A DNA stretch of 64,000 nt from Rhizophagus irregularis (lineage: Eukaryota; Glomeromycota; Glomeromycetes; Glomerales; Glomeraceae). The DNA lies in NCBI RefSeq assembly GCF_026210795.1, contig NC_089437.1:4588001-4652000 (forward strand). The letters are read 5' to 3'. Positions 1 to 64,000 of the stretch are shown here, one piece after another (position 1 is the stretch's first letter; each line of letters starts with the position of its first letter). A model generated the notes under the pieces. The model saw only the letters and a program-made list of their open reading frames with translations. It made no database searches and was not told the origin of the DNA. The position numbers and the translations under genes were made by a program.

Positions 1-59
1 TAATACTTATATAAATAAGTAATTTAACGAGACAAATTTTTTTTTAATTTATAATTAAG

Positions 60-690
60 CAACAAACTCAAGATGATGTTAGTTCCTCATCTGTTAGTTC
101 CTCCTCGCCTGTTGAAGTAAAAACAAACATAATATTTAATCCTTTGCAGGTATATATTATCTTTGATATGTCATAAAATATAAAATATAAATAAAATAAT
201 CTATATTGTATAATTTAAGCATCGAACTCAAGGAGGTTCCAGAGATTTAAGTACCTCAGATATAGTTCGATATATGAAAAATGAATGGTCAAGTGTTCCG
301 CTTTGCGCTTTTTGCCGAATATCTTCTAATGTAACAACAATTTCAATTATGAAAGATATTTCAGTAATGGATTTATTAATTGAATGCTTAATAAGGGAAT
401 CAAGACAATCTAAAAATAATAATGACATTCCTGAAATTCCTTTAGAATTTTATAATCTTGCTAAAAGTATTACTGAATCAACTAATGATCAATTAATGAA
501 CAATAATAATGATATGTGGATTAAATTTGGTCAATGGTTGGAATTAAAAAAGCCAATTAGTAAAAGTGATGTACATCAACATCTTAAATCACAATGGAAG
601 AGACTTTCACATGCTGCTGAAATTCGAAATTCTAAAGTTTTGGAAATATCCAAAGAAATTTTAGAAATTGAGAAAAAAAATCAACTATAA
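60..690 (+). CDS. 3' exons of an unrecognised gene
   Basis: Two exons can be read in one frame: 60-149 (preceded by AAG, followed by GTATAT) and 220-690, ending in TAA. The start lies off the window. The encoded tail has a serine-rich stretch, a CAFC pair near the second exon start, and a helical charged C-terminus ending in repeated glutamates and lysines. Both exons open with a similar base string (CAACAAACTCAAG and CATCGAACTCAAGG), so the exons may be an old duplication. No family is recognised. It stops only 9 bases before the oxygenase gene that follows, so the two could once have been one gene or one transposon unit; that is inference. Confidence 0.45.
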
Positions 691-699
691 ATAAAAAAA

Positions 700-1698
700 A
701 TGATTGTATCAGCACAAGATAATAATATTAAGAACTTTCGTTATGTAACAAATTCTGAATGTATTGTTGATGGTTGTGGTAAAACTTTGGTTCATCTGGA
801 TGGACTTGATGATTTTAATGCTGTCATTGAAGCAACCAAAGCCATAAATAGTTATTATTTTCATATGTTGGACAATCCAATCCATCGAAGTAGAAGTTTT
901 TGGAAAAATCTTGCTGAACGATTTGGAGCTTTCATTAGTTATGGTGATCTTCCATATACTACTTCTGATACTGCCAGCTCTCATAATATTGATCATCAGA
1001 ATTGTGTTAACGATCTACTTTTTGCACTACAACCAATATCAAATAGTGTAAACAGATTTGTTAACAAATATTATGAACATTATTATACAAAACTAAGCAA
1101 GTTAACAATAGGACCATTTGTACCGAGAACTTTTGGAATTTTTCCCACAATAGCTATTAATTTTAACGTAATCAGTAATTACCATTGGGATAGTAATGAT
1201 GATCCAAATGGACTTTGTTTTTTGGTAGCTTTGGGAGATTTTGAGGGAGGCGAATTATGTTTTCCTCAACTTCAAATCCTGGTAAAATTAAAACCAGGAC
1301 AAATTGTTGCATTTCCTTCTTATTTGCTATTACATGGCAACCTTCCGATTATTAGAGGGATAAGATTCAGTATAGTTTATTTTGTGCATGCGAATTTTTT
1401 ATCTAAAAAATTTGAGGATTTTCATAAAAATAATGATAATGATACAATCATTAAAATACAAGATCTTTATAATTCTCAAGGTCATAATCCAAAACGAATT
1501 TTACTTAAAAAAGCACAACAATTTCAAATTGAGGAGGAATCATCAGAAAATTCAACAGATAAAAGAAGATACAAAGATGGTAAATATATATTTTTATTGT
1601 TTGTTTTTTTTTTAAATAAATAAATATCTAATTTGTAAATTATTTTAGATTTGATAAAAGGACGAAGAGGTTTAAGACATGAAGATCTTTTGGAATAG
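700..1698 (+). CDS. TET/JBP-like 2-oxoglutarate/Fe(II) dioxygenase
   Basis: Two exons, 700-1579 and 1649-1698, joined across a 69-base GT-AG intron in frame, give 309 residues. The double-stranded beta-helix core is at about residues 130-232: iron ligands H162 and D164 in YHWDSN, the GGELCFP strand at 183-189, the distal histidine H212 in LLLHGN and the 2-oxoglutarate arginine R222 in RFSIVYFVH. This spacing matches the fungal Tet-like oxygenases, which are greatly expanded in mushrooms and partly linked to KDZ transposons (known). The family oxidises 5-methylcytosine or related bases in DNA; that this copy does so is inference. All iron and cosubstrate ligands are present. Repeats follow directly downstream, so it could be transposon cargo rather than a settled host gene. 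The start is the first ATG after the preceding stop, behind an A-rich leader. Confidence 0.75.
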
Positions 1699-2423
1699 AA
1701 ATCATAAATAAAATTAGAAATACGAAATTTTCTTTGAAGATTGTTTTGCTGTTTATGTTTGATAGGGTAAATTTCTGAATTATTTTTCAAGTAATTCATG
1801 GTAGGTACTTTGACTCCTGAATTGAAATTTGATAAAGTAATTTACTTAGTCACAAAATAAAAGAACAGTCTAAAAAGAATTTTTGATTAAGTCTAAAGTA
1901 ATAGGAGTAATCATTTTATGTTCTTGGGGACGATTATTTCCTCCCATGCGACTTAATCATTATATTTTATTATTTTATAAACTTTTTTAATTTAATTTTT
2001 ATTTATTTATTTTTTTTTTATTCTAAATTTTTATTATTAAAATTATGATTCATTTAATTTAGCTGTACTTATTAAAGAATATTAAAGAATTATAGAAGGG
2101 TTGATTGGCGAATAATTAAATTTATTCATATTTTAGATAAAGAATTGAAATTTCACTTTATTGCTTTTTTTATTATTACTTTTGCATTATTTTAATTGTT
2201 AAATAGAAAATTTAATTTATAGATTAATTCTGGATTGAATACGTATTTTACAATAAATTATACAAACGATAAAAAGCGTGAAACATAGTTGACTGAAACA
2301 TTTCTTAATAGTTTAAACCTGAAACTAAAATTAGTTAGTCTAATTAGTCAACATGTACATCCCATCACATGCAGCATATATGAATTCTTTCATTTGATAT
2401 AACTGGTCAAATATATCATTATA
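1699..2423. other. AT-rich stretch without a gene
   Basis: No open frame of note on either strand. Short runs of T and A and no recognisable RNA gene or repeat. Confidence 0.6.
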
Positions 2424-2600
2424 CTGGAACTTAATTCGATTTTAATTTACGCCATTTTAGAATAGTATCGAACAATTAGACAAATGATTGATAACAAACT
2501 TATAAAATTAACTACACATGAAATTCGTATTGTCTTCAGTTGACATAGCGATATTTAATATACTGATATTCATATACCGATATACTAATATAGGTATAAT
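2424..2600 (+). repeat. dispersed repeat, copy 1
   Basis: About 150 bases match 20,858-21,010 in the same orientation. Both contain AACTTAATTCGAT, a stretch TTAATTTAC, and ATCGAACAATTA followed by CAAATGATT, then a block with ATACCGATAT. The family is unknown; it could be the edge of a larger element. Confidence 0.6.
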
Positions 2601-2863
2601 TGTAATATAATTAAGGAATATGACTTAAAATATTACATTTTTTTTAAAGAAAAATACCTCTTAAATATAATTGCTTTGTTTTACAATCGATGAATAGCAA
2701 AAATATATAATTACAATTATTGCTATAACAAAAATATTAATTCTATATTTTTTATTTATAGAATTTTTTATTTAGATATTATTAACATGTTTCAAATAAA
2801 TTGATAAATAAAAATATGTGTATGTGTAATGATCAGTTAAATATTTTTTAGTTTTATTGTAAG

Positions 2864-3770
2864 GTTAAAATTAACCAATAAAATCACATTGATCTTTATG
2901 CATAATGTAATAATATAAACCAATTAAGATCATTTTGATTATATGCATATGATATCTAAAAATAGATAAATTTTGTGTTTACTAATGCGTGATTTTTTTT
3001 GTTTATTTTCAAAGATACACTTTTCTTTCTTATTAAAAATACTATACTTTTCTTTACAGTATTTTTGTTTGTCACTTCTTTTTCTTTTATTCAAGTATAC
3101 TTTAATTATCTTTTACAATATTAACAATACTTTACCACTTTAGTTTATATATTCAACATAGTAAGACATATCTATTCACGAAATGTACCTACCATTCACA
3201 TACAAAAGAAGAGAATAAAAGAAAAAAAAATGTACGCAACTACCCACATACAAAAAAGAGAAAAGCTGCTTTTAAATAATAGTAGAGCTATTAAGCAAGG
3301 TATGAAAATAGGATATACACGTATTTTTCATATTTTCTTTACAATATGTTGTGGTTTGAGTCTTTTTTTGTGGTATAAGTGTGAATATATTTTTCAACGG
3401 CCATGTATCTATTGCTTGTTAAATATATTTGCAATTTCTTGTCTTTCTTTGTTAGACTGTGGTATTACAATATGAAGTGTAAATATATTTTTCAACGGCC
3501 ATGTATCTATTGCTTGTTAAATATATTTACAATTTCTTTTGTAATATTTGCTTTAGCCTGGAGGAAAATGTTATGAAATAGGGCTGGATATTTTATGACA
3601 TTTTCTGCCTTCCAATTACTTTGTCCGGGGGTAGCCTGACAATTTGTCGTTATCCGTCAGTTGTAGCAACCAGCATTTTTTTACAATATTATGATTTTAA
3701 GAAACAAAATTTTTTCAAAAATTTAAAGAAAGAACTAATTTAAAAATATTATTTTATTATTCTTTACAAA
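2864..3770 (+). repeat. 0.9-kb dispersed repeat, copy A (inverted partner at 14,407-15,344)
   Basis: Nearly the whole stretch reappears as reverse complement at 14,407-15,344, from TTAACCAATAAAATCA at one edge to TTATTCTTTACAAA at the other. Shared landmarks are GTCCGGGGGTAGCCTGACAA, a block CAACGGCCATGTATCTATTG present twice in each copy, and CAATATGTTGTGGTTTGAGT. It carries no significant ORF (the 81-codon frame at 3,230-3,475 is not conserved in copy B). It could be a non-autonomous transposon or a solo terminal repeat; no clear target duplication was found. Confidence 0.75.
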
Positions 3771-4842
3771 TGCTGGCGCTGGAGTTATTTTTTCTCTCAC
3801 TTATCAAATCCCAACATGTCCAAAGACTAATCATGTAGTACGCTGTGGTCTGGAACCACCCAAGATTTTTGACTACTTAGGGATGAAGTTGTAGGGTACT
3901 TGTACCTGATAGGCCAGCCTCCTCTGACTTAAGGTCTCATTAATTGGGAGACGAGGTGGTTCCTAAGTATCTTCCACATCAAGAGCGGACATTTTTTGAT
4001 ACTATACATAAAGATGGTAATTCTATATCTGCGAATTCAAGAAAAAAAAATCTAAATCAAAAGATGTCAAGGTAATCTAAACATTCTTTTAGAAAAATTT
4101 AATCAAAGTTTAAATTGGTTTATATATAGTAATTTTAAGAAAAAGAAAATCTAATCATGTATTTTTAGAAGAATATGGAAGTAACGCATATCAAGGTAAT
4201 TTAAATATTTATTTTTTTATTTTATTAAAAAAATAAATTAATATATTTAATAGCAAACTTCAAAAAAAGGTGAAATAAATATAAAGGTATATTTTTTACT
4301 AATTTTTATTTAAATTATTAATATTTTTAATACTTCTTTTCTTTTTTTTAACCTACTAATGTTTGTTTTTACTAATATATTTTACTACTAAATATACTAA
4401 CATTTTCTATTACTAACCATTTTTTATGTTTCTTTTCTTTTATTAACATTTCTAATATCATTCCTTTTCTTTTACAAATTCGTTTAACAATATTTATACT
4501 AATATCTTTATTATTACTAATATACTTTACTATTTCTATTTCTTTCTTTTAAATATTAAAAAGATAAAAATAAGCAGCAAATAACCGAACACATTATTTG
4601 TAGATAACAGATATACATAATTCTAATTATTTATATGGCTAGAATAATTTTTATATACTTTTTTGTAATTTTATTTTTTTGTAATTTTTTATTATTAATT
4701 AAAAATAATAAAACTTTTAGTACTATTAAATAAATTAATATTATAATTGAATTTAAATTATGGATTTATTAGTATTTATATTATTGCATAAAATAAATAT
4801 TGTACAAGTGTATAATATCTATCCGATATTTTACTATAATAT
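3771..4842. other. Non-coding stretch with a GC-richer patch
   Basis: About 3,790-4,005 is less AT-rich than its surroundings and has no open frame; it looks like a fragment of an unrecognised short element. The rest is AT-rich with repeated TTTTACTAATAT-like strings. No gene was found. Confidence 0.5.
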
Positions 4843-5340
4843 ACCGGGTACCTGACAATTGACTACCCGATATGTATATGATGTTTATAATATATGTCAC
4901 TGATTTTCTATATTTCTACTACATATATCAGGTACCTGATATATGTAGTATTGTTAAATATCATACACATATTTCACATTTATTGTACACATATCAGGTA
5001 TCCGATATGTACCCAAGTTTACCACAATTTTGACCAGTGATTCTATATCTATCTGTCTGATATCTGTATGATATCTGTATAATATATATATGATATATAT
5101 CATAATATATTGGGTACCCAATAAGTCTATAATATGTGACCAATATTTAACTACCCGATATATGTAAGATGTATATATGATGTTTGCAATATATGTCACC
5201 GATTTTCTACATTTCTACTACACTTATCGGGTACCCGATATGTGTAGTATTGTTAAATATCATACATATATATCACATATATTGTACACATATCAGGTAC
5301 CCAATATGTACCCGATAGCATTAATTTTGACCAGTGTAAA
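4843..5340. repeat. Two tandem copies of a palindrome-rich 265-bp repeat
   Basis: Copy one starts near 4,843 and copy two near 5,108. Shared blocks are ACTACCCGATAT, GTCAC(C/T)GATTTTCTA, GTAGTATTGTTAAATATCAT and TTTTGACCAGTG. Each copy has self-complementary cores around GGTACC or GGGTACCC, for example TATCAGGTACCTGATA at about 4,927-4,942 and TATCGGGTACCCGATA at about 5,225-5,240. It is non-coding; the small ORFs across it follow the repeat. Confidence 0.7.
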
Positions 5341-5504
5341 ATCTATCCTATATAGTCACAATCTATCTATAGTCACTATCACACCTATCCTCAAAAATCT
5401 TATATTAAAAAGAACCGTTTATAATCACAGTTATATAAAGAATATATTAAATAACTTGGCATCTAATAATCGTACAAAGATGTATCATACTTGTTATGAA
5501 TCGT

Positions 5505-5530
5505 CTCACTGAGACGAATCGAATGGTGGT
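5505..5530 (+). repeat. Truncated copy of the 147-bp satellite
   Basis: The string GTCTCACTGAGACGAATCGA followed by ATGGTGGT matches the start of each unit at 38,582-38,960 and then breaks off where the SINE-like element begins. It marks the left edge of the block of insertions. Confidence 0.6.
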
Positions 5531-6102
5531 AGTTTTATCCTTTTCCTTTGCAAGTGTTTACGGCCAGACCACCCATTGCCTCTTATGAGACTAATCTCGG
5601 GCCTGCGTCCTATCATCTTCAATGGGCAACCATTATACCGAGTACTTAATTCCTCAGGTAACAGCACCACTATAGAAGACATCCCCCATCGGGCCATTTT
5701 AGGCCGATCTGAAGCTAGGTACACGCCGCCTACTCATCCTATACCCATTGCATGATACTGATACTCAATTTATTTAACGACCTTTAGAGAGCATCTACTT
5801 TCATGGAGGACTTTCGACAGGTAACATCAACCATCTAGTACCCTTCCATACTACCATTTTAGGTACTAAGTCTCACTCAAAGGCCACTACAGCCCGCGAT
5901 TACCTAGCACCGATAGTACAGTTGTTTACCCCAGAAAGGTATACTTTGTGACGACCACCTCAGTACAGGAAGTAGCAGGCATCTGTCCAGATCACCCCTT
6001 ATGGTGGGTATCAACTACCAGGATCACCAACCAGGACCCAAGGAGTAGGGAATCGAACCCCATAGCCATGCTACCTGTTCTGTGCACGAACACCTTGGTT
6101 GG
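5531..6102 (-). mobile_element. tRNA-like SINE, distal part (cut by the Polinton)
   Basis: On the minus strand this piece contains a box-B-like GGGTTCGATTCCC (about 6,048-6,060) and ends with GGAAAAGGATAAAACT (5,531-5,546). The matching proximal part with a box-A-like TGGTAGTTAG lies on the other side of the Polinton at 34,770-35,201. The piece is clearly richer in G and C than its surroundings. ORFs here (5,506-5,724 and 5,948-6,154) are chance frames in a SINE-like sequence. Confidence 0.55.
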
Positions 6103-6108
6103 TCTAAG

Positions 6109-6437
6109 AAGTAGTATGAAAACCCCAATTCTGGCTCACCTACTTATCTCATAATCTAAACCGTTTATTAATATTTTCACCTACTTATATGCTACATATT
6201 TTATAACCTAAATCACCTTTTTTATATTTTTACCTACTTATTTCATAATCTAAATCATTTATTAATATTTTCACCTACTTACCCCCAACCGAACAAGAAA
6301 TAGGATTTTAAAGCCAACGGAGCCAAAAAAGGTAAGGAATATTAACCCATCCAGGAAACCAGCCATGGAGTCAATAGAGCGGAATAGCAAGGCAAGCAAT
6401 TTCCCTTATACCGAGAAAAAATGTAATTGAATAAAAG
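6109..6437 (+). repeat. Polinton terminal inverted repeat, left
   Basis: 329 bases match 34,436-34,763 in inverse orientation with about one substitution. It begins AAGTAGTATGAAAACCCC and ends in the promoter-like motif. It holds internal short repeats built on CACCTACTTAT and TTTATTAATATTTTCA. Confidence 0.92.
6415..6437 (+). promoter_or_regulatory. Polinton promoter-like motif, copy 1
   Basis: A 23-base string starting GAAAAAA and ending TGTAATTGAATAAAAG lies 24 bases before the ATG at 6,462. Identical copies precede the polymerase gene and the right-hand F-box-like gene, and a near copy precedes the left F-box gene. That it is a promoter is inferred from this placement. Confidence 0.65.
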
Positions 6438-6461
6438 ATTCACATATAAAAGACTTACAAG

Positions 6462-7145
6462 ATGTCACAATACAGACCATTACTAAGACGTATACTAGGC
6501 CAGTTTGAACTCAACATAGAAGAATGGGTAAAGGAAATAATGTGGTATTTAGATATAGCATATTTAAAAGCTTTAGATTCCGAATTTAGCAAAGAAAGTA
6601 TGTTAGTATCTGGATTAGAAGAGCTAGTAGAAATATTTGATGAGATGTTAGAAGGTGATGATATATGGATACATCCATCACTTTTATCACGAATAAGATA
6701 TTCTATTCTACCAGATGAGATGGCAATATATGAAAGATTTTCAGATATCATTAAGAACTTCTCAGAGGATAAAGAATTAGCATATGCATTATTAGACTTA
6801 GTAGAAATATTATCAAAAAAGAAACCTACAACATTCAACATTATAGATTACAATATACAAAGAATATTCACAAATCCTAATGATGAATATAGAAATGAAT
6901 TCAGCATCTATCATATAAAAGGAGATGAAGATATGGATGAAGACACAGATGAAGATATAGATGAAGACATAAATGAAGAAGAGCAGAATGAATTCAATGA
7001 ATACTACCAAAATCTTGCACCAACCACCGAGAGTCAGCTGGATAGGCTAAAAAATGAGTTGGCTATAACTCTATGTGACGAATGTCTTATGCCAACAAGA
7101 AGTCATGAATGCGATTGCTGGATTTTACAAATAGAGGGTTTCTAG
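6462..7145 (+). CDS. Unknown Polinton protein with acidic linker and C-terminal zinc-binding-like motif
   Basis: A 227-residue ORF. Residues 1-135 look helical with leucine and isoleucine spacing. Residues about 153-175 are almost entirely aspartate and glutamate in DED repeats. The C-terminus carries CDEC followed by HECDC (about 207-221), a possible zinc site. No family is recognised. It is the first gene inside the left terminal repeat and starts 24 bases after the shared promoter-like motif. The ORF looks whole. A structural or DNA-packaging role is possible but unsupported. Confidence 0.6.
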   Translation: MSQYRPLLRRILGQFELNIEEWVKEIMWYLDIAYLKALDSEFSKESMLVSGLEELVEIFDEMLEGDDIWIHPSLLSRIRYSILPDEMAIYERFSDIIKNFSEDKELAYALLDLVEILSKKKPTTFNIIDYNIQRIFTNPNDEYRNEFSIYHIKGDEDMDEDTDEDIDEDINEEEQNEFNEYYQNLAPTTESQLDRLKNELAITLCDECLMPTRSHECDCWILQIEGF

Positions 7146-7165
7146 TTTTCAGTGAAACCATTTTT

Positions 7166-7959
7166 TTACCTCTCGCAATCTGGAATAGGTGCATCACAAA
7201 TAAAATCTCCAAAATTATATGGATTAGAAAACAACTTCTGTAAGAACTTATAAACCATATCAGCATCCAATTCAGTCTTAGTGCCAAATATATTAACCTT
7301 ACCAGATTTAGGCCAGATATGTACCCGAATCTTTGAAGTAAAGATTATAGCAATTTTAGAATGAATATCACCTGCAACATTCTTAATATACTTTATCGGA
7401 AAGGGAAGAATCTCACGAATACCATCTATAGATTCTAAAGCATATGCTAAGGTAGAAAGATTAATAAACTTATCACCCCCAATATTAATCACAAATTTAT
7501 AATTGCGCAGGAGAGCCTTATTTTCACCCACAAGTTCTACAGAAGAAAATTCAGGTAGGGAACATTCAGAAAGGTAACGTAAGAAGATAGCAACAGGATC
7601 AAAAGACCTGAAAACTTGTATACTACCAGATTTAGGAAAATAACGAATAGTATGTACAGTATCAGCTAAGATGATAACAAACTCAATGCATGCATTAAAA
7701 GTGCTACCATCCCCCGTACGTCGCCGTCTATTTAATGGATTGTCAGGGGTGTACTTCGTCTGCATCGCCTCTCACCTTTTGGTTTAGACAAGTACTGTTC
7801 ATAACCCTCAAAAGCTTTATGAATAAAGTTGCTATTAATGGCAATAACATCCTTAGTAGGTTCAAGCTTATGACCAAGCACGGTGTAATCAAGCCCTTCA
7901 ACATTGATCTTAAATTCAGTAACAGTAAGAGATGGAGTAAGTTCACTAAAAGTAAGCAT
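7166..7959 (-). pseudogene. TATA-binding-protein-like transcription factor of nucleocytovirus type
   Basis: The product reads over two overlapping frames on the minus strand (about one break, or an unusual overlap). The main 199-residue frame contains two related units: IRYFPKSGSIQV and, about 110 residues later, VHIWPKSGKVNIFGTKTE. This is the pseudo-twofold pattern of a TBP fold, where each half has a strand pair ending in G-I-x-I-x-G followed by a helix. The upstream part has a PSLTVTEFKINVE strand and a basic RRCRR/NRRRRTGDGSTFNACIEF segment, which resembles the basic loop and the FNQ-type strand of TBP-like proteins I recall from large DNA viruses. The role, recognising AT-rich promoters of the element, is inference. 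Alternative: an unrelated internally duplicated protein. Confidence 0.5.
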
Positions 7960-8012
7960 GTCTGGTTTTTTCTATTCGATAGAAAAGAAATGTTCAAATT
8001 ATTTTATCCTAA

Positions 8013-8035
8013 GAAAAAATCTAATTAAATAAAAC
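8013..8035 (+). promoter_or_regulatory. Polinton promoter-like motif, diverged copy
   Basis: The motif core here reads CTAATTAAATAAAAC after GAAAAAAT, three differences from the other copies. It ends 19 bases before the ATG at 8,055. Confidence 0.45.
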
Positions 8036-8054
8036 TTCTTCATCAATATCTCAT

Positions 8055-8577
8055 ATGAGATACTACGACAAACAATAGCTTACCTTTCGAACTTTTAGAA
8101 AAGATATTCAAAACTTCATACGAAGGTACTTACTCCCGTTGGCATTATCTTTGCAATTATGCATTAGTGTGTCGAAAATGGGCTGTAGTAGCAAACTCTC
8201 TCCTATGGGGTGAAACAGACCTTTATAACCTCTATAATATTAAGGAGTTCCAAATGTACAAACATCTCACAAAACCAGGGACAGTATGTGGAAAATATAT
8301 CAGAAAGCTTAATATGGATGGAGTATTATTATGGCCTATCTGTATTGTAAAAATGCTACAAGCTTGCCCCAATATCCAGGAACTTAGCATAATAGATTAT
8401 CAATACTATGGTGGAAAAGGTGACGTTAGAGATTTGCTAAGTGAAATCCTGCATATATTACCAAACCTTCAAAAGCTAGATATCAGATATAGTCGATATT
8501 TTAAAAATAGAAATGCCATTGAAAAACTCATAGAAACCCGTAAAGACCTAGAAATCAGAGTAACATGGCAAATGTAA
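8055..8577 (+). pseudogene. F-box/leucine-rich-repeat-like protein in the Polinton
   Basis: The sequence encodes a canonical F-box: LPFELLEKIF, then ALVCRKWAVVANSLLW about 35 residues later. This is followed by leucine-rich segments (NIQELSIIDY, LPNLQKLDIRYS) as in F-box/LRR substrate adaptors of SCF ubiquitin ligases. F-box proteins are hugely expanded in Rhizophagus (known). The gene sits inside the Polinton, between the TBP-like gene and the Gag-protease region, behind a diverged copy of the shared promoter motif. The start at 8,055 is chosen from that spacing; the reading frame is not continuous from there (about one break). It is probably host-derived cargo (inference). Confidence 0.6.
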
Positions 8578-8596
8578 TATTTGTAAAGGCTAATCA

Positions 8597-8740
8597 CTGC
8601 CAAAACATTTGGGCACTGCCCTGTTACTGCCCGTCACTGCCAAAAAAATTTGGGAACTACCCTGTTACTGCCCGTCACTGCCGAAAAAATTTGGGCACTG
8701 CCTTGTCACTGCCCGCCACTACCCATTATTGCTGCAGAAG
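8597..8740. repeat. Minisatellite, about 54-62-bp unit, nearly three copies
   Basis: Units built on CACTGCC, a run of A, TTTGGG, then CTGTTACTGCCCGTCACTGC. It is much richer in C and G than the neighbouring genes and separates the F-box gene from the protease gene, which end towards each other here. Confidence 0.75.
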
Positions 8741-8824
8741 TTTGGGAAACACATGGATTTTTCCTAGCAAGATGACGCTTTAACTTAGAGGGAAAGTCAA
8801 AACTTGCTCCACATAGATGACAGG

Positions 8825-9890
8825 TTAATCTTCCTCGAGAGTGTGAATTTTTTTTAAGTCGATAGTATCCATCTGCAAGGAAGTCACGTTAGTTTTCCGT
8901 TTATGTAGAGAAATTGGAATGGTAATTTTTTTACGTGATGATAGAGGGATGGTCAGTTGCCGATTTTGGAAATCTAGAATGACATTAGCACGATCAATCC
9001 AAGGTACACCTAGCAATAAAAAGTCCTTATCACTCTTAACAACTATGAAGTCATCTTCAATTTTTTTAGAGTTCTCCCCATCATATACAAGAATACCAAG
9101 ACCATATACTGTCCCAATAGTATCAGATTTTGTTGCAACACCACTAAGGTCAGGAGCATTACTTCTATCAACGTCAAGATTTAGGCGCTTTACAATATTG
9201 TTAGATATCAGAGAACTATCAGAACCAGTATCGAAAATTGTCGTAGGAATAACTAAAGATTTTTCACTCTCAGGTGCGACTACTTTGGTCTTAATAGTGA
9301 CTACATCACTAGCAGACTTGCGGTTAACAATTCCAATACCTGCTATAGAAGACCATAAGTCATTATTACATATAACATCATCATTTTTACGGATTAAATT
9401 TGCAGCCATACTATTAGTTACAACTGAAATCATAGGATGAAGGATAGATGTGAAAAGGTCCTTAACATTATCCCAAACTTTTTCACGTGTTTTTATTGAG
9501 GGTTCTCCTTTAAGCTGACTGAGTACTGGTTCTTTATAATTAATGAATTCAGCATTCAGAGCATTGTAAGCAGATATAACAGTCTCTTTTGGTACAGCAT
9601 TAACGAAGGATTGAACCAGAAGCTTTAAGAGTTGTATAAAAACCTCAAAGATAATACGCTGCCTTTCAAGTTGTGATTTTTTCTTATCAGTAGGCTTTTT
9701 ATCTACACGTTTCCTTTCTGTAGGCTTTTTTTTTAATCCATAGCAGGCATGTCTAGAGTCTGAATCACTATCAGAGGAGTCAGAGGAGTCAGAGGCGTCA
9801 GAAGAGTTAGAGGAATCAGAGGAGTCACGTGCATAATTTGTTTTCCTCTTTCCCTTCTTAGATTTTGGACAGGAACTCTTAGTATGACCA
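8825..9890 (-). pseudogene. Retropepsin-like aspartyl protease region with zinc knuckle and serine/aspartate tract
   Basis: The clear domain is a 202-residue frame from 9,433 to 8,825 with the active-site signature IFDTGSDSSLI, a mid strand LGVPWIDRANVILDF and a C-terminal beta-rich part, as in Ty3-type retroelement proteases. Upstream in the same direction are a CGKSGHTKSSC zinc-knuckle-like motif and a long Ser/Asp/Glu run followed by lysine-rich sequence. No reverse transcriptase or RNase H follows; the frame simply ends and the minisatellite begins. It lies downstream of the Gag region on the same strand, so the two probably belonged to one Gag-Pro unit, with one or two frame changes in total, some of which could be programmed as in related families. 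Confidence 0.75.
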
Positions 9891-9893
9891 GAT

Positions 9894-12048
9894 TTACCAC
9901 AACTTCGAGCATTTCTTTGATTTCTTTGGTTTGCGTGTACCTGAACTTATACCAAATACCTGATTACCACGGTAAATATGGTCAGATGGTAAATTTTTAT
10001 TAAGTTCTGTATCAATAAATATTTCAAGATCACTAAGGGTTACTTTACTTATATCGATATCTCTTGGAAGACCTAATTTATATGCTAAAGCAAGTAATCT
10101 CTGAAATGATGTATCATTTTGAGGACTTGAAAATGGACTAGAAGATGGTACTGGTACTGCAGATGATCTAGCCGTAGTCATAGGAATTTTAGAATTTATA
10201 AGATTCTCAATATCCGCTAAAGTTGGACCTTGATATGTAACTATAGGAGTAGGTGGCATATCTGTCCTGTATTTCTCAACTTCTTCCAATTTATTCAGAA
10301 TAGATGCAACTGAATTTTCTAAACCAATACGTCGCGCATCCAACTTATTTTCACTGGAAAGACCATTTAAGAACTGTTGCCGTACTAATTCATTCTGATT
10401 TACCTCTGGAAGAGTTGGATATGCAAGTCTAACCATTCTTCGTAATTTAGAATAGAATCGGCTTACAGTATCACTACCCCTGAACAATAGCATTAAATGC
10501 AAGCTTAGACTTTTCAGATGTTATAGTAGGGAAGTAATGCTTAAAACGATATATTAATTGTCCAATACGTATTCCAGGAGCCACAATTGTACCTCCATTA
10601 TTAGCATTAGGATTATTAACAGCTATATCAGTAGGACGACCCTCGACTATTGACCAATCTTCATCCCATACAGTATGATCAGGTATAAAATTAGCACCAG
10701 TAATAGTATTAACTGCAGCTGCTTGTCCATGTAATACATTAGCCCCTCCACGAAATTGATTCGCCGCTACAGCCTGTATAGCGCCATTATTCAAAGCATT
10801 AAAAGCAGCAAGATTGGCCACACCAGTATTATCCAGAAGATTTACACATTCCCAATTTTTTCCTTTGATATGTGTTTCATACCAATCTCTAGCATCATCT
10901 TCAAGTAAAGTCTCAAAGACCCCATGAATCCTAACACGAGTTCTAGCATTAGCAGCAGGATCAAGTCCAGCAGACTCACACCATTGCCTGAATTCTTGAA
11001 GCCAAAGTTCTGGATCTTCACCAGATGCTCCTCTAAATTTTTTAGGTGCATATCCTGCCATTATCGGTTGTTGTATTACCGGAGGGTTATTTTGTAATGC
11101 TAGAATCTGTTGATTCAAATTATTGACCTGATTTTGCAAATTTTGACCATGATTACGACAGTTTAAAAATTGCCCTCTCCATGCTCGAGCTTGCTGAATG
11201 ATACCATTAGCCCGCCTTCTACTTCGTTCTGTTTCAGTATTATAGCGCTGTAATAATCTATGAGCATTTCTTCTACTCTCATCACGTTCTCTCTGGACAT
11301 TAGCTAGTTGAATTTGACTGTTAGCATATTGAGCCTGGATGTTAGCCAATTGGATCTGAGTATTTTGTGCAAGGACTTCCCAATGTTGGCGATGACGCAC
11401 TTCATTTGCATATGCATCCTCATAGGTACGTCTTGTTCTCAGTATAGTAGCACGTGTATTATTAAGTTCATGTCTAAGATATTCTTCACGGTTACGTGCA
11501 TCATCTAACAAACCTTCAAGTCTATCCTCCATATTATCTTGATCTTCTATAATATTTCGCAACTCATTAGCATATCGGATAATGGCATCAAGACTATCAT
11601 TTGCAGTGTTAAATAAATGATTTATATGAGGGTGTGCTGCTATAGTTGTACGATCAAGGTGAATACGAATACCAGCTACACTATTTGCTATAGTTGTCCG
11701 ATTATTTAAGATTTCTGTAATAGGGTCAGGAGGAATTGCTGCCATGTTTTTCCGTTGTCTATTAGCAAGTTCTTTTATTCGATCTTTAAGTTGAATATTT
11801 AGAGTATCAACTTCAATCAGCTGACGTTCTAATGCTTGAAGCCCTTCCTCCTTTAGTGATGCCGTTTCTAATGCTTTCTTAAGCTTTGCACGCAACTCAG
11901 CATTTTTTTGCCTAAGTTCTTCTATCTCAGATTCATGATTCTCAATTACACCATACAGGTATTTTATATATTGCTCTTGTGATTGCAATGTATGTGCAAG
12001 CTTTGTAATCTGTGTCTTTAATGATGTATCTTCCATTGCCAGTTCCAC
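9894..12048 (-). pseudogene. Gag-like structural protein with long coiled coil
   Basis: The main frame (12,048 to 10,474, 524 residues) starts with about 300 residues of coiled coil, rich in Glu, Gln, Asn and Arg, with repeated QLANIQ and QLANVQ units. A Ty3/gypsy-type capsid follows: KKFRGASGEDPELWLQEF, then LLEDDARDWYETHIKG. A second frame (10,502 to 9,894) continues with YSKLRRMVRLAYPTLP and QQFLNGLSSENKLDARRIGL, the usual C-terminal capsid part. It is spread over two frames. It is the only capsid-like gene in the Polinton. Its 5' end overlaps the start of the divergent integrase ORF by about 37 bases, so there is no room for separate promoters. No long terminal repeats flank it. Confidence 0.75.
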
Positions 12049-12983
12049 AGATTTTTATAGACCCTACATTTAATAAACAAATCGAACAAAATTATATCCT
12101 TCAACAAATCTATTACCATCCATGTGGATATTATCGTACTCCTGAAAAACTTTGGGCTAAAGTGCAAGCTGAGGGCCATGATTTTAACATATCTGATATT
12201 ACAGAGTGGTTGCATAAACAGGCTATATGGCAAATACACTCACCTATACCCAAGTATGTTCCACAGGTTTCTTTTAATAAGATTACTCGACCAAATATGT
12301 ATCATCAAGCAGATATCTTATATATGCCCTATGATACTGTAGATAGAAAGCTGTATAAATACTGTCTAAATATTGTAGATGTTGCTAGCCGATATAAAGC
12401 TTCAGTACCTCTAGAAGATCGCAGCTCTGCACGTGTTGCTAAGGCATTTAAAAAGATTTATAGTAAAGCAGACTGCCCGCTTATTTGGCCAAGAGTTTTA
12501 CAAGTAGATGGGGGATCAGAATTTAAGGATGAAGTTATCCGATTAATGGATGAAAAAGGTGTGCGTATTCGGGTGGGTACTACTCATAAGAGTCAGGCTA
12601 TTGTTGAACGGTATAATTGAACTTTAGCAGAGAGACTTTTCAAAATACAGGATGCAAAGGAACTCCTTACAGAAGGTGTGAATACTGCCTGGGTTAAGAA
12701 CCTTTCTGATATTGTGAATGAGCTAAATAATTCTAATACTCGTCTGCTAGGTATGTCTCCAGTTGAGGCAATCCAGAAAGATCAAGTGTATGCACTACCT
12801 TCAAAAATTCGGAAGGATAGACCTGTAGGTGCAGAAGAAATACGTTTACCAGCTGGTTCTCTTGTGAGATACTTACTTGATAACTCAGATTACCAAGGTA
12901 GGAGACGTGCAACTGATCCAATATGGTCTACTAAAGTTTATACAATTGAATCTTCCACAGTTGTTGATGGGCAGCCGGTTATA
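12012..12983 (+). pseudogene. Polinton integrase (retroviral type), main part
   Basis: An N-terminal helical region (IEQNYILQQIYYHPCGYYRTPEKLWAKV in outline) is followed by the RNase-H-fold core. The acidic residues are D in MYHQADILYMP, D in VLQVDGGSEFKD and E in QAIVERYN, matching a D,D-35-E integrase. A C-terminal part follows with RYLL and a DPIWS strand. This is the Polinton c-integrase family, related to retroviral and Ty3 integrases. It is cut by the 16.8-kb transposon at 12,984; the tail of the same domain lies at 29,748-29,848. Besides the insertion there is about one break. The start is uncertain because the upstream DNA is occupied by the opposing Gag gene. Confidence 0.85.
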
Positions 12984-13009
12984 CTTTGCTGAAACTTGGA
13001 GTTTACAAT

Positions 13010-14040
13010 CGATATTGATTAGATATTGCAATGATATCATTACGATATCATTACGATATTTTGATAAAAAATAGATTCGACGTCGTTAAGTTAGTCGTAA
13101 CTATATTTATTCGACATTGATTAGTTCGATATCTCTGCGATATCGCAGCGATCATTATGCGATGTAAATATTATCACGTAATCACATCGTAGTGATGTCG
13201 TATTAACATTGAATTAATATTACAAAAATATTTGACATTTATTTGATATCGTAACCATGTCGTATTAACATTGAATTAATATTACAAAAATATTTGACAT
13301 TTATTTGATATCGTAACCATGTCGTATTAACATTGAATTAATATTACAAAATATTTGACATTTTATTTGATATCGTAACCACATCGTAGTGATATCATAT
13401 TAACATCGAATTAATATTGCAAAAATATTTTACATCTATTTGATATCGTAACCACATCGTAGTGATGTCGTATTAACATTGAATTAATATTACAAAATAT
13501 TTGACATTTTATTTGATATCGTAATCACATCGTATTGATATCATATTAACATCGAATTAATATTCAAAAATATTTTATCTATTTGATATCGTAACCACAT
13601 CGTAGTGATGTCGTATTAATATTGAATTAATATTACAAAATATTTGACATTTTATTTGATATCGTAACCACATCGTAGTGATATCATATTAACATCGAAT
13701 TAATATTGCAAAATATTTGACATTTTATTTGATATCGTAACCACATCGTAGCCATATCGTAGTGATATCATATTAACATCGAATTAATATTGCAAAAATA
13801 TTAAAAATATTTTACATCTATTTGATATCGTAGCCACATCGTAGTGATGTCGTATTAACATTGAATTAATATTACAATTTTATTTGATATCGTAACTACA
13901 TCATAATAATATCATATTAATATCGAATTAATATTACAAAAAATGTTTTACATTTATTTAATATCGTAACTACATCGTAATGATATTATATTAACACCGA
14001 ATTAATATCACAAAAATATTTTTATTGTAATATATGTTTA
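13010..14040. repeat. Left subterminal array, GATATC-rich, 63-75-bp units
   Basis: About a dozen units of the pattern TTTGATATCGTAACCACATC, GTAGTGATRTC, RTATTAACATYGAATTAATA, TTRCAAAAATATTTGACATT. Unit length alternates between about 63 and 75 bases. CATCGTAGTGATG and GATATC are self-complementary, so each unit can fold. Higher divergence towards 14,000 suggests an expanding inner edge. Confidence 0.9.
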
Positions 14041-14104
14041 TTATTTATTATACATTAATAATAATAATTTTTTATTAGTGGATTATTATGGGTGAGTGGA
14101 GTAC

Positions 14105-14240
14105 GTTTCTTTTCTTCCTTTTTTTTATTCTTTTCTTCTCTTTTTTATTCTTTTCTTCTCTTTTTTATTCTTTTCTTCTCTTTTTTATTCTTTTCTTCTC
14201 TTTTTTATTCTTTTCTTCTCTTTTTTATTCTTTTCTTCTC
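14105..14240. repeat. 20-bp microsatellite, about 6.5 copies
   Basis: Near-perfect repeats of TTTTTTATTCTTTTCTTCTC. The two long overlapping ORFs here are a product of the repeat. Confidence 0.95.
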
Positions 14241-14406
14241 GTATGTGAGTGGATGGATACGTCATTTTCAATTTTAAAATATATATATATATATATATAA
14301 AAAATAAAAAAAACAATCATGATTAATAAAATGTACTCTTTGTAAAATATATTTAAAATTTAATACATAACCTTGGGATAATAGTTAGAGCAGGTAATTC
14401 CGGGAT

Positions 14407-15344
14407 TTTGTAAAGAATAATAAAAATGATAATATTTTTAAGTTAGTTCTTTCTTTAAATTTTTTTGAAAGTGTTTTGTTTCTTAAAATCATAATATTGT
14501 AAAAAAATGCTGGTTGCTACGACTGACGGACAACGACAAATTGTCAGGCTACCCCCGGACAAAGTAATTGGAAGGCGGAAAATGCCATAAATATCCAGCC
14601 CTATTTTACAACATTTTCTTCCAGGCTAAAGCAAATATTACAAAAGAAATTGCAAATATATTTAACAAGCAATAGATACATGGCCGTTGAAAAATATATT
14701 CACACTTCATATTGTAATACCACAGTCTAACAAAGAAATTGCAAATATATTTAACAAGCAATAGATACATGGCCGTTGAAAAATATATTCACATTTATAC
14801 CACAGTCTAACAAAAAAATACTCAAACCACAACATATTGTAAAAAAAATATGAAAAATACGCGTATATCCTATTTTCATACCTTGCTTAACAGCTCCACT
14901 ATTTATTTAAAAAACGGCTTTTTTCTCTTTTGTATGTGGGTAGGTGGGTACATTTTTCCTTTCTTTTATTCTTTTCTTTCGTATGTGAGTGGCGGGTACA
15001 TTTTCTTTTCTTTATTCTTGCTTTTATTCTTGCTTTTCGTATGTGGGTGTCTTACTACGTTGAATATATAAACTAAAGTGTCCCAAAGTATTGTTAATAT
15101 TGTAAAAAGATAATTAAAGTATACTTTAAAAAGAGACGAACTAAAATACCGTAAAGTATTAATATAAAAGACAAGAGAAAAGCGTATTTTTGAAAATAAA
15201 CAAAAAAAATCTCATTAATAAACGCGAATTTTAGCTATTTTTAGATATCACATGCATGATATCACATGCATGTAATTAAAGTGATTTTAATTGGTTAATT
15301 TTAATTTATTATTACATCATGCATATGATTTTATTGGTTAAAAT
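14407..15344 (-). repeat. 0.9-kb dispersed repeat, copy B
   Basis: Inverse copy of 2,864-3,770, with the same internal duplication of the CAACGGCCATGTATCTATTG block. It has an extra GAAAAG/AATAAA-rich stretch around 14,930-15,040. It lies inside the 16.8-kb transposon, between the left array and the Plavaka-like gene. Confidence 0.75.
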
Positions 15345-15399
15345 TTTATACGATACAAATTAAAATAATTATTTTATTATATTTATATAATTAATATAA

Positions 15400-18300
15400 T
15401 TATATGGCTGTAAAATAAAAATTATTTTTTATCCAAATTCTATTTGTAGTATCATGATTTGGTAGTTGGCACCTTTCTGAATTACAATTATGAATAAAAT
15501 GTACTTTTTGAACATTATCTATTACAGTAATTGGAAAAATACGTCTCCATTTATCTCCTGTTGCTTGGAGACGGTAAAGTGGACATTTTAATACTGAATG
15601 TTCAACCATAAGATCTTCAAACCAATCTACAACAATAAATGCATAATATTTGTTATTGTTACCCTTATGTTGAAAGATACCTTTGATTATTGCATAAGAT
15701 TCTTCATGATCTTCTTCATAAATTGCGATAAAATCATCGAGATGTAGGTGAACTTTTGAAAGGATACCATTTTCTTCTTCAATCATATATGATGCAAATT
15801 TGTACCAACTAATTGAAGAGTTTATAGTGCTGCCTCAAACTTTATATCCACATAAGATAAAAACAATTCAGTTTTAAAATTATGTAAAGTTAAAAGAAGT
15901 TTATCACGTTATGCTTTGGCATTCTTTTTTTTAATGAAATATTGGAAATAAAGTTTACTGGAGATATAACTAAATTAAAAGATTAGTAAATATAAATATC
16001 AAACATGTACTATTATATGCAATAAAATACTTACTTTTTGTATCATCATCATCGTCTTGAACTTGTTCAGTTGCTTCAGTTGAATATTTATCTTCTGTAA
16101 CATACCAATTTAAAAATAATTGTCCAAAATTTGAATTTGTAAATCCAGTACAAGATCTATTAAATCTTGGATCAATACCACCATCTGCTAAATGTCGAAT
16201 TGCAAATAAAGTATTGTAACGCTTTAATAAATCTAAATCTATGTTTTTGCAATTAGTTTTTGGTACCATCCCCTTAAAAATACGATGGACCATTTCTTTT
16301 ATACCAACTTGGGTATTAATAAGTGTTCCAAAGGTTTTAGCAGTGCATCAAAAGATGCATATTAACGTGTATGTTTGGTAAATTAACAAAATTTACAAAA
16401 ACCTATAAAAAGTAAAATATTGTTAATTATTTGAAATTATTCCACATTTCAATATCAAATTTGTAACTATACCTTTGGAAGGATTGAAAACTCTTCTTCA
16501 AGACATTGTTGCAATTCCTCATGCTTATCTCGACGTAAATTTCTTGTTAAAAACCGCTTTCATAGTTTTTGCAACATGTATCCAACAAGATATAATAATT
16601 TTTGGAATGAACTAACTCGAAATGCATCAATTCCTTTGTTGAATCATGGCTGTTTCATTACGTTTGATACTTGATTCTTTTAAAAACTGGTTTAACAAAA
16701 ATGGCATAATCATAGCTAATCTAAGTAAATCCGACATCATAAAACTATTGTAGTGAGTAATCGGATTTGGTAAGCGAGACCATCTTTTTTGGAATTTCAA
16801 AATTTTTCCAAATTTCGATAAAATTATCTTCCTTCTCTCGTGAAAATAATTCACAAGTTAATTTTAGTACCGCCCAATCTTTCCTGCAGTCGCATGATAA
16901 ACATCCTGCGGCGTCTGTAAATGTTCTTTCCTTTTTAATTTATCTAAAATACTAGGTAATGATCGTAAACCATATTCCGTACAAAGTTGATCTCTTCTTG
17001 ACATTATAGTCTACGAGAAATTTTTAAGATTTCTTCGTCTGTAATATGATGATAACGTAATGTTGTTACGATATCCCTGATTGTGAGCACTCAATGATTC
17101 TTTAGTAGTTTTACAAGTACGACAACCCTTATTTGCATTATGTCTAAATTTATTTTTTAAACAATTTTAATAGTTGTCATAAAATTATATTATTATATTA
17201 TTAACTAAGTTGAAAAAATACCTTAAGTACTCCTGTCATATCGTTACCTTGAGGTAAATCTGCCGTAACAACGCCTAAACCAGCAATTATCCATGCATCT
17301 TGTCCTTGGACAGTCATCACCTTTCCTTTCTCTAATTCCTTCATTTCTGAAATGAATGGTATCATAAATTCGTCAAATTTTCCTCCAAATGGGATAAACC
17401 CAATAACAAAATGGTTCTTTATTAGCTTTCTTTGATGTGCTGGCATATTTCCAAACTGTACATAAACACCACCTAGAGAATGGTATACATTTCTAAATAT
17501 ACCAAAATCATCATAATAAAGATCTAAAAACAGCTTATAGATTGGCATAGATGATGATGGTGGATTTCTAATAGAAATGTAATCAGATGGATGTAGGTAT
17601 GAAAGCTTTACATTACGAACGTGCTAACGGTCATTACATTTATAAATTATTTCACTAATCCGCAATGAACCATCAGGAATATTTTCGATGTTAAAACATC
17701 ATCAATATAGTTACTTTTTCTAAAATTTGAGAAGTCATTATAATTAAAAATGGTTCGTCTTGTAACCATACTTCACCGGTAATAGAACGACGTTGTCTTG
17801 GTAACCCTTTTAAATTTCCGGGTAAATCACTATATTCCAAAATTTTTTGAATTCGTAACTGATAATATCCATCATGATTTTTTAAAATTGATCTTAATCT
17901 TCCAAGTTTTTTTTGACCATTATCATCATGATAGTAAACAAAATCACCAGATCGGTACAATACTATTTATTAAAAATAAATAACTTTAATAAATATTATC
18001 AATGATAATAAATTATAATTGTATCAAAGTGTATTAATTTATAACCTTCTGATATTAATATTTCGTGTTGCCAAAAAGTGGGGATTCCCCCCATAAATTT
18101 CCATGCCAAAATTCTGATTTTTCTTCAGAATTAATGCCGGGTCCAAAATACATATGCTTCATTAGCATCGGATTATTAAGAACACGCCATATAATTTCAC
18201 TAATTGAGAGTTGATACGAAAGTTTTGATCCTCATGGAGTTGATGGAGTTTTTTTGGTGAAATTTTAATAGACTTTGTTATTATTGGTAAGAGAGTAAGA

Positions 18301-19050
18301 CGTTTTCTCCATGATTGAATCTTCGGATATTTTTTACCACATGGGTAGGTTCAAATTGAGAATTGCGAATGATATCGACAAGATCTTCATATGCTTTCGT
18401 AGAAACATTATGTTTCTGAAGCCAGCAAAATAATGCCGTAGTGTATAATTATCAAAGCACGGTGCAAACCGACCATTGCATAACGGTATCTTGTCTTCAT
18501 CTAACGCTTCAACGTTTATGATTCCTCTTCGTTATTACGTTCCTCTTCGTTATTATTACGTTCCTTCTTCATCGTTATTACGTTCCTCTTCATCGTTAAT
18601 TACGTTCCTCTTCATCGTTATTACGTTCCTCTTCCACTTGATTATTATTATCATCATTATTACCTTCATCCTCCTCCTCTTCGTCATTGTTTTCATTATT
18701 ATCTTCCTCCTCTTCCTCCTCTTCATAATTGTATTCGTTATCACTTTCTTCTTCCTCTTCAGTATCAGATGAATTGACATTATCTTGCGAAAATATCATC
18801 TCATCATTGTAGTTTGAGGATTAATTGATCCATATGCATTATCGTCATCATTAATGTCTTGAAAACTTAAATCATCTTTATGATCATACTGAAAGTCCAT
18901 ATCATCGTTATCATTATCAGGTGAACGTACAGGCGAACGAATTGCCACTCTCTCGTCAGAATCTGTTGTCTCATTAGGTTTGCTGTAAGAAAACCGATTT
19001 CGAATTCGAATTGGCTCTATTGGCTTGTTGTGACTATATCGTCTTCTCAT
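15400..19050 (-). pseudogene. Decayed Plavaka/CACTA-like transposase gene with BAH-like domains
   Basis: Reading down the minus strand there are: an N-terminal Ser/Arg/Asp-rich part (19,050-18,796); a very acidic Glu/Asn/Asp tract (18,799-18,596); a segment around 18,560-18,300 with CNGRFAPC; a BAH-like piece GDFVYYHDDNGQKKLGRLRS (17,960-17,691); a catalytic-region block with LFLDLYYDDFG, VYVQFGNMP and DLPQGND (17,548-17,201); and a zinc-knuckle-like GCRTC just after an intron-like gap near 17,120. After that come LPNPITHYNSFMMSDLLRL (16,854-16,627), DLLKRYNTLFAIRHLADGGI (16,293-15,970) and a second BAH-like domain (15,786-15,400). The order matches a transposon gene family I recall as frequent in Rhizophagus. 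Some gaps are plausible introns, but several frame changes lie within conserved blocks, so the copy is probably dead. Confidence 0.65.
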
Positions 19051-19289
19051 CTTTATAACAATTTAAAATAATTCAAATTTAATTAGAACATAATTACCAG
19101 TGGTACCACTACCACAGTATCTGTTATAAATTCAATTAGAACTAAATTTATTAAATACTATTAGTGCGTCAAAAAAAATGCAATTAAGTAATCAATTCGG
19201 TTAAATTACTGCCGATTTGGCTACACAAAATTTAGGGTCAATTATACCGGTTAATGACAATTGGTATGACAAATAATATTATCGAAAAT

Positions 19290-19530
19290 AGTCATTTATT
19301 GAATCAGAAAATAAAATAAAATATATAATAATATAAAACATAATAATAAAATAAAATAAAACATATAATAATATAAACATAATAATAATTAAATAAAATA
19401 AAACATATAATAAAATAAAACATATAATAATAAAATAAAATAAAACATAATATTAAAATAAAATAAAACATAATAATAAAATAAAATAAAATATATTAAA
19501 ATAATAAAATAAAAAATAAAAAATCAATGA
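19290..19530. repeat. Low-complexity AATAAAATAAAACATA tract
   Basis: About 240 bases made of A and T with rare C, dominated by AATAAAATAAAACATAATAAT permutations. It directly abuts the GC-rich palindromic patch. Confidence 0.9.
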
Positions 19531-19700
19531 TGCGCGCCGCCCGCGCCCGGTGGTAGGGAGATCGAGACCGAGAGCGCCTGCGCTCGGTGGTGAGGAGATC
19601 GAGAACGAGAGCGCCTGCGCTCTCGGTGGTAGTAGGGGGATCGGGAGCGAGCGCCTGCGCTCTCTATACTCGTACGTCCTACGATCCATCCTATTTCTCC
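19531..19700. repeat. GC-rich palindromic repeat patch
   Basis: Three near copies of GAGAGCGCCTGCGCTCTCGG with flanks GGAGATCGAGA and GGTGGTAG. GAGAGCGCCTGCGCTCTC is a near-perfect hairpin. The patch is the most GC-rich stretch in the window and contrasts sharply with the tract next to it. Confidence 0.85.
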
Positions 19701-19789
19701 GGGCGGCCCGACTAATGCTTAAAACAAAGCAAGTATTAATATAAATGCAATGAATTAATGAAAAAATCAGTTAAATAATAAATACTTAC

Positions 19790-20139
19790 GCTCCACTCTC
19801 CAAAACTCGTCAGAGAGTTCCTGGTGGAATCTCTCGTCATGCAAAGTCGGGTACGAGTGGGATATCCTTCAGGATTTCTGTTTATTAATCTCTCTAAATT
19901 CTCGTACCCCGACTTTAGCGCATTCCATTTCTCTCTACATTGTTTTCTAGTTGGCCTGAATATGTGGTTGTTTCGTATATCACGAGCAATTCCACGCCAT
20001 AATTGGTTTTGGTTAGGTGTAACCTCGTTGTGGTGAATAAGGGCTGATAGGCCCGACGACGCTGAATTAAGGTCAAAGCAGCGTCATCGGGCCATTGAAT
20101 GTATACTGGAAGATTTGCGTTTAAGTTTAATGCTGCCAT
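19790..20139 (-). pseudogene. Broken SANT/Myb-like DNA-binding domain gene
   Basis: From ATG at 20,139 the minus strand reads MAALNLNANLPVYIQWPDDA and then ALTLIQRRR. The rest of the domain, WRGIARDIRNNHIFRPTRKQ with CREKWNALKSGYENL, continues in another frame, and a final piece RFHQELSDEFWRVER in a third. The W..D...L..LI and QC..KWN pattern is that of the trihelix/SANT-type domains linked to Harbinger-like transposons and expanded in Rhizophagus. At least two frameshifts make the copy non-functional. Confidence 0.7.
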
Positions 20140-20208
20140 TATTAAATATTATTAGTTTGATGGGGAAAATGTCAAGAAAAGGCTCTATATTTATAATAAA
20201 TTTATTAT

Positions 20209-20612
20209 GATTTCTTTGAGTTTATTTTTACGATCTTGTCTAAATTTTTTAGTTCTAATGCAATCATCCTTAATTAATTTATTTAACATTGAATACACAC
20301 ATAATTTTTTTTTGATTTCTTTGAGTTTATTTTTACGATCTTGTCTAAATTTTTTAGTTCTAATGCAATCATCCTTAATTAATTTATTTAACAATGAATA
20401 CACACATAATTTTTTTTTGATTTCTTTGAGTTTATTTTTACGATCTTGTCTAGTTCTAATGCAATCATCTTTAATTAATTTATTTAACATTGAATACACA
20501 CATATTTTTTTTTGATTTCTTTGAGTTTATTTTTACGATCTTGCCTAAATTTTTTAGTTCTAATGCAATCATCTTTAATTAATTTATTTAACATTGAATA
20601 CACTCAATTTTT
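20209..20612. repeat. 105-bp minisatellite, four copies
   Basis: Units start with GATTTCTTTGAGTTTATTTT at 20,209, 20,314, 20,419 and 20,514; the third is 95 bases because TAAATTTTT-type bases are missing. A 105-base unit is 35 codons, so both strands stay open; the minus frame reads a basic unit with LNKLIKDDCIRTKKFRQDRK. Confidence 0.95.
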
Positions 20613-20857
20613 TGATTTATCAATTTATTTTAAAAATATAATTATAGTAATACTGCATTAATTAATATATATAAATAAAAATAAATAAACAAATTCTATT
20701 AATAAAAAATGAGTTAAAATGTTATCTTTATACTTTATAATTATAAAATATAATATTTTAAATCACGCATGTCCTTCTTGATTATATTTCATATTACACT
20801 GCGATGATATATTACAATTATACTGAATTTTAAGCTAACCTTAATTTACACCGTAAC

Positions 20858-21010
20858 GAACTTAATTCGATCTTAATTTACTCCGTTTTAGGAATATTAT
20901 CGAACAATTAAACAAATGATTAGTTGCACATGACTTGTATTATTTGAATAGTTGATACTTTATATACCGATATTTGATTACACCAATATGTATTAAAACT
21001 CTTTCCTATC
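20858..21010 (+). repeat. Dispersed repeat, copy 2
   Basis: Partner of 2,424-2,600. It shares AACTTAATTCGAT, TTAATTTAC and ATCGAACAATTA, then diverges. Confidence 0.55.
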
Positions 21011-21283
21011 AGTAATTTCACAATTTCAATCAATATATCGGTATTTTTCAAATATCGTTGTAAGTCTACTACTGTAGATCCCATCTATTTTTTATGTAAT
21101 CAATCCAGAGGCTTACACTAAATAGATATGGCTTAGTTAGATAGGATCATCACATGGTTCATTGGCTCAGTTATTTTTCCGTCGAAGAGTACCAGGATCT
21201 TATAAATTTTTTTCTTGCATGTCATCGTATCACACATAAAAATGGAAATTCAAAACGTAATATTCCATTAATTTCTTCTCACT

Positions 21284-21400
21284 CCTTTTCTTCTACCGAT
21301 CATTTTTCTTCTCACTCCTTTTCTTCTACCGATCATTTTTCTTCTCACTCCTTTTCTTCTACCGATCATTTTTCTTCTCACCTTTCCATTATTTTTTTTC
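21284..21400. repeat. 33-bp minisatellite, about 3.5 copies
   Basis: Perfect units of CTTCTCACTCCTTTTCTTCT plus ACCGATCATTTTT. In the plus frame opened at 21,154 each unit gives an 11-residue repeat SSHSFSSTDHF. The surrounding frame has no other sign of a gene. Confidence 0.95.
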
Positions 21401-21868
21401 TTCTCATTCCACGTATAGCCTGAAAAATATAATAAATTTGAAACCGTAAAATTGATTTGAGGTAATCTTCCATGTAAAAAAAAATTTCACTGAATGAAAT
21501 TCGATATTGTAATAATTTATTTATATTAATTAAATTTAATTTTCGATCTTCTAGAAATCATAATTTTTAGTTTTCCCATCTCCCGATATTTTTAACTGAT
21601 CCTGCATTCTACACGATACACAATGATATTAAGATCACGTATATTTTCCAATTAAATACTACAATCATAATTACAATAGCTAAAATCTCAAAATTATATC
21701 ACTGATAACCTCGCCCTTTTTTTTGTTCATTCAATATTTATCATCTACTTTTTTGAGCAAGAAAGTTGCTCTACATTTTTTATTCATTCATATTTTCTCG
21801 ATAAATATCACCTACTTTTAAACAAAAAGGTTGTTCCACTTTTTTTTCGCTCATATTTTTTTTATATT

Positions 21869-22180
21869 ATGACGACTAAACGTAAATTACCTAATAAATC
21901 GTCTGATGATAATCAAGAAATGGAAGTTGAAGGAGGTATGTAGATATAACTCTTTTGTAAATTTATAGTAAGTTTTGCTTATATAGTTATATGTAAGAAG
22001 AATAATTAATAAATACCAAAAATATGTATAATAGGATCGAAAAGAAAACAAATTACGAAAAAAGAAGAGATATTGACATTGAGAAAGCCAATCAGTTGAT
22101 GAAAAAAAGTAAAAATAGTAATAAAGAAGCTGCCGAATCTGCTGATAAAGAAGTTATAGTAGTAAATGAAAAAAGAAGTA

Positions 22181-22215
<35 letters not shown>

Positions 22216-23030
22216 AATGATGATGATGATGAGAGTAAGACGGAAGATCATAAAAAACCCGAAGTATTTCAATCAAAGTCAAATTTAGAAATAGTTGCTT
22301 GGCTCGTCGACCATCCGGAAATTTTAAGATTGGCCTAGAAATGAACAATACGGATGTTGCTATCTCATCATCCAGTAAAATTACGGACGTAAGTATTAAA
22401 TTAACATGATTTTATTATGTCTAAATCTTTTAAATAATGTATTTTTAATATTTTAGGATAAAATTCGTCTATGGGACGAAAGTGTCAAGTGTCTTTTTTT
22501 ACGTGCAAGAAGTCCGCGTGGTGAAGTTTTTGATGAGTTGATAACAAAAATTTTCAAAATAAAAATACATTCGAACGAAGTAAAAGCTACTCGAAAAAAC
22601 CCGAAAATTTTTTATCGATTTCAGAAATAAGTTTAACCAAATTATTTTAACTTCTGTAGAAGAATTTAAAGAAATAAGAAAAAACAGGTATTTATTTAAT
22701 TGTTTCGTAGCTAACCAAATAGTGCTGTTTGTATTAATTATTAATTTAATTATAGAGCATCTACTGGAAGTTTATCTCAAAAGGAACTTATAGATTACGT
22801 TGATGAAGAATTTGTCCAAAAGATTTTAAGCCGACAGCTTGTAGCTGTTAATATTTCAGAATTAACAAGAAATGGAGGATTCAATACCTTGGTTGATTTC
22901 GTAAGAGAAACCTTTAAGGTTTCGTGGAACGGAAAAAATTTGTCCGCCGTTAAAGAATTAGATAATATGACCAAAAAATTAACGATCCCTTCTAGGAGCG
23001 GAAATAAGATCGTTGATTCTTTATCGGTAA
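21869..23030 (+). pseudogene. Multi-exon gene of an unrecognised transposon-associated family
   Basis: Exon-like blocks with good splice signals: 21,869-21,935 (MTTKRKLPNKSSDDNQEMEV); about 22,038-22,389 (a lysine-rich part, an aspartate run coded by a GAT microsatellite, then LEIVAWLVDHPEILRL); about 22,458-22,686 (LWDESVKCLFLRARSPRGEV, a SANT-like start); and about 22,756-23,024 (LIDYVDEEFVQKILSRQLVA). The donor at 21,936 and the acceptor at 22,037 do not keep the frame, and another shift lies near 22,330, so this copy looks broken. No 3' end is seen before the transposase gene's promoter. It sits in the same orientation as that transposase and may be its partner gene. Confidence 0.45.
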
Positions 23031-23370
23031 GTTATTTTATTTATACTGTACTGATACTTCATATCCTTTAATCATAGTTATTAATAATAATATTAAATTA
23101 TACATAGTTATAAATCTTAGCAAACGCTCTAATTTTTTTATAAAATTATGCATTTTATAACGATATTACATTGAATAAATTTAGTAAATTTTACAAGCAA
23201 ATGATAATATGAAAACATCATTAACAATCCCCAAACATTATAAACATTAATGTAATGTCGGTGATAATAATATAAAATAAAATGGATGTATAAAACTCAT
23301 ATCAGCTGATCAAAAAAGTCCCCTAATTTTTTGGGGTGAAAAATTACAAAATTATGATCTGGTGTTTTGC

Positions 23371-23379
23371 TATAAATAG
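23371..23379 (+). promoter_or_regulatory. TATA box of the DDE transposase gene
   Basis: TATAAATAG, 167 bases before the ATG at 23,546 and 231 before the ATG at 23,610. Confidence 0.5.
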
Positions 23380-23609
23380 TATACATTTTTTAATTGGCAG
23401 TTTTCTTGTATTACATTTTTCGAAGTCTTTGCTCAACCATTAACGAAAATAAAGATTATCAAAAAAATTAATATTCGGTACAACTGCCGATCATTACATA
23501 TTAATACACGCGTAAATTTTTTTTTAAAAATTTTTTTTTAAAAAAATGGAAGCTAACGAAATTTCTTTACCACTTCAAACAGATCAACAAAGTTAAAAGA
23601 AAAAACCTG

Positions 23610-25884
23610 TTGAAATTCATAATTATTCAAACAGATCAACAAGTTAAGAAAAAGAAACCTGTTGAAATTCATAATTATCCTAAAGAATCCATTATTCAAT
23701 ATTCTGATAGTGAGCGAAGTTATACTTATGATATTATTAAAGAAGGAAACTATCCACATGCTACTTATCTCAAATATACAAAAGGTCAAAAAGGTTTTCG
23801 AATTCCAGATAATTATGAAGTTAAAGTAAGTTTAAGAAAACCTAAGACAAGACAAGTAGTTCGATGTATGATTAAATATATGGAAAAAAATCCAGTTTAT
23901 TGGATATATTATGGAGATAAATTTCAATATCATGTAAAGTCAGAAAAATCAAGCTCAAATGCAGCATGTTTATATGCTAAAGTATGTAATTGTAATAAAC
24001 AGAAATTAATATTAAAAGAACTATTCTAAAAATTTTATTAATGTAAAATATAAAATTTTATAATAGGCCTTAAATCCAGAAATTAAAACGCGCTATTCAG
24101 GACCACATTTTTTTGGACTTCATTTAGAAATACTTCAGCAAGCAAGAGATATTCATCAACGAAGAACAGTCCTAAAATCATTCGACAATTTAACTTCAAC
24201 TGGGCAGAATAATCGAGCCAAAAAAATTGCAAAGTCTATATCTACAATATTTGATCAAGTAACGGCAAAAGATTGTCATTCAGATGATAATCTTAGTCTA
24301 AAATCTATTGAATTTGATATTGGAAATAATTCTTTTTACCTTAGTGTAAATAAGGAAAATATTGAAGAAATAAAGCATAAAGCAAGAGCTGCCGTTCAAG
24401 CATGTGATAAAGGTCAAGTATCACGCGAAGGATATCGAACTTTGGCTTCAATTAGTCAAGATTTGCCACGTGAATGGAAAGTTTCTGTAGAAAAAAGAGA
24501 TATTACACGCGAAATGAATGAAATTATACCAATTTCACTGATAAATATATTGCCAGGATCTGATGATTTTGTAAATTCGGAAATACATATCAATGATGCT
24601 GAAATTGTTCATAATATGCAACAATCAATTGGAAAAGGTGGACGACGAAATGTTGTTGATATTTTAAAATATCTAATACCTGGTCTTATTGAAAGGAAAA
24701 TTTTAGATGTAATGAATCCAAAAATACATTTACGAATCTCTGGTGATGGGAGAAACGTTGGACGGAAGGTTAAACAGGTTATGATTACTTGTTCAATTCT
24801 TGATGATATTGATAATCTATATCGGCCTGAAAATCATTACACTATAGTCCTCTATCCTGGTGTTGAAAAATACGAAACTTTAAATAATGTTTTAAAATCA
24901 CTAGCTATGGAATTGAGAAAATTAAAAGAAGAAGGTTTTAAAGACAATCAGAATATAGAGTGGAAGGTTGAACTTTATTTCTCTTCAGATTGGAAATTTC
25001 TTGCAATGTGTTTAGGATTAAATGCAGCAAATAGTAGGTATTTTTGTCCTTGGTGTGAAGTATCAAAAGAACAACAGGGTGATTTCTCATATGAATGGAC
25101 AATCAGTAAAACCATGGATCAAGTACGTGAAGATTATACATTTTATAAGGGACATATTCGACCAGCAATTTTTGATATGATTCCTTTACAACACTGGGTG
25201 CCAGACGAATTGCATATTATGTTACGTATTACAGATGTTCTTTGGCGATTAGTACTTGATGAACTCAGATCTAGAAATACCTGGGGAGAAAGAGCAAGAA
25301 ATGTAATAATTGAAGAAATGAAACGAATTGATGTTAAATTTCATTTTTGGCTTGAGATAGGATCAACTAACTGGCAATATACTTCTTTAATGGGACAAGA
25401 TAAATTAGTTGTACTTCAACATTTTGATTTGTCTAAACTTTTTCCATATTCACGAGCAGTTCAAATTCGAAGTTTATGGGATAAATTTTATTTACTTCAT
25501 AAAGCAATGAAAGATTCTAAAACTGATGCAACGCAATTTTCTAATGATGCTCGTGCGTGGCTGCATCAATTCTTAGATTCTAATTACTTTTATCAGGCAA
25601 GTGATATCACGCCTTATATGCATGTATTAGTGTACCATATTCCAGAAATGATGCGTATTCATCATAATTTTGGGTTAGCAGCATTTTCTTGCTCAGCGGT
25701 GGAAAAAAAAAACCACCAACAAGTTTCTCACTTTTTTAAAAGAACAACTAAGGATGGTGGTACCGGAAAAGGACGAAAGTCTGCAATTATTGATATTCTT
25801 GAATATGAAAATAGACTTTTATATTTTAAAGAACATGATGAAATTGACTCAATGCAATTGCCAAAACGTTTACGTGTTAAGTAA
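23610..25884 (+). CDS. DDE-type transposase-like protein with CPWC zinc motif
   Basis: Two exons, 23,610-23,981 and 24,067-25,884, join in frame over an 85-base intron (GTATGT...AATAG) to give 729 residues without a stop. The N-terminal domain (about 20-150) is basic and includes YSGPHFFGLHLEILQQARDI right after the splice. The catalytic half has ISGDGRNVGRKVKQVMITCS, YFSSDWKFLAMCLGLNAANS with the zinc pair CPWC, DELHIMLRITDVLW and, near the end, SAVEKKNHQQVSHFFKRT. D, D and E in these blocks are the likely RNase-H-fold metal ligands; the spacing and zinc motif recall RAG1/Transib-like enzymes (inference). I recall similar proteins from corals and sponges. The gene looks whole. A tandem duplication of about 51 bases near the start has displaced the probable original ATG at 23,546. 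Confidence 0.8.
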
Positions 25885-26136
25885 TATTTGTTTAAAATAT
25901 TAGTTTAAAATTTTGTTTTACAGATTCTTAATTTACGAAATATTTCATTTACTTCATTATCAATTAATAATTAAACCAATAAAATAGTTTTCGTTACATA
26001 GACTAATTTTTATACAAATGAATTTCTATGATTTCAGTTTTATTTTTAATTCTGTATATGCTTCTAAATACACGTTTTTTTTAAAACCCTCTATCCTTCT
26101 TTCTGCGCATTAATGTCTTTATTTTTCGTCAATTCT

Positions 26137-26957
26137 TTAATAAAAATTTTCTATAACTCTTGTACGTGAAATTGTAAAATTTATAAAAATAAACCCTGAT
26201 GAATATACAATACTACGCACATCTGATTTTGTTTTTCTCTTCCAGCAAATCACGATTTGTATGGGTTTAGGTTTATATATTCGTCGTTTTTTAGCTGTAT
26301 GCATTGATGTCTTATTTTGATCTTGTAGAGATTCTTGAAGAGGATCGTGTTCTTGAAGAGGATCGTGTTCGAAGAGGATCAGGGTTCTTGGAGAGGATCG
26401 GGATCGTTCGGATTTGGTGATTGTTGGTATGATAAAACAAATGTTTGTTGTTGCTGTGAAAAATATTTGATACCCCAATTATCATCTCCCAATACATTTG
26501 ATAGCGTATGGTAAGAACTAACACCTTTAAAAATACACTTATAATTTCCCGTTTTTGGATAATAATCGTGTATATATCCTTTAAAAACGCCAAAAAATTG
26601 ACTTTCTGTGCAACTAACCATAATACGAACACCCCCAACATGTCTTGAATTTTTTTTTAGTTTTTCTTTTATATGATAAACCAAAGCCTGTCGCGTTTCT
26701 TCAATAGCTTTCTCAGGCAAATCATAAACTGTCGGTCTCATAGTATTAGCTTCTTTAACTTTTAATATATGATTTTCTAAACCAGAGTGTCTTTTATAGA
26801 TTTTTCCACATGTTCCACACTCAAACTTCTTGCATAACGTATTATTTGACAATAAGGACATAAGTACAACCCGGTAATTGTCTATAAATAAAGTTTTTTT
26901 AGACGAAATGCCGTGTTTTATATAATATTGGACGCGTTTTTTTAAAATAAAGAGCAA
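26137..26957 (-). pseudogene. C2H2 zinc-finger gene of a Rhizophagus repeat family
   Basis: The main frame runs from 26,957 to 26,379 (192 residues). Residues about 46-66 form a C2H2 finger, CGTCGKIYKRHSGLENHILK in outline, followed by a conserved body (VYDLPEKAIEETRQALVYHI, QFFGVFKGYIHDYYP, GNYKCIFKGV, DDNWGIKYF, QQTFVLSYQQSPNPNDP). I recall this layout as a frequent family in glomeromycete genomes. At the C-terminus a short repeat (GAAGAGGATCGTGTTCTT, about 26,330-26,400) breaks the frame and the reading passes into two other frames, so the end is probably damaged. Confidence 0.6.
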
Positions 26958-28919
26958 ACTACAATTAAATTTATCTATTTCTTACTTGAAATTTTTTGAT
27001 CGGTTCCCTTCTTTTTTGATCGGTTGCTCGGTTTGCTACATATTTAAAATATTTTTATTCGGGGTGTTGATAAATTTAGAGGAGACGTTTAGGGATCTGC
27101 AAAAATTCTAAGCCACTAAAAGCATATGATCTATGTAACACATAACAAATATAGGGTGCGCAAATCAGGCCCAATTTTTCCAATCAGCCGATATGTATAA
27201 AATGTTTGTCTAAGATATAACATTTTCAAGTTTAAAAAGTAATTATTGTTTTGTTAAAAATGGAATGGTTATTATATGACGTTTCTTCTTTAGTATATAC
27301 GGCCTAAATATCTCTATATATTTGACGTTCTTATACAGATCAAAAAGAATACATTTGCGTAACATTTGCGTAAAGTAAGAACTTTAAAGTTTAAGCCAAT
27401 TCTGACTGGTAATTTACAAAATAACAAACACATTTCTTAAAAAAAAATTCTGAATCAGAATACTTTTCCGGTTTCCATCTTCGATTCTGCAAAAAATTGA
27501 AAAGTTCAGGTGATAATTTAAGAAATATCCACCTATAAAGAGACTAAACAATTATCAGGTTGATCAAGTTCGTGTAATACCAAATTTAATAAATTGTCTG
27601 ATTAAATGATCGCGTATATTAAATGATCGCGTATATTATAAGGCTATAAGGCCTATTAATTCCTAAAAAGTCAATTTAACCACTATTTTATTTAACCGCT
27701 ATTTATTTGTACGTTTTTTTTTTTTGAAAAAAAAAAACTTTCTTTCTGAAAGTAGAGTCTTCCTCCTATACCGTTTGCCGTCGTGCATAGTGTGTTATAG
27801 GAAAAGGCGGACTTGAATTATATAGGTGTAAGCTTATGTTATATAGGCGTAAAGGCTTATATAATTAACGCAACGAAAATCCTTTAATCAGGTTAAAATA
27901 GGCATGATGGGATATTCTCATATATCATGAGCTCTGTCTGTTCGAAGTGTCGTTTTATATATAATTAAGTAGGCTTAAGTCGTAAGTAACTTTTTTATAA
28001 CATTGATTATTGGAGAATTAAGTGGCAAAAATAATTTTTAGTTTGTAAGACTTTTAACTCCATACCAACTTGTGTGTGTTTGGCGTGTAATTAATTCCCT
28101 AACCCAACCCTTAAGACCCACTCGTGGGTTAGGTAGGTTGCTTTGCACTTCTTGCAGCCTACCTTATAATGGGTTTTAGGTCCACGTTTGCCCATTTAAA
28201 ATTTATTAAACAGGATGTCATTCGTCCAAACACATTGCAACGTTTGTTGATGAAGCTATAGTTGTCTAATAAAAGTTCGCTTTGCCAGGCAATTTATGGT
28301 GGATTCAATGGATCAAATTACAAACAACAATAATGCAGTCATATGAGAATTCCAGGCCAAAGAATAAGGGTGAATTGTCAAAGTTGAGAATATATTTGTA
28401 TTTTTTTTTTAAAGCCGTCATTCTCATGAACTTTTTCATTGTATCCCTAAATTCAATGATTTTGGTAACGATGAAACTGCAGTTGTTTATAGGGGTTTCC
28501 CGCCAAACTTCTGAGGTGAATTTATGTCTGGTGTTTTCGAATATACTTATCCTTTTTGCAATAGAGTCGTAGCGAGTCTTCTTAAAGCGTACCTGTGACA
28601 CCCCATCCAACTTGGGCAGTGTCGCTGAATCTAAAGCAAGGTACCCGGTTAATCCTCAACTTTGGGTTGATGAGTTATGATTCTGGAGTATTAAGGCATA
28701 ATGTTTTGACTTACATCACAATTTAACTCATAATTCTAATTTATTGAATTAGTTTATTATAGATTTATTGATATTTTTTTTATCTGTTATATAATATTTA
28801 AACTAATGTATACTTTATCTGTAATTAAAATTGTTATTGTAATAAATAACCGGTAACTTAAATCTATTGAAATTAACTTTTAAATTAGATTACAAATTAT
28901 TAAAATATTATAAAACGAT
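26958..28919. other. Region without a supported gene
   Basis: AT-rich with a GC-richer piece at 28,080-28,190 containing TTAAGACCCACTCGTGGGTT (a hairpin-forming core CCCACTCGTGGG) and another near 28,590-28,640. Open frames at 28,282-28,610 exist on both strands with no recognisable domain. GATCAAAAAAG at 23,308 and its inverse at 27,011 could be the ends of the DDE element, but 11 bases is weak. Confidence 0.4.
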
Positions 28920-29747
28920 ATTTGATTGATTTGATATTTTTATAGATAATATCATTTTGATATTATTTTGATACTGAATTAATATTAAAATAATATTATA
29001 TTGATATTGCATTTATTAAAAAAAAATCATTATTGTTATAACAATATCAAAATGATATCGTTTCGTTATTTGTCAATATCGATTAGATAATTATAAAGTG
29101 ATATCTTTACGATATCATATTGATATTGAATTAATGTTAGAACGATATCATATTAATATCGTATTTACTTTCTATTTTTCATTATTGTTATAACAATATC
29201 GAAATATCGATATGATATCGATTTGATGTTTCGTCAATATCGTTATGATGTCGATTAGATAATTATAAAGTGATATCTTTACGATATCATATTGATATTG
29301 AATTAATGTTGGAACGATATCATATTAATATCGTATTTACTTTCTATTTTTCATTATTGTTATAACAATATCGAAATATCGATATGATATCGATTTGATG
29401 TTTCGTCAATATCGTTATGATGTCGATTAGATAATTATAAAGTGATATCTTTACGATATCATATTGATATTGAATTAATGTTGGAACGATATCATATTTA
29501 TATCGTATTTACTTCCCATTTTTCAAAAAATTCATTGTTGTTATAACAATATCGAAATGATATCGATCTGATATTTTTTCAAACAAATATCTTTACGATA
29601 TCATTTCGATATATTGAATTAATATTGAAATGATATCATTGCGATATCATAATGATATCATTTGCAAATCGATATCGCCACGATATTTATTTAACATCAT
29701 TATTATATCAATTCGGTATTGTTTAAAAATTCAAGGTTTCTGTAAAG
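28920..29747. repeat. Right subterminal array, GATATC-rich, about 173-bp units
   Basis: Units repeat at about 29,091, 29,262 and 29,435, each with TTATAAAGTGATATCTTTAC, GATATCATATTGATATTGAA, TTAATGTTGGAACGATATCA and TTGTTATAACAATATCGAAA. The units are longer than in the left array but use the same GATATC and ATTGAATTAAT words. Confidence 0.85.
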
Positions 29748-29848
29748 TATATAGGTTATCTGATGGACCTAAAAAAATATTTACTCGAGAAGAATTATTA
29801 GTTGTGCCATCTGATACTATGCTGCCTCCTACTCATATATTATATTAA
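29748..29848 (+). pseudogene. Polinton integrase, C-terminal tail
   Basis: Immediately after the transposon's right end the plus strand encodes RLSDGPKKIFTREELLVVPS and a short end TMLPPTHILY, typical of the C-terminal domain of this integrase family. Its TAA overlaps the stop of the opposing polymerase gene. Confidence 0.8.
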
Positions 29849-32800
29849 TTTTCAAGTTGTGGTATCCTATAATCTCCATGTGCATACATTGTGATATTAT
29901 CTTGTGCAATTCATTTTTTATTATCCATAGGGGATAACCCCACCTTCGACATTTCTATAACATTTATAGCATGTCTATCAGATCGGATTGCTCTAAAGGT
30001 GACTGTATCATTATGTTTAGGATCAAAGAGTGCCTTATTATACCGCTCATGGTGGAACTCTTTTTTAACTACCTTTGAGGGGACACCTTTAGCCTTACGG
30101 ATACCATGTTTTGGATTGGTGGTCTCATCCCCTACCTTGAGAATGGAGTACATTTTGGGACGGAGGCCAATAAATTCTGCTATAACTGCTCCATTACATT
30201 CATCCTTAAATTTCCCTGGGATTTTCATATTTATGTCAGTCTTATCACCTAATGCTTTTCGTACAGGATGATCTTTAGGATAATCACTGAAGTCAAATTG
30301 GTCTGCCATATCTATGAGGTCTGCATTGATATCCTCAGTTTGGATTTGTACGAGAAGCCTGATCTGTATAACATAACTGGATTTTTTCACCATATCGTAC
30401 TTTAAGAGTATCGTAGTAGAATTGATACATACAGAGCTTCGAGAGGTCAAGCACACTCATACCCACATATGTTGGACGGTTAAGCATTACCTCTACTTTT
30501 CGTCGGTGGATTGCAACAAGATTTTCTGAGAATATTTTACGACCCTTGAATGCAGGATCTGAGGTAAGCTTTTTATATTTCTTGGGATGGGTTTGGGGTT
30601 GTACTACTGAGACACGTACACGTTTCCTGAGATTTTCCATAGTTTTACCAAATACACTATTATTATGAGTTTATAGAAGTCCTTCTCAAAATCATTCTTA
30701 GCCTTAGCACGTTCGGCAGTGTTAAATTCTATATATGGTTTCATCCATGGAGTCTGCTCGAATTTTATAGCTTCGTAGACCTTCTTGATTACTAAGCCCT
30801 GGCTAACATAATACTGGAGATTTCTATAATGAACTACATATTCATCCTTATCAAATAGGTTAGGGATGAGCTTATCCGTGGGTGTATATCGTTGTTCCTG
30901 AACGTGCTATTATTTCCTGCTGCTTTTTACTAAGCCATTCCTTCTTAACCTTCATTCGTTCTGGTGCAAGGGGGTAATCTGTGTGTTGTGAATGGAGGGC
31001 TTGAGGGTACTCCAGTTTGACTTTAAGGATATATCCTTCAGAAGAATCATCTGGTATTTCATTACTTTCTATTTGCCTTTGAATGTTAGATAACTCGTTT
31101 TCCTCCTTTATCCAGTGGAAGTTACCTGTAGGTAAGTATTGCAACATGGCCCATCCATATAGGTTATTTGCGTCTAAGTATAGAATAGATGACTTGGGCT
31201 TATCTGTGGTCCATTTACCTTCTCCCATACCTGGATTATTTGCACGAGCATATCGTTTACTTACCATAGAGATTCCCACGTAACCTCGCTTGTACCATAT
31301 GTCATAATCCATGGTCAGTTATAAGATCCAATCTTTGCCCTGTCATTAAGAATAGTGCATCCCATGCGAAGCCTGGTGTTGAATAGTACCAGAGAGGACC
31401 TAACCCATATTTTTTCAAGGCCATTTTTCGGAAATTCTGAAATATATCGGCTAGTAGGAGGACGTCAGTTTTGAGATAAATGTCATGATAATCTTGCATT
31501 GTTTTACATCCTGCTTTTTCCCATACATACTGTGCATATTCGTATTCTTTATCACTAATGTGGGTTTCATTAAGTTTGCTATAGAATGCTCCTTTAGGTG
31601 GTAAACTAGTTTTCTCGAACTTTTTCCAGTCATCCATATATTCATACGGGTAGACACCTTTCTTAAGATAAATCTCGAGTAATTCAGGTGGTATTTGACT
31701 TCGTGTTATCTTAAAGTTTTCGGGATGTGCAAAGCATCTACCTGCATCAATTCGCCATAAGTGTTGTGGATTACTACATTCTTGTGCTCTACATTTTTCT
31801 GCACCTAGGTTGGATGCTAATTTGTCGAGACTTGATTTCATGAATTGTAGGCTATCTATAAATCGGAGGGAACCTAACTTGAATGCCATATACTTTTCCA
31901 TGTTATAAGGGATAGGATCAATATCATCCTCACATTCCATTGCACCAATTCCTTGCATAATTACGTGTCCATCATATCCTGATAAATTGTGAAAGATTAC
32001 TGGGATATGCATTTCACGAGGTTTTATGGATAAGTCAAGATTACATCCTCTATGTGCTGCACTCGACTACCTTATTATGGCATAATATGGCAGTGGTCTC
32101 TTACTTTATTTCCATCTAAGGGGTTACGACATATCCAGCAGTTTATTGCATTATCATAACTTGCTTGCTCTTGGGTTGTTAACGGCATCATTTCCATTGG
32201 GTTTCTGAATTCATTACGGATTGCTTCAGCCTCATTTAGCATTTCGATTACAAATTTTTGTGCTGCATTTTCTCCTGTAAATATCTTCTGTGATTCACTT
32301 ACACCATCATATCTTACCTTAATATACGAGTATGAGCAGGGGATTTGCTCTTGTACTTTCTTGGTTTTCTTATCTTTGTCTTCATCTGCTGGGCTGGTAT
32401 GTCCTATACTAGGGCTTCAAAGGTCTTACAACAAAGTAATATGGAACTTGCATGCGGCGTTTCCAGTTTTTGAATTCATATATATCATTTCCTTTCTTTA
32501 CTGATGGCATTCGGTCTGCTTGTGGGGTTTTCTTTAATCCTCGACATATTGCTACATGTTTGTCATGGATTTCTTGTTGATGTGTGAAGTGGGAGATACA
32601 CCATCGGCAGACAAATGTTGCATGTCCATCTTTTGTACGTTTATTTACTAAACGGCTCATATTCTTAATCCAGCAATAGTGCTGCTTTTCCCCGTTACTG
32701 ATAAGTACTAAATCTATTATTTTACGGCCCTCTGTATCATCCCTATCGGTAACATATATTGGACATAGGCGGTGGTCACGCCATTCACAGATGCAGAGGG

Positions 32801-33743
32801 CAATAGTTGGGTTCTGTCGCTCAAATCTTCTTAGAATTACCTCATCAGCTTGTACTGAAATTCGATACCTTCAAAGTTTAACTCATTTACATACTCCTTA
32901 TACTTGGAAATTCTTTCTGCATTCTTTTCTACTGGATGTAATGCTGCTAGGATTGCCCACTGGAAGCATTTGTCATCATCATTAGCTGGATTTACTACTC
33001 CCTTTTTTGTGGCAAGATCTTTTGGGAGTGGTATATGTCCTGCTCCTGTGGGTGGTTGGAATTGCGAGATTTCTATAAATATTTTTTCTACACGATAGAA
33101 TTCCCAACCTGATCCATAATTTACATAGTCTTCTACTTTCTGCATGATTCTTGCTAATGCAAAGTTAAATGTACCATTAATATCTGTTGATGGTAGGATT
33201 GGCATATTGCGAGTTTTAAATGGTATGTTGTATCTGTAGATATACTCTACTCCATCATCTTCACTAAAGTTACCATCTCCGAATAATCTATCAAGGTAAG
33301 AATCTAAACGTCTTATTGTGGCAAATATTCCAATTCTTACTTTTATTGATCCCAATCGATTTCTTTCATCCCGAAGAATATTCTGGATTGTTTGACTGTG
33401 TGCTGTAAGAAATGAAGTATAGTCATGCTCTCCAGGTGTTCCTATAGCAATATCAGCCGTAAAGTTTGAGTCTGTTAACTCCTTTCCTATACGTACCCTG
33501 ATCACGACGTTCAAAGACTACCTCATAATGTGGGTCTGGGTCAATTTGCATCATGCGGATTATCTCTTCATTGGTTACCGCCGCTTGTGCTTCACGGATT
33601 TGGCAGATCTCATCCTTATATTCCTGCAATTTTGCATTTGAGCGGGGATATGGGATGGACTTGACAGGTACCTGCTTGAATTCAGCTAGAACTGATCGGG
33701 TGACTTGTCTGTGTTGGGCACTTCTTGCTTGATGTGTTGACAT
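29845..33743 (-). pseudogene. Protein-primed DNA polymerase B of the Polinton
   Basis: From the N-terminal side (right): a basic start SARQ-type segment; a conserved pre-exonuclease region (YGSGWEFYRVEKIFIEISQF, DDDKCFQWAILAALHPVEKN); a zinc-like CRWC...H...C region; the exonuclease region FHNLSGYDGHVIMQ and FIDSLQFMKSSLDKLASNL; palm motif A in ILYLDANNLYGWAM; motif B around NSVFGKTMEN; the motif C region near 30,360; and a C-terminal region YGIRKAKGVPSK-like in outline. The layout is that of Polinton, adenovirus-type and linear-plasmid polymerases that start synthesis from a terminal protein. The gene is broken into about six reading segments, so it is inactive as it stands. It starts 22 bases after a copy of the shared promoter motif and meets the integrase tail-to-tail with overlapping stops. 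Confidence 0.88.
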
Positions 33744-33765
33744 CTTGTAAACTTTTTATACTCCT

Positions 33766-33788
33766 CTTTTATTCAATTACATTTTTTC
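33766..33788 (-). promoter_or_regulatory. Polinton promoter-like motif upstream of the polymerase
   Basis: Identical 23-base motif (core TGTAATTGAATAAAAG on the minus strand), 22 bases from the ATG at 33,743, outside the terminal repeats. Confidence 0.65.
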
Positions 33789-33949
33789 TGAAAATAAAAT
33801 TAATTGTTCGCCTACCCTATGAGGGTAAAAAAAGAGGGAGCATGATTAGCACTGTCTTCCTAAACTATTCCTCACCATCTGAGTCATCATCATCTGAGTC
33901 ACCAAACACATCCTCGTCCCGATGTATTTCCCTTCTATCCTTAAGTAAC

Positions 33950-34396
33950 TTATAGTTGTAAGTTACAACGGCGAATAGCTTCTTTTACTATAATATGCTC
34001 TACTGCGGCATTTGTTCTCTCTTTACAAGCCTTTTGATATGCCTCCCATTCAAGTTCACGGAGGTCACAATTTCTATTACCCTCCTCCTCTGATCGACCA
34101 AGAGCATCATTTGCTTTTTCCTTCTTTTCTACTGCCCTGTCATATGCCTCCTTGGCTTTCTCATGTCGCTTCCAGAGTACTCGTTTAGCTTCAGCTCTCC
34201 AGATTGGGCTGACTTCTAGAAGATGTGTCCCGAAATTTCTACTTGGAATGTATTCCAGGATATGGCCCACAAGTTCAGGGATTACTGATACTGCGTACGG
34301 GGTTTGGTGGCTTTTTAGGATTTCCCTATTGATAGCCATAAGATCGGAGACTGTGCAGCCGAAGATTGTTGCTAACTTTTCTGCGGTATATACCAT
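33950..34396 (-). CDS. F-box-like protein of the Polinton
   Basis: A 148-residue ORF that looks whole. Residues about 39-75 read IPELVGHILEYIPSRNFGTH followed by LLEVSPIWRAEAKRVLWKR, the usual P..L...IL.Y......L...S..W...A...LW pattern of an F-box. A highly charged coiled coil follows (KAKEAYDRAVEKKEKANDAL) and a C-terminal helix. It sits just inside the right terminal repeat, 39 bases after the shared promoter motif. It may recruit the host SCF ubiquitin ligase (inference). Alternative: a helical DNA-binding protein with chance similarity. Confidence 0.5.
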   Translation of the reverse strand: MVYTAEKLATIFGCTVSDLMAINREILKSHQTPYAVSVIPELVGHILEYIPSRNFGTHLLEVSPIWRAEAKRVLWKRHEKAKEAYDRAVEKKEKANDALGRSEEEGNRNCDLRELEWEAYQKACKERTNAAVEHIIVKEAIRRCNLQL

Positions 34397-34435
34397 GTTA
34401 TGTACTATTTATCTGTATAGTTACTTGGTACCTAC

Positions 34436-34763
34436 CTTTTATTCAATTACATTTTTTCTCGGTATAAGGGAAATTGCTTGCCTTGCTATTCCGCTCTATT
34501 GACTCCATGGCTGGTTTCCTGGATGGGTTAATATTCCTTACCTTTTTTGGCTCTGTTGGCTTTAAAATCCTATTTCTTGTTCGGTTGGGGGTAAGTAGGT
34601 GAAAATATTAATAAATGATTTAGATTATGAAATAAGTAGGTAAAAATATAAAAAAGGTGATTTAGGTTATAAAATATGTAGCATATAAGTAGGTGAAAAT
34701 ATTAATAAACGGTTTAGATTATGAGATAAGTAGGTGAGCCAGAATTGGGGTTTTCATACTACT
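34436..34763 (-). repeat. Polinton terminal inverted repeat, right
   Basis: Inverse of 6,109-6,437 with about one difference. Its inner edge (34,436-34,458) is the promoter-like motif that faces the F-box-like gene. Confidence 0.92.
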
Positions 34764-34769
34764 TCTAAG

Positions 34770-35201
34770 ACCTAACAGAAGGTCTAACTACCACTAAGAC
34801 ATTGCACCCTCAGCTTTACCATCTAGGACGACCATCTAGCCATTACTGACCCCAAGCGGTATCGTAGAAACCACCACCCTAGGACAGGAAGCCCCCCAGG
34901 TATAGTAGCTGACCTCGACAGGACTGCGCACACTGCCTAATGGCCTCATAGGAACGTTAAGGACACCATGACCCTTAGTTGAAATGTGCGGCCTAACTGT
35001 ACACACTAATTCACTATGATGCAGTCCAACTACACTAATCCCTGTACCTTCACGCTATTGGTTGTAGCGTCCGCAGTAAAATTCTTTTTATTTCCGTGGT
35101 CATGGGAATCGAACCTGCGACCTCACCATACTCAGGTTTAATGAGGGTCTCAGTGACTAACCACCAAGATAGGGTGACCAACCCTAGTTTTATCCTTTTC
35201 C
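34770..35201 (-). mobile_element. tRNA-like SINE, proximal part
   Basis: On the minus strand it starts with GGAAAAGGATAAAACT (35,201-35,186) and carries a tRNA-like head with TGGTGGTTAGTCACTGAGAC and the box-B consensus GGTTCGATTCCC about 50 bases later. Further on (34,776-34,800) there is a second box-A-like TAGTGGTAGTTAGACC, whose box B lies beyond the Polinton at about 6,048-6,060. The element may be a dimer. It is not a tRNA gene: no acceptor stem pairs. Confidence 0.55.
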
Positions 35202-35978
35202 TGTGCAAACAGTCTTATGACTTTTATTTTTTATTTATACTTTGAACTTCGAAAAATAATCGAACAATATTACAAAAATAAGAAAATAAACTAATAAAAA
35301 ATAAAAAGAGTAGCTTCACGACTCATACAAGTAAAGAAATCTAAACTAAAATAAAATTAAAGCAAAGAAAAACTGAACTATTACAGAATCGCATATCCCA
35401 ACTTTACCCGAAGGCCAGTGTGAGTCAACTATCCAACATCCAAAAATCTAATCCGTTACCAGAAAGAAATCCTAAGAGGTTGAACTGTTAAGCGGCGCAG
35501 AAAATCCAAGTGCGAGATCCAAGATCCACCCCGAATTATAGAAGAGGATATCCAAGAAATCCAGGAATCCTGAGAAACTGACGCCAAAGAAGAGTTGTGT
35601 TGTTGTGGAGTAGTATTAGGGGAAGAATTTGTAGATGGGCCACGTAATTTGGAAGCAGCCGAGATACCCTGCGACTCCTCCCAAGCATGGAAAAGAACAT
35701 CACTAGCAAGCTAGTCAAATTAATCTTTAACCGAAGTTTTATGTGTAAATTCTGGCTGACATAAAATGTTGTAAAAATTTGTAATTCAATAAAGTAAATT
35801 CATCAATCGCTAAAGCGCTGTATATAAATTTCCGATACAGAATGATAAAATTTGTATTCATAAAGAGAAGGGAAATAAGAAAGCTTAAAATAAGCATAAA
35901 AGAAGTGAAAAAGGGAAGATGATTAAAAGAAAGTAAAAGAAAGTAATTAATTAAAAGGGAACTAGCGCAATTAGCGCA

Positions 35979-36862
35979 TTAAGAAAGTAGGATGAACAAA
36001 ATCAGCGGGTAAAACCCACTGTGATCGAAAATCAGAAGGAGCAGGGGGTAAGGATGTGAATCAAACCAAGGTGCACAAACATCCAATAATGATAAGATAT
36101 CACAAGGTTTAACACGACCTAGTTTGAAAGAAAACCGTGTATCACTGTTCCAAAATTGTGAAAATGTTGAAGAGGAGGCCGATTTGGTGATAACAGATTG
36201 GATGGCATCGCGAAGATACTTTTTTGATACCGAAGAAGTATTGTGCTTGGAAATTAATAACCAGAGGAAATTGTGAGAAGGTACATAAATGGAAGCACTA
36301 TTCGAGAGTATCCTTCGGACTATATCAATAATGGAACGACTAAAGCCAAGAGTTTTGAAATCTTGATAATCAATAACAGGGCAGTTTGGACCAACAAAAG
36401 GACCAGAGGTGGGTTTGTTAGTAATAAAATGACTTGCAACTACAGAAGAGGGATTCAAAATCACTTTTTGGATAGAACCCGTAAACTTAGAAGAAATGAA
36501 TGCAACTGAAGATTGATGTGAACGTTCTTTCAAACAGAAGGAAACATCAGGACGCGAGGATACAAGATTACGTATATTCTGAACAATTGAGTAATCAGTA
36601 GTAGACATAGTCAAATTATAGGAGGTAGGAGGAATAACTATAGCAGGATCCTTAGTAGCCATCCACATAGAAGAGTCAAGAAGATCGGGGTGAACAACAT
36701 GTCGTGAAAATTTACTCCGGTCTGATAAAAGGTCTTTATGGCGTACTTGACGGGCAAGTTGTTTCTTCGTAGGGTGGGAGATAGATTGGTGAGCAGAATA
36801 TGAGATAAGAGTTCGTGCAGAAAGTGAACCATTGTCGTCCTCAAGAACATGGTGAAAAGCAT
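35979..36862 (-). pseudogene. Second coding region of the 3.2-kb element
   Basis: Two overlapping frames: one around SARTLISYSAHQ-type sequence (36,862-36,638 region) and a 229-residue frame (36,668-35,979) with SSVVASHFITNKPTSGPFVG, PVIDYQDFKTLGFSRSIIDI and VPSHNFLWLLISKHNTS. The residues look like a real coding sequence (balanced composition, no low complexity), but no family is recognised. The jump between frames suggests at least one frameshift. Confidence 0.4.
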
Positions 36863-37583
36863 AAGATTTGCGGTAGGAAATTCCTAGGCGTCGGGAAGTT
36901 ACGTCTTTATAAAAACCATCAGCATGTCTTTAGACACACGGTTACAAGGTAAACTGAAAGGAGGGGAAGAAGGAGGGGGAGGAGTGTGAACAAGTTTTTT
37001 GTCATAGAATAATGCGAGCGATGAAGATGACGGTATGCAGGCGGCAGGTGTGCTTACAAACGGAACAACAAAATAAAGGCCGAGGTAAAAGCAAGATTGA
37101 TGATATCGAAATTGAATAAAAGTACGAGTACGTCTATTATTACGATGAGAAGATGACCAACGAGCAAGAGAGGTAACACGTTGTGTTAATAAAAGCTGGC
37201 GTAATCTATTAAAATATTTACGTCGAGCGCTGAGAGGGAATACGGTTTTGTCGGTAAAAGAAAAAGGTTAAAAATTTTGATAAAATAAATTTTAAGTTAG
37301 GAGAAGGACGATCAGATGTAAATTGAAAGGGATCAGTAGTTGAAAGAAGAGGAGAATTGGTATGAATTGAATAACAATTATCCGAATCAGAAGATGGGGT
37401 CCAAAAGGAAGTAACAGTTGCCTCGTCGAATAGAATATAAACGGTTAGAGCCAACATTTCGAGTAGGACGTATCCGTCCATCCAGGATGGTACGTATTGT
37501 AAAAGTGTAAGGTGAACACTGTGTGTGATCATGAGGGAAGGCTGAAGCAGAAGTCGCAGGAAAAATTTCCGCAGGAATACTAT

Positions 37584-38309
37584 TTAAAGAAAGGACTGGA
37601 AGTTTAGAGGAGGAACGATATTGTCATAATCAGCGGTATCTACTAAAGCTGAAATTTGGGAAGTAATAAGAGAGGAATCCGGAAAATTGTTTTGAAAAGA
37701 ATTCTTAGGCTCGGAAGGACGTGGTAAAGGTGGAACCAATAAACGTATTGTAGAAGGGGATAAAACCAAACGCGCAAAAGACAATTTAGTTTTAATTTTC
37801 TGTGCGCGCTTAAAGGATGCAGGGGAAATCATAGAGGATACGCGTTTACAAAGAAATTTAGGAGTACGCCGTGAAGGGCGTAAACGATTGGTGCATCGTG
37901 TAGAAGGGGTACATAAATCTAAGATGATATTAGGATCAGCCTCGTGTTTAGAAGCCCAAATAGCTAATGGAAGAGGAGGTAGATCATCATTCATTGGATC
38001 ATCATGTGATGGATGATCGTCAACAGGGGGGATAGCGAAATCCTTTTTTGAATCCGCAGTAGACGAAAGAGAGTCCAAGCGCAAGTGTAAAAGGCGTTTT
38101 TGTTCAGAAAGAGAGTCGTCTAGTAGGCGAAGGGGGCCAAAAGCGAGGTAAGCACGTGACTTGGCGGAAGAGTTGTCAGGAAGAGAGTTGTAACGAGCAA
38201 AAAGAGTTTCTTGTTTAAGGGCGCACTTAGCGCAAAGGTCCTCAACTTCGCGAAGTTTAGAAAGAACTTCATCCCAACTCAAAGTTGAGAAGTCATGAGA
38301 AGAGGCCAT
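37584..38309 (-). CDS. Unknown 241-residue protein of the 3.2-kb element
   Basis: It starts MASSHDFSTLSWDEVLSKL with a helical, cysteine-containing N-terminal half (LCAKCALKQETLFARYNSL, LLDDSLSEQKRLLHLRLDSL), an acidic proline-containing middle (DDHPSHDDPMNDDLPPLPL) and a basic part (RLRPSRRTPKFLCKRV). A coiled-coil head followed by a basic region resembles the first ORF of many non-LTR elements, but this is a weak analogy. The ATG lies about 110 bases inside the element's edge. Confidence 0.45.
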   Translation of the reverse strand: MASSHDFSTLSWDEVLSKLREVEDLCAKCALKQETLFARYNSLPDNSSAKSRAYLAFGPLRLLDDSLSEQKRLLHLRLDSLSSTADSKKDFAIPPVDDHPSHDDPMNDDLPPLPLAIWASKHEADPNIILDLCTPSTRCTNRLRPSRRTPKFLCKRVSSMISPASFKRAQKIKTKLSFARLVLSPSTIRLLVPPLPRPSEPKNSFQNNFPDSSLITSQISALVDTADYDNIVPPLNFQSFL

Positions 38310-38581
38310 AGGCCAGAGGAAGGATAAAAATAAAAGAAAAATTAATAAAAAGCTTTGAAAAAAATTATTTTATTTTTATGTAAAAATTGTCGTGAGGGCA
38401 ACGGGAGAGAGTCGTTTTTAGTTTTATCCTTTTCCGATAACTAGCTGACGAGTTATTCAACAAAATGTTAAACATCGGCATTATAATATTTCTTGATTTA
38501 CGTTTACTGCGCCATTTAACATTTTGTTAGATTTCTCAGTACCTAGTGATTGTAAAAAGACGATTTATAGCTCGTTGGAAT

Positions 38582-38960
38582 CGCCTCATCGAGACGAATC
38601 GAATGGTGGTAAGCTCATCACTCTGTGATCAATATTGACTGAGTTATTACTTAAAAACCATTTAATATTTTTTAATTTCGGAAATTGATCTAGTGATTGG
38701 ATTTCGATGTATCTTATACCATTAGATTCGTCTCATCAAGACGAATCGAATGGTAGTAAGATCGTCTTTCTAGGATCAATATTGGCAGAGTTATTACACA
38801 AAAACCATTAATATTTTTTTAATTTCGGAAATTAATCTAGTGATTGGATTTCGACGTATTTTATACCATTAGAACCGCCTCATCAAGACGAATCGAATGG
38901 CGGTAAGATCATCTCTCTACGATTAATATTGGCGAAGTTACGATACAATAAAGTTTTAAG
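38582..38960 (+). repeat. 147-bp satellite with hairpin, 2.5 copies
   Basis: Units start at 38,582, 38,729 and 38,876. Each opens with CGYCTCATCRAGACGAATCG; ATTCGTCTC and GAGACGAAT-type arms form a short hairpin. Then follow ATGGTGGTAAGATCATC and a block TTTCGGAAATTRATCTAGTG. Confidence 0.9.
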
Positions 38961-40000
38961 TATAATTTTAGCTAAAATTATGTTAATTTTTGGCTGGAAT
39001 TATTATATACAAATATAAGAAATTTTATATATAGTCACATCTCTTTATAATCACCAAATATGGACTGTCCCAAATGTGTGACTATAAAGAGAGTTGACTG
39101 TATTATATATTATGTAATATAAAGTCAATAAAGTTTTAAAAACTATTTATATTGTATTAATCATAAACCTTATCATAATGTTTAATAAATTAGAGAAAAA
39201 AAAATTGGAGTCTTTTAAATAGTTTGAAAGAATTGAAAAAATTGATAGAGAAGTCAAAAGCCTCTATTAATTGGACTGAAGTAGCCAAGTGAAATGCAGA
39301 AAAACAACTATATGAAGAATATAAAAAAATCTTACTGTTTTTGAATAAAGATAAGTCTACTAACTTGAAATCTAATAGTAAATCTACTGATTTATATTTT
39401 ACTTCATATATATATATTGTTAATTTTTTAAAGAACCAAATATTTTAATTTTTGACATTAATGGAAGAAAAAAATAGACATATAGAAGTACTTTTCATAC
39501 AAAATTCTAGGAAAAAAAAATTATATGTTCAGAAAAAAATGTGATTTTAAAATTACTACTAGAAAATTCTAATCATATTACTATCTGCTATTGTCAATAT
39601 TATAATAAAGATATTGAATTTTAATTCAATCACAATACACAAGAAAAATAATTAATAACTTGAGTATTTTAGATTTTTTATATAGTGTTATTAATTTAAA
39701 CATAGTAGAAAGAGTTAGAAATATAAAACAAAAATAATAAAATTAAATTCTATGATCAATGTTTACAATATTATTCCAAAAGGATATTATATTTATGCAC
39801 TTGTTTTATCTAATAAGCACTAATATATTATTTTACGTTATTTACATAATAAATGATTTAGAGCATAACATTCTTTACAGTTCATAACTTCTATTTCAAT
39901 TTCTTGATGTTCATTATACTAATAGTATTAGAATCATATCCCTGTAATAATTTTCTTTTTGCTTTTTTTCTTTACATTTAAATTAGGGTTTTGTTTTTTA
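38961..40000. other. AT-rich stretch with a short palindromic element
   Basis: At about 39,028-39,107 TAGTCACATCTCTTTATAAT and its near inverse (GTGACTATAAAGAGAGTTGA) surround TGGACTGTCCCA, a small inverted-repeat element whose arms also occur near 43,147. Around 39,180-39,420 there is a lysine-rich frame with stops that looks like a decayed ORF. No gene is supported. Confidence 0.5.
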
Positions 40001-40378
40001 TTGCCATGGCGATGCATCGCCAGTGTCACGTGATTTTATAATTCCAGCCGGAATTAAAAGATCGTCAAAGAAATTTTCTTTTTTTGGAAGTTTTGTGTAA
40101 CAAAAACTTGAATTTTGCTGAAAAATAAAATTGCCTTTTTTTGGATTGTGCAACGTTACCTAAAGCTCCAAAAAGGATATTTTGGCCAGCGTTATAAAAT
40201 TTGGCCGAAATTAAGCACGTGATGTATAGGGAGTGACAAATAGTATTTTTTTGCACTGAAAAAATTCTAAGTTCCCAGAATAAATAATAAAAATGGAAAA
40301 CTAGAGGATATGACGCGGGGTGACAAATTATTCACATATGTAAAGTCACGTAACACTTGCGACACATTGCTATGGCGA
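40001..40378. mobile_element. MITE with 35-bp inverted ends
   Basis: The left end TTGCCATGGCGATGCATCGC, continuing CAGTGTCACGTGA, matches the inverse of the right end (TCGCCATAGCAATGTGTCGC, continuing AAGTGTTACGTGA). Flanks carry TTTTTTA on both sides (39,994-40,000 and 40,379-40,385), a possible 7-bp target duplication. It has no coding capacity. The superfamily is unclear. Confidence 0.75.
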
Positions 40379-43300
40379 TTTTTTATAAAATCCTTTAAAT
40401 TATTCTAAATTTATTTTAATAATTAATGAATAATAATATCATATAATTTATTCTTTCTTTTAGCAGTTGAATTATATTGTAATAAAGATTTTTCATTTTA
40501 TATCACTTTTTTGCATGTAGTAGAATAGTTAATTCATTGATCATTCTGCCTTTTAGTTGAAATTATTTGTGAATAATCTAATCAAAGTACAGAGTTTATT
40601 TTAATTTTATATTAATCTTACTATTTTTATAGAAACTCAATTAATCAGATTTTTATTATACAAACATATATAATTATTCAAGTATTTAATTTTAAAATTG
40701 TATGTATGGTAACTTCACTAAAAATGGCCAAATTTTTGAAATAATTTTATAATTTTAAAATACTACTAAAATACATTTAATACATTAAAATATTTTTATT
40801 ATACTTTTGTTATTACTTTATAATTGTATTGTATCTAGATCTATAAAAATAATTTAAAATAATATCACAATAATTTTTTAATATTTTTATTATTATTTTA
40901 TTATTATAATATAATTATTTTTGATATTTTAATCTCAAAAATATCTCAAATATATCCAAAATAATTATACAATTGTTTTGAAAGCTATTGTATTTAAATC
41001 TAAAAAATATTTCAAAAAATTGGCAATTTTTCAATATAAACTTTTTAATTTTATTAATTAGATTTTTTTTTCTGAGCTCCAGTTTAATTTTATTTCTTAA
41101 ACTTTTTTTGTTTATATGTGAAAGAACTATTAATACAGATTTTCATAGTAAATTCAAGAGATTATAGATTATGAAATATCATTAGAAAAGTTGCATTTGG
41201 TAACAGATCATATAATTGAAATTTTTAAGACATTATGTTTCAGAAAAAATTTGCCTAAAAATACCCAAATAAACTTCTCAACCTATGTCTTTAATTTTTC
41301 AAGTGAATTTCAAGTCAAAGAGGATATTAAGTTATTATTATAAAGATAGTAATATGCATAATGATGAATATTATTATGAAAATAAAAAATATTATTATTA
41401 TAATGATGAAAAATATAAAAGGAAGGTTTTACAATAATGAGTCCTATTATTTTATTTTCTGATAATTACCTAAAAAAATTATTTGGTAAAACTTTTCCAG
41501 CTAATTCATAAAAAAGATTGGAAATTTTGAGTTTTTTACTTCTTCATAAAAAGTGTTCATATATATCTTTAAAGCTTGTTGTTTTAAATTAAAATAATTA
41601 TAATTAAAGTATATAAATGAATATTCTAATTTTAAGCTTTTTGGAATTCTTTTACCTTTTTCCTTAGTTAAATTTATTATCTTCTCAAGTTGTTTCTTTT
41701 TTTTTTCTAATAAGGCAAGATATACTTTAAGTTCTACTTTCTTATTGAATAAATTCTCTAATATAATAGGATATAAAATCTTTTTTTTAAATTAATTATC
41801 ATATCATATACTTCAAGCTTAAATAATGTAATTATTAAATGAAAATAATCTTATGCAAATTGATTTCATTTTTTTATGCAATATCAGCCTTTTTATGCAT
41901 TAATATTATTTTATCTGGAGAGAAATTGTATGTTATGATAAAACTGGAATATAATGAAGCAAAATCCAATTCCATTACAAGTATTCTCATTTCAATATCT
42001 TTTTTAGGTGAAAATATATGTATCAGAATATTTTTCTTTTTCTGTATTTTTGTATATTCTTGTATTAAATACCATATCATGTTTAAAAGTATAAGTGTTC
42101 AGAAGATTCATACCTTTATTCTATTTGTACAATAATATAAGTCAAATAAAGATATATAAGTTACTATGAAAGCAATTTTTCTGTAATTATTTATTTGATT
42201 TAAATTTACCAAAAGTTTCTGACAATACAGTATATCTATAATACAATAATTTGCTACTTTATGCATTTTTTTCGCAGTTGTAGATAAACTTATAAAGGGT
42301 GTTTTTTTGCTTCTGAATAAATTTTTTACATTTTATTATATAGTATGTTAATTTTAGCATCAAGTCCATACTTTTTTAAGAAAAATTTAAGCAAACTTTT
42401 CTTTTCAACTTTAGAATAAATATAACAGTTTTGAGACACATTTAAATATTAATGGAAAAGAAATACTCTTCCAAATTAATTTTAATCTCAATTGGACCTC
42501 CTATATATTATTTCACTTTCTCAACTTCCTAACTTGACCTCCATGTAGTCTTCTCTTTATTAGTATTCTTTTTCTTTTCTTTCTTTTTGAAATAATTTTC
42601 AAATTCACTTCTATCTTTTTATGAATTTTCACTTTAGAATTTCTTCCTTTATTTTAAACTTTCTAGTCATTCATTTTTATATTTATTCAAGTAGATTGAA
42701 ATGATAGGCTCTTTCTATAATGAAATACCAATTATAGTCAGAATCATTAAATCCAATTTGAATGTTAGAAGCAAACACTTGATGATAGAAAGCAAATGCT
42801 TTTAGCAAATTTACCTGATTTCTGCATATACAGTAATTATAACCCATTATGGGTCTGGTACAGTTTTAAGATTAACAAGGCAGAATTGTTTTAATGGTTT
42901 TAAATTATCTTTTCAGTGTAATATCATACAAGACCTTGTTTTTTTATTCAAAAATTTCTGCAAATTCTTTCATTTGTGAGGCATATGTTTTTATATTCCA
43001 TATAAAAACAAGAGTACGATTTTGTAAAAGACTGGTTGAAAATATTTTTAAAAAATGTAGAATGCATGTGGGTAAAGAGGATTAGTCCTTTTCTTGTACA
43101 TGTATTCACCCAGCATTATGTGAGATGTAAGTATATAGTAGAATGTGACTATAATGAGAGTGACTATCATAGAAGATATTTTCCATAATATTAATATATA
43201 GTTTAGTACAAAAAATAAAAATTTTTTTTTTCTGAAAACTATGGTATTAATAATTAGTGGTAATTTTAAAACTGATTAAATAAAATATTGCTAAATCTTA

Positions 43301-44147
43301 TTACAAGCAGTACTTAAAATAGAAATCCGGCCAAAGATTTGGAAAGAAAATATTTTATCGGATTTTTTCCGGAATCTACTAAAATTTACCAGATATATAT
43401 GGAGTTAACTTAAAATTTTGCCGGACAAATATCTGGAACATAAAACTTTTTACCGGCGACTTTTTAAAAATTCCGGATTTTGCCGGAATTTTATCATCTA
43501 TTTTAAGCCCGTAATTCTCACTACATAAATATTAAAAGGCAGATATTTTTAATTCTACTGATAAGATGACAATCATTAGCAGTGATATTTAATCAAATAT
43601 TTAATCAAATATCAAAATATTACTACTGATATTTTAAAATTTTATAAGATTAATATAATTAATTACACATATCAAACAGTTATTTTATATATAAATTTAC
43701 AAGAAAAAGAGATTTGTTTGTTAAAAAAGCTGTTTTTCAGATAAAAATGCAAAATTTTGATTTTTTGATTTTTTTACCTTATAGACCCAGGAAACTTTCT
43801 GATCCATCAATCTATCCTTGAGAACGACCTGGTTAAAACATAAAATTCTCTCTTGAGCAAAGATCTATTAGTTCGACCAAATTGCATTTCTTTTACATGA
43901 TGTTATTAACTAATGAAATTCACAAGTTTCACAAATTAATTATTTTATAATCATGAAAAACCGTTTTTTTCGAACAAACTATTATTATAGCTTAAGAAGT
44001 TCTGTAAAATTGCATGTAAATTTTGCTATACAATACATATAGTTCGGTAAATAAAATAACAAAAGATTAATATGACATCATTTGAATGGTCACTGTGATA
44101 CATTTATGGGTAAATATGGTAAATATGATATCATGAAAATAATCTAA
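40379..44147. other. 3.8-kb AT-rich intergenic region
   Basis: ORFs of 60-98 codons here (for example 41,839-42,135) are isoleucine/phenylalanine-rich chance frames without supporting signals. At 43,325-43,495 there is a cluster of CCGG- and CCGGAA-containing words that looks like a decayed short repeat. No RNA gene is seen. Confidence 0.55.
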
Positions 44148-44156
44148 TATAAATAG
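44148..44156 (+). promoter_or_regulatory. TATA box of the proton-channel gene
   Basis: TATAAATAG, 44 bases before the ATG at 44,200. Confidence 0.6.
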
Positions 44157-44199
44157 TGACTGATTTTTTTTTTAATGGGGAAAACTATAAATTTCCAAA

Positions 44200-44916
44200 A
44201 TGAATTATGGAACGATATCATCTATACCAACGAATTCTTCAAGAAGTACTGAATTGATGAATAGAGATAGGTCAAAATTCAGAAAGAAAATTGATGAAGT
44301 TAGAGAAAAGCTTGCAAGAAAGTTTGAATCTCGTCAAGCTCATTGGATAATACTTGGATTAGTAGCAGCAGATTTTATTTCCGTTTTTTCAGTAATAATT
44401 GTATCGTTTTTATGGCCAGAATTTGAAGAAAAAGAACATATTTTCTTTGAAGTTCTTGAATATATCGCATTTACAATAAATTTTATTTTCGTTATTGAAG
44501 TGATTTTAAAATTGTTCATTTTTGGAATTCGCTATTTCATAAAAGATCATCACTGGCAATTACATCTTTTTGATGCGGTTATCATAATAACAACATTTCT
44601 TTTAGACTTTTTCCTCAAAGGAAAACAAAGAGAAGTTGCAGGATTATTGATTTTGTTTCGTCTTTGGAGGTTAATTAAAGCTCTTAGTACCGTTGCTGTA
44701 GGAATAATTGAATATGATGAAGATAAAGTTGATAATTTAAAATCTCAAGTTAAACAATTAAAAGAAGAATTGAAAATTTTATTAACGGAAATTGATAAAA
44801 TGGCGAAAGAGGAAAATTGGGATGAACAAAAAAGGGCTCGCGTGTTTAAAAGTCATCAAGTTTTTTTATTGAGTGAAGATATTGGAGATGACGTTAATGT
44901 TAATTTAGACGTTTAA
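44200..44916 (+). CDS. HVCN1: Voltage-gated proton channel (Hv1-type)
   Basis: A single-exon gene of 238 residues. Four membrane segments form a voltage sensor without a pore: S1 about 48-70 with D58, S2 about 84-108 with E100 in VIEVILKLF, S3 about 120-140 with D125 and D136, S4 about 147-168 with the signature FRLWRLIKA. The S4 charges are R154, R157 and K160; human Hv1 has arginine at all three, so the third is a conservative change here. A coiled coil (about 175-202, VDNLKSQVKQLKEELKILLT) fits the dimer interface known for the family. Such channels let protons leave the cytosol on depolarisation. The N-terminus is basic and short. A TATA box lies 44 bases upstream. The aspartate that sets proton selectivity in the family corresponds to D58. 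Confidence 0.93.
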   Translation: MNYGTISSIPTNSSRSTELMNRDRSKFRKKIDEVREKLARKFESRQAHWIILGLVAADFISVFSVIIVSFLWPEFEEKEHIFFEVLEYIAFTINFIFVIEVILKLFIFGIRYFIKDHHWQLHLFDAVIIITTFLLDFFLKGKQREVAGLLILFRLWRLIKALSTVAVGIIEYDEDKVDNLKSQVKQLKEELKILLTEIDKMAKEENWDEQKRARVFKSHQVFLLSEDIGDDVNVNLDV

Positions 44917-45351
44917 ATTAAAATATTTCTTTTCCGTATATTTTTTTTTCTTTTCTATTTGTATATTATAAATTAAGTTTCATGATTAAACCTATTGAAT
45001 ATTGGTAAAAAATTTGATGTTTTAGTGTGATCGGAATATTTGGCTTGATTATAAAAAATTTTTATGCTTAGCGCTGCTTGATTTCATTATATTCGATACC
45101 GTATTTAGTTAGCGACGAGTGTTCAGGATAAGAATTTTTCGCAGCAAAAAAATCTTAAACCAGAGCCGCGGCCCGCGATGAACGTATCAAATCAAAGTAT
45201 ACAGTATATATGATATCATATGATGAATCTTTGTTTAACTGATTTTGATGAGTATTTGACTCGATATGATTTAATAATCAAATTAATCAAGAAATGATAC
45301 GAAAAAATTTTTTCATCTCCCTTTTCTAAAAAAAAAAGTTCATCTCAAAAA
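44917..45351. other. Intergenic spacer
   Basis: No ORF or RNA gene. It holds the 3' flank of the channel gene and a small GC-rich island CCGCGGCCCGCG near 45,165. Confidence 0.6.
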
Positions 45352-46080
45352 ATGTTCACAAAACCAAACAAAAAAAATGTCCAGCAGTATGAAGATAATT
45401 ATAAGAAAGCATTTTTTACCTTTTTTAAATTTTTAACTGGTGAAGCTAAAGTTGATGAAGCAAAAAGAAAGTTCATTCTTGAATGTTTTGAAAGATTTAA
45501 AGACGCTGAAGAATACGAGTCAACAAAGGATTTTGTCCTTGAAGTTTTTGAAGAAATTGGATTCGAACCTTTTCAAGAAAAGAATCAAATAGAAATGCTC
45601 AACAAAGAAAAAGAGACGGAGAAAGAAAGTACTATCATCGTCGCCGAATCTTCTGATATCAAGATCAATACCTCCTCGGAAATTTCCGTTCCAATGAAGA
45701 TTGATCTCCAACAAATGTACTTACTTCAATTATTTCAACGTTCTTTAGCCCTTAATATTTCTATTGGAACCTCAAACAAACGCATCCTTGGATTCAAAAT
45801 TCCATTCTTAAATGATTACGCATTCTTTGTTAAAACTTTATGTTTAGGTACGATGATGGTAAAATATAAGAGAGATGGAAAAAACAGTACTCCTGAAATT
45901 ATTCAATTAGATAGATTTCCAATGGGGTGGAAGATTGACCATGAGAAAAAGCCCCTTGATGGTATCACAATCTTTGACTTTTATCAAAGCGATTTTAAAA
46001 AGAAAAGATATTTCATGGAAAAGAGGATCATGAAGGAGATCAAACCAATTTTATTTGGCACAAAAAAGGGTATTATTTAA
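45352..46080 (+). CDS. Unknown 242-residue protein
   Basis: A single-exon ORF with an A-rich leader directly before the ATG. The N-terminal 75 residues are helical and charged (AKRKFILECFERFKDAEEYE), the middle (80-115) is a Glu/Lys/Ser/Thr linker and the C-terminal half looks folded: QQMYLLQLFQRSLALNISIG, FKIPFLNDYAFFVKTLCLGT, LDRFPMGWKIDHEKKPLDGI, TIFDFYQSDFKKKRYFMEKR. No known family, signal peptide or membrane segment is recognised. The codon use and composition match the neighbouring host genes, so it is probably real. Confidence 0.7.
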   Translation: MFTKPNKKNVQQYEDNYKKAFFTFFKFLTGEAKVDEAKRKFILECFERFKDAEEYESTKDFVLEVFEEIGFEPFQEKNQIEMLNKEKETEKESTIIVAESSDIKINTSSEISVPMKIDLQQMYLLQLFQRSLALNISIGTSNKRILGFKIPFLNDYAFFVKTLCLGTMMVKYKRDGKNSTPEIIQLDRFPMGWKIDHEKKPLDGITIFDFYQSDFKKKRYFMEKRIMKEIKPILFGTKKGII

Positions 46081-47794
46081 GGAATAAATCAAAAAGGAAA
46101 GTTTAGACAGATATTAAACCATTTATAATCAATAAAATTTTTCTCCTTTCAATCATAAATATATTTTGCCTTATTGTCATTACTCATTAGATGACTCTCC
46201 ATTATTCAGTTGCATATTATATAGGTAATAATGATGATAATCGCCAAGATAATCCTTAATAAATTTCATTGAATGGACGAATTTATTTTCATTCATATTC
46301 TCATGTGCGAAAATTAAGAAATAGGATAAATTTATAATTGGCGTCTATTGATTTCATTGATATCGAAACAGTTTAATTTACATAAACAAAACCAACCTTT
46401 TACCACAGATTATCTATTCAGATTAAATAAAAATACAAATATAGAGTACAGGTTCGGGTTCAACCGGTTTATCTACATCACAAAAGACACAAACAAAATC
46501 TGATATTTATGATTAAAATGATAAAAAAAACCACAAAATATTGGCGCAGTAAGAAAAGGTAAATTTGAGAAAATCATAAATTGGTCCGAAAACTGAAACA
46601 TTAAGAAAAATGCCCCGAAATTCAACGAGTGATTTGTTAATCATCATCTTATTAAGAAGGTGTCAGCATCATTATATAAACTTTCATTATTACGTAATGT
46701 GTTAAAACAATTACATCATTATATATTTAAAATACCCTTAAAATTTAAGTTTTACCCGTCATGCCTGAATAAATCTGTAAATGAAAAAGTACCATGTGGA
46801 AATTTTGTGGGGCAAAAGAACATAAAACAAGGAGTGATATATTTTATATGTGCGTAATTTACTAACAAACAAATGATGTTTTTGTTATACAAAATTCGGT
46901 ATTATAAAGTTTGATTGCTTTTGGTGTCAGTTTAATTAAACTAACTAACTAATTCTAACTAATTTAATAATGTTTAATGAATTTCTTTATTGAAAATTGA
47001 TGGATTATCTTCTCTATAATTTGTTGATTTTTTCTCCATTTCCGATTCATTATTCTAAATAGTATTATCACGTTTTCGTGGTAAACCGAGATCATTATTA
47101 ATAATCTTTTAATTTCGGATATTTAATTAAAAGATTTACTCATCCAAAGAAATTTATAATTTGTATTGTTGAGAACAAGTAATCTTGCGTGAAATTAATA
47201 TGCCGCTTGAATTTCAACGTAAACGGAACTTCCATAAATAATTATTCTCAGACTAGGATTCAGGTTTCATTTTAATAAATAATTATCCCGTTATCTCTTT
47301 TTTTTTCGAAGTAACATTCGATTTTGTAACACAAGTCTACCGGTTTATAGGTGTAATCGTTAGTCATTATATAAACCACATATATTCTTAGTAAAAAAGA
47401 AAAAAAAAATATACTATATTTTTTTTCCCGTATTTATAAATTTTCCATTTTACGACGATATCCTTATCATCCATCAATTTTTTTTTCTTTCTTTTCCTTT
47501 CACTTAACGAACAAATTTCGCGTATTTTCTTTTTGTATTACCATCAAAGAATATAACAAAGAATTTTTTATTATTAACGAACCCTTTCAAAAAAAGTAAC
47601 GAATAAAAATATATCCTTGTAATATATATATCCATTATCTGATATTTTCCTTATATATACTATATATATTAACCTTCAACCTTTACCCTTCCTCTTACCT
47701 TTTAAACACGTTTATTAAATATATAATAAATATTTATTACAGAATTTATTTTAGTCACATTATTCAAAATTGTAAAGTAACAAACACCGTAAAA
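46081..47794. other. Intergenic region upstream of the G-alpha gene
   Basis: No gene is supported. The 65-codon frame at 46,660-46,857 lacks any other evidence. From about 47,400 the plus strand becomes T- and C-rich with TATATATACTATATATAT near 47,655, likely the core promoter and 5' leader of the G-alpha gene. Confidence 0.55.
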
Positions 47795-49345
47795 ATGGGA
47801 AATTGTATATTTCAACCAGCTGATACCACTTACGTTGCTTCAAATAAACGAATAAATAAAATTTTAAAAGAAGACGAAAAGAAATTAAAAACTGAAGTGA
47901 AGTTGCTTTTATTAGGTATCATTTAAAAAAAAATAAAATTATTTTTTATTGGTGAAAAAGTTTATTTAATTTTTTGTTTACTTTTTTTAGGTGCTGGAGA
48001 ATCTGGTAAAAGTACAATTTTGAAACAAATGAAATTAATTCATGCAGCAGGTTTCAGTAGTGTAGAGAAAGAAACATATAGATCCATTGTATTCTTAAAC
48101 ATCGTCCAATCAATTCATTTGGTACTTGAAGCAATGGAATATTATAGAATTCCCCTTGGTGATGATAATAATAATGTAATTATATTTCCAAGGACACGAA
48201 TTATTTTATCATATTTTTAATATTTTGATCAAGTATTTAACACATAGATTCTTATTACATGTAGCAATATATATCATTATTTAATGATCCACCGTGTATT
48301 TCTAAAGGTGAACCATTTCCTATTCATTATTTGATTCCATTGAAAAAATTATGGGCCGATACTGGTGTACAAAAATGTTATGAACGGGGTCACCGATACG
48401 CGTTACATGATAATATGAGTTAGTAAGTGTCTTGAAATTTTTAGATTCTTCAACTTTGTATATACTTATAATTTTTATTTATTTATTTATTTGTTTATTT
48501 ATTCCCTTTTTAGTTTTTACGAATCATTAGATAGATTATTTTTACAAACCTATATTCCAACAGATCAAGATATTCTACGTTGTCGAATGAAAACAACAGG
48601 AATTGTAGAAACTTTATTCCATTTAGGTCCATTAACTTACAGGTAATAATCAGTCCTTGATAATTATGCCAATTTCGATTTTGAAATAATTAATCAATAA
48701 TATTTTTTTTTTCTTATAGAATGTTTGATGTGGGTGGTCAACGTTCAGAACGAAAAAAATGGATTCATTGTTTTGAAGATGTTACAGCTGTATTATTCTT
48801 GGTAGCCATAAGTGGTTATGATCAATGTTTGGTGGAAGATAAAGATGCAAATCAAATGCAAGAAGCTTTAATGTTATTTGATTCAATATGTAATTCACAA
48901 TGGTTTGTGAACACTTCAATGATTTTATTTTTAAATAAAATTGATATATTTCGAGAAAAAATCAAACAATCTCCTGTCAAGAAATATTTCCCTGATTATC
49001 AAGGTAAGACCGGATTAATTATATTTGTACTAGCGTATGATTAAAATCTAATGAATCGAAATTTTAGGGCTAAATGGAGATTTTAAACAAACAACATATT
49101 ACTTCAAACGAAGATTTCAACGGTTGAATCGTAGTGATATAAAAGAAATTTACCCACATTTCACTAATGCAACAGATACAAATTTATTGCGACATATAAT
49201 GGGTAGTATAACAGGTATGTTATAATTTAATCAAATTTAAAAAAGGAAATCATTTTATTTATTTTTTTTTTTATATGTTAACGTAAATATTTTATTATTT
49301 ATAGATATCATATTAACACAAAATTTAAGGGATTTGGTGCTATAA
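47795..49345 (+). CDS. Heterotrimeric G-protein alpha subunit
   Basis: Seven exons: 47,795-47,915; 47,991-48,175; 48,265-48,422; 48,514-48,642; 48,720-49,003; 49,068-49,214; 49,305-49,345. All introns are GT-AG and the frame stays open for 354 residues, the normal length. MGNC at the start fits N-myristoylation at G2 and palmitoylation at C4. The GTPase motifs are complete: P-loop GAGESGKST (41-49), switch I R179/T183 in RMKTTG, switch [10 protein letters not shown] with catalytic Q205, NKID (270-273) and TNATDT near the end, where most relatives have TCATDT. The C-terminus NLRDLVL is the receptor-contact tail; it has no cysteine at -4, so no pertussis-toxin site. It relays signals from seven-helix receptors to cAMP or MAP-kinase pathways in fungi. 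Confidence 0.95.
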
Positions 49346-50186
49346 TTTAATGATTTTTACAGTAATATGAAATCACAATGGCTTACAAACCTGACCTTCT
49401 ATATTGATGTTCTTAATTCTTATTTAGTAAAGGGTCATTGAAACAAAAATCCTTTTTTTTTTTTTAATAATTTAACAAAAATTAATAAGAGAAAAAGTAA
49501 AAGTAATAATGATTAATTGAAGATAATATTTCTTACTAATTTATAATATATTTTAAGAAAATTTATTTTATTTTTATTTTTATTGTATGTATTTTTTTTT
49601 AAAAAAAATTGTATTTTAATTTCTTCCTTTTTTTTTCTTTTTTTTTCTTTTTTTTTTAGAACCAGTCATAAATATTAACAGTTCACGGTGATCTGTAATG
49701 TATAATAGAAAAAACTTGGGTTGCTAGTCTAAATTATAATAAATTTTGTTCAAACTAATTTACGTTCTATAAATATTATTTATTATTAAAACTCAAATTC
49801 TAATAAAGCTTGTAATAGTTATTTCACGGAGAACCGTGGATATCATTGATTTTCAGCAGCCGTGATAATCAATGATATTTACGGCTTTCCGTGAATTTTC
49901 ATTTTAAGCTCGAATATGGTTACGTCCCATGCAACCTGGGTTTGGATTCATTTGACACTAACTATTTCGGAATAATCTCTAAAAAACCATGACACACAAG
50001 TAAAGACACGACCATAGAAATCCAGAAAAGTAATCTGCCCCTTGAACCTAATTTTTTTAATTTCCACTATACCTAAAACTCATATAGTTTTCTTGAGGTT
50101 CACTGGTTCACTTTGAAGCTCAAGACTAGCAACACGAAAACAATCCAATCATTTCTTTACCAGTTAACACTTTACACAGGGAGGAA
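49346..50186. other. Spacer with a 73-base hairpin
   Basis: Apart from the hairpin at 49,823-49,895 and pyrimidine runs near 49,620-49,660, nothing is recognised. Some TTTCTT-rich sequence may be the 3' flank of the G-alpha gene. Confidence 0.5.
49823..49895. repeat. Long hairpin (inverted repeat)
   Basis: TTCACGGA, ACCGT and ATATCATTGATT pair with AATCAATGATAT, ACGG and TCCGTGAA, leaving a loop of about 15 bases around CAGCAGCC. It may be a very small MITE or a transcript hairpin. Confidence 0.7.
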
Positions 50187-50707
50187 TCAGAGTCTGATTT
50201 TTACGTTTTCTTGATCATCTCGATCGTCAGGGAATACATAATAGGTTTCTTCGGGGTACCGGTACCATCTGTCCATGTAGAGTCCTGGGTACCAATTCGA
50301 AACAGTTTCCTAAAGCATGGTTGCAGTTGTCGAATTCTCTCATAATTGGAACATTTAAAAATACATTTAATAACTAACCACGGAGTGGGTCCATGCTATT
50401 AAGTTCTCCTTCATACACAATGCTAATTCTGCCTGTATTGGTGTGATGGATCGAACAAGTTTCAGTATCCAGCATTGTCTCCACTCTTGCTGCTTGTTTG
50501 TTGGTTTCGTAAGGGTCACTATGACACTATCCTCTGGTATCTATTATTAAGATAAAAATCAATTTCCTGCAATTAAAACTAAATTTTCCGAACAACTTTT
50601 TAATTTCCGCGTAAAAAACGAAAAAATATAATACCTGTAATGAATTACAAAGTCCATAACGAGAATTTTCTGCTGGATGTTTTAGTTCTTGTAGATAACT
50701 ACACAAA
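50187..50707 (-). CDS. 3' part of an unrecognised three-exon gene
   Basis: Three exon-like blocks join in frame with normal GT-AG introns: 50,707-50,635 (SYLQELKHPAENSRYGLCNS), 50,540-50,379 (54 codons, with TKPTNKQQEWRQCWILKLVR and ITPIQAELALCMKENLIAWT) and 50,309-50,187 (NWYPGLYMDRWYRYPEETYY, PDDRDDQENVKIRL, stop). The introns are 94 and 69 bases, like those of neighbouring host genes. Composition is richer in G and C than the spacer. No upstream exon or start was found between 50,708 and 51,460, so it may be a 5'-truncated pseudogene. The family is not recognised. Confidence 0.45.
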
Positions 50708-51466
50708 CTTTAAAGAGATACTAATTAATAAGCTAGTGGCGTACTTGAGAACTATTTCATGTCTTCGGGAATGATTCCATATATAAGAAAGTAGAGATAA
50801 CATCGTGATGATCGTCATGCTTTTATCCGGTATCCGAATCGAAACTAATATCAAAGTTGATTTAAATTATTAAATATTTAAAATAATAAATATGACTATT
50901 GGATTTTCGTGGGTTTCAGTTAAGTACCCAATTAATTATTTAATCGAAATAAAATATGTTGTAATGTACAAGTTCTGGTTATATAATGAACTTATAGCAT
51001 TGATTTCGAATTAAATCTAAAAGGTCAGAAATCACTTGATTTGCTAGTTTTCATAAATTCTTTGTATCATTATCAATTTTTTACATTAAGGAATTTATTT
51101 AAAAATGATTATTTTAACCTATTTTAAAATGGTGTAAATACGTATGTAGTTAGCCATAAAATGTCATGATTACAAAACAGTATGTTTCTTTAGCTTCATG
51201 TTGCACAGTTAATTTGTTTGTTCATTGTAAACTTTTTAAAGTTCATTCTTTTTAATATGAATAGAATAGAAAAAGGAAAACGAAAACTATATTTCACTAA
51301 TAAGAAAGTTCTAACGGCTTAATCATTTATCCGATTCTACAAATGTAATGATAATCAAAAAAAAAAAAAAATTTTTTTATCTAATTGATTTATATTTAAT
51401 TTAAGAACACGAAATTTTTATTAATTTTTATTATCTTTATCAAAATTAATTAAAAATAAAAAAAAA

Positions 51467-53777
51467 ATGTTTGAATTCATTGAATTAACAACAAAATCAT
51501 TATTAGAATTGAATTTAACTCAAGTTTTAATTGGTATATTAACAATTATCATATCAATCTTAATTTTAAAATTTTTATTATTCAAAGATAAAATTGTGAA
51601 ATTCGTCGTTGAAGCTCCTATCGGTAAGAAAAAAAAAATTAATCAAATGTTGGGATAAAATATTTTATTTTAATTGTTATTTTTTCTTCTTTTTTTTTAG
51701 AGGCTAAACCTGGTTGGAACGATGGTAAAATTTTGGAGAAACCTTGCTTAAGGGTAACATATCATTTCATCGAATTGTTTGATAAATTTTAAATTTAATC
51801 GCTTTAACCATTTCTGCTGTAGGATGTTTCAAATCCTGGTTATATCACGTGTTATGATCCAGCGACAGGACAATTTTTAGCCACAATTCCAGCTCACACT
51901 GATGATGATGTTAAAGAAGCATTAAAGAAAGCTCGAAATGCACAACAGAAATGGGTTAAAACAACATTTGCTGAAAGAAAAAGGGTACTTAATAGTCTAT
52001 TGAATTTCATTATAAATAATCAAGAAGAGATTTGTTGGGTTTCTAGTAGAGATACAGGAAAAACGCGTATGTATTTACCTTTTTTTTTTGAAATTTTAAT
52101 TCAATATTAATATAATTTTTTATGTAGTTGTTGATGGAAAATTTGGAGAAATTTTATCAACATGTGAAAAAATACGATGGATCATAAAACGTGGAGAAAA
52201 AGCATTAGCTACCGAATATCGAGAAGCTAGTCCAGTTATGCCATATAAATTGGCTAAAATTGAATATCATCCTCTTGGTGTTGTAGCAGCTTTAGTATCT
52301 TGGAATTATCCGTAAGTATAAAATATTTTTTTTTATGTTTTAGATTATTTCTTGTTCAACTTATGTGACAATTTATTATTTAGATTCCATAATACATTTA
52401 TTCCTATAATATCATCATTATTTATTGGAAATGGAATTTTGATTAAAGCATCAGAACAAGTAGCATGGTCAATGCAATATTATAATAAAATCATTAAAAC
52501 TTGTTTAATAGAATGTGGACATGATCCTGATATTGTTCAGTTCTTGTGTGGATTTCCTGATTGTGGTGAAGCTATTGTAAGAAGTGGAGTTGATGGAATA
52601 ACTTTTATCGGGTAAACTTTAAACGCGATTAAAACAAAAAAAAAACGGAATAAGAAATAAATAAATAAATATATATTTTTTTAACTTCTCATATTATTAT
52701 TTTTAGATCAAGTTCAGTCGGTAAACAAGTAATGAAAGCTGCATCGGATAATTTAACACCTTGCATTTTAGAATTGGGCGGAAAAGATTGTGCTATTATA
52801 AGACATGATGCAAATTTGTCTCATGCACTTCCAATTATTATGCGTGGCACTTTCCAAAACGCTGGTCAAAATTGTGTTGGGTTAGAACGTATTCTAGTTC
52901 ATGAATCATTATATAATGAATTTGTAGATAGGGTTACAGATCAAATTAAAAAAATGAAAGTTGGAAGTGTTTTGAATGATGATATTGTTGTGGATGTTGG
53001 TGCAATGACTATGAGTGGTCAGGTTTGTAAGCTGACTATATAATAATAATGTGACATGATTTTGTATTATTAAAAATCAACTTAATTGTAGGGAGAACGC
53101 CTTCAAAATTTAATTCAAGCTTCCGTATCAGAAGGAGCAAAACTAATTTTAGGAGGACGCCCATATATTCATCCAAAATATCCAACAGCGCAATATTTTG
53201 AGCCTACTTTATTAATTGATGTAACTCCACAAATGACAATTTTAAAACAAGAATTATTTGCACCTATAATGGTAGTGATGAAATTTTCAACGGATGAAGA
53301 AGCAATTGAAATATGTAATAAATCGCTTTATGGATTAGGTAATTCTGTATTTTCGGGAGATCAAAGTAAAGGTGATTGGATGTCTAAAAGATTAAGATGT
53401 GGTATGGTAAATGTAAATGATTTTGGTGCTACTTATCTCAATAATTTACCATTTGGTGGAGTCGGAATTTCTGGGTTTGGAAGGTAAATAATTTTAATTC
53501 AATTATTCAATTATAAAAATTAATTGATAGAATTCTAATTTTAATTTTTTTTATAAGATTTGGAGGTATAGAAGGACTCCGTTCATTGTGTTTAATGAAA
53601 TCTGTTACAACAGATAGGATTCCGTTCTTTAAAACATCTATACCACGTGTATTAGATTATCCAATGCATTCTAATGGGTCATCATTTGTCTCTAATTTAG
53701 TAATACTACTTTATGATAATTCTTTAATAGACAAAATAAAAGCGATTACGGGCTTAATAAAAAATTCTTCAAGTTAA
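51467..53777 (+). CDS. MSC7: Membrane-anchored aldehyde dehydrogenase, Msc7-like
   Basis: Eight exons: 51,467-51,623; 51,701-51,753; 51,823-52,066; 52,128-52,311; 52,384-52,611; 52,707-53,022; 53,092-53,483; 53,558-53,777. They stay in frame for 597 residues. A membrane helix (about 18-39) comes first, then the aldehyde dehydrogenase fold: SWNYPFHN at the cofactor site, a GSSSVGK nucleotide loop, E311 in ILELGGKD and the nucleophile C345 in FQNAGQNC. The 34-residue distance between E and C equals that of classical enzymes. PFGGVGISGFGRFGG closes the active site. An N-terminal membrane anchor on an ALDH core is the layout of yeast Msc7, whose substrate is not well known. The catalytic residues are intact, so activity is likely; the anchor probably lies in the endoplasmic reticulum (inference). 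Confidence 0.92.
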
Positions 53778-53985
53778 TTAACAATTTACAAAATTTATTT
53801 GAAATTAAAAAATTAAAACTAAATAAAATATAATTTTTCAATCAATTATTATTAATTTTGAAAATTTATAGAAAAAATGAAATTCTTTACAAAATGAAAC
53901 ATATGTTACACATATAAAATTTTTGTTTATATATATATATATATTATTATTTTAATTTTTGAGTTAAAAATCTCCAATTCTAAAA

Positions 53986-55812
53986 TTATTGAGCATAAAT
54001 TCCGATCCAATTAGATTCTGATTCCATTCGTTCAATCACTGCTTCTTGCTTGGAAATAAAGATTTCATTTAAACGCTGAACGGGGACCGGGTCCAAAGAG
54101 TCTAAGGGCGGTGTTGAACTTTGAGGTTGGATCGGAGTCACCGGCGTAGTGGCAACGGGTGTTGCTGGAGCATAAGCGCTGTAACCTGATGTTGGTGTCA
54201 TACCTCCGATGGAATTATATGGGCTTGTTTGTTGTGGACTACTACAAGACGAACAAAATATGTCAATCTCTTATGTTTAGGTAAAATTTTATTAATATGT
54301 GCAAAATTATTACCGATAAGCGCCGATAGTAGTCTTATCAGTTTGAGATCTACCCCAGGATAAACGTACTCTAGAATTGCCTATAACGTAAAATCCATTA
54401 TTTTTTAAATAAGTTATGTTTTATGATAAAGGAATCTAAATTAATAACAAATACCAATTGGGTAATGTTGCATCTGATTAATTGCCATTTCGGCACTTTG
54501 TCTATGAACAAATTGCACAAAACCACAACCTTTACCAGGAGGTATTTTTACATAAGTAATCTCACCAAAACCTTGAAAATAACTACATATTAAATAATTT
54601 AGGATTGATTAATTAAATGAAATTATGATATTTAAATATTAAAAGGAAAATAAATAATCATAATATATACCTTCTTAATTCTTCTTCGCTATTAACGCCC
54701 GATAATCCGCCGACGAAAACTGTAGTGTTATTCGGATCGTTATATTGATTCAAGACAGTATTCTGTTGAGTAGGTTGTTGATAATAATTTCCTTGGATGC
54801 CGGCTTTGTTTTTTGGTGTCGCCGTGGAAATTCGCATTTGCCGATTACCACAAAATGCACCTTGCATTTCTACAAGAGCACGTTGTTGTTCAGATTCATC
54901 ACCAAATCTAACAAAACCATATCCTACAATAAAAGAATAAAAAAAGAAAAAATTTTCAATTTCGATGATCCACTAAACTACATAAATTATTATTTTATTA
55001 ACTTACCACGAGACATGCCAGTCATAGGATCAGTCATGATTTTAGCAGACTTGCAAGTGGTATACCTTTGTTGAAAAACAGACTATAAAAGAATAGAAAA
55101 ATATTAGCTCATGTTAAAATAAAGGAAAATCACGATAAAGTTATTTAACTTACCACCAACATCCATTCAGTTACTTCAGGTCCTAAATCACCAACAAAAA
55201 TCGAAAACTCGGGACCACGATCATCCCTATTACGAATTGAATATTAATAAAATTGAAGGAATATAAGACAATCAATAAGATCATAGTATCAATTAGACTA
55301 AATTTTTTTTTTTTTTTTTTTTTGTAAAATGATAAATTCATTTACTTTCTGTCAGTTAATCCACCTCCAGATGCCCAATTTAATTTAAATAATCGATTAG
55401 TACCGGGGATTGGCGTTCCATTTACTGTATTTAAAGCTTTGACCGCGGCCGCGTTACTCACGAAATCCACAAAGCAATATCCAGCATTTGCTCTATTAGA
55501 AAAGTTTAAGAGAATTTATAATTATAATGTATCAAAAAATGATTTTGAGATCTTTTTTTTTTAGTTCTTACCCTGTGAACTTATCCCTAATGAATTTTAC
55601 ATTTACATTTTCGCCAAGCTGATACCAAATCTGTCTTATGTAACTTTCGTCCATCCACGGTTCAAGCTCACCCATCCTAAATGACAAAAAGCTGTGAGCT
55701 TTCGTCTTTCAGAGAAAACCATTAAACTATACACTTACCATAGTGTAGTTTTGTTTTCTGCACCGCCTCCGTAAGGTGGCTGTTGTTGATATTGATCATA
55801 TTGATAGGCCAT
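53986..55812 (-). CDS. Three-RRM RNA-binding protein (Nam8/Csx1/TIA-1-like)
   Basis: Nine exons on the minus strand: 55,812-55,739; 55,676-55,572; 55,492-55,346; 55,226-55,154; 55,082-55,007; 54,923-54,671; 54,582-54,455; 54,380-54,314; 54,241-53,986. They give 392 residues in one frame. RRM1 (about 22-105) has LWMGELEPWMDE and AGYCFVDF; RRM2 (about 112-190) has IFVGDLGPEVTEWML and GYGFVRF; RRM3 (about 228-300) has VFVGGLSGV and GCGFVQF. A short Gln/Tyr-rich head and a Pro/Thr/Ala-rich tail flank them. The LWMGELEPWMDE signature is typical of yeast Nam8 (U1 snRNP, meiotic splicing), fission yeast Csx1 (mRNA stability under stress) and animal TIA-1/SECp43 relatives; which role applies cannot be told from sequence. 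RRM2 is interrupted by two introns and RRM1 by two. Confidence 0.93.
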
Positions 55813-57556
55813 TTTCGTAAGAAAGAAAGTATGAGAGGTTTTTTAAAAGAGTAAAAAGAAAGCTCGAAACACTTGAGTAGTTAATTGAAAGTGAAGGCAC
55901 GTTAAAACCTCGTTATCCAAATCTGAGACCTTCACGAAAAAATGGTTTTTTTTTAACAAATTGAAAAAAAATCCGCATCTTAAAAAAACAATTTAACGTC
56001 ATGAATCATAACACATCAGGTGCTATGTTTTTCTTGAACCCAATGCAGGTTAATAAAAGCAATGAATTTTTTGGTAAATTCTTCGCCACAACAATAACCA
56101 TAATGGCAAAACTACTTACTGTACGTGTGGATGATCTGACCTGACCCATTTTTTTGGCCACTAAAAAGTGCAAGATATTCCTTAATTCTGGTCAATGAAT
56201 CCGCGGCCAAAGACACCTCTCCAGAAAAGGATATATTACATGGGCTGTGTCCAATAAAACTTCACGCGTGTATTGTGGCGCAAATTCGGAATTGCATGTT
56301 TCATTCTAGTGTATTTTTGTAGTCGGGGTCCATGAGATCGATTTGATTCTAGTACATCAATCACACGCGAACACACAAATTTTAATATTCTTGTTTAGTC
56401 TTTCAAAAATGAAATATCGTGAAATGTCTTTCCCGCGATTTAGTCATGTGACTCATCAACCTCAAAATAACTATAGCACTGGTGAATTAATTAATTTGTT
56501 TTTTGTGCTCATTTTAATTTTCTTCAAATTCAATCATGCTGATTTCACAATTTCTCCAAACATAAAGGCTATTATTGAAAAGAGCAAAACGTGAAAAAAG
56601 TACAAATGGGCAAAATGTGAGACTTTTAAAAATTTTAAGTAAATGACAAATCTCTTGCATTCTGATACATCTCAGAAATGATGAGGACAGAAGTAAAAAA
56701 GAATGAAATTTTTTCATCCTATAATCAAACTAAAAAGAGTATAATTTTAAACTTACATTATAAAAGAAACTAAGATTTATATTTTAATCAATTTTTTATT
56801 TGGATTTTTTGTAAACATGGTCTACTTTATTTAACAGATAGCATTCTATAAATTGCAGCTACAACTAATCAGTATGAAATTAGCTCTTATTATACCTAAT
56901 TTAGATATTTGTTTCGAAAAGAAACCCTCCTGATTGTAATATTCTGATTTCTTCACAAAGTAGTATAGTGTCCAGTATTCCTATTCTATAAATCAAATAT
57001 AATTTATACTGGTTAATAAAGTGAAGTCAAAGATGAAAAAGAAAAATAATAATTATGATAAGCATCAGTAATAAAATGAAAAATTAACATCATAATGTAT
57101 TTATAGATAATACATCAGAATTAGCATGGTAAATATACATCATAACGCTTTATAACATTAGTATATGTATAACGCCAACCTTGACTCTTTGAATGCTTTA
57201 AATAATTTCTCCAATTAAATCCTAAATTCCCATAAAAATAAGAATAACAAAAAATTAAAATCCCGTTCTCATTATTATGATATAAGATTAAATAAATAAG
57301 GTTATTTTTTGCGATCATATTAATTGATCCATCATTAATTTTATTATTTATTTTCAGAATTTGATAGTACATAAAAAGATATTGGATTATCATCTCGCGT
57401 TGATAATTATATAATGAACAATACTAATATGTTCTTTGAAGTAACTAAAAATTTACATCTCACCTAATAAATTAAACGTGGTAAACATCGAATGTTTCAT
57501 ACGAAGACAAAAAGATGTATCGTTAGGTACAATATGTACCATTATTTTAAACTATA
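55813..57556. other. 5' flank of the RRM gene and spacer
   Basis: Upstream of the RRM gene's ATG the minus strand is A-rich. ORFs at 56,343-56,594 and 57,121-57,393 are chance frames. No RNA gene was recognised. Confidence 0.5.
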
Positions 57557-57588
57557 GTAAGAGAGAGAGAGAGAGAGAGAGAGAGAAA
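57557..57588. repeat. (AG)n microsatellite
   Basis: About 15 uninterrupted AG units. Confidence 0.97.
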
Positions 57589-60500
57589 ATTAATAAATTT
57601 TGATCTGAAAAATTAGGATCAATAATTCATTTATTAAGTAAAGATCAGTAGCGTGTTGTTTGGCATACACTTCGTCGTATCCACATGAGAGATAACTCGG
57701 TCTGGGGCGACAACCTTACATCATTATATTTTTTGAAAGATGCGTGCGTACTTTGATGAAGTTTTGAAAAATTTTTTTCTTACCTTGGGTTCAAGGACGT
57801 TACCGAATAGGTATAACACCGCTTGGATAAAGTATTAATATGAAGTTTGCCTAATGCGCAATGTCGAACCTTCAAATATCAAGTGAAGAAGAATCATAGT
57901 ATGCGCTTGACAAAAATAATCTCTCAGCAAGTTTTTGGTCCTAAGAGGCGTAAAAATATATATATTAATGAGTCAGAAAATAAGTTTTAAATAATCCTTT
58001 AGAATATAACTCACTTGTTTCCTTGGCAGTTTTACAGTCCCTTTATCCAAACCATAACTTAGAAATTTTATTTAGTCAACGAAACATATCCGGGATTTGA
58101 CTTTTATACAGGATGCTTGTTGTATGTTATTTCCATTAACAACCCGTTTCATTTTTTTTTGGATTTTTTTTTACTTAAAAAAAAAGATCAGTAAAAAAAA
58201 GATCGAGGTCATCACCCAATTAAAATGCGTTGGTAAACGTCAATTGATTTGACCGACATTATGATTGAACTAACTTTCGCCATTAGTTAAATAATACTAC
58301 GTCTAACTTTGGACCCGGTACTATTAAACGTTGCTCTACATTATTATTCAAAATATGACGAAATGTCTTTTTTTTTTTAGTATGATGCAAGTATGTAGCT
58401 TCCCTTGGTAACTCAAAGAAAACAAGAGTAATGAGATATTTTTTTTTACTTGACCAATAACGTATAAAATCACTCAAACCAAAATAATTCTTCATTAAAT
58501 TATTTTATTAAATAATGTATGGCATTTTACTTATGCTATATTCAGCATAGTAATTTATTGAATAGATTATGATTGATGAGCTATTATGATATATTTCAAT
58601 AATTTCCACATACAGTATTGCCGGTTAAAATCTTGATAGTATAGAACTTCTGGATTGATTGGATTATTGCTGCTTGCTGCATTTATGATTAATATTTTAT
58701 ATACTTTTTTTATTAACTATTTTAGAACCATTATCTCATATTACTTCAATGAAACCAGGTAATTCCTTGTAGTATATGACCAAACGATAGCATACTTATT
58801 GAACGCCCAATCAATAATACATATTTATTGATGTGCAATTTTGAGAGACTTGGAATATGACAGGTAACCTTCAAAGCTCATCCTGGGCTTAGCGATACAG
58901 ACATGTGCTTTATGAACAAATGTTTATCATCAAGTGTGCGCAAATCCGCACAGGTAAATCTGATTAACATGTTATTTCTTACGCACATAAATTACATAAT
59001 CTCATATTGCTTTTGCATACATATTTTTATCAAATACTGCACATAATAAATTATTGATAAAGGTTTCTTAGAAAAAAAGGTAAAGCATGAACAAAGGGAG
59101 AAATTGTTTACATTTAGGGTCAAACTTTACGAACGAATTCAAGTCATTTTATCTTTAATTTAATTCGTCCATTTATCAACATTTTAGGAATATTCGTAAA
59201 TATTTAATAAATTTTTGACTGTCCATTTATTATTATTAAACAAAGGAAAAATATATATAATGGGTTAGAAAAAATAAACACATTTTTACGCGATAAAAAA
59301 TGATTGGTTGTAACAAACTTATAAACGTCTTGGTTCAGATTACCATAATAAGAAATTTTCTATAACAATTGTTTATGGGTTGATCGTAAAGAAACAAAGA
59401 AAAATACAAATAAATGAATAATGATAAGGAAAATTAATTTCTTTTAGAGAGAAAAAAAAAAATTCTTTCTACTTTCAGATATTTTTCAGATACTTTCAGT
59501 TTCCGAATAAAATTAACTATAACAGATAACTTTATTATGACACAATCGGATTATCGGAGATACAAAAATAGACTCATACCAATGACTTATCTATAAGCCA
59601 TAATAAAGTTTCACAAGAAGTATAAACTATGGAAACTACGAAAACCATGAGAAAACTTTAAATTAATTGAGTACAATTATTATGTATTATAAATAGTTTC
59701 AAGTTTTAAATTTTCGAATGTTCTTTACCCTCAAAAGTCAATATGAATTATGAATTGGATATAACAATTAATATTATAAACAATATTATAATAAAGTATA
59801 ATTAGAAACAAGTACCAAGTTATAGGAAATATTTAATATTGTTATATTGTTTATGTATGAAAAATTATTTTAAACAGGATTGTTATCTTGTATTAAAGGA
59901 GTTCCCAGGTGTTTCGAAGAAATTCTTTTTTGGATTGAATGGATAAAAAAGGATTTAATGAACTTTTATTAAGAATTTTGTGGTCGTTTTGTGGTCAGAC
60001 CCTTCAGGAGTTTATTTACATTATGGAATTAAAATCCTGTTTATAATTAGTAGATCCCTTCCTTAATTCATTCAACTTGATTTTTAGAAATGATTTTCAA
60101 TTAATCAAATATTTTAAAATACTTGTGAAAATTGTGTTACAAGTCTCAATCTAGCACTTTTATTTTTTTTTTTATAAATTTTTTAATCCAAAAAAATAAA
60201 ACAAAAAGTTTCTAAAATTTATGATTTGTTATTCTTTTCACTTACTTCTTTTGGAAATAATATACCAAATTTGTAAGTATCAATAATTCGAATACAATAC
60301 CTTTACATTATAATGTATAATACAGGATGAAAAATAAATGAAGGGTTTAAGCCACCAATTACAAATTTAGGTATACCGATGAAAAGAACAAGAACTTACT
60401 ATAATTATTATAAAGATTCAGGTGTTCATAATGAGTATTACTTTGAAAATCAATGTTATTCAATTGTGGAAAAGAAGTTGTGTTACTGTAAATCCTGTAA

Positions 60501-60940
60501 ATCCTGCCAAATACGTGTCTATTATAACATAATATGACGTTAGACACAACGGACACAACGGTTTAAGCCACAGTTTTGATTGTTTTAATAAATAATATAT
60601 AATATATTCAATAGTACAAAGAAAAAAATTTTTTTTTAAAAAAAAAAAATTTTTCCGGGAGGGATTTAAAAAAAATTCATTTTTTTTTTTTGTTTTCCTC
60701 GTGGGAATAATATAAAAAAAAATTTTAAAATTTTATTTATTTTCACTTTATTTATTTTGTATAATACTTACCTCTGGTAAGGTTTGTTCTCATTTTTTTA
60801 AACTTTTAAAAGTATATATCTACTTAAAATATCAATATTCTTCAATATTCGGAGTATGATTATTAATCATCTTTTTTAGAAATTATAAATATAAAAATTT
60901 CATATAAATATTCTCTATTTTTTTTTTATTGTAAATAAAC
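57589..60940. other. Long spacer, one GC-richer block
   Basis: Around 57,640-57,960 the sequence is less AT-rich and the minus strand has open pieces (for example LLRDYFCQAHTMILLHLIFE and INTLSKRCYTYSVTSLNP) in different frames, one followed by a donor-like GTAAGA. This may be a decayed gene or repeat. The rest is AT-rich without recognisable content. Confidence 0.4.
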
Positions 60941-60949
60941 TTTTCCTTT

Positions 60950-61065
60950 ATTTTCCTCCTCTTTCCTATTCTTTTTAACTTTCTCTTTCCTTTTCCTTTC
61001 CTTCTTTTCTTTTCCTTTCCTTTCCTTCTTCTCTTCTCCCTTTTTTCTATCTCTCGCTCATAATT
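60950..61065 (+). promoter_or_regulatory. Pyrimidine-rich leader of the EF-hand gene
   Basis: About 110 bases composed almost only of C and T (CTTTCC and TTCTTC repeats) end 35 bases before the ATG at 61,099, a usual fungal core-promoter feature. Confidence 0.5.
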
Positions 61066-61098
61066 TCTTCTTAATTTTTCTTACATATTGTAAAAAAA

Positions 61099-62257
61099 AT
61101 GTCATCATCAAATAATACTCGTAATTCATTATCACTATTTTATGAAAAATCGTTGAAAAAAGTCTCAGGAGTTTATATCCAGACGAAACAAAATTCTATA
61201 AAGTTATTAAGTACATTGAACATTAATATTGCGAATAAATGTAATGAAGTAGAGCCAAAGTCAAGTAATAATAGTAATAATAATAATAATAATAGTAATA
61301 ATAATTTAGAAAATTGTAATAAATATGTAAAATCTAGATCACCTTTTTTCAAGTAAGTTTAATTATCATTATGTTAATTAATAATTATTCATTAATTTTA
61401 TACTAATATTTTTCTTTAAATTTATATATAGTCCACCTACACCATACCAAATAGATAATTTTATATCAGATGTTCCAACTCCATATTGTAATTTAATGAA
61501 CCAAGATTATTATTTTAATAATGATGACAACGAGGTATCAAATCCAAGTAATACACATTCGATGAATGGTCCTTTATATAAAGATTATTCTTATGGTCTA
61601 CCTTTTACTCAAAAAAGTCCTCAGAGTATTAATGAAAAAGAATTTTCTGATCAAGATTCTTCTGATGATCAAGATGATTATTTTTCACGAAAGATATCAA
61701 ATTATTCTTCTCAATCTTCTTCATCTTCTGTTTCTACTAATTATGGTGTTAATGAATTTGCTTTGACTCCATTAACGAACGATGAAGGATGTGAGATTAT
61801 TAAAGAAGAAATTAATCATACCGATGTCGGAAAAGAAAAAGAAAAATCTAAAGAAAAAAATATAAAAAGAAGAAAATCAACCATGAAATCAATTACCAGT
61901 CAAAAATCAGATAAAAGTTTTAAATCTAATAAATCCATAAGTAAATTATCCTTAAAATTAAGTAAAAATAAGTCATCATCATCTTCTTCAACGGTGGCTG
62001 ATACAGTTGGAACTATAAACTTTGAGGAATTTATAAGTTCTTTGGATATTAGTGAAGATGTTGAAGGTAGATTACAATGTAAGTTTAAACTAAATCATTT
62101 TATTCTATATATAAATATATATATAAATATTTGGTAACTAATCAAAGTTCTTTTTTTTCTTTTTTTTATAGGGCTATTTAGATTTTATGATAATGATGGG
62201 GATGGATTTATTACACGTAGTGAAATGCTTCAAATTATGCATACATTGTATAGTTAA
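61099..62257 (+). CDS. Serine/lysine-rich protein with a C-terminal EF-hand (neuronal-calcium-sensor-like end)
   Basis: Three exons, 61,099-61,352, 61,432-62,078 and 62,172-62,257, give 328 residues in frame. The first 285 residues are low-complexity: an asparagine run (about 55-70), acidic and serine-rich stretches and a basic Lys/Ser block (KSTMKSITSQKSDKSFKSNK). The last 40 residues are different: INFEEFISSLDISEDVEGRL, then WLFRFYDNDGDGFITRSEML and a short end. This is the EF-hand pair junction seen in NCS-1, recoverin and calcineurin B, with one complete loop DNDGDGFITRSE. The protein ends right after that loop's exit helix, so the usual last EF-hand is missing. It could be a truncated calcium sensor or a calcium switch attached to a disordered tether. 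Downstream to 62,690 no lost EF-hand exon was seen. Confidence 0.75.
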
Positions 62258-62779
62258 AAAAAAAAAAAGAACGTTCTCATAACAAGTTTTATTAATTAAT
62301 ATAGAATTTATTGATAGATCCATTCGCTTTTTTGGAATAGGAATCAAACCCTATTATTAGTACATAGAATAGAAAAATTATTTCTAAAAAAATTATTTTT
62401 TTGTATATTTTGTTTTTTTTTTGTTAAATCACATAGAAAATTAATAAATAGCGTCATTACCATTACCAATAATACATAAACATTCAATAATATGATCCAT
62501 TCAATACAAGTTACAAGTATAATGGATAAATTTGAATTGGATTGTGTAACAGATGTAAAATGTCATTACAAAGCAAAAAAATGTTTATTTTGTTGATCTT
62601 CTATTGTTTTTTGCGAAAATTCTTATAATCCTATAAAATAATTGATCAATTTTATGCCGTACGTCATGTGCGTAGTGTTTGTATTAGCCACGTGTGATAT
62701 TATGTCATTGTTATGATTTTTATATGATCCATCGGGCCCATAAAGGTATTTTAGATATTTTGATCAAAAAAATGAAGTG

Positions 62780-62786
62780 TATAAAA
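62780..62786 (+). promoter_or_regulatory. TATA box deciding the start of the next gene
   Basis: TATAAAA 70 bases before the ATG at 62,856. It lies downstream of the other in-frame ATG at 62,694, which argues against that earlier start. Confidence 0.6.
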
Positions 62787-62855
62787 CACGACTTATTCAG
62801 TCACAAGTCACAATCTTTCCTTTCCTTCTCAAGAACAAAAAAAAAAAGAAGAAAA

Positions 62856-63914
62856 ATGCCAAATATAATAAATGCAATAACTTTTCTAAGACTAAAAGAT
62901 TTGTTATTTCAAAAAATTATAGAGTTTTTTTTAGAGAAAATTTACAAAATATTTCTTTTCGTATTAGTTTGCGTAGTTATTTTTATTATTATTATTTTTC
63001 ACCTTTCAATATCTAATTTATATAACCAGACACGTAAACAAGTCGAGAATTATGGTCAATCGTCAATAACATTTAATAGTATTCAAATAGTTGAGTTACC
63101 TATTACTGAACTAAGAATGCCAATAAAACATTCACCTTTGAACACTTATTCAGAATTACCTGATAAATTAATTAAGTATATCGATAAAGCAAGAATTTTT
63201 GATAAGGATTTACAAATATTACAAACTAGAACTAAAAGTTCTTTGGATAAATTAATCACTTATTTGTGCGCTTTAAAAATATCTGTTAATCATAATAAAG
63301 CCAATACAAATGATGCTTATTATCAAACCACAACTTTCATAGAAACTGAATTAAGGGAGATGATTCTAGTCTTTCAATATGCTCGCAGAAGGTAAATAAT
63401 AAACTAATACATTTTTCTTTGTTTTCTTTTTTTTTTCTGCTTTTCTTTTAAAAAACAAATATTTAGTTTGGCAGATTTAGATGAAATTTCAGTAGAATTA
63501 CATGATCTGACAACGTATGAATTAACACGTTATAAAAGAGAATATAATAAATTATTGGATAGCTTCTGGTCAAAATTGGGTGGGAATTCGAGAAAGATCC
63601 AAGAATATGAGGAAAATTTAACCCTGCTGAAAGATTTAGATAAACGTCTTCGTATGGCTTTATCACATATAGGAACTACTTCACGTAATTTGGAATCTTT
63701 CTTATTAAATTTAGATGAATTACGTAAACTGGTTAGTGTAACTGAGATGCCAATCAAAATACATATTGAAATTGTTTGGAAAGGAGTGGTGAGATTGATA
63801 TCAGAAGGTGGTGTTGGCGACGTTTCTTTAATAGGCATTCTTATAAATTCGATTGAATCGAGTTGGTCTAAAACTTCAGTACCGACCCTCATTAAGTTTA
63901 TTTTATCAGTTTGA
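62856..63914 (+). CDS. Single-pass membrane protein with coiled-coil body, unknown function
   Basis: Two exons, 62,856-63,391 and 63,467-63,914, join in frame to 327 residues. A membrane helix lies at about 31-52 (IYKIFLFVLVCVVIFIIIIF); the rest is alpha-helical with heptad-like leucines (KLIKYIDKARIFDKDLQILQ, LLDSFWSKLGGNSRKIQEYE, NLTLLKDLDKRLRMALSHIG). There is no catalytic motif. The short basic-to-neutral N-terminus and the single helix suggest an anchor with the coiled coil outside or inside the compartment; topology is not decided. I recall many similar anchored coiled-coil proteins in Rhizophagus but no function. The start is chosen from the TATA box at 62,780; an ATG at 62,694 would add 54 residues. 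Confidence 0.7.
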
Positions 63915-64000
63915 TACAATCGTCAACATTTGATCTAACATTTAATTAATAGAATGATATAATTAATTATATGCCGCGTATGCGTATAAGTAGTATCAGG

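Follow-up and report, generated by a model that had tools for sequence, protein, structure and literature searches.

The stretch of Rhizophagus irregularis DNA under study (64,000 nt, hereafter the window) contains a mobile element that spans positions 6110 to 34763. The element is bounded by a left terminal inverted repeat on the plus strand (6110..6437), the outer edge of which was set by comparison with another copy, and by a right terminal inverted repeat on the minus strand (34436..34763). A 7-base target-site duplication, TCTAAGA, lies at 6103..6109 and is repeated at 34764-34770. The inverted arms as aligned (6096-6437 and 34436-34777) measure 342 nt and are 99% complementary. The interior is interrupted by a later nested insertion of 16,764 bp (12984..29747), which is foreign to the element and splits the C-terminal codons of the integrase. 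A related copy at C9:5.21 Mb (L069 and L070), which is contiguous across this site in L070, matched the window on both sides of the insertion: at 96.6-99% on the left, as far as 12983, and on the right at 97.8% from 29748 onwards, then at 87-88% in the last part. Without the insertion the window element measures 11,890 bp. The full-length family A element (L069, L070) measures 12,153 bp, with terminal repeats of 380 nt (98.7%) and a 6-bp duplication, AATGTA. The family B element, assembled from L071, L072 and 1,139 bases of L073, almost entirely terminal repeat, measures 11,828 bp, with terminal repeats of 912 nt (99.9%) and a 5-bp duplication, TGACG. Polinton/Maverick elements make a 6-bp target duplication; the family A copy has 6 bp, and the window and the family B copy have 7 and 5, with one base ambiguous or missing.

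The genes are arranged from left to right as an acidic ORF (+), an ORF without assigned function (-), an F-box-like gene (+), the protease (Pro) and Gag (-), the integrase (Int, +), a family B DNA polymerase (PolB, -) and a small ORF (-). The acidic ORF (6462..7145, 227 aa) is kept in copy L069 and had no Pfam match over cut-off. The next ORF (7166..7971) is broken in the window and is 267 aa long in L069, and the F-box-like gene (8059..8577) was recognised in that copy by PF12937 (E 1.4e-6). Gag runs on the minus strand from 12036 to 9894. Its N-terminal part (10474..12036) holds a coiled coil and the N-part of the capsid, and its C-terminal part (9894..10520), which extends from the C-part of the capsid to the zinc knuckle, is in a frame broken relative to the first. 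The protease part follows on the same strand (8825..9946) with a knuckle remnant (9869-9901), a serine/acidic tail, a run of nine A (9723-9739 with flanks) and a retropepsin-like DTG protease with the active site DTGSDSS at 9212-9232. The window Gag is thus broken, as its reading frame changes near 10.5 kb and again at the knuckle; copy L074 has a single Gag-Pro frame of 1,075 aa. The integrase (12021..12983, plus strand) has an rve domain (PF00665, E 1e-9) and an in-frame stop at 12618-12620, and its C-terminal codons resume beyond the insertion at 29748-29848; elsewhere the integrase frame is 357 aa long. The polymerase (29911..33743, minus strand) is of the viral/protein-primed type (PF03175) and degraded, with frames of 1,207-1,302 aa in other copies. 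The small ORF (33950..34396, minus strand) has a homologue in L070 without Pfam match. With 16.8 kb inside the integrase and with Gag and PolB broken, the window copy is dead.

The identity of Gag, knuckle and protease was assessed by profile searches. With single sequences the matches lay below the curated Pfam cut-offs: Asp_protease_2 at E 4e-4 in the window protease, Retrotrans_gag at E 3e-3 in an intact family A copy and 4.6e-4 in a family C relative, and zf-CCHC at E 0.03 and 7e-3. The Pfam scan gave no Gag match for the Gag pieces of the window and no Retrotrans_gag match for the family B and D Gags. Each domain is sub-threshold singly, but the order Gag, CCHC knuckle and DTG protease is repeated consistently across the relatives. 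Among 11 protease homologues, the window's included, Asp_protease_2 was found in eight and gag-asp_proteas in seven, with a best E of 1.5e-5. The Gags aligned at 39% between families A and C, and at 32% between B and D, which have a different capsid core. When a Gag profile was compared with the PDB sequences, retroviral nucleocapsid knuckles were recovered at E 0.01-0.75, and unrelated cytochrome bc1 chains at 0.65-0.95. A protease profile (A5) recovered Ddi1, which we take to be a retropepsin-fold protease, at E 0.02, ranked under an MI-domain protein (E 0.004); the latter match covers the low-complexity linker alone. PDB sequence searches with Gag-Pro, PolB and the ATPase described below gave no relevant match, and AlphaFold single-sequence models (mean pLDDT 32.5 and 53.6) were too poor for use. 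The family D copy has no knuckle and carries DSC instead of DTG or DSG, and its protease may be inactive.

The junction between Gag and Pro was compared among copies. In family A, Gag ends with a run of 9 A in 16 of 30 copies, of 10 A in 10 copies and of 8 A in two; the run was not found in the other two. A run of 9 fuses the Gag and Pro frames, and a run of 8 or 10 places Pro in another frame. In the single copies read from families C and D, Gag ends at AAAAAAAAAGTGA and Pro follows in the -1 frame; in the family B copy (one copy), Pro follows an in-frame stop without frameshift. Environmental clusters also varied: Pro starts in a shifted frame in P0010 (96 members), Gag ends a dozen residues past the junction site in P0058 (104 members), and Gag and Pro are fused in P0006 and P0009. 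These sequences suggest that slippage or frameshifting at the homopolymer is likely to yield Gag-Pro in a smaller amount than Gag. The differences in run length may also be assembly errors in homopolymers.

Genes other than Gag-Pro were also searched for. In the genome search PF03175 was over cut-off in family A and B copies, and a B polymerase piece gave E 6e-14; hmmscan did not list this family for the A polymerase piece, nor for the full-length A and B proteins. The A and B polymerases are 42% identical. Pfam and PHROGs scans of the A and B proteins (18 proteins, and nine more in a further scan) returned no match to a capsid, packaging ATPase, cysteine protease, reverse transcriptase or RNase H. 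No P-loop pattern was found in ORFs of at least 60 aa from the A and B element loci, with the family C ATPase recovered as a control, and no YxDD-like pattern was found in their ORFs of at least 150 aa. No gene of jelly-roll size was recognisable in the A and B elements, which were read end to end; C and D were sampled in part, so that a jelly-roll gene may exist there. Once assigned genes and the ORFs antisense to them are set aside, the longest ORF has 267 aa in A and 147 aa in B (the B list without L073). A highly diverged capsid gene might still escape such sequence searches. No long terminal repeat (LTR) or reverse transcriptase was seen around 8.6-12.1 kb of the window, and no direct repeats flank 8.8-12.0 kb; the termini of the element are inverted. 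The earlier note had described the locus as a Polinton carrying Gag and a retropepsin-like protease, free of reverse transcriptase and LTRs, in which the usual capsid, ATPase and cysteine protease could not be recognised. This description held: the inverted repeats, target duplication, PolB and integrase were found together with the repeated Gag/CCHC/DTG order, and the profile searches that the note had proposed matched Gag and retropepsin families weakly and, for the A and B proteins, capsid and ATPase families not at all.

We then asked how Gag-Pro is placed in the rest of the genome (146.7 Mb, 32 contigs). The match lists score the best candidates, so that all counts are lower bounds, and the copies are kin through transposition, so that the counts are not independent. 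At least 113 Pro rows gave 80 typed places, the remaining rows being more fragments of the same copies; at least 150 Int rows gave 135 places, and at least 129 and at least 84 PolB rows gave 80. Among the matches listed, Int lay within 20 kb of 71 of the 80 Pro places (beyond 5 kb in four of the 71), and nine Pro places had no Int match inside that distance. In all 71 pairs from these lists the two genes were head-to-head, Int lying on the side where Gag starts and on the other strand. A match to the protein-primed PolB lay within 25 kb of 58 of the 80 Pro places, again among the matches listed; two of the 58, at 16-19 kb in C/D places, are probably unrelated. The families that share the head-to-head core diverge to about 30% identity in the protease and 35% in the integrase. 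Families A and B share about 50% in Int and about 30% in Pro, indicating that the arrangement is old. The position of PolB differs between them, beyond the integrase in A and on the protease side in B. The earlier note had named recurrence of this Gag-Pro at one place in several independent copies as support for capture, and such recurrence was found in dozens of copies of several divergent families. The overlap of Gag with the integrase, given there as 37 bases, had to be corrected: the start codons overlap by 16 nt in the window (12021-12036), by 16 nt in L074 and by 19 nt in family B. The preservation of this overlap in L074 and in the divergent family B indicates that the integrase start was not clipped, so that of the two readings offered for it, a settled arrangement and a clipped integrase start, the former stood and the latter did not. 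No Polinton with an empty site and an intact integrase start was present among the places compared; Int loci without a Pro match exist outside that comparison.

Selection on these genes was estimated from family A copies, some of which have stops (two to seven per row) and the pairs of which are not independent. The pN/pS ratio was 0.21 for the protease and 0.25 for Int (26 of 30 copies each), 0.30 for the Gag C-part (26 of 30), 0.46 for the Gag N-part (25 of 30) and 0.18 for PolB (seven of eight). Decay after insertion should raise pN/pS, thus the true constraint is probably stronger. A value of 0.91 for the Gag tail (pS 0.33; 25 of 30) was taken as an alignment artefact across frame-shifted copies and set aside. 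By these ratios the protease is evidently under purifying selection like the integrase. Judged from the sequences compared, these DNA elements have in Gag-Pro a stable component that is under selection and located inside the terminal repeats, head-to-head with the integrase.

The C and D families showed the same core with other replication genes. In a family C copy (C23, two samples), an A32-type packaging ATPase lies downstream of Int (PF04665, E 7e-11), and the end of its polymerase resembles PDB 8ywg (E 3e-11), labelled 'DNA polymerase', which we take to be the DNA polymerase of African swine fever virus (ASFV). At least 152 ATPase matches gave 146 places, and at least 32 rows of the ASFV-like polymerase gave 30. 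Among the matches listed, an ATPase lay within 15 kb of Pro in 15 of 15 C/D places, 0 of 21 B places and two of 34 A places (34 of the 40 A places being covered). Both A matches, at 10.5 and 13.7 kb from Pro, are outside the element by element size. For one C/D place, C9:1288929, the count rests on an ATPase encoded on the other strand, and the one in line with its Int lies about 19 kb away. The ASFV-like PolB was on the Pro side in 15 of 15 C/D places (matches listed). Conversely, of the 30 places with an ASFV-like polymerase end, 27 had Int downstream on the same strand, 25 had the ATPase, and 15 had both of these and Pro (matches listed). The C/D group was mostly defined by the lack of a protein-primed PolB match nearby (13 of 15), so that the independent findings are the ATPase and the ASFV-like PolB alone. 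The presence of the Gag-Pro and Int core beside a different PolB and a packaging ATPase in C/D indicates that the core is constant and the replicase exchangeable.

The distribution of relatives was also surveyed. The best protein match of the window protease is from Rhizophagus irregularis (100% identity over 92% of the query). Relatives of Pro were found in Gigaspora margarita (29-31% identity), relatives of Gag in R. diaphanus, Paraglomus brasilianum and Entrophospora, and relatives of both in environmental sequences. Environmental clusters P0013 (Pro) and P0133 (Int, 76%) agree in source and in the length of their longest contig, 15,410 bases, which suggests that they lie on one contig. Viral contigs scanned with two to six short peptide patterns each for Int, PolB, Gag and the ATPase yielded no relatives. 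No report of a Gag in a Polinton was found in titles, abstract openings or passages of the open-access literature. The available parts of PMC2836005, PMC3671162 and PMC6431247 say nothing about Gag in Polintons, PMC10175614 in its available part names Gag solely in a figure legend, and 'gag' in the passages from PMC12220804, PMC10328495 and PMC12945077 is a chance letter string. Maverick elements have been reported from R. irregularis, with Gag absent from that context in the passages available (PMC8647823, PMC11075540). As far as the accessible text of PMC4028283 goes, the ATPase occurs in 83% and the cysteine protease in 74% of Polintons, so that neither is universal. In excerpts from three further papers, R. 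irregularis polymerase sequences are placed within Asfarviridae (PMC5294986), Rhizophagus polymerases are placed near ASFV (PMC12455990), and a 1.5-Mb viral region with PolB is described, the words 'integrase' and 'gag' not occurring in the main text (PMC10640383).

The window element is a variant Polinton, in which PolB, integrase and termini are present and ATPase, cysteine protease and capsid were not recognised. It belongs, as a dead copy, to a Polinton lineage in an arbuscular mycorrhizal fungus, and the structural module of this lineage is probably the retroelement-type Gag-Pro. Gag-Pro may have been 'swapped' for the 'virion genes', as the earlier note worded it; the C/D families keep a packaging ATPase. 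Whether the families together form a new group of glomeromycete DNA elements or viruses is evenly balanced in our judgement; in such a group a constant Gag-Pro and Int core would be combined with exchangeable replicases, either the viral/protein-primed PolB or the ASFV-like PolB with the A32-type ATPase, and dsDNA would be packaged in a retrovirus-type capsid. A DNA-filled Gag particle would be the most likely use of Gag-Pro, and demonstration of a particle would make the wider group a new kind. In the mechanism proposed, the element's own PolB would make the DNA around which Gag assembles a shell, slippage or frameshifting at the A-rich junction would yield less Gag-Pro than Gag in many copies, the retropepsin would cleave Gag for particle maturation or release of the integration complex, and the integrase would insert the linear DNA with a target duplication of 5-7 bp. 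The lack of a recognisable packaging ATPase in A and B speaks against this mechanism, which offers no route for DNA into a Gag shell there.

Other origins and uses of Gag-Pro were weighed against this proposal. A retrotransposon fragment might have landed by chance in one Polinton copy, given that Retrotrans_gag matches in the genome number at least 150, many of them within long open frames, and that the window copy did receive the later 16.8-kb insertion. However, all 71 Pro-Int pairs among the matches listed agree in position and orientation although they come from divergent families, the protease has a pN/pS of 0.21, neither LTRs nor reverse transcriptase were seen, and the start-codon overlap is conserved in A and B. 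A chance nested retroelement was rejected on the 71 head-to-head copies and deserves practically no credence. The variant in which one recent insertion is ancestral to all copies is opposed by the divergence between families. It is very unlikely that a hidden RNA stage exists, in which Gag packages RNA and the reverse transcriptase is supplied by other elements. The retroelement-type Gag and protease and the abundance of ordinary Gag-bearing elements in the genome would fit such a stage, but the elements have a selected DNA polymerase (pN/pS 0.18) and inverted-repeat ends, needed by a DNA replicon and absent from LTR elements.

Two further readings accept Gag-Pro as a lasting part of the element. 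One takes it as a stable gene pair that makes no capsid and acts in nucleic-acid binding, in steering of the integrase or in interference with retroelements or related viruses. The lack of an ATPase for filling a shell in A and B and the altered active site of some proteases would agree with such a role, and Polintons without any capsid genes have been reported (PMC4028283, part of the text). The full retroviral order of Gag, knuckle and protease is kept, however, and the A-rich junction occurs in A, C and D, both needless for a lone binding protein, so that we regard a non-capsid role as unlikely. The other reverses the direction of events: a retroelement-derived Gag-Pro and integrase would have acquired DNA polymerases, PolB twice, and no Polinton jelly-roll would have been lost. 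This history is doubtful but deserves some weight, since it is PolB (of two kinds) and the ATPase that change between families, and not the core; against it, the elements resemble Polintons in their terminal repeats and viral-type PolB, and the divergent orientation of Gag and Int is unlike that of a retroelement polyprotein. It would alter the history and leave the present function alone.

Retroelement Gag and the capsids of icosahedral DNA viruses are regarded as separate lineages. If the capsid reading is true, a DNA-replicating element with Gag and protease as its sole recognisable structural genes joins both capsid lineages, and a retrovirus-type shell may serve as the particle of a DNA element. 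The Polinton capsid module would then be exchangeable, and DNA packaging by a Gag shell would become testable. The C/D places also suggest that the asfarvirus-like polymerase genes reported from R. irregularis are partly such elements.

Compared with known systems, the elements share with Polintons/Mavericks the viral/protein-primed PolB, the retroviral-type integrase, inverted repeats of hundreds of bases, a short target duplication and accessory genes. They differ in that the A and B elements, of about 12 kb, have Gag-Pro instead of a recognisable double-jelly-roll capsid, minor capsid, packaging ATPase and cysteine protease. With Ty3/Gypsy LTR retrotransposons they share Gag, the CCHC knuckle, the aspartic protease and the rve integrase, but the integrase is on the opposite strand, the element has its own DNA polymerase and inverted repeats, and no LTR or reverse transcriptase was seen. 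Ginger DNA transposons also combine a Gypsy-type integrase with a DNA transposon; polymerase and Gag, both present here, are not described for them in the available part of PMC2836005. The C/D PolB end is similar to the ASFV DNA polymerase, as are the asfarvirus-like Rhizophagus genes in the accessible passages of PMC5294986, PMC10640383 and PMC12455990, but the C/D gene adjoins an integrase, an ATPase and often Gag-Pro. In Cafeteria virophages, as described in the available text of PMC8547959, a retroelement Gag likewise lies inside the bounds of a Polinton-like element; there, whole Ngaro retrotransposons with reverse transcriptase were inserted, whereas here Gag-Pro is a fixed part of the element.

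The ASFV-like polymerase genes of R. irregularis were described earlier (PMC5294986, PMC10640383, PMC12455990) as giant-virus genes. Loci L077 and L078 and 30 places in the genome that matched the end of this polymerase were inspected for neighbouring genes. An integrase adjoined the polymerase gene in 27 of the 30 places, an ATPase lay beside it in 25/30, and Gag-Pro was additionally present at 15/30. A similar coiled-coil gene, the likeness being judged by eye, was found in family B, which carries pPolB (L071:4398-4832), and in family C, which carries the ASFV-like PolB (L078:956-1588). This resemblance suggests that families B and C are related elements.

In the window, the insertion that splits the integrase (12984-29747; 16,764 bp) is positioned in the integrase C-terminal codons. 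Its ends, 13002-13064 and 29606-29668, form a weak inverted pair (73%). Between them, satellite-like repeats occupy 13154-14015, and a 605-aa ORF spans 24067-25884. One dispersed repeat was present as two inverted copies (72-100% over pieces), one inside this insertion (14429-15264) and the other outside the Polinton element (2936-3752). An ORF at 700-1623 of the window matched the Tet_JBP oxygenase family slightly under its cut-off (PF12851, E 4e-8).

A further, abundant Polinton-like family was also observed in the R. irregularis genome, with ATPase frames of ~411 aa and an integrase of ~376 aa (39%); its frames matching PF03175 are ~630 aa long. Examples are the ATPase at C15:4120453 with the integrase at C15:4124708, and the ATPase at C24:2487631 with the PF03175 match at C24:2491702 (contig:position). 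Among the matches listed, none was to the retropepsin-like protease at the places of this family, which may represent the jelly-roll-type Polinton of R. irregularis.
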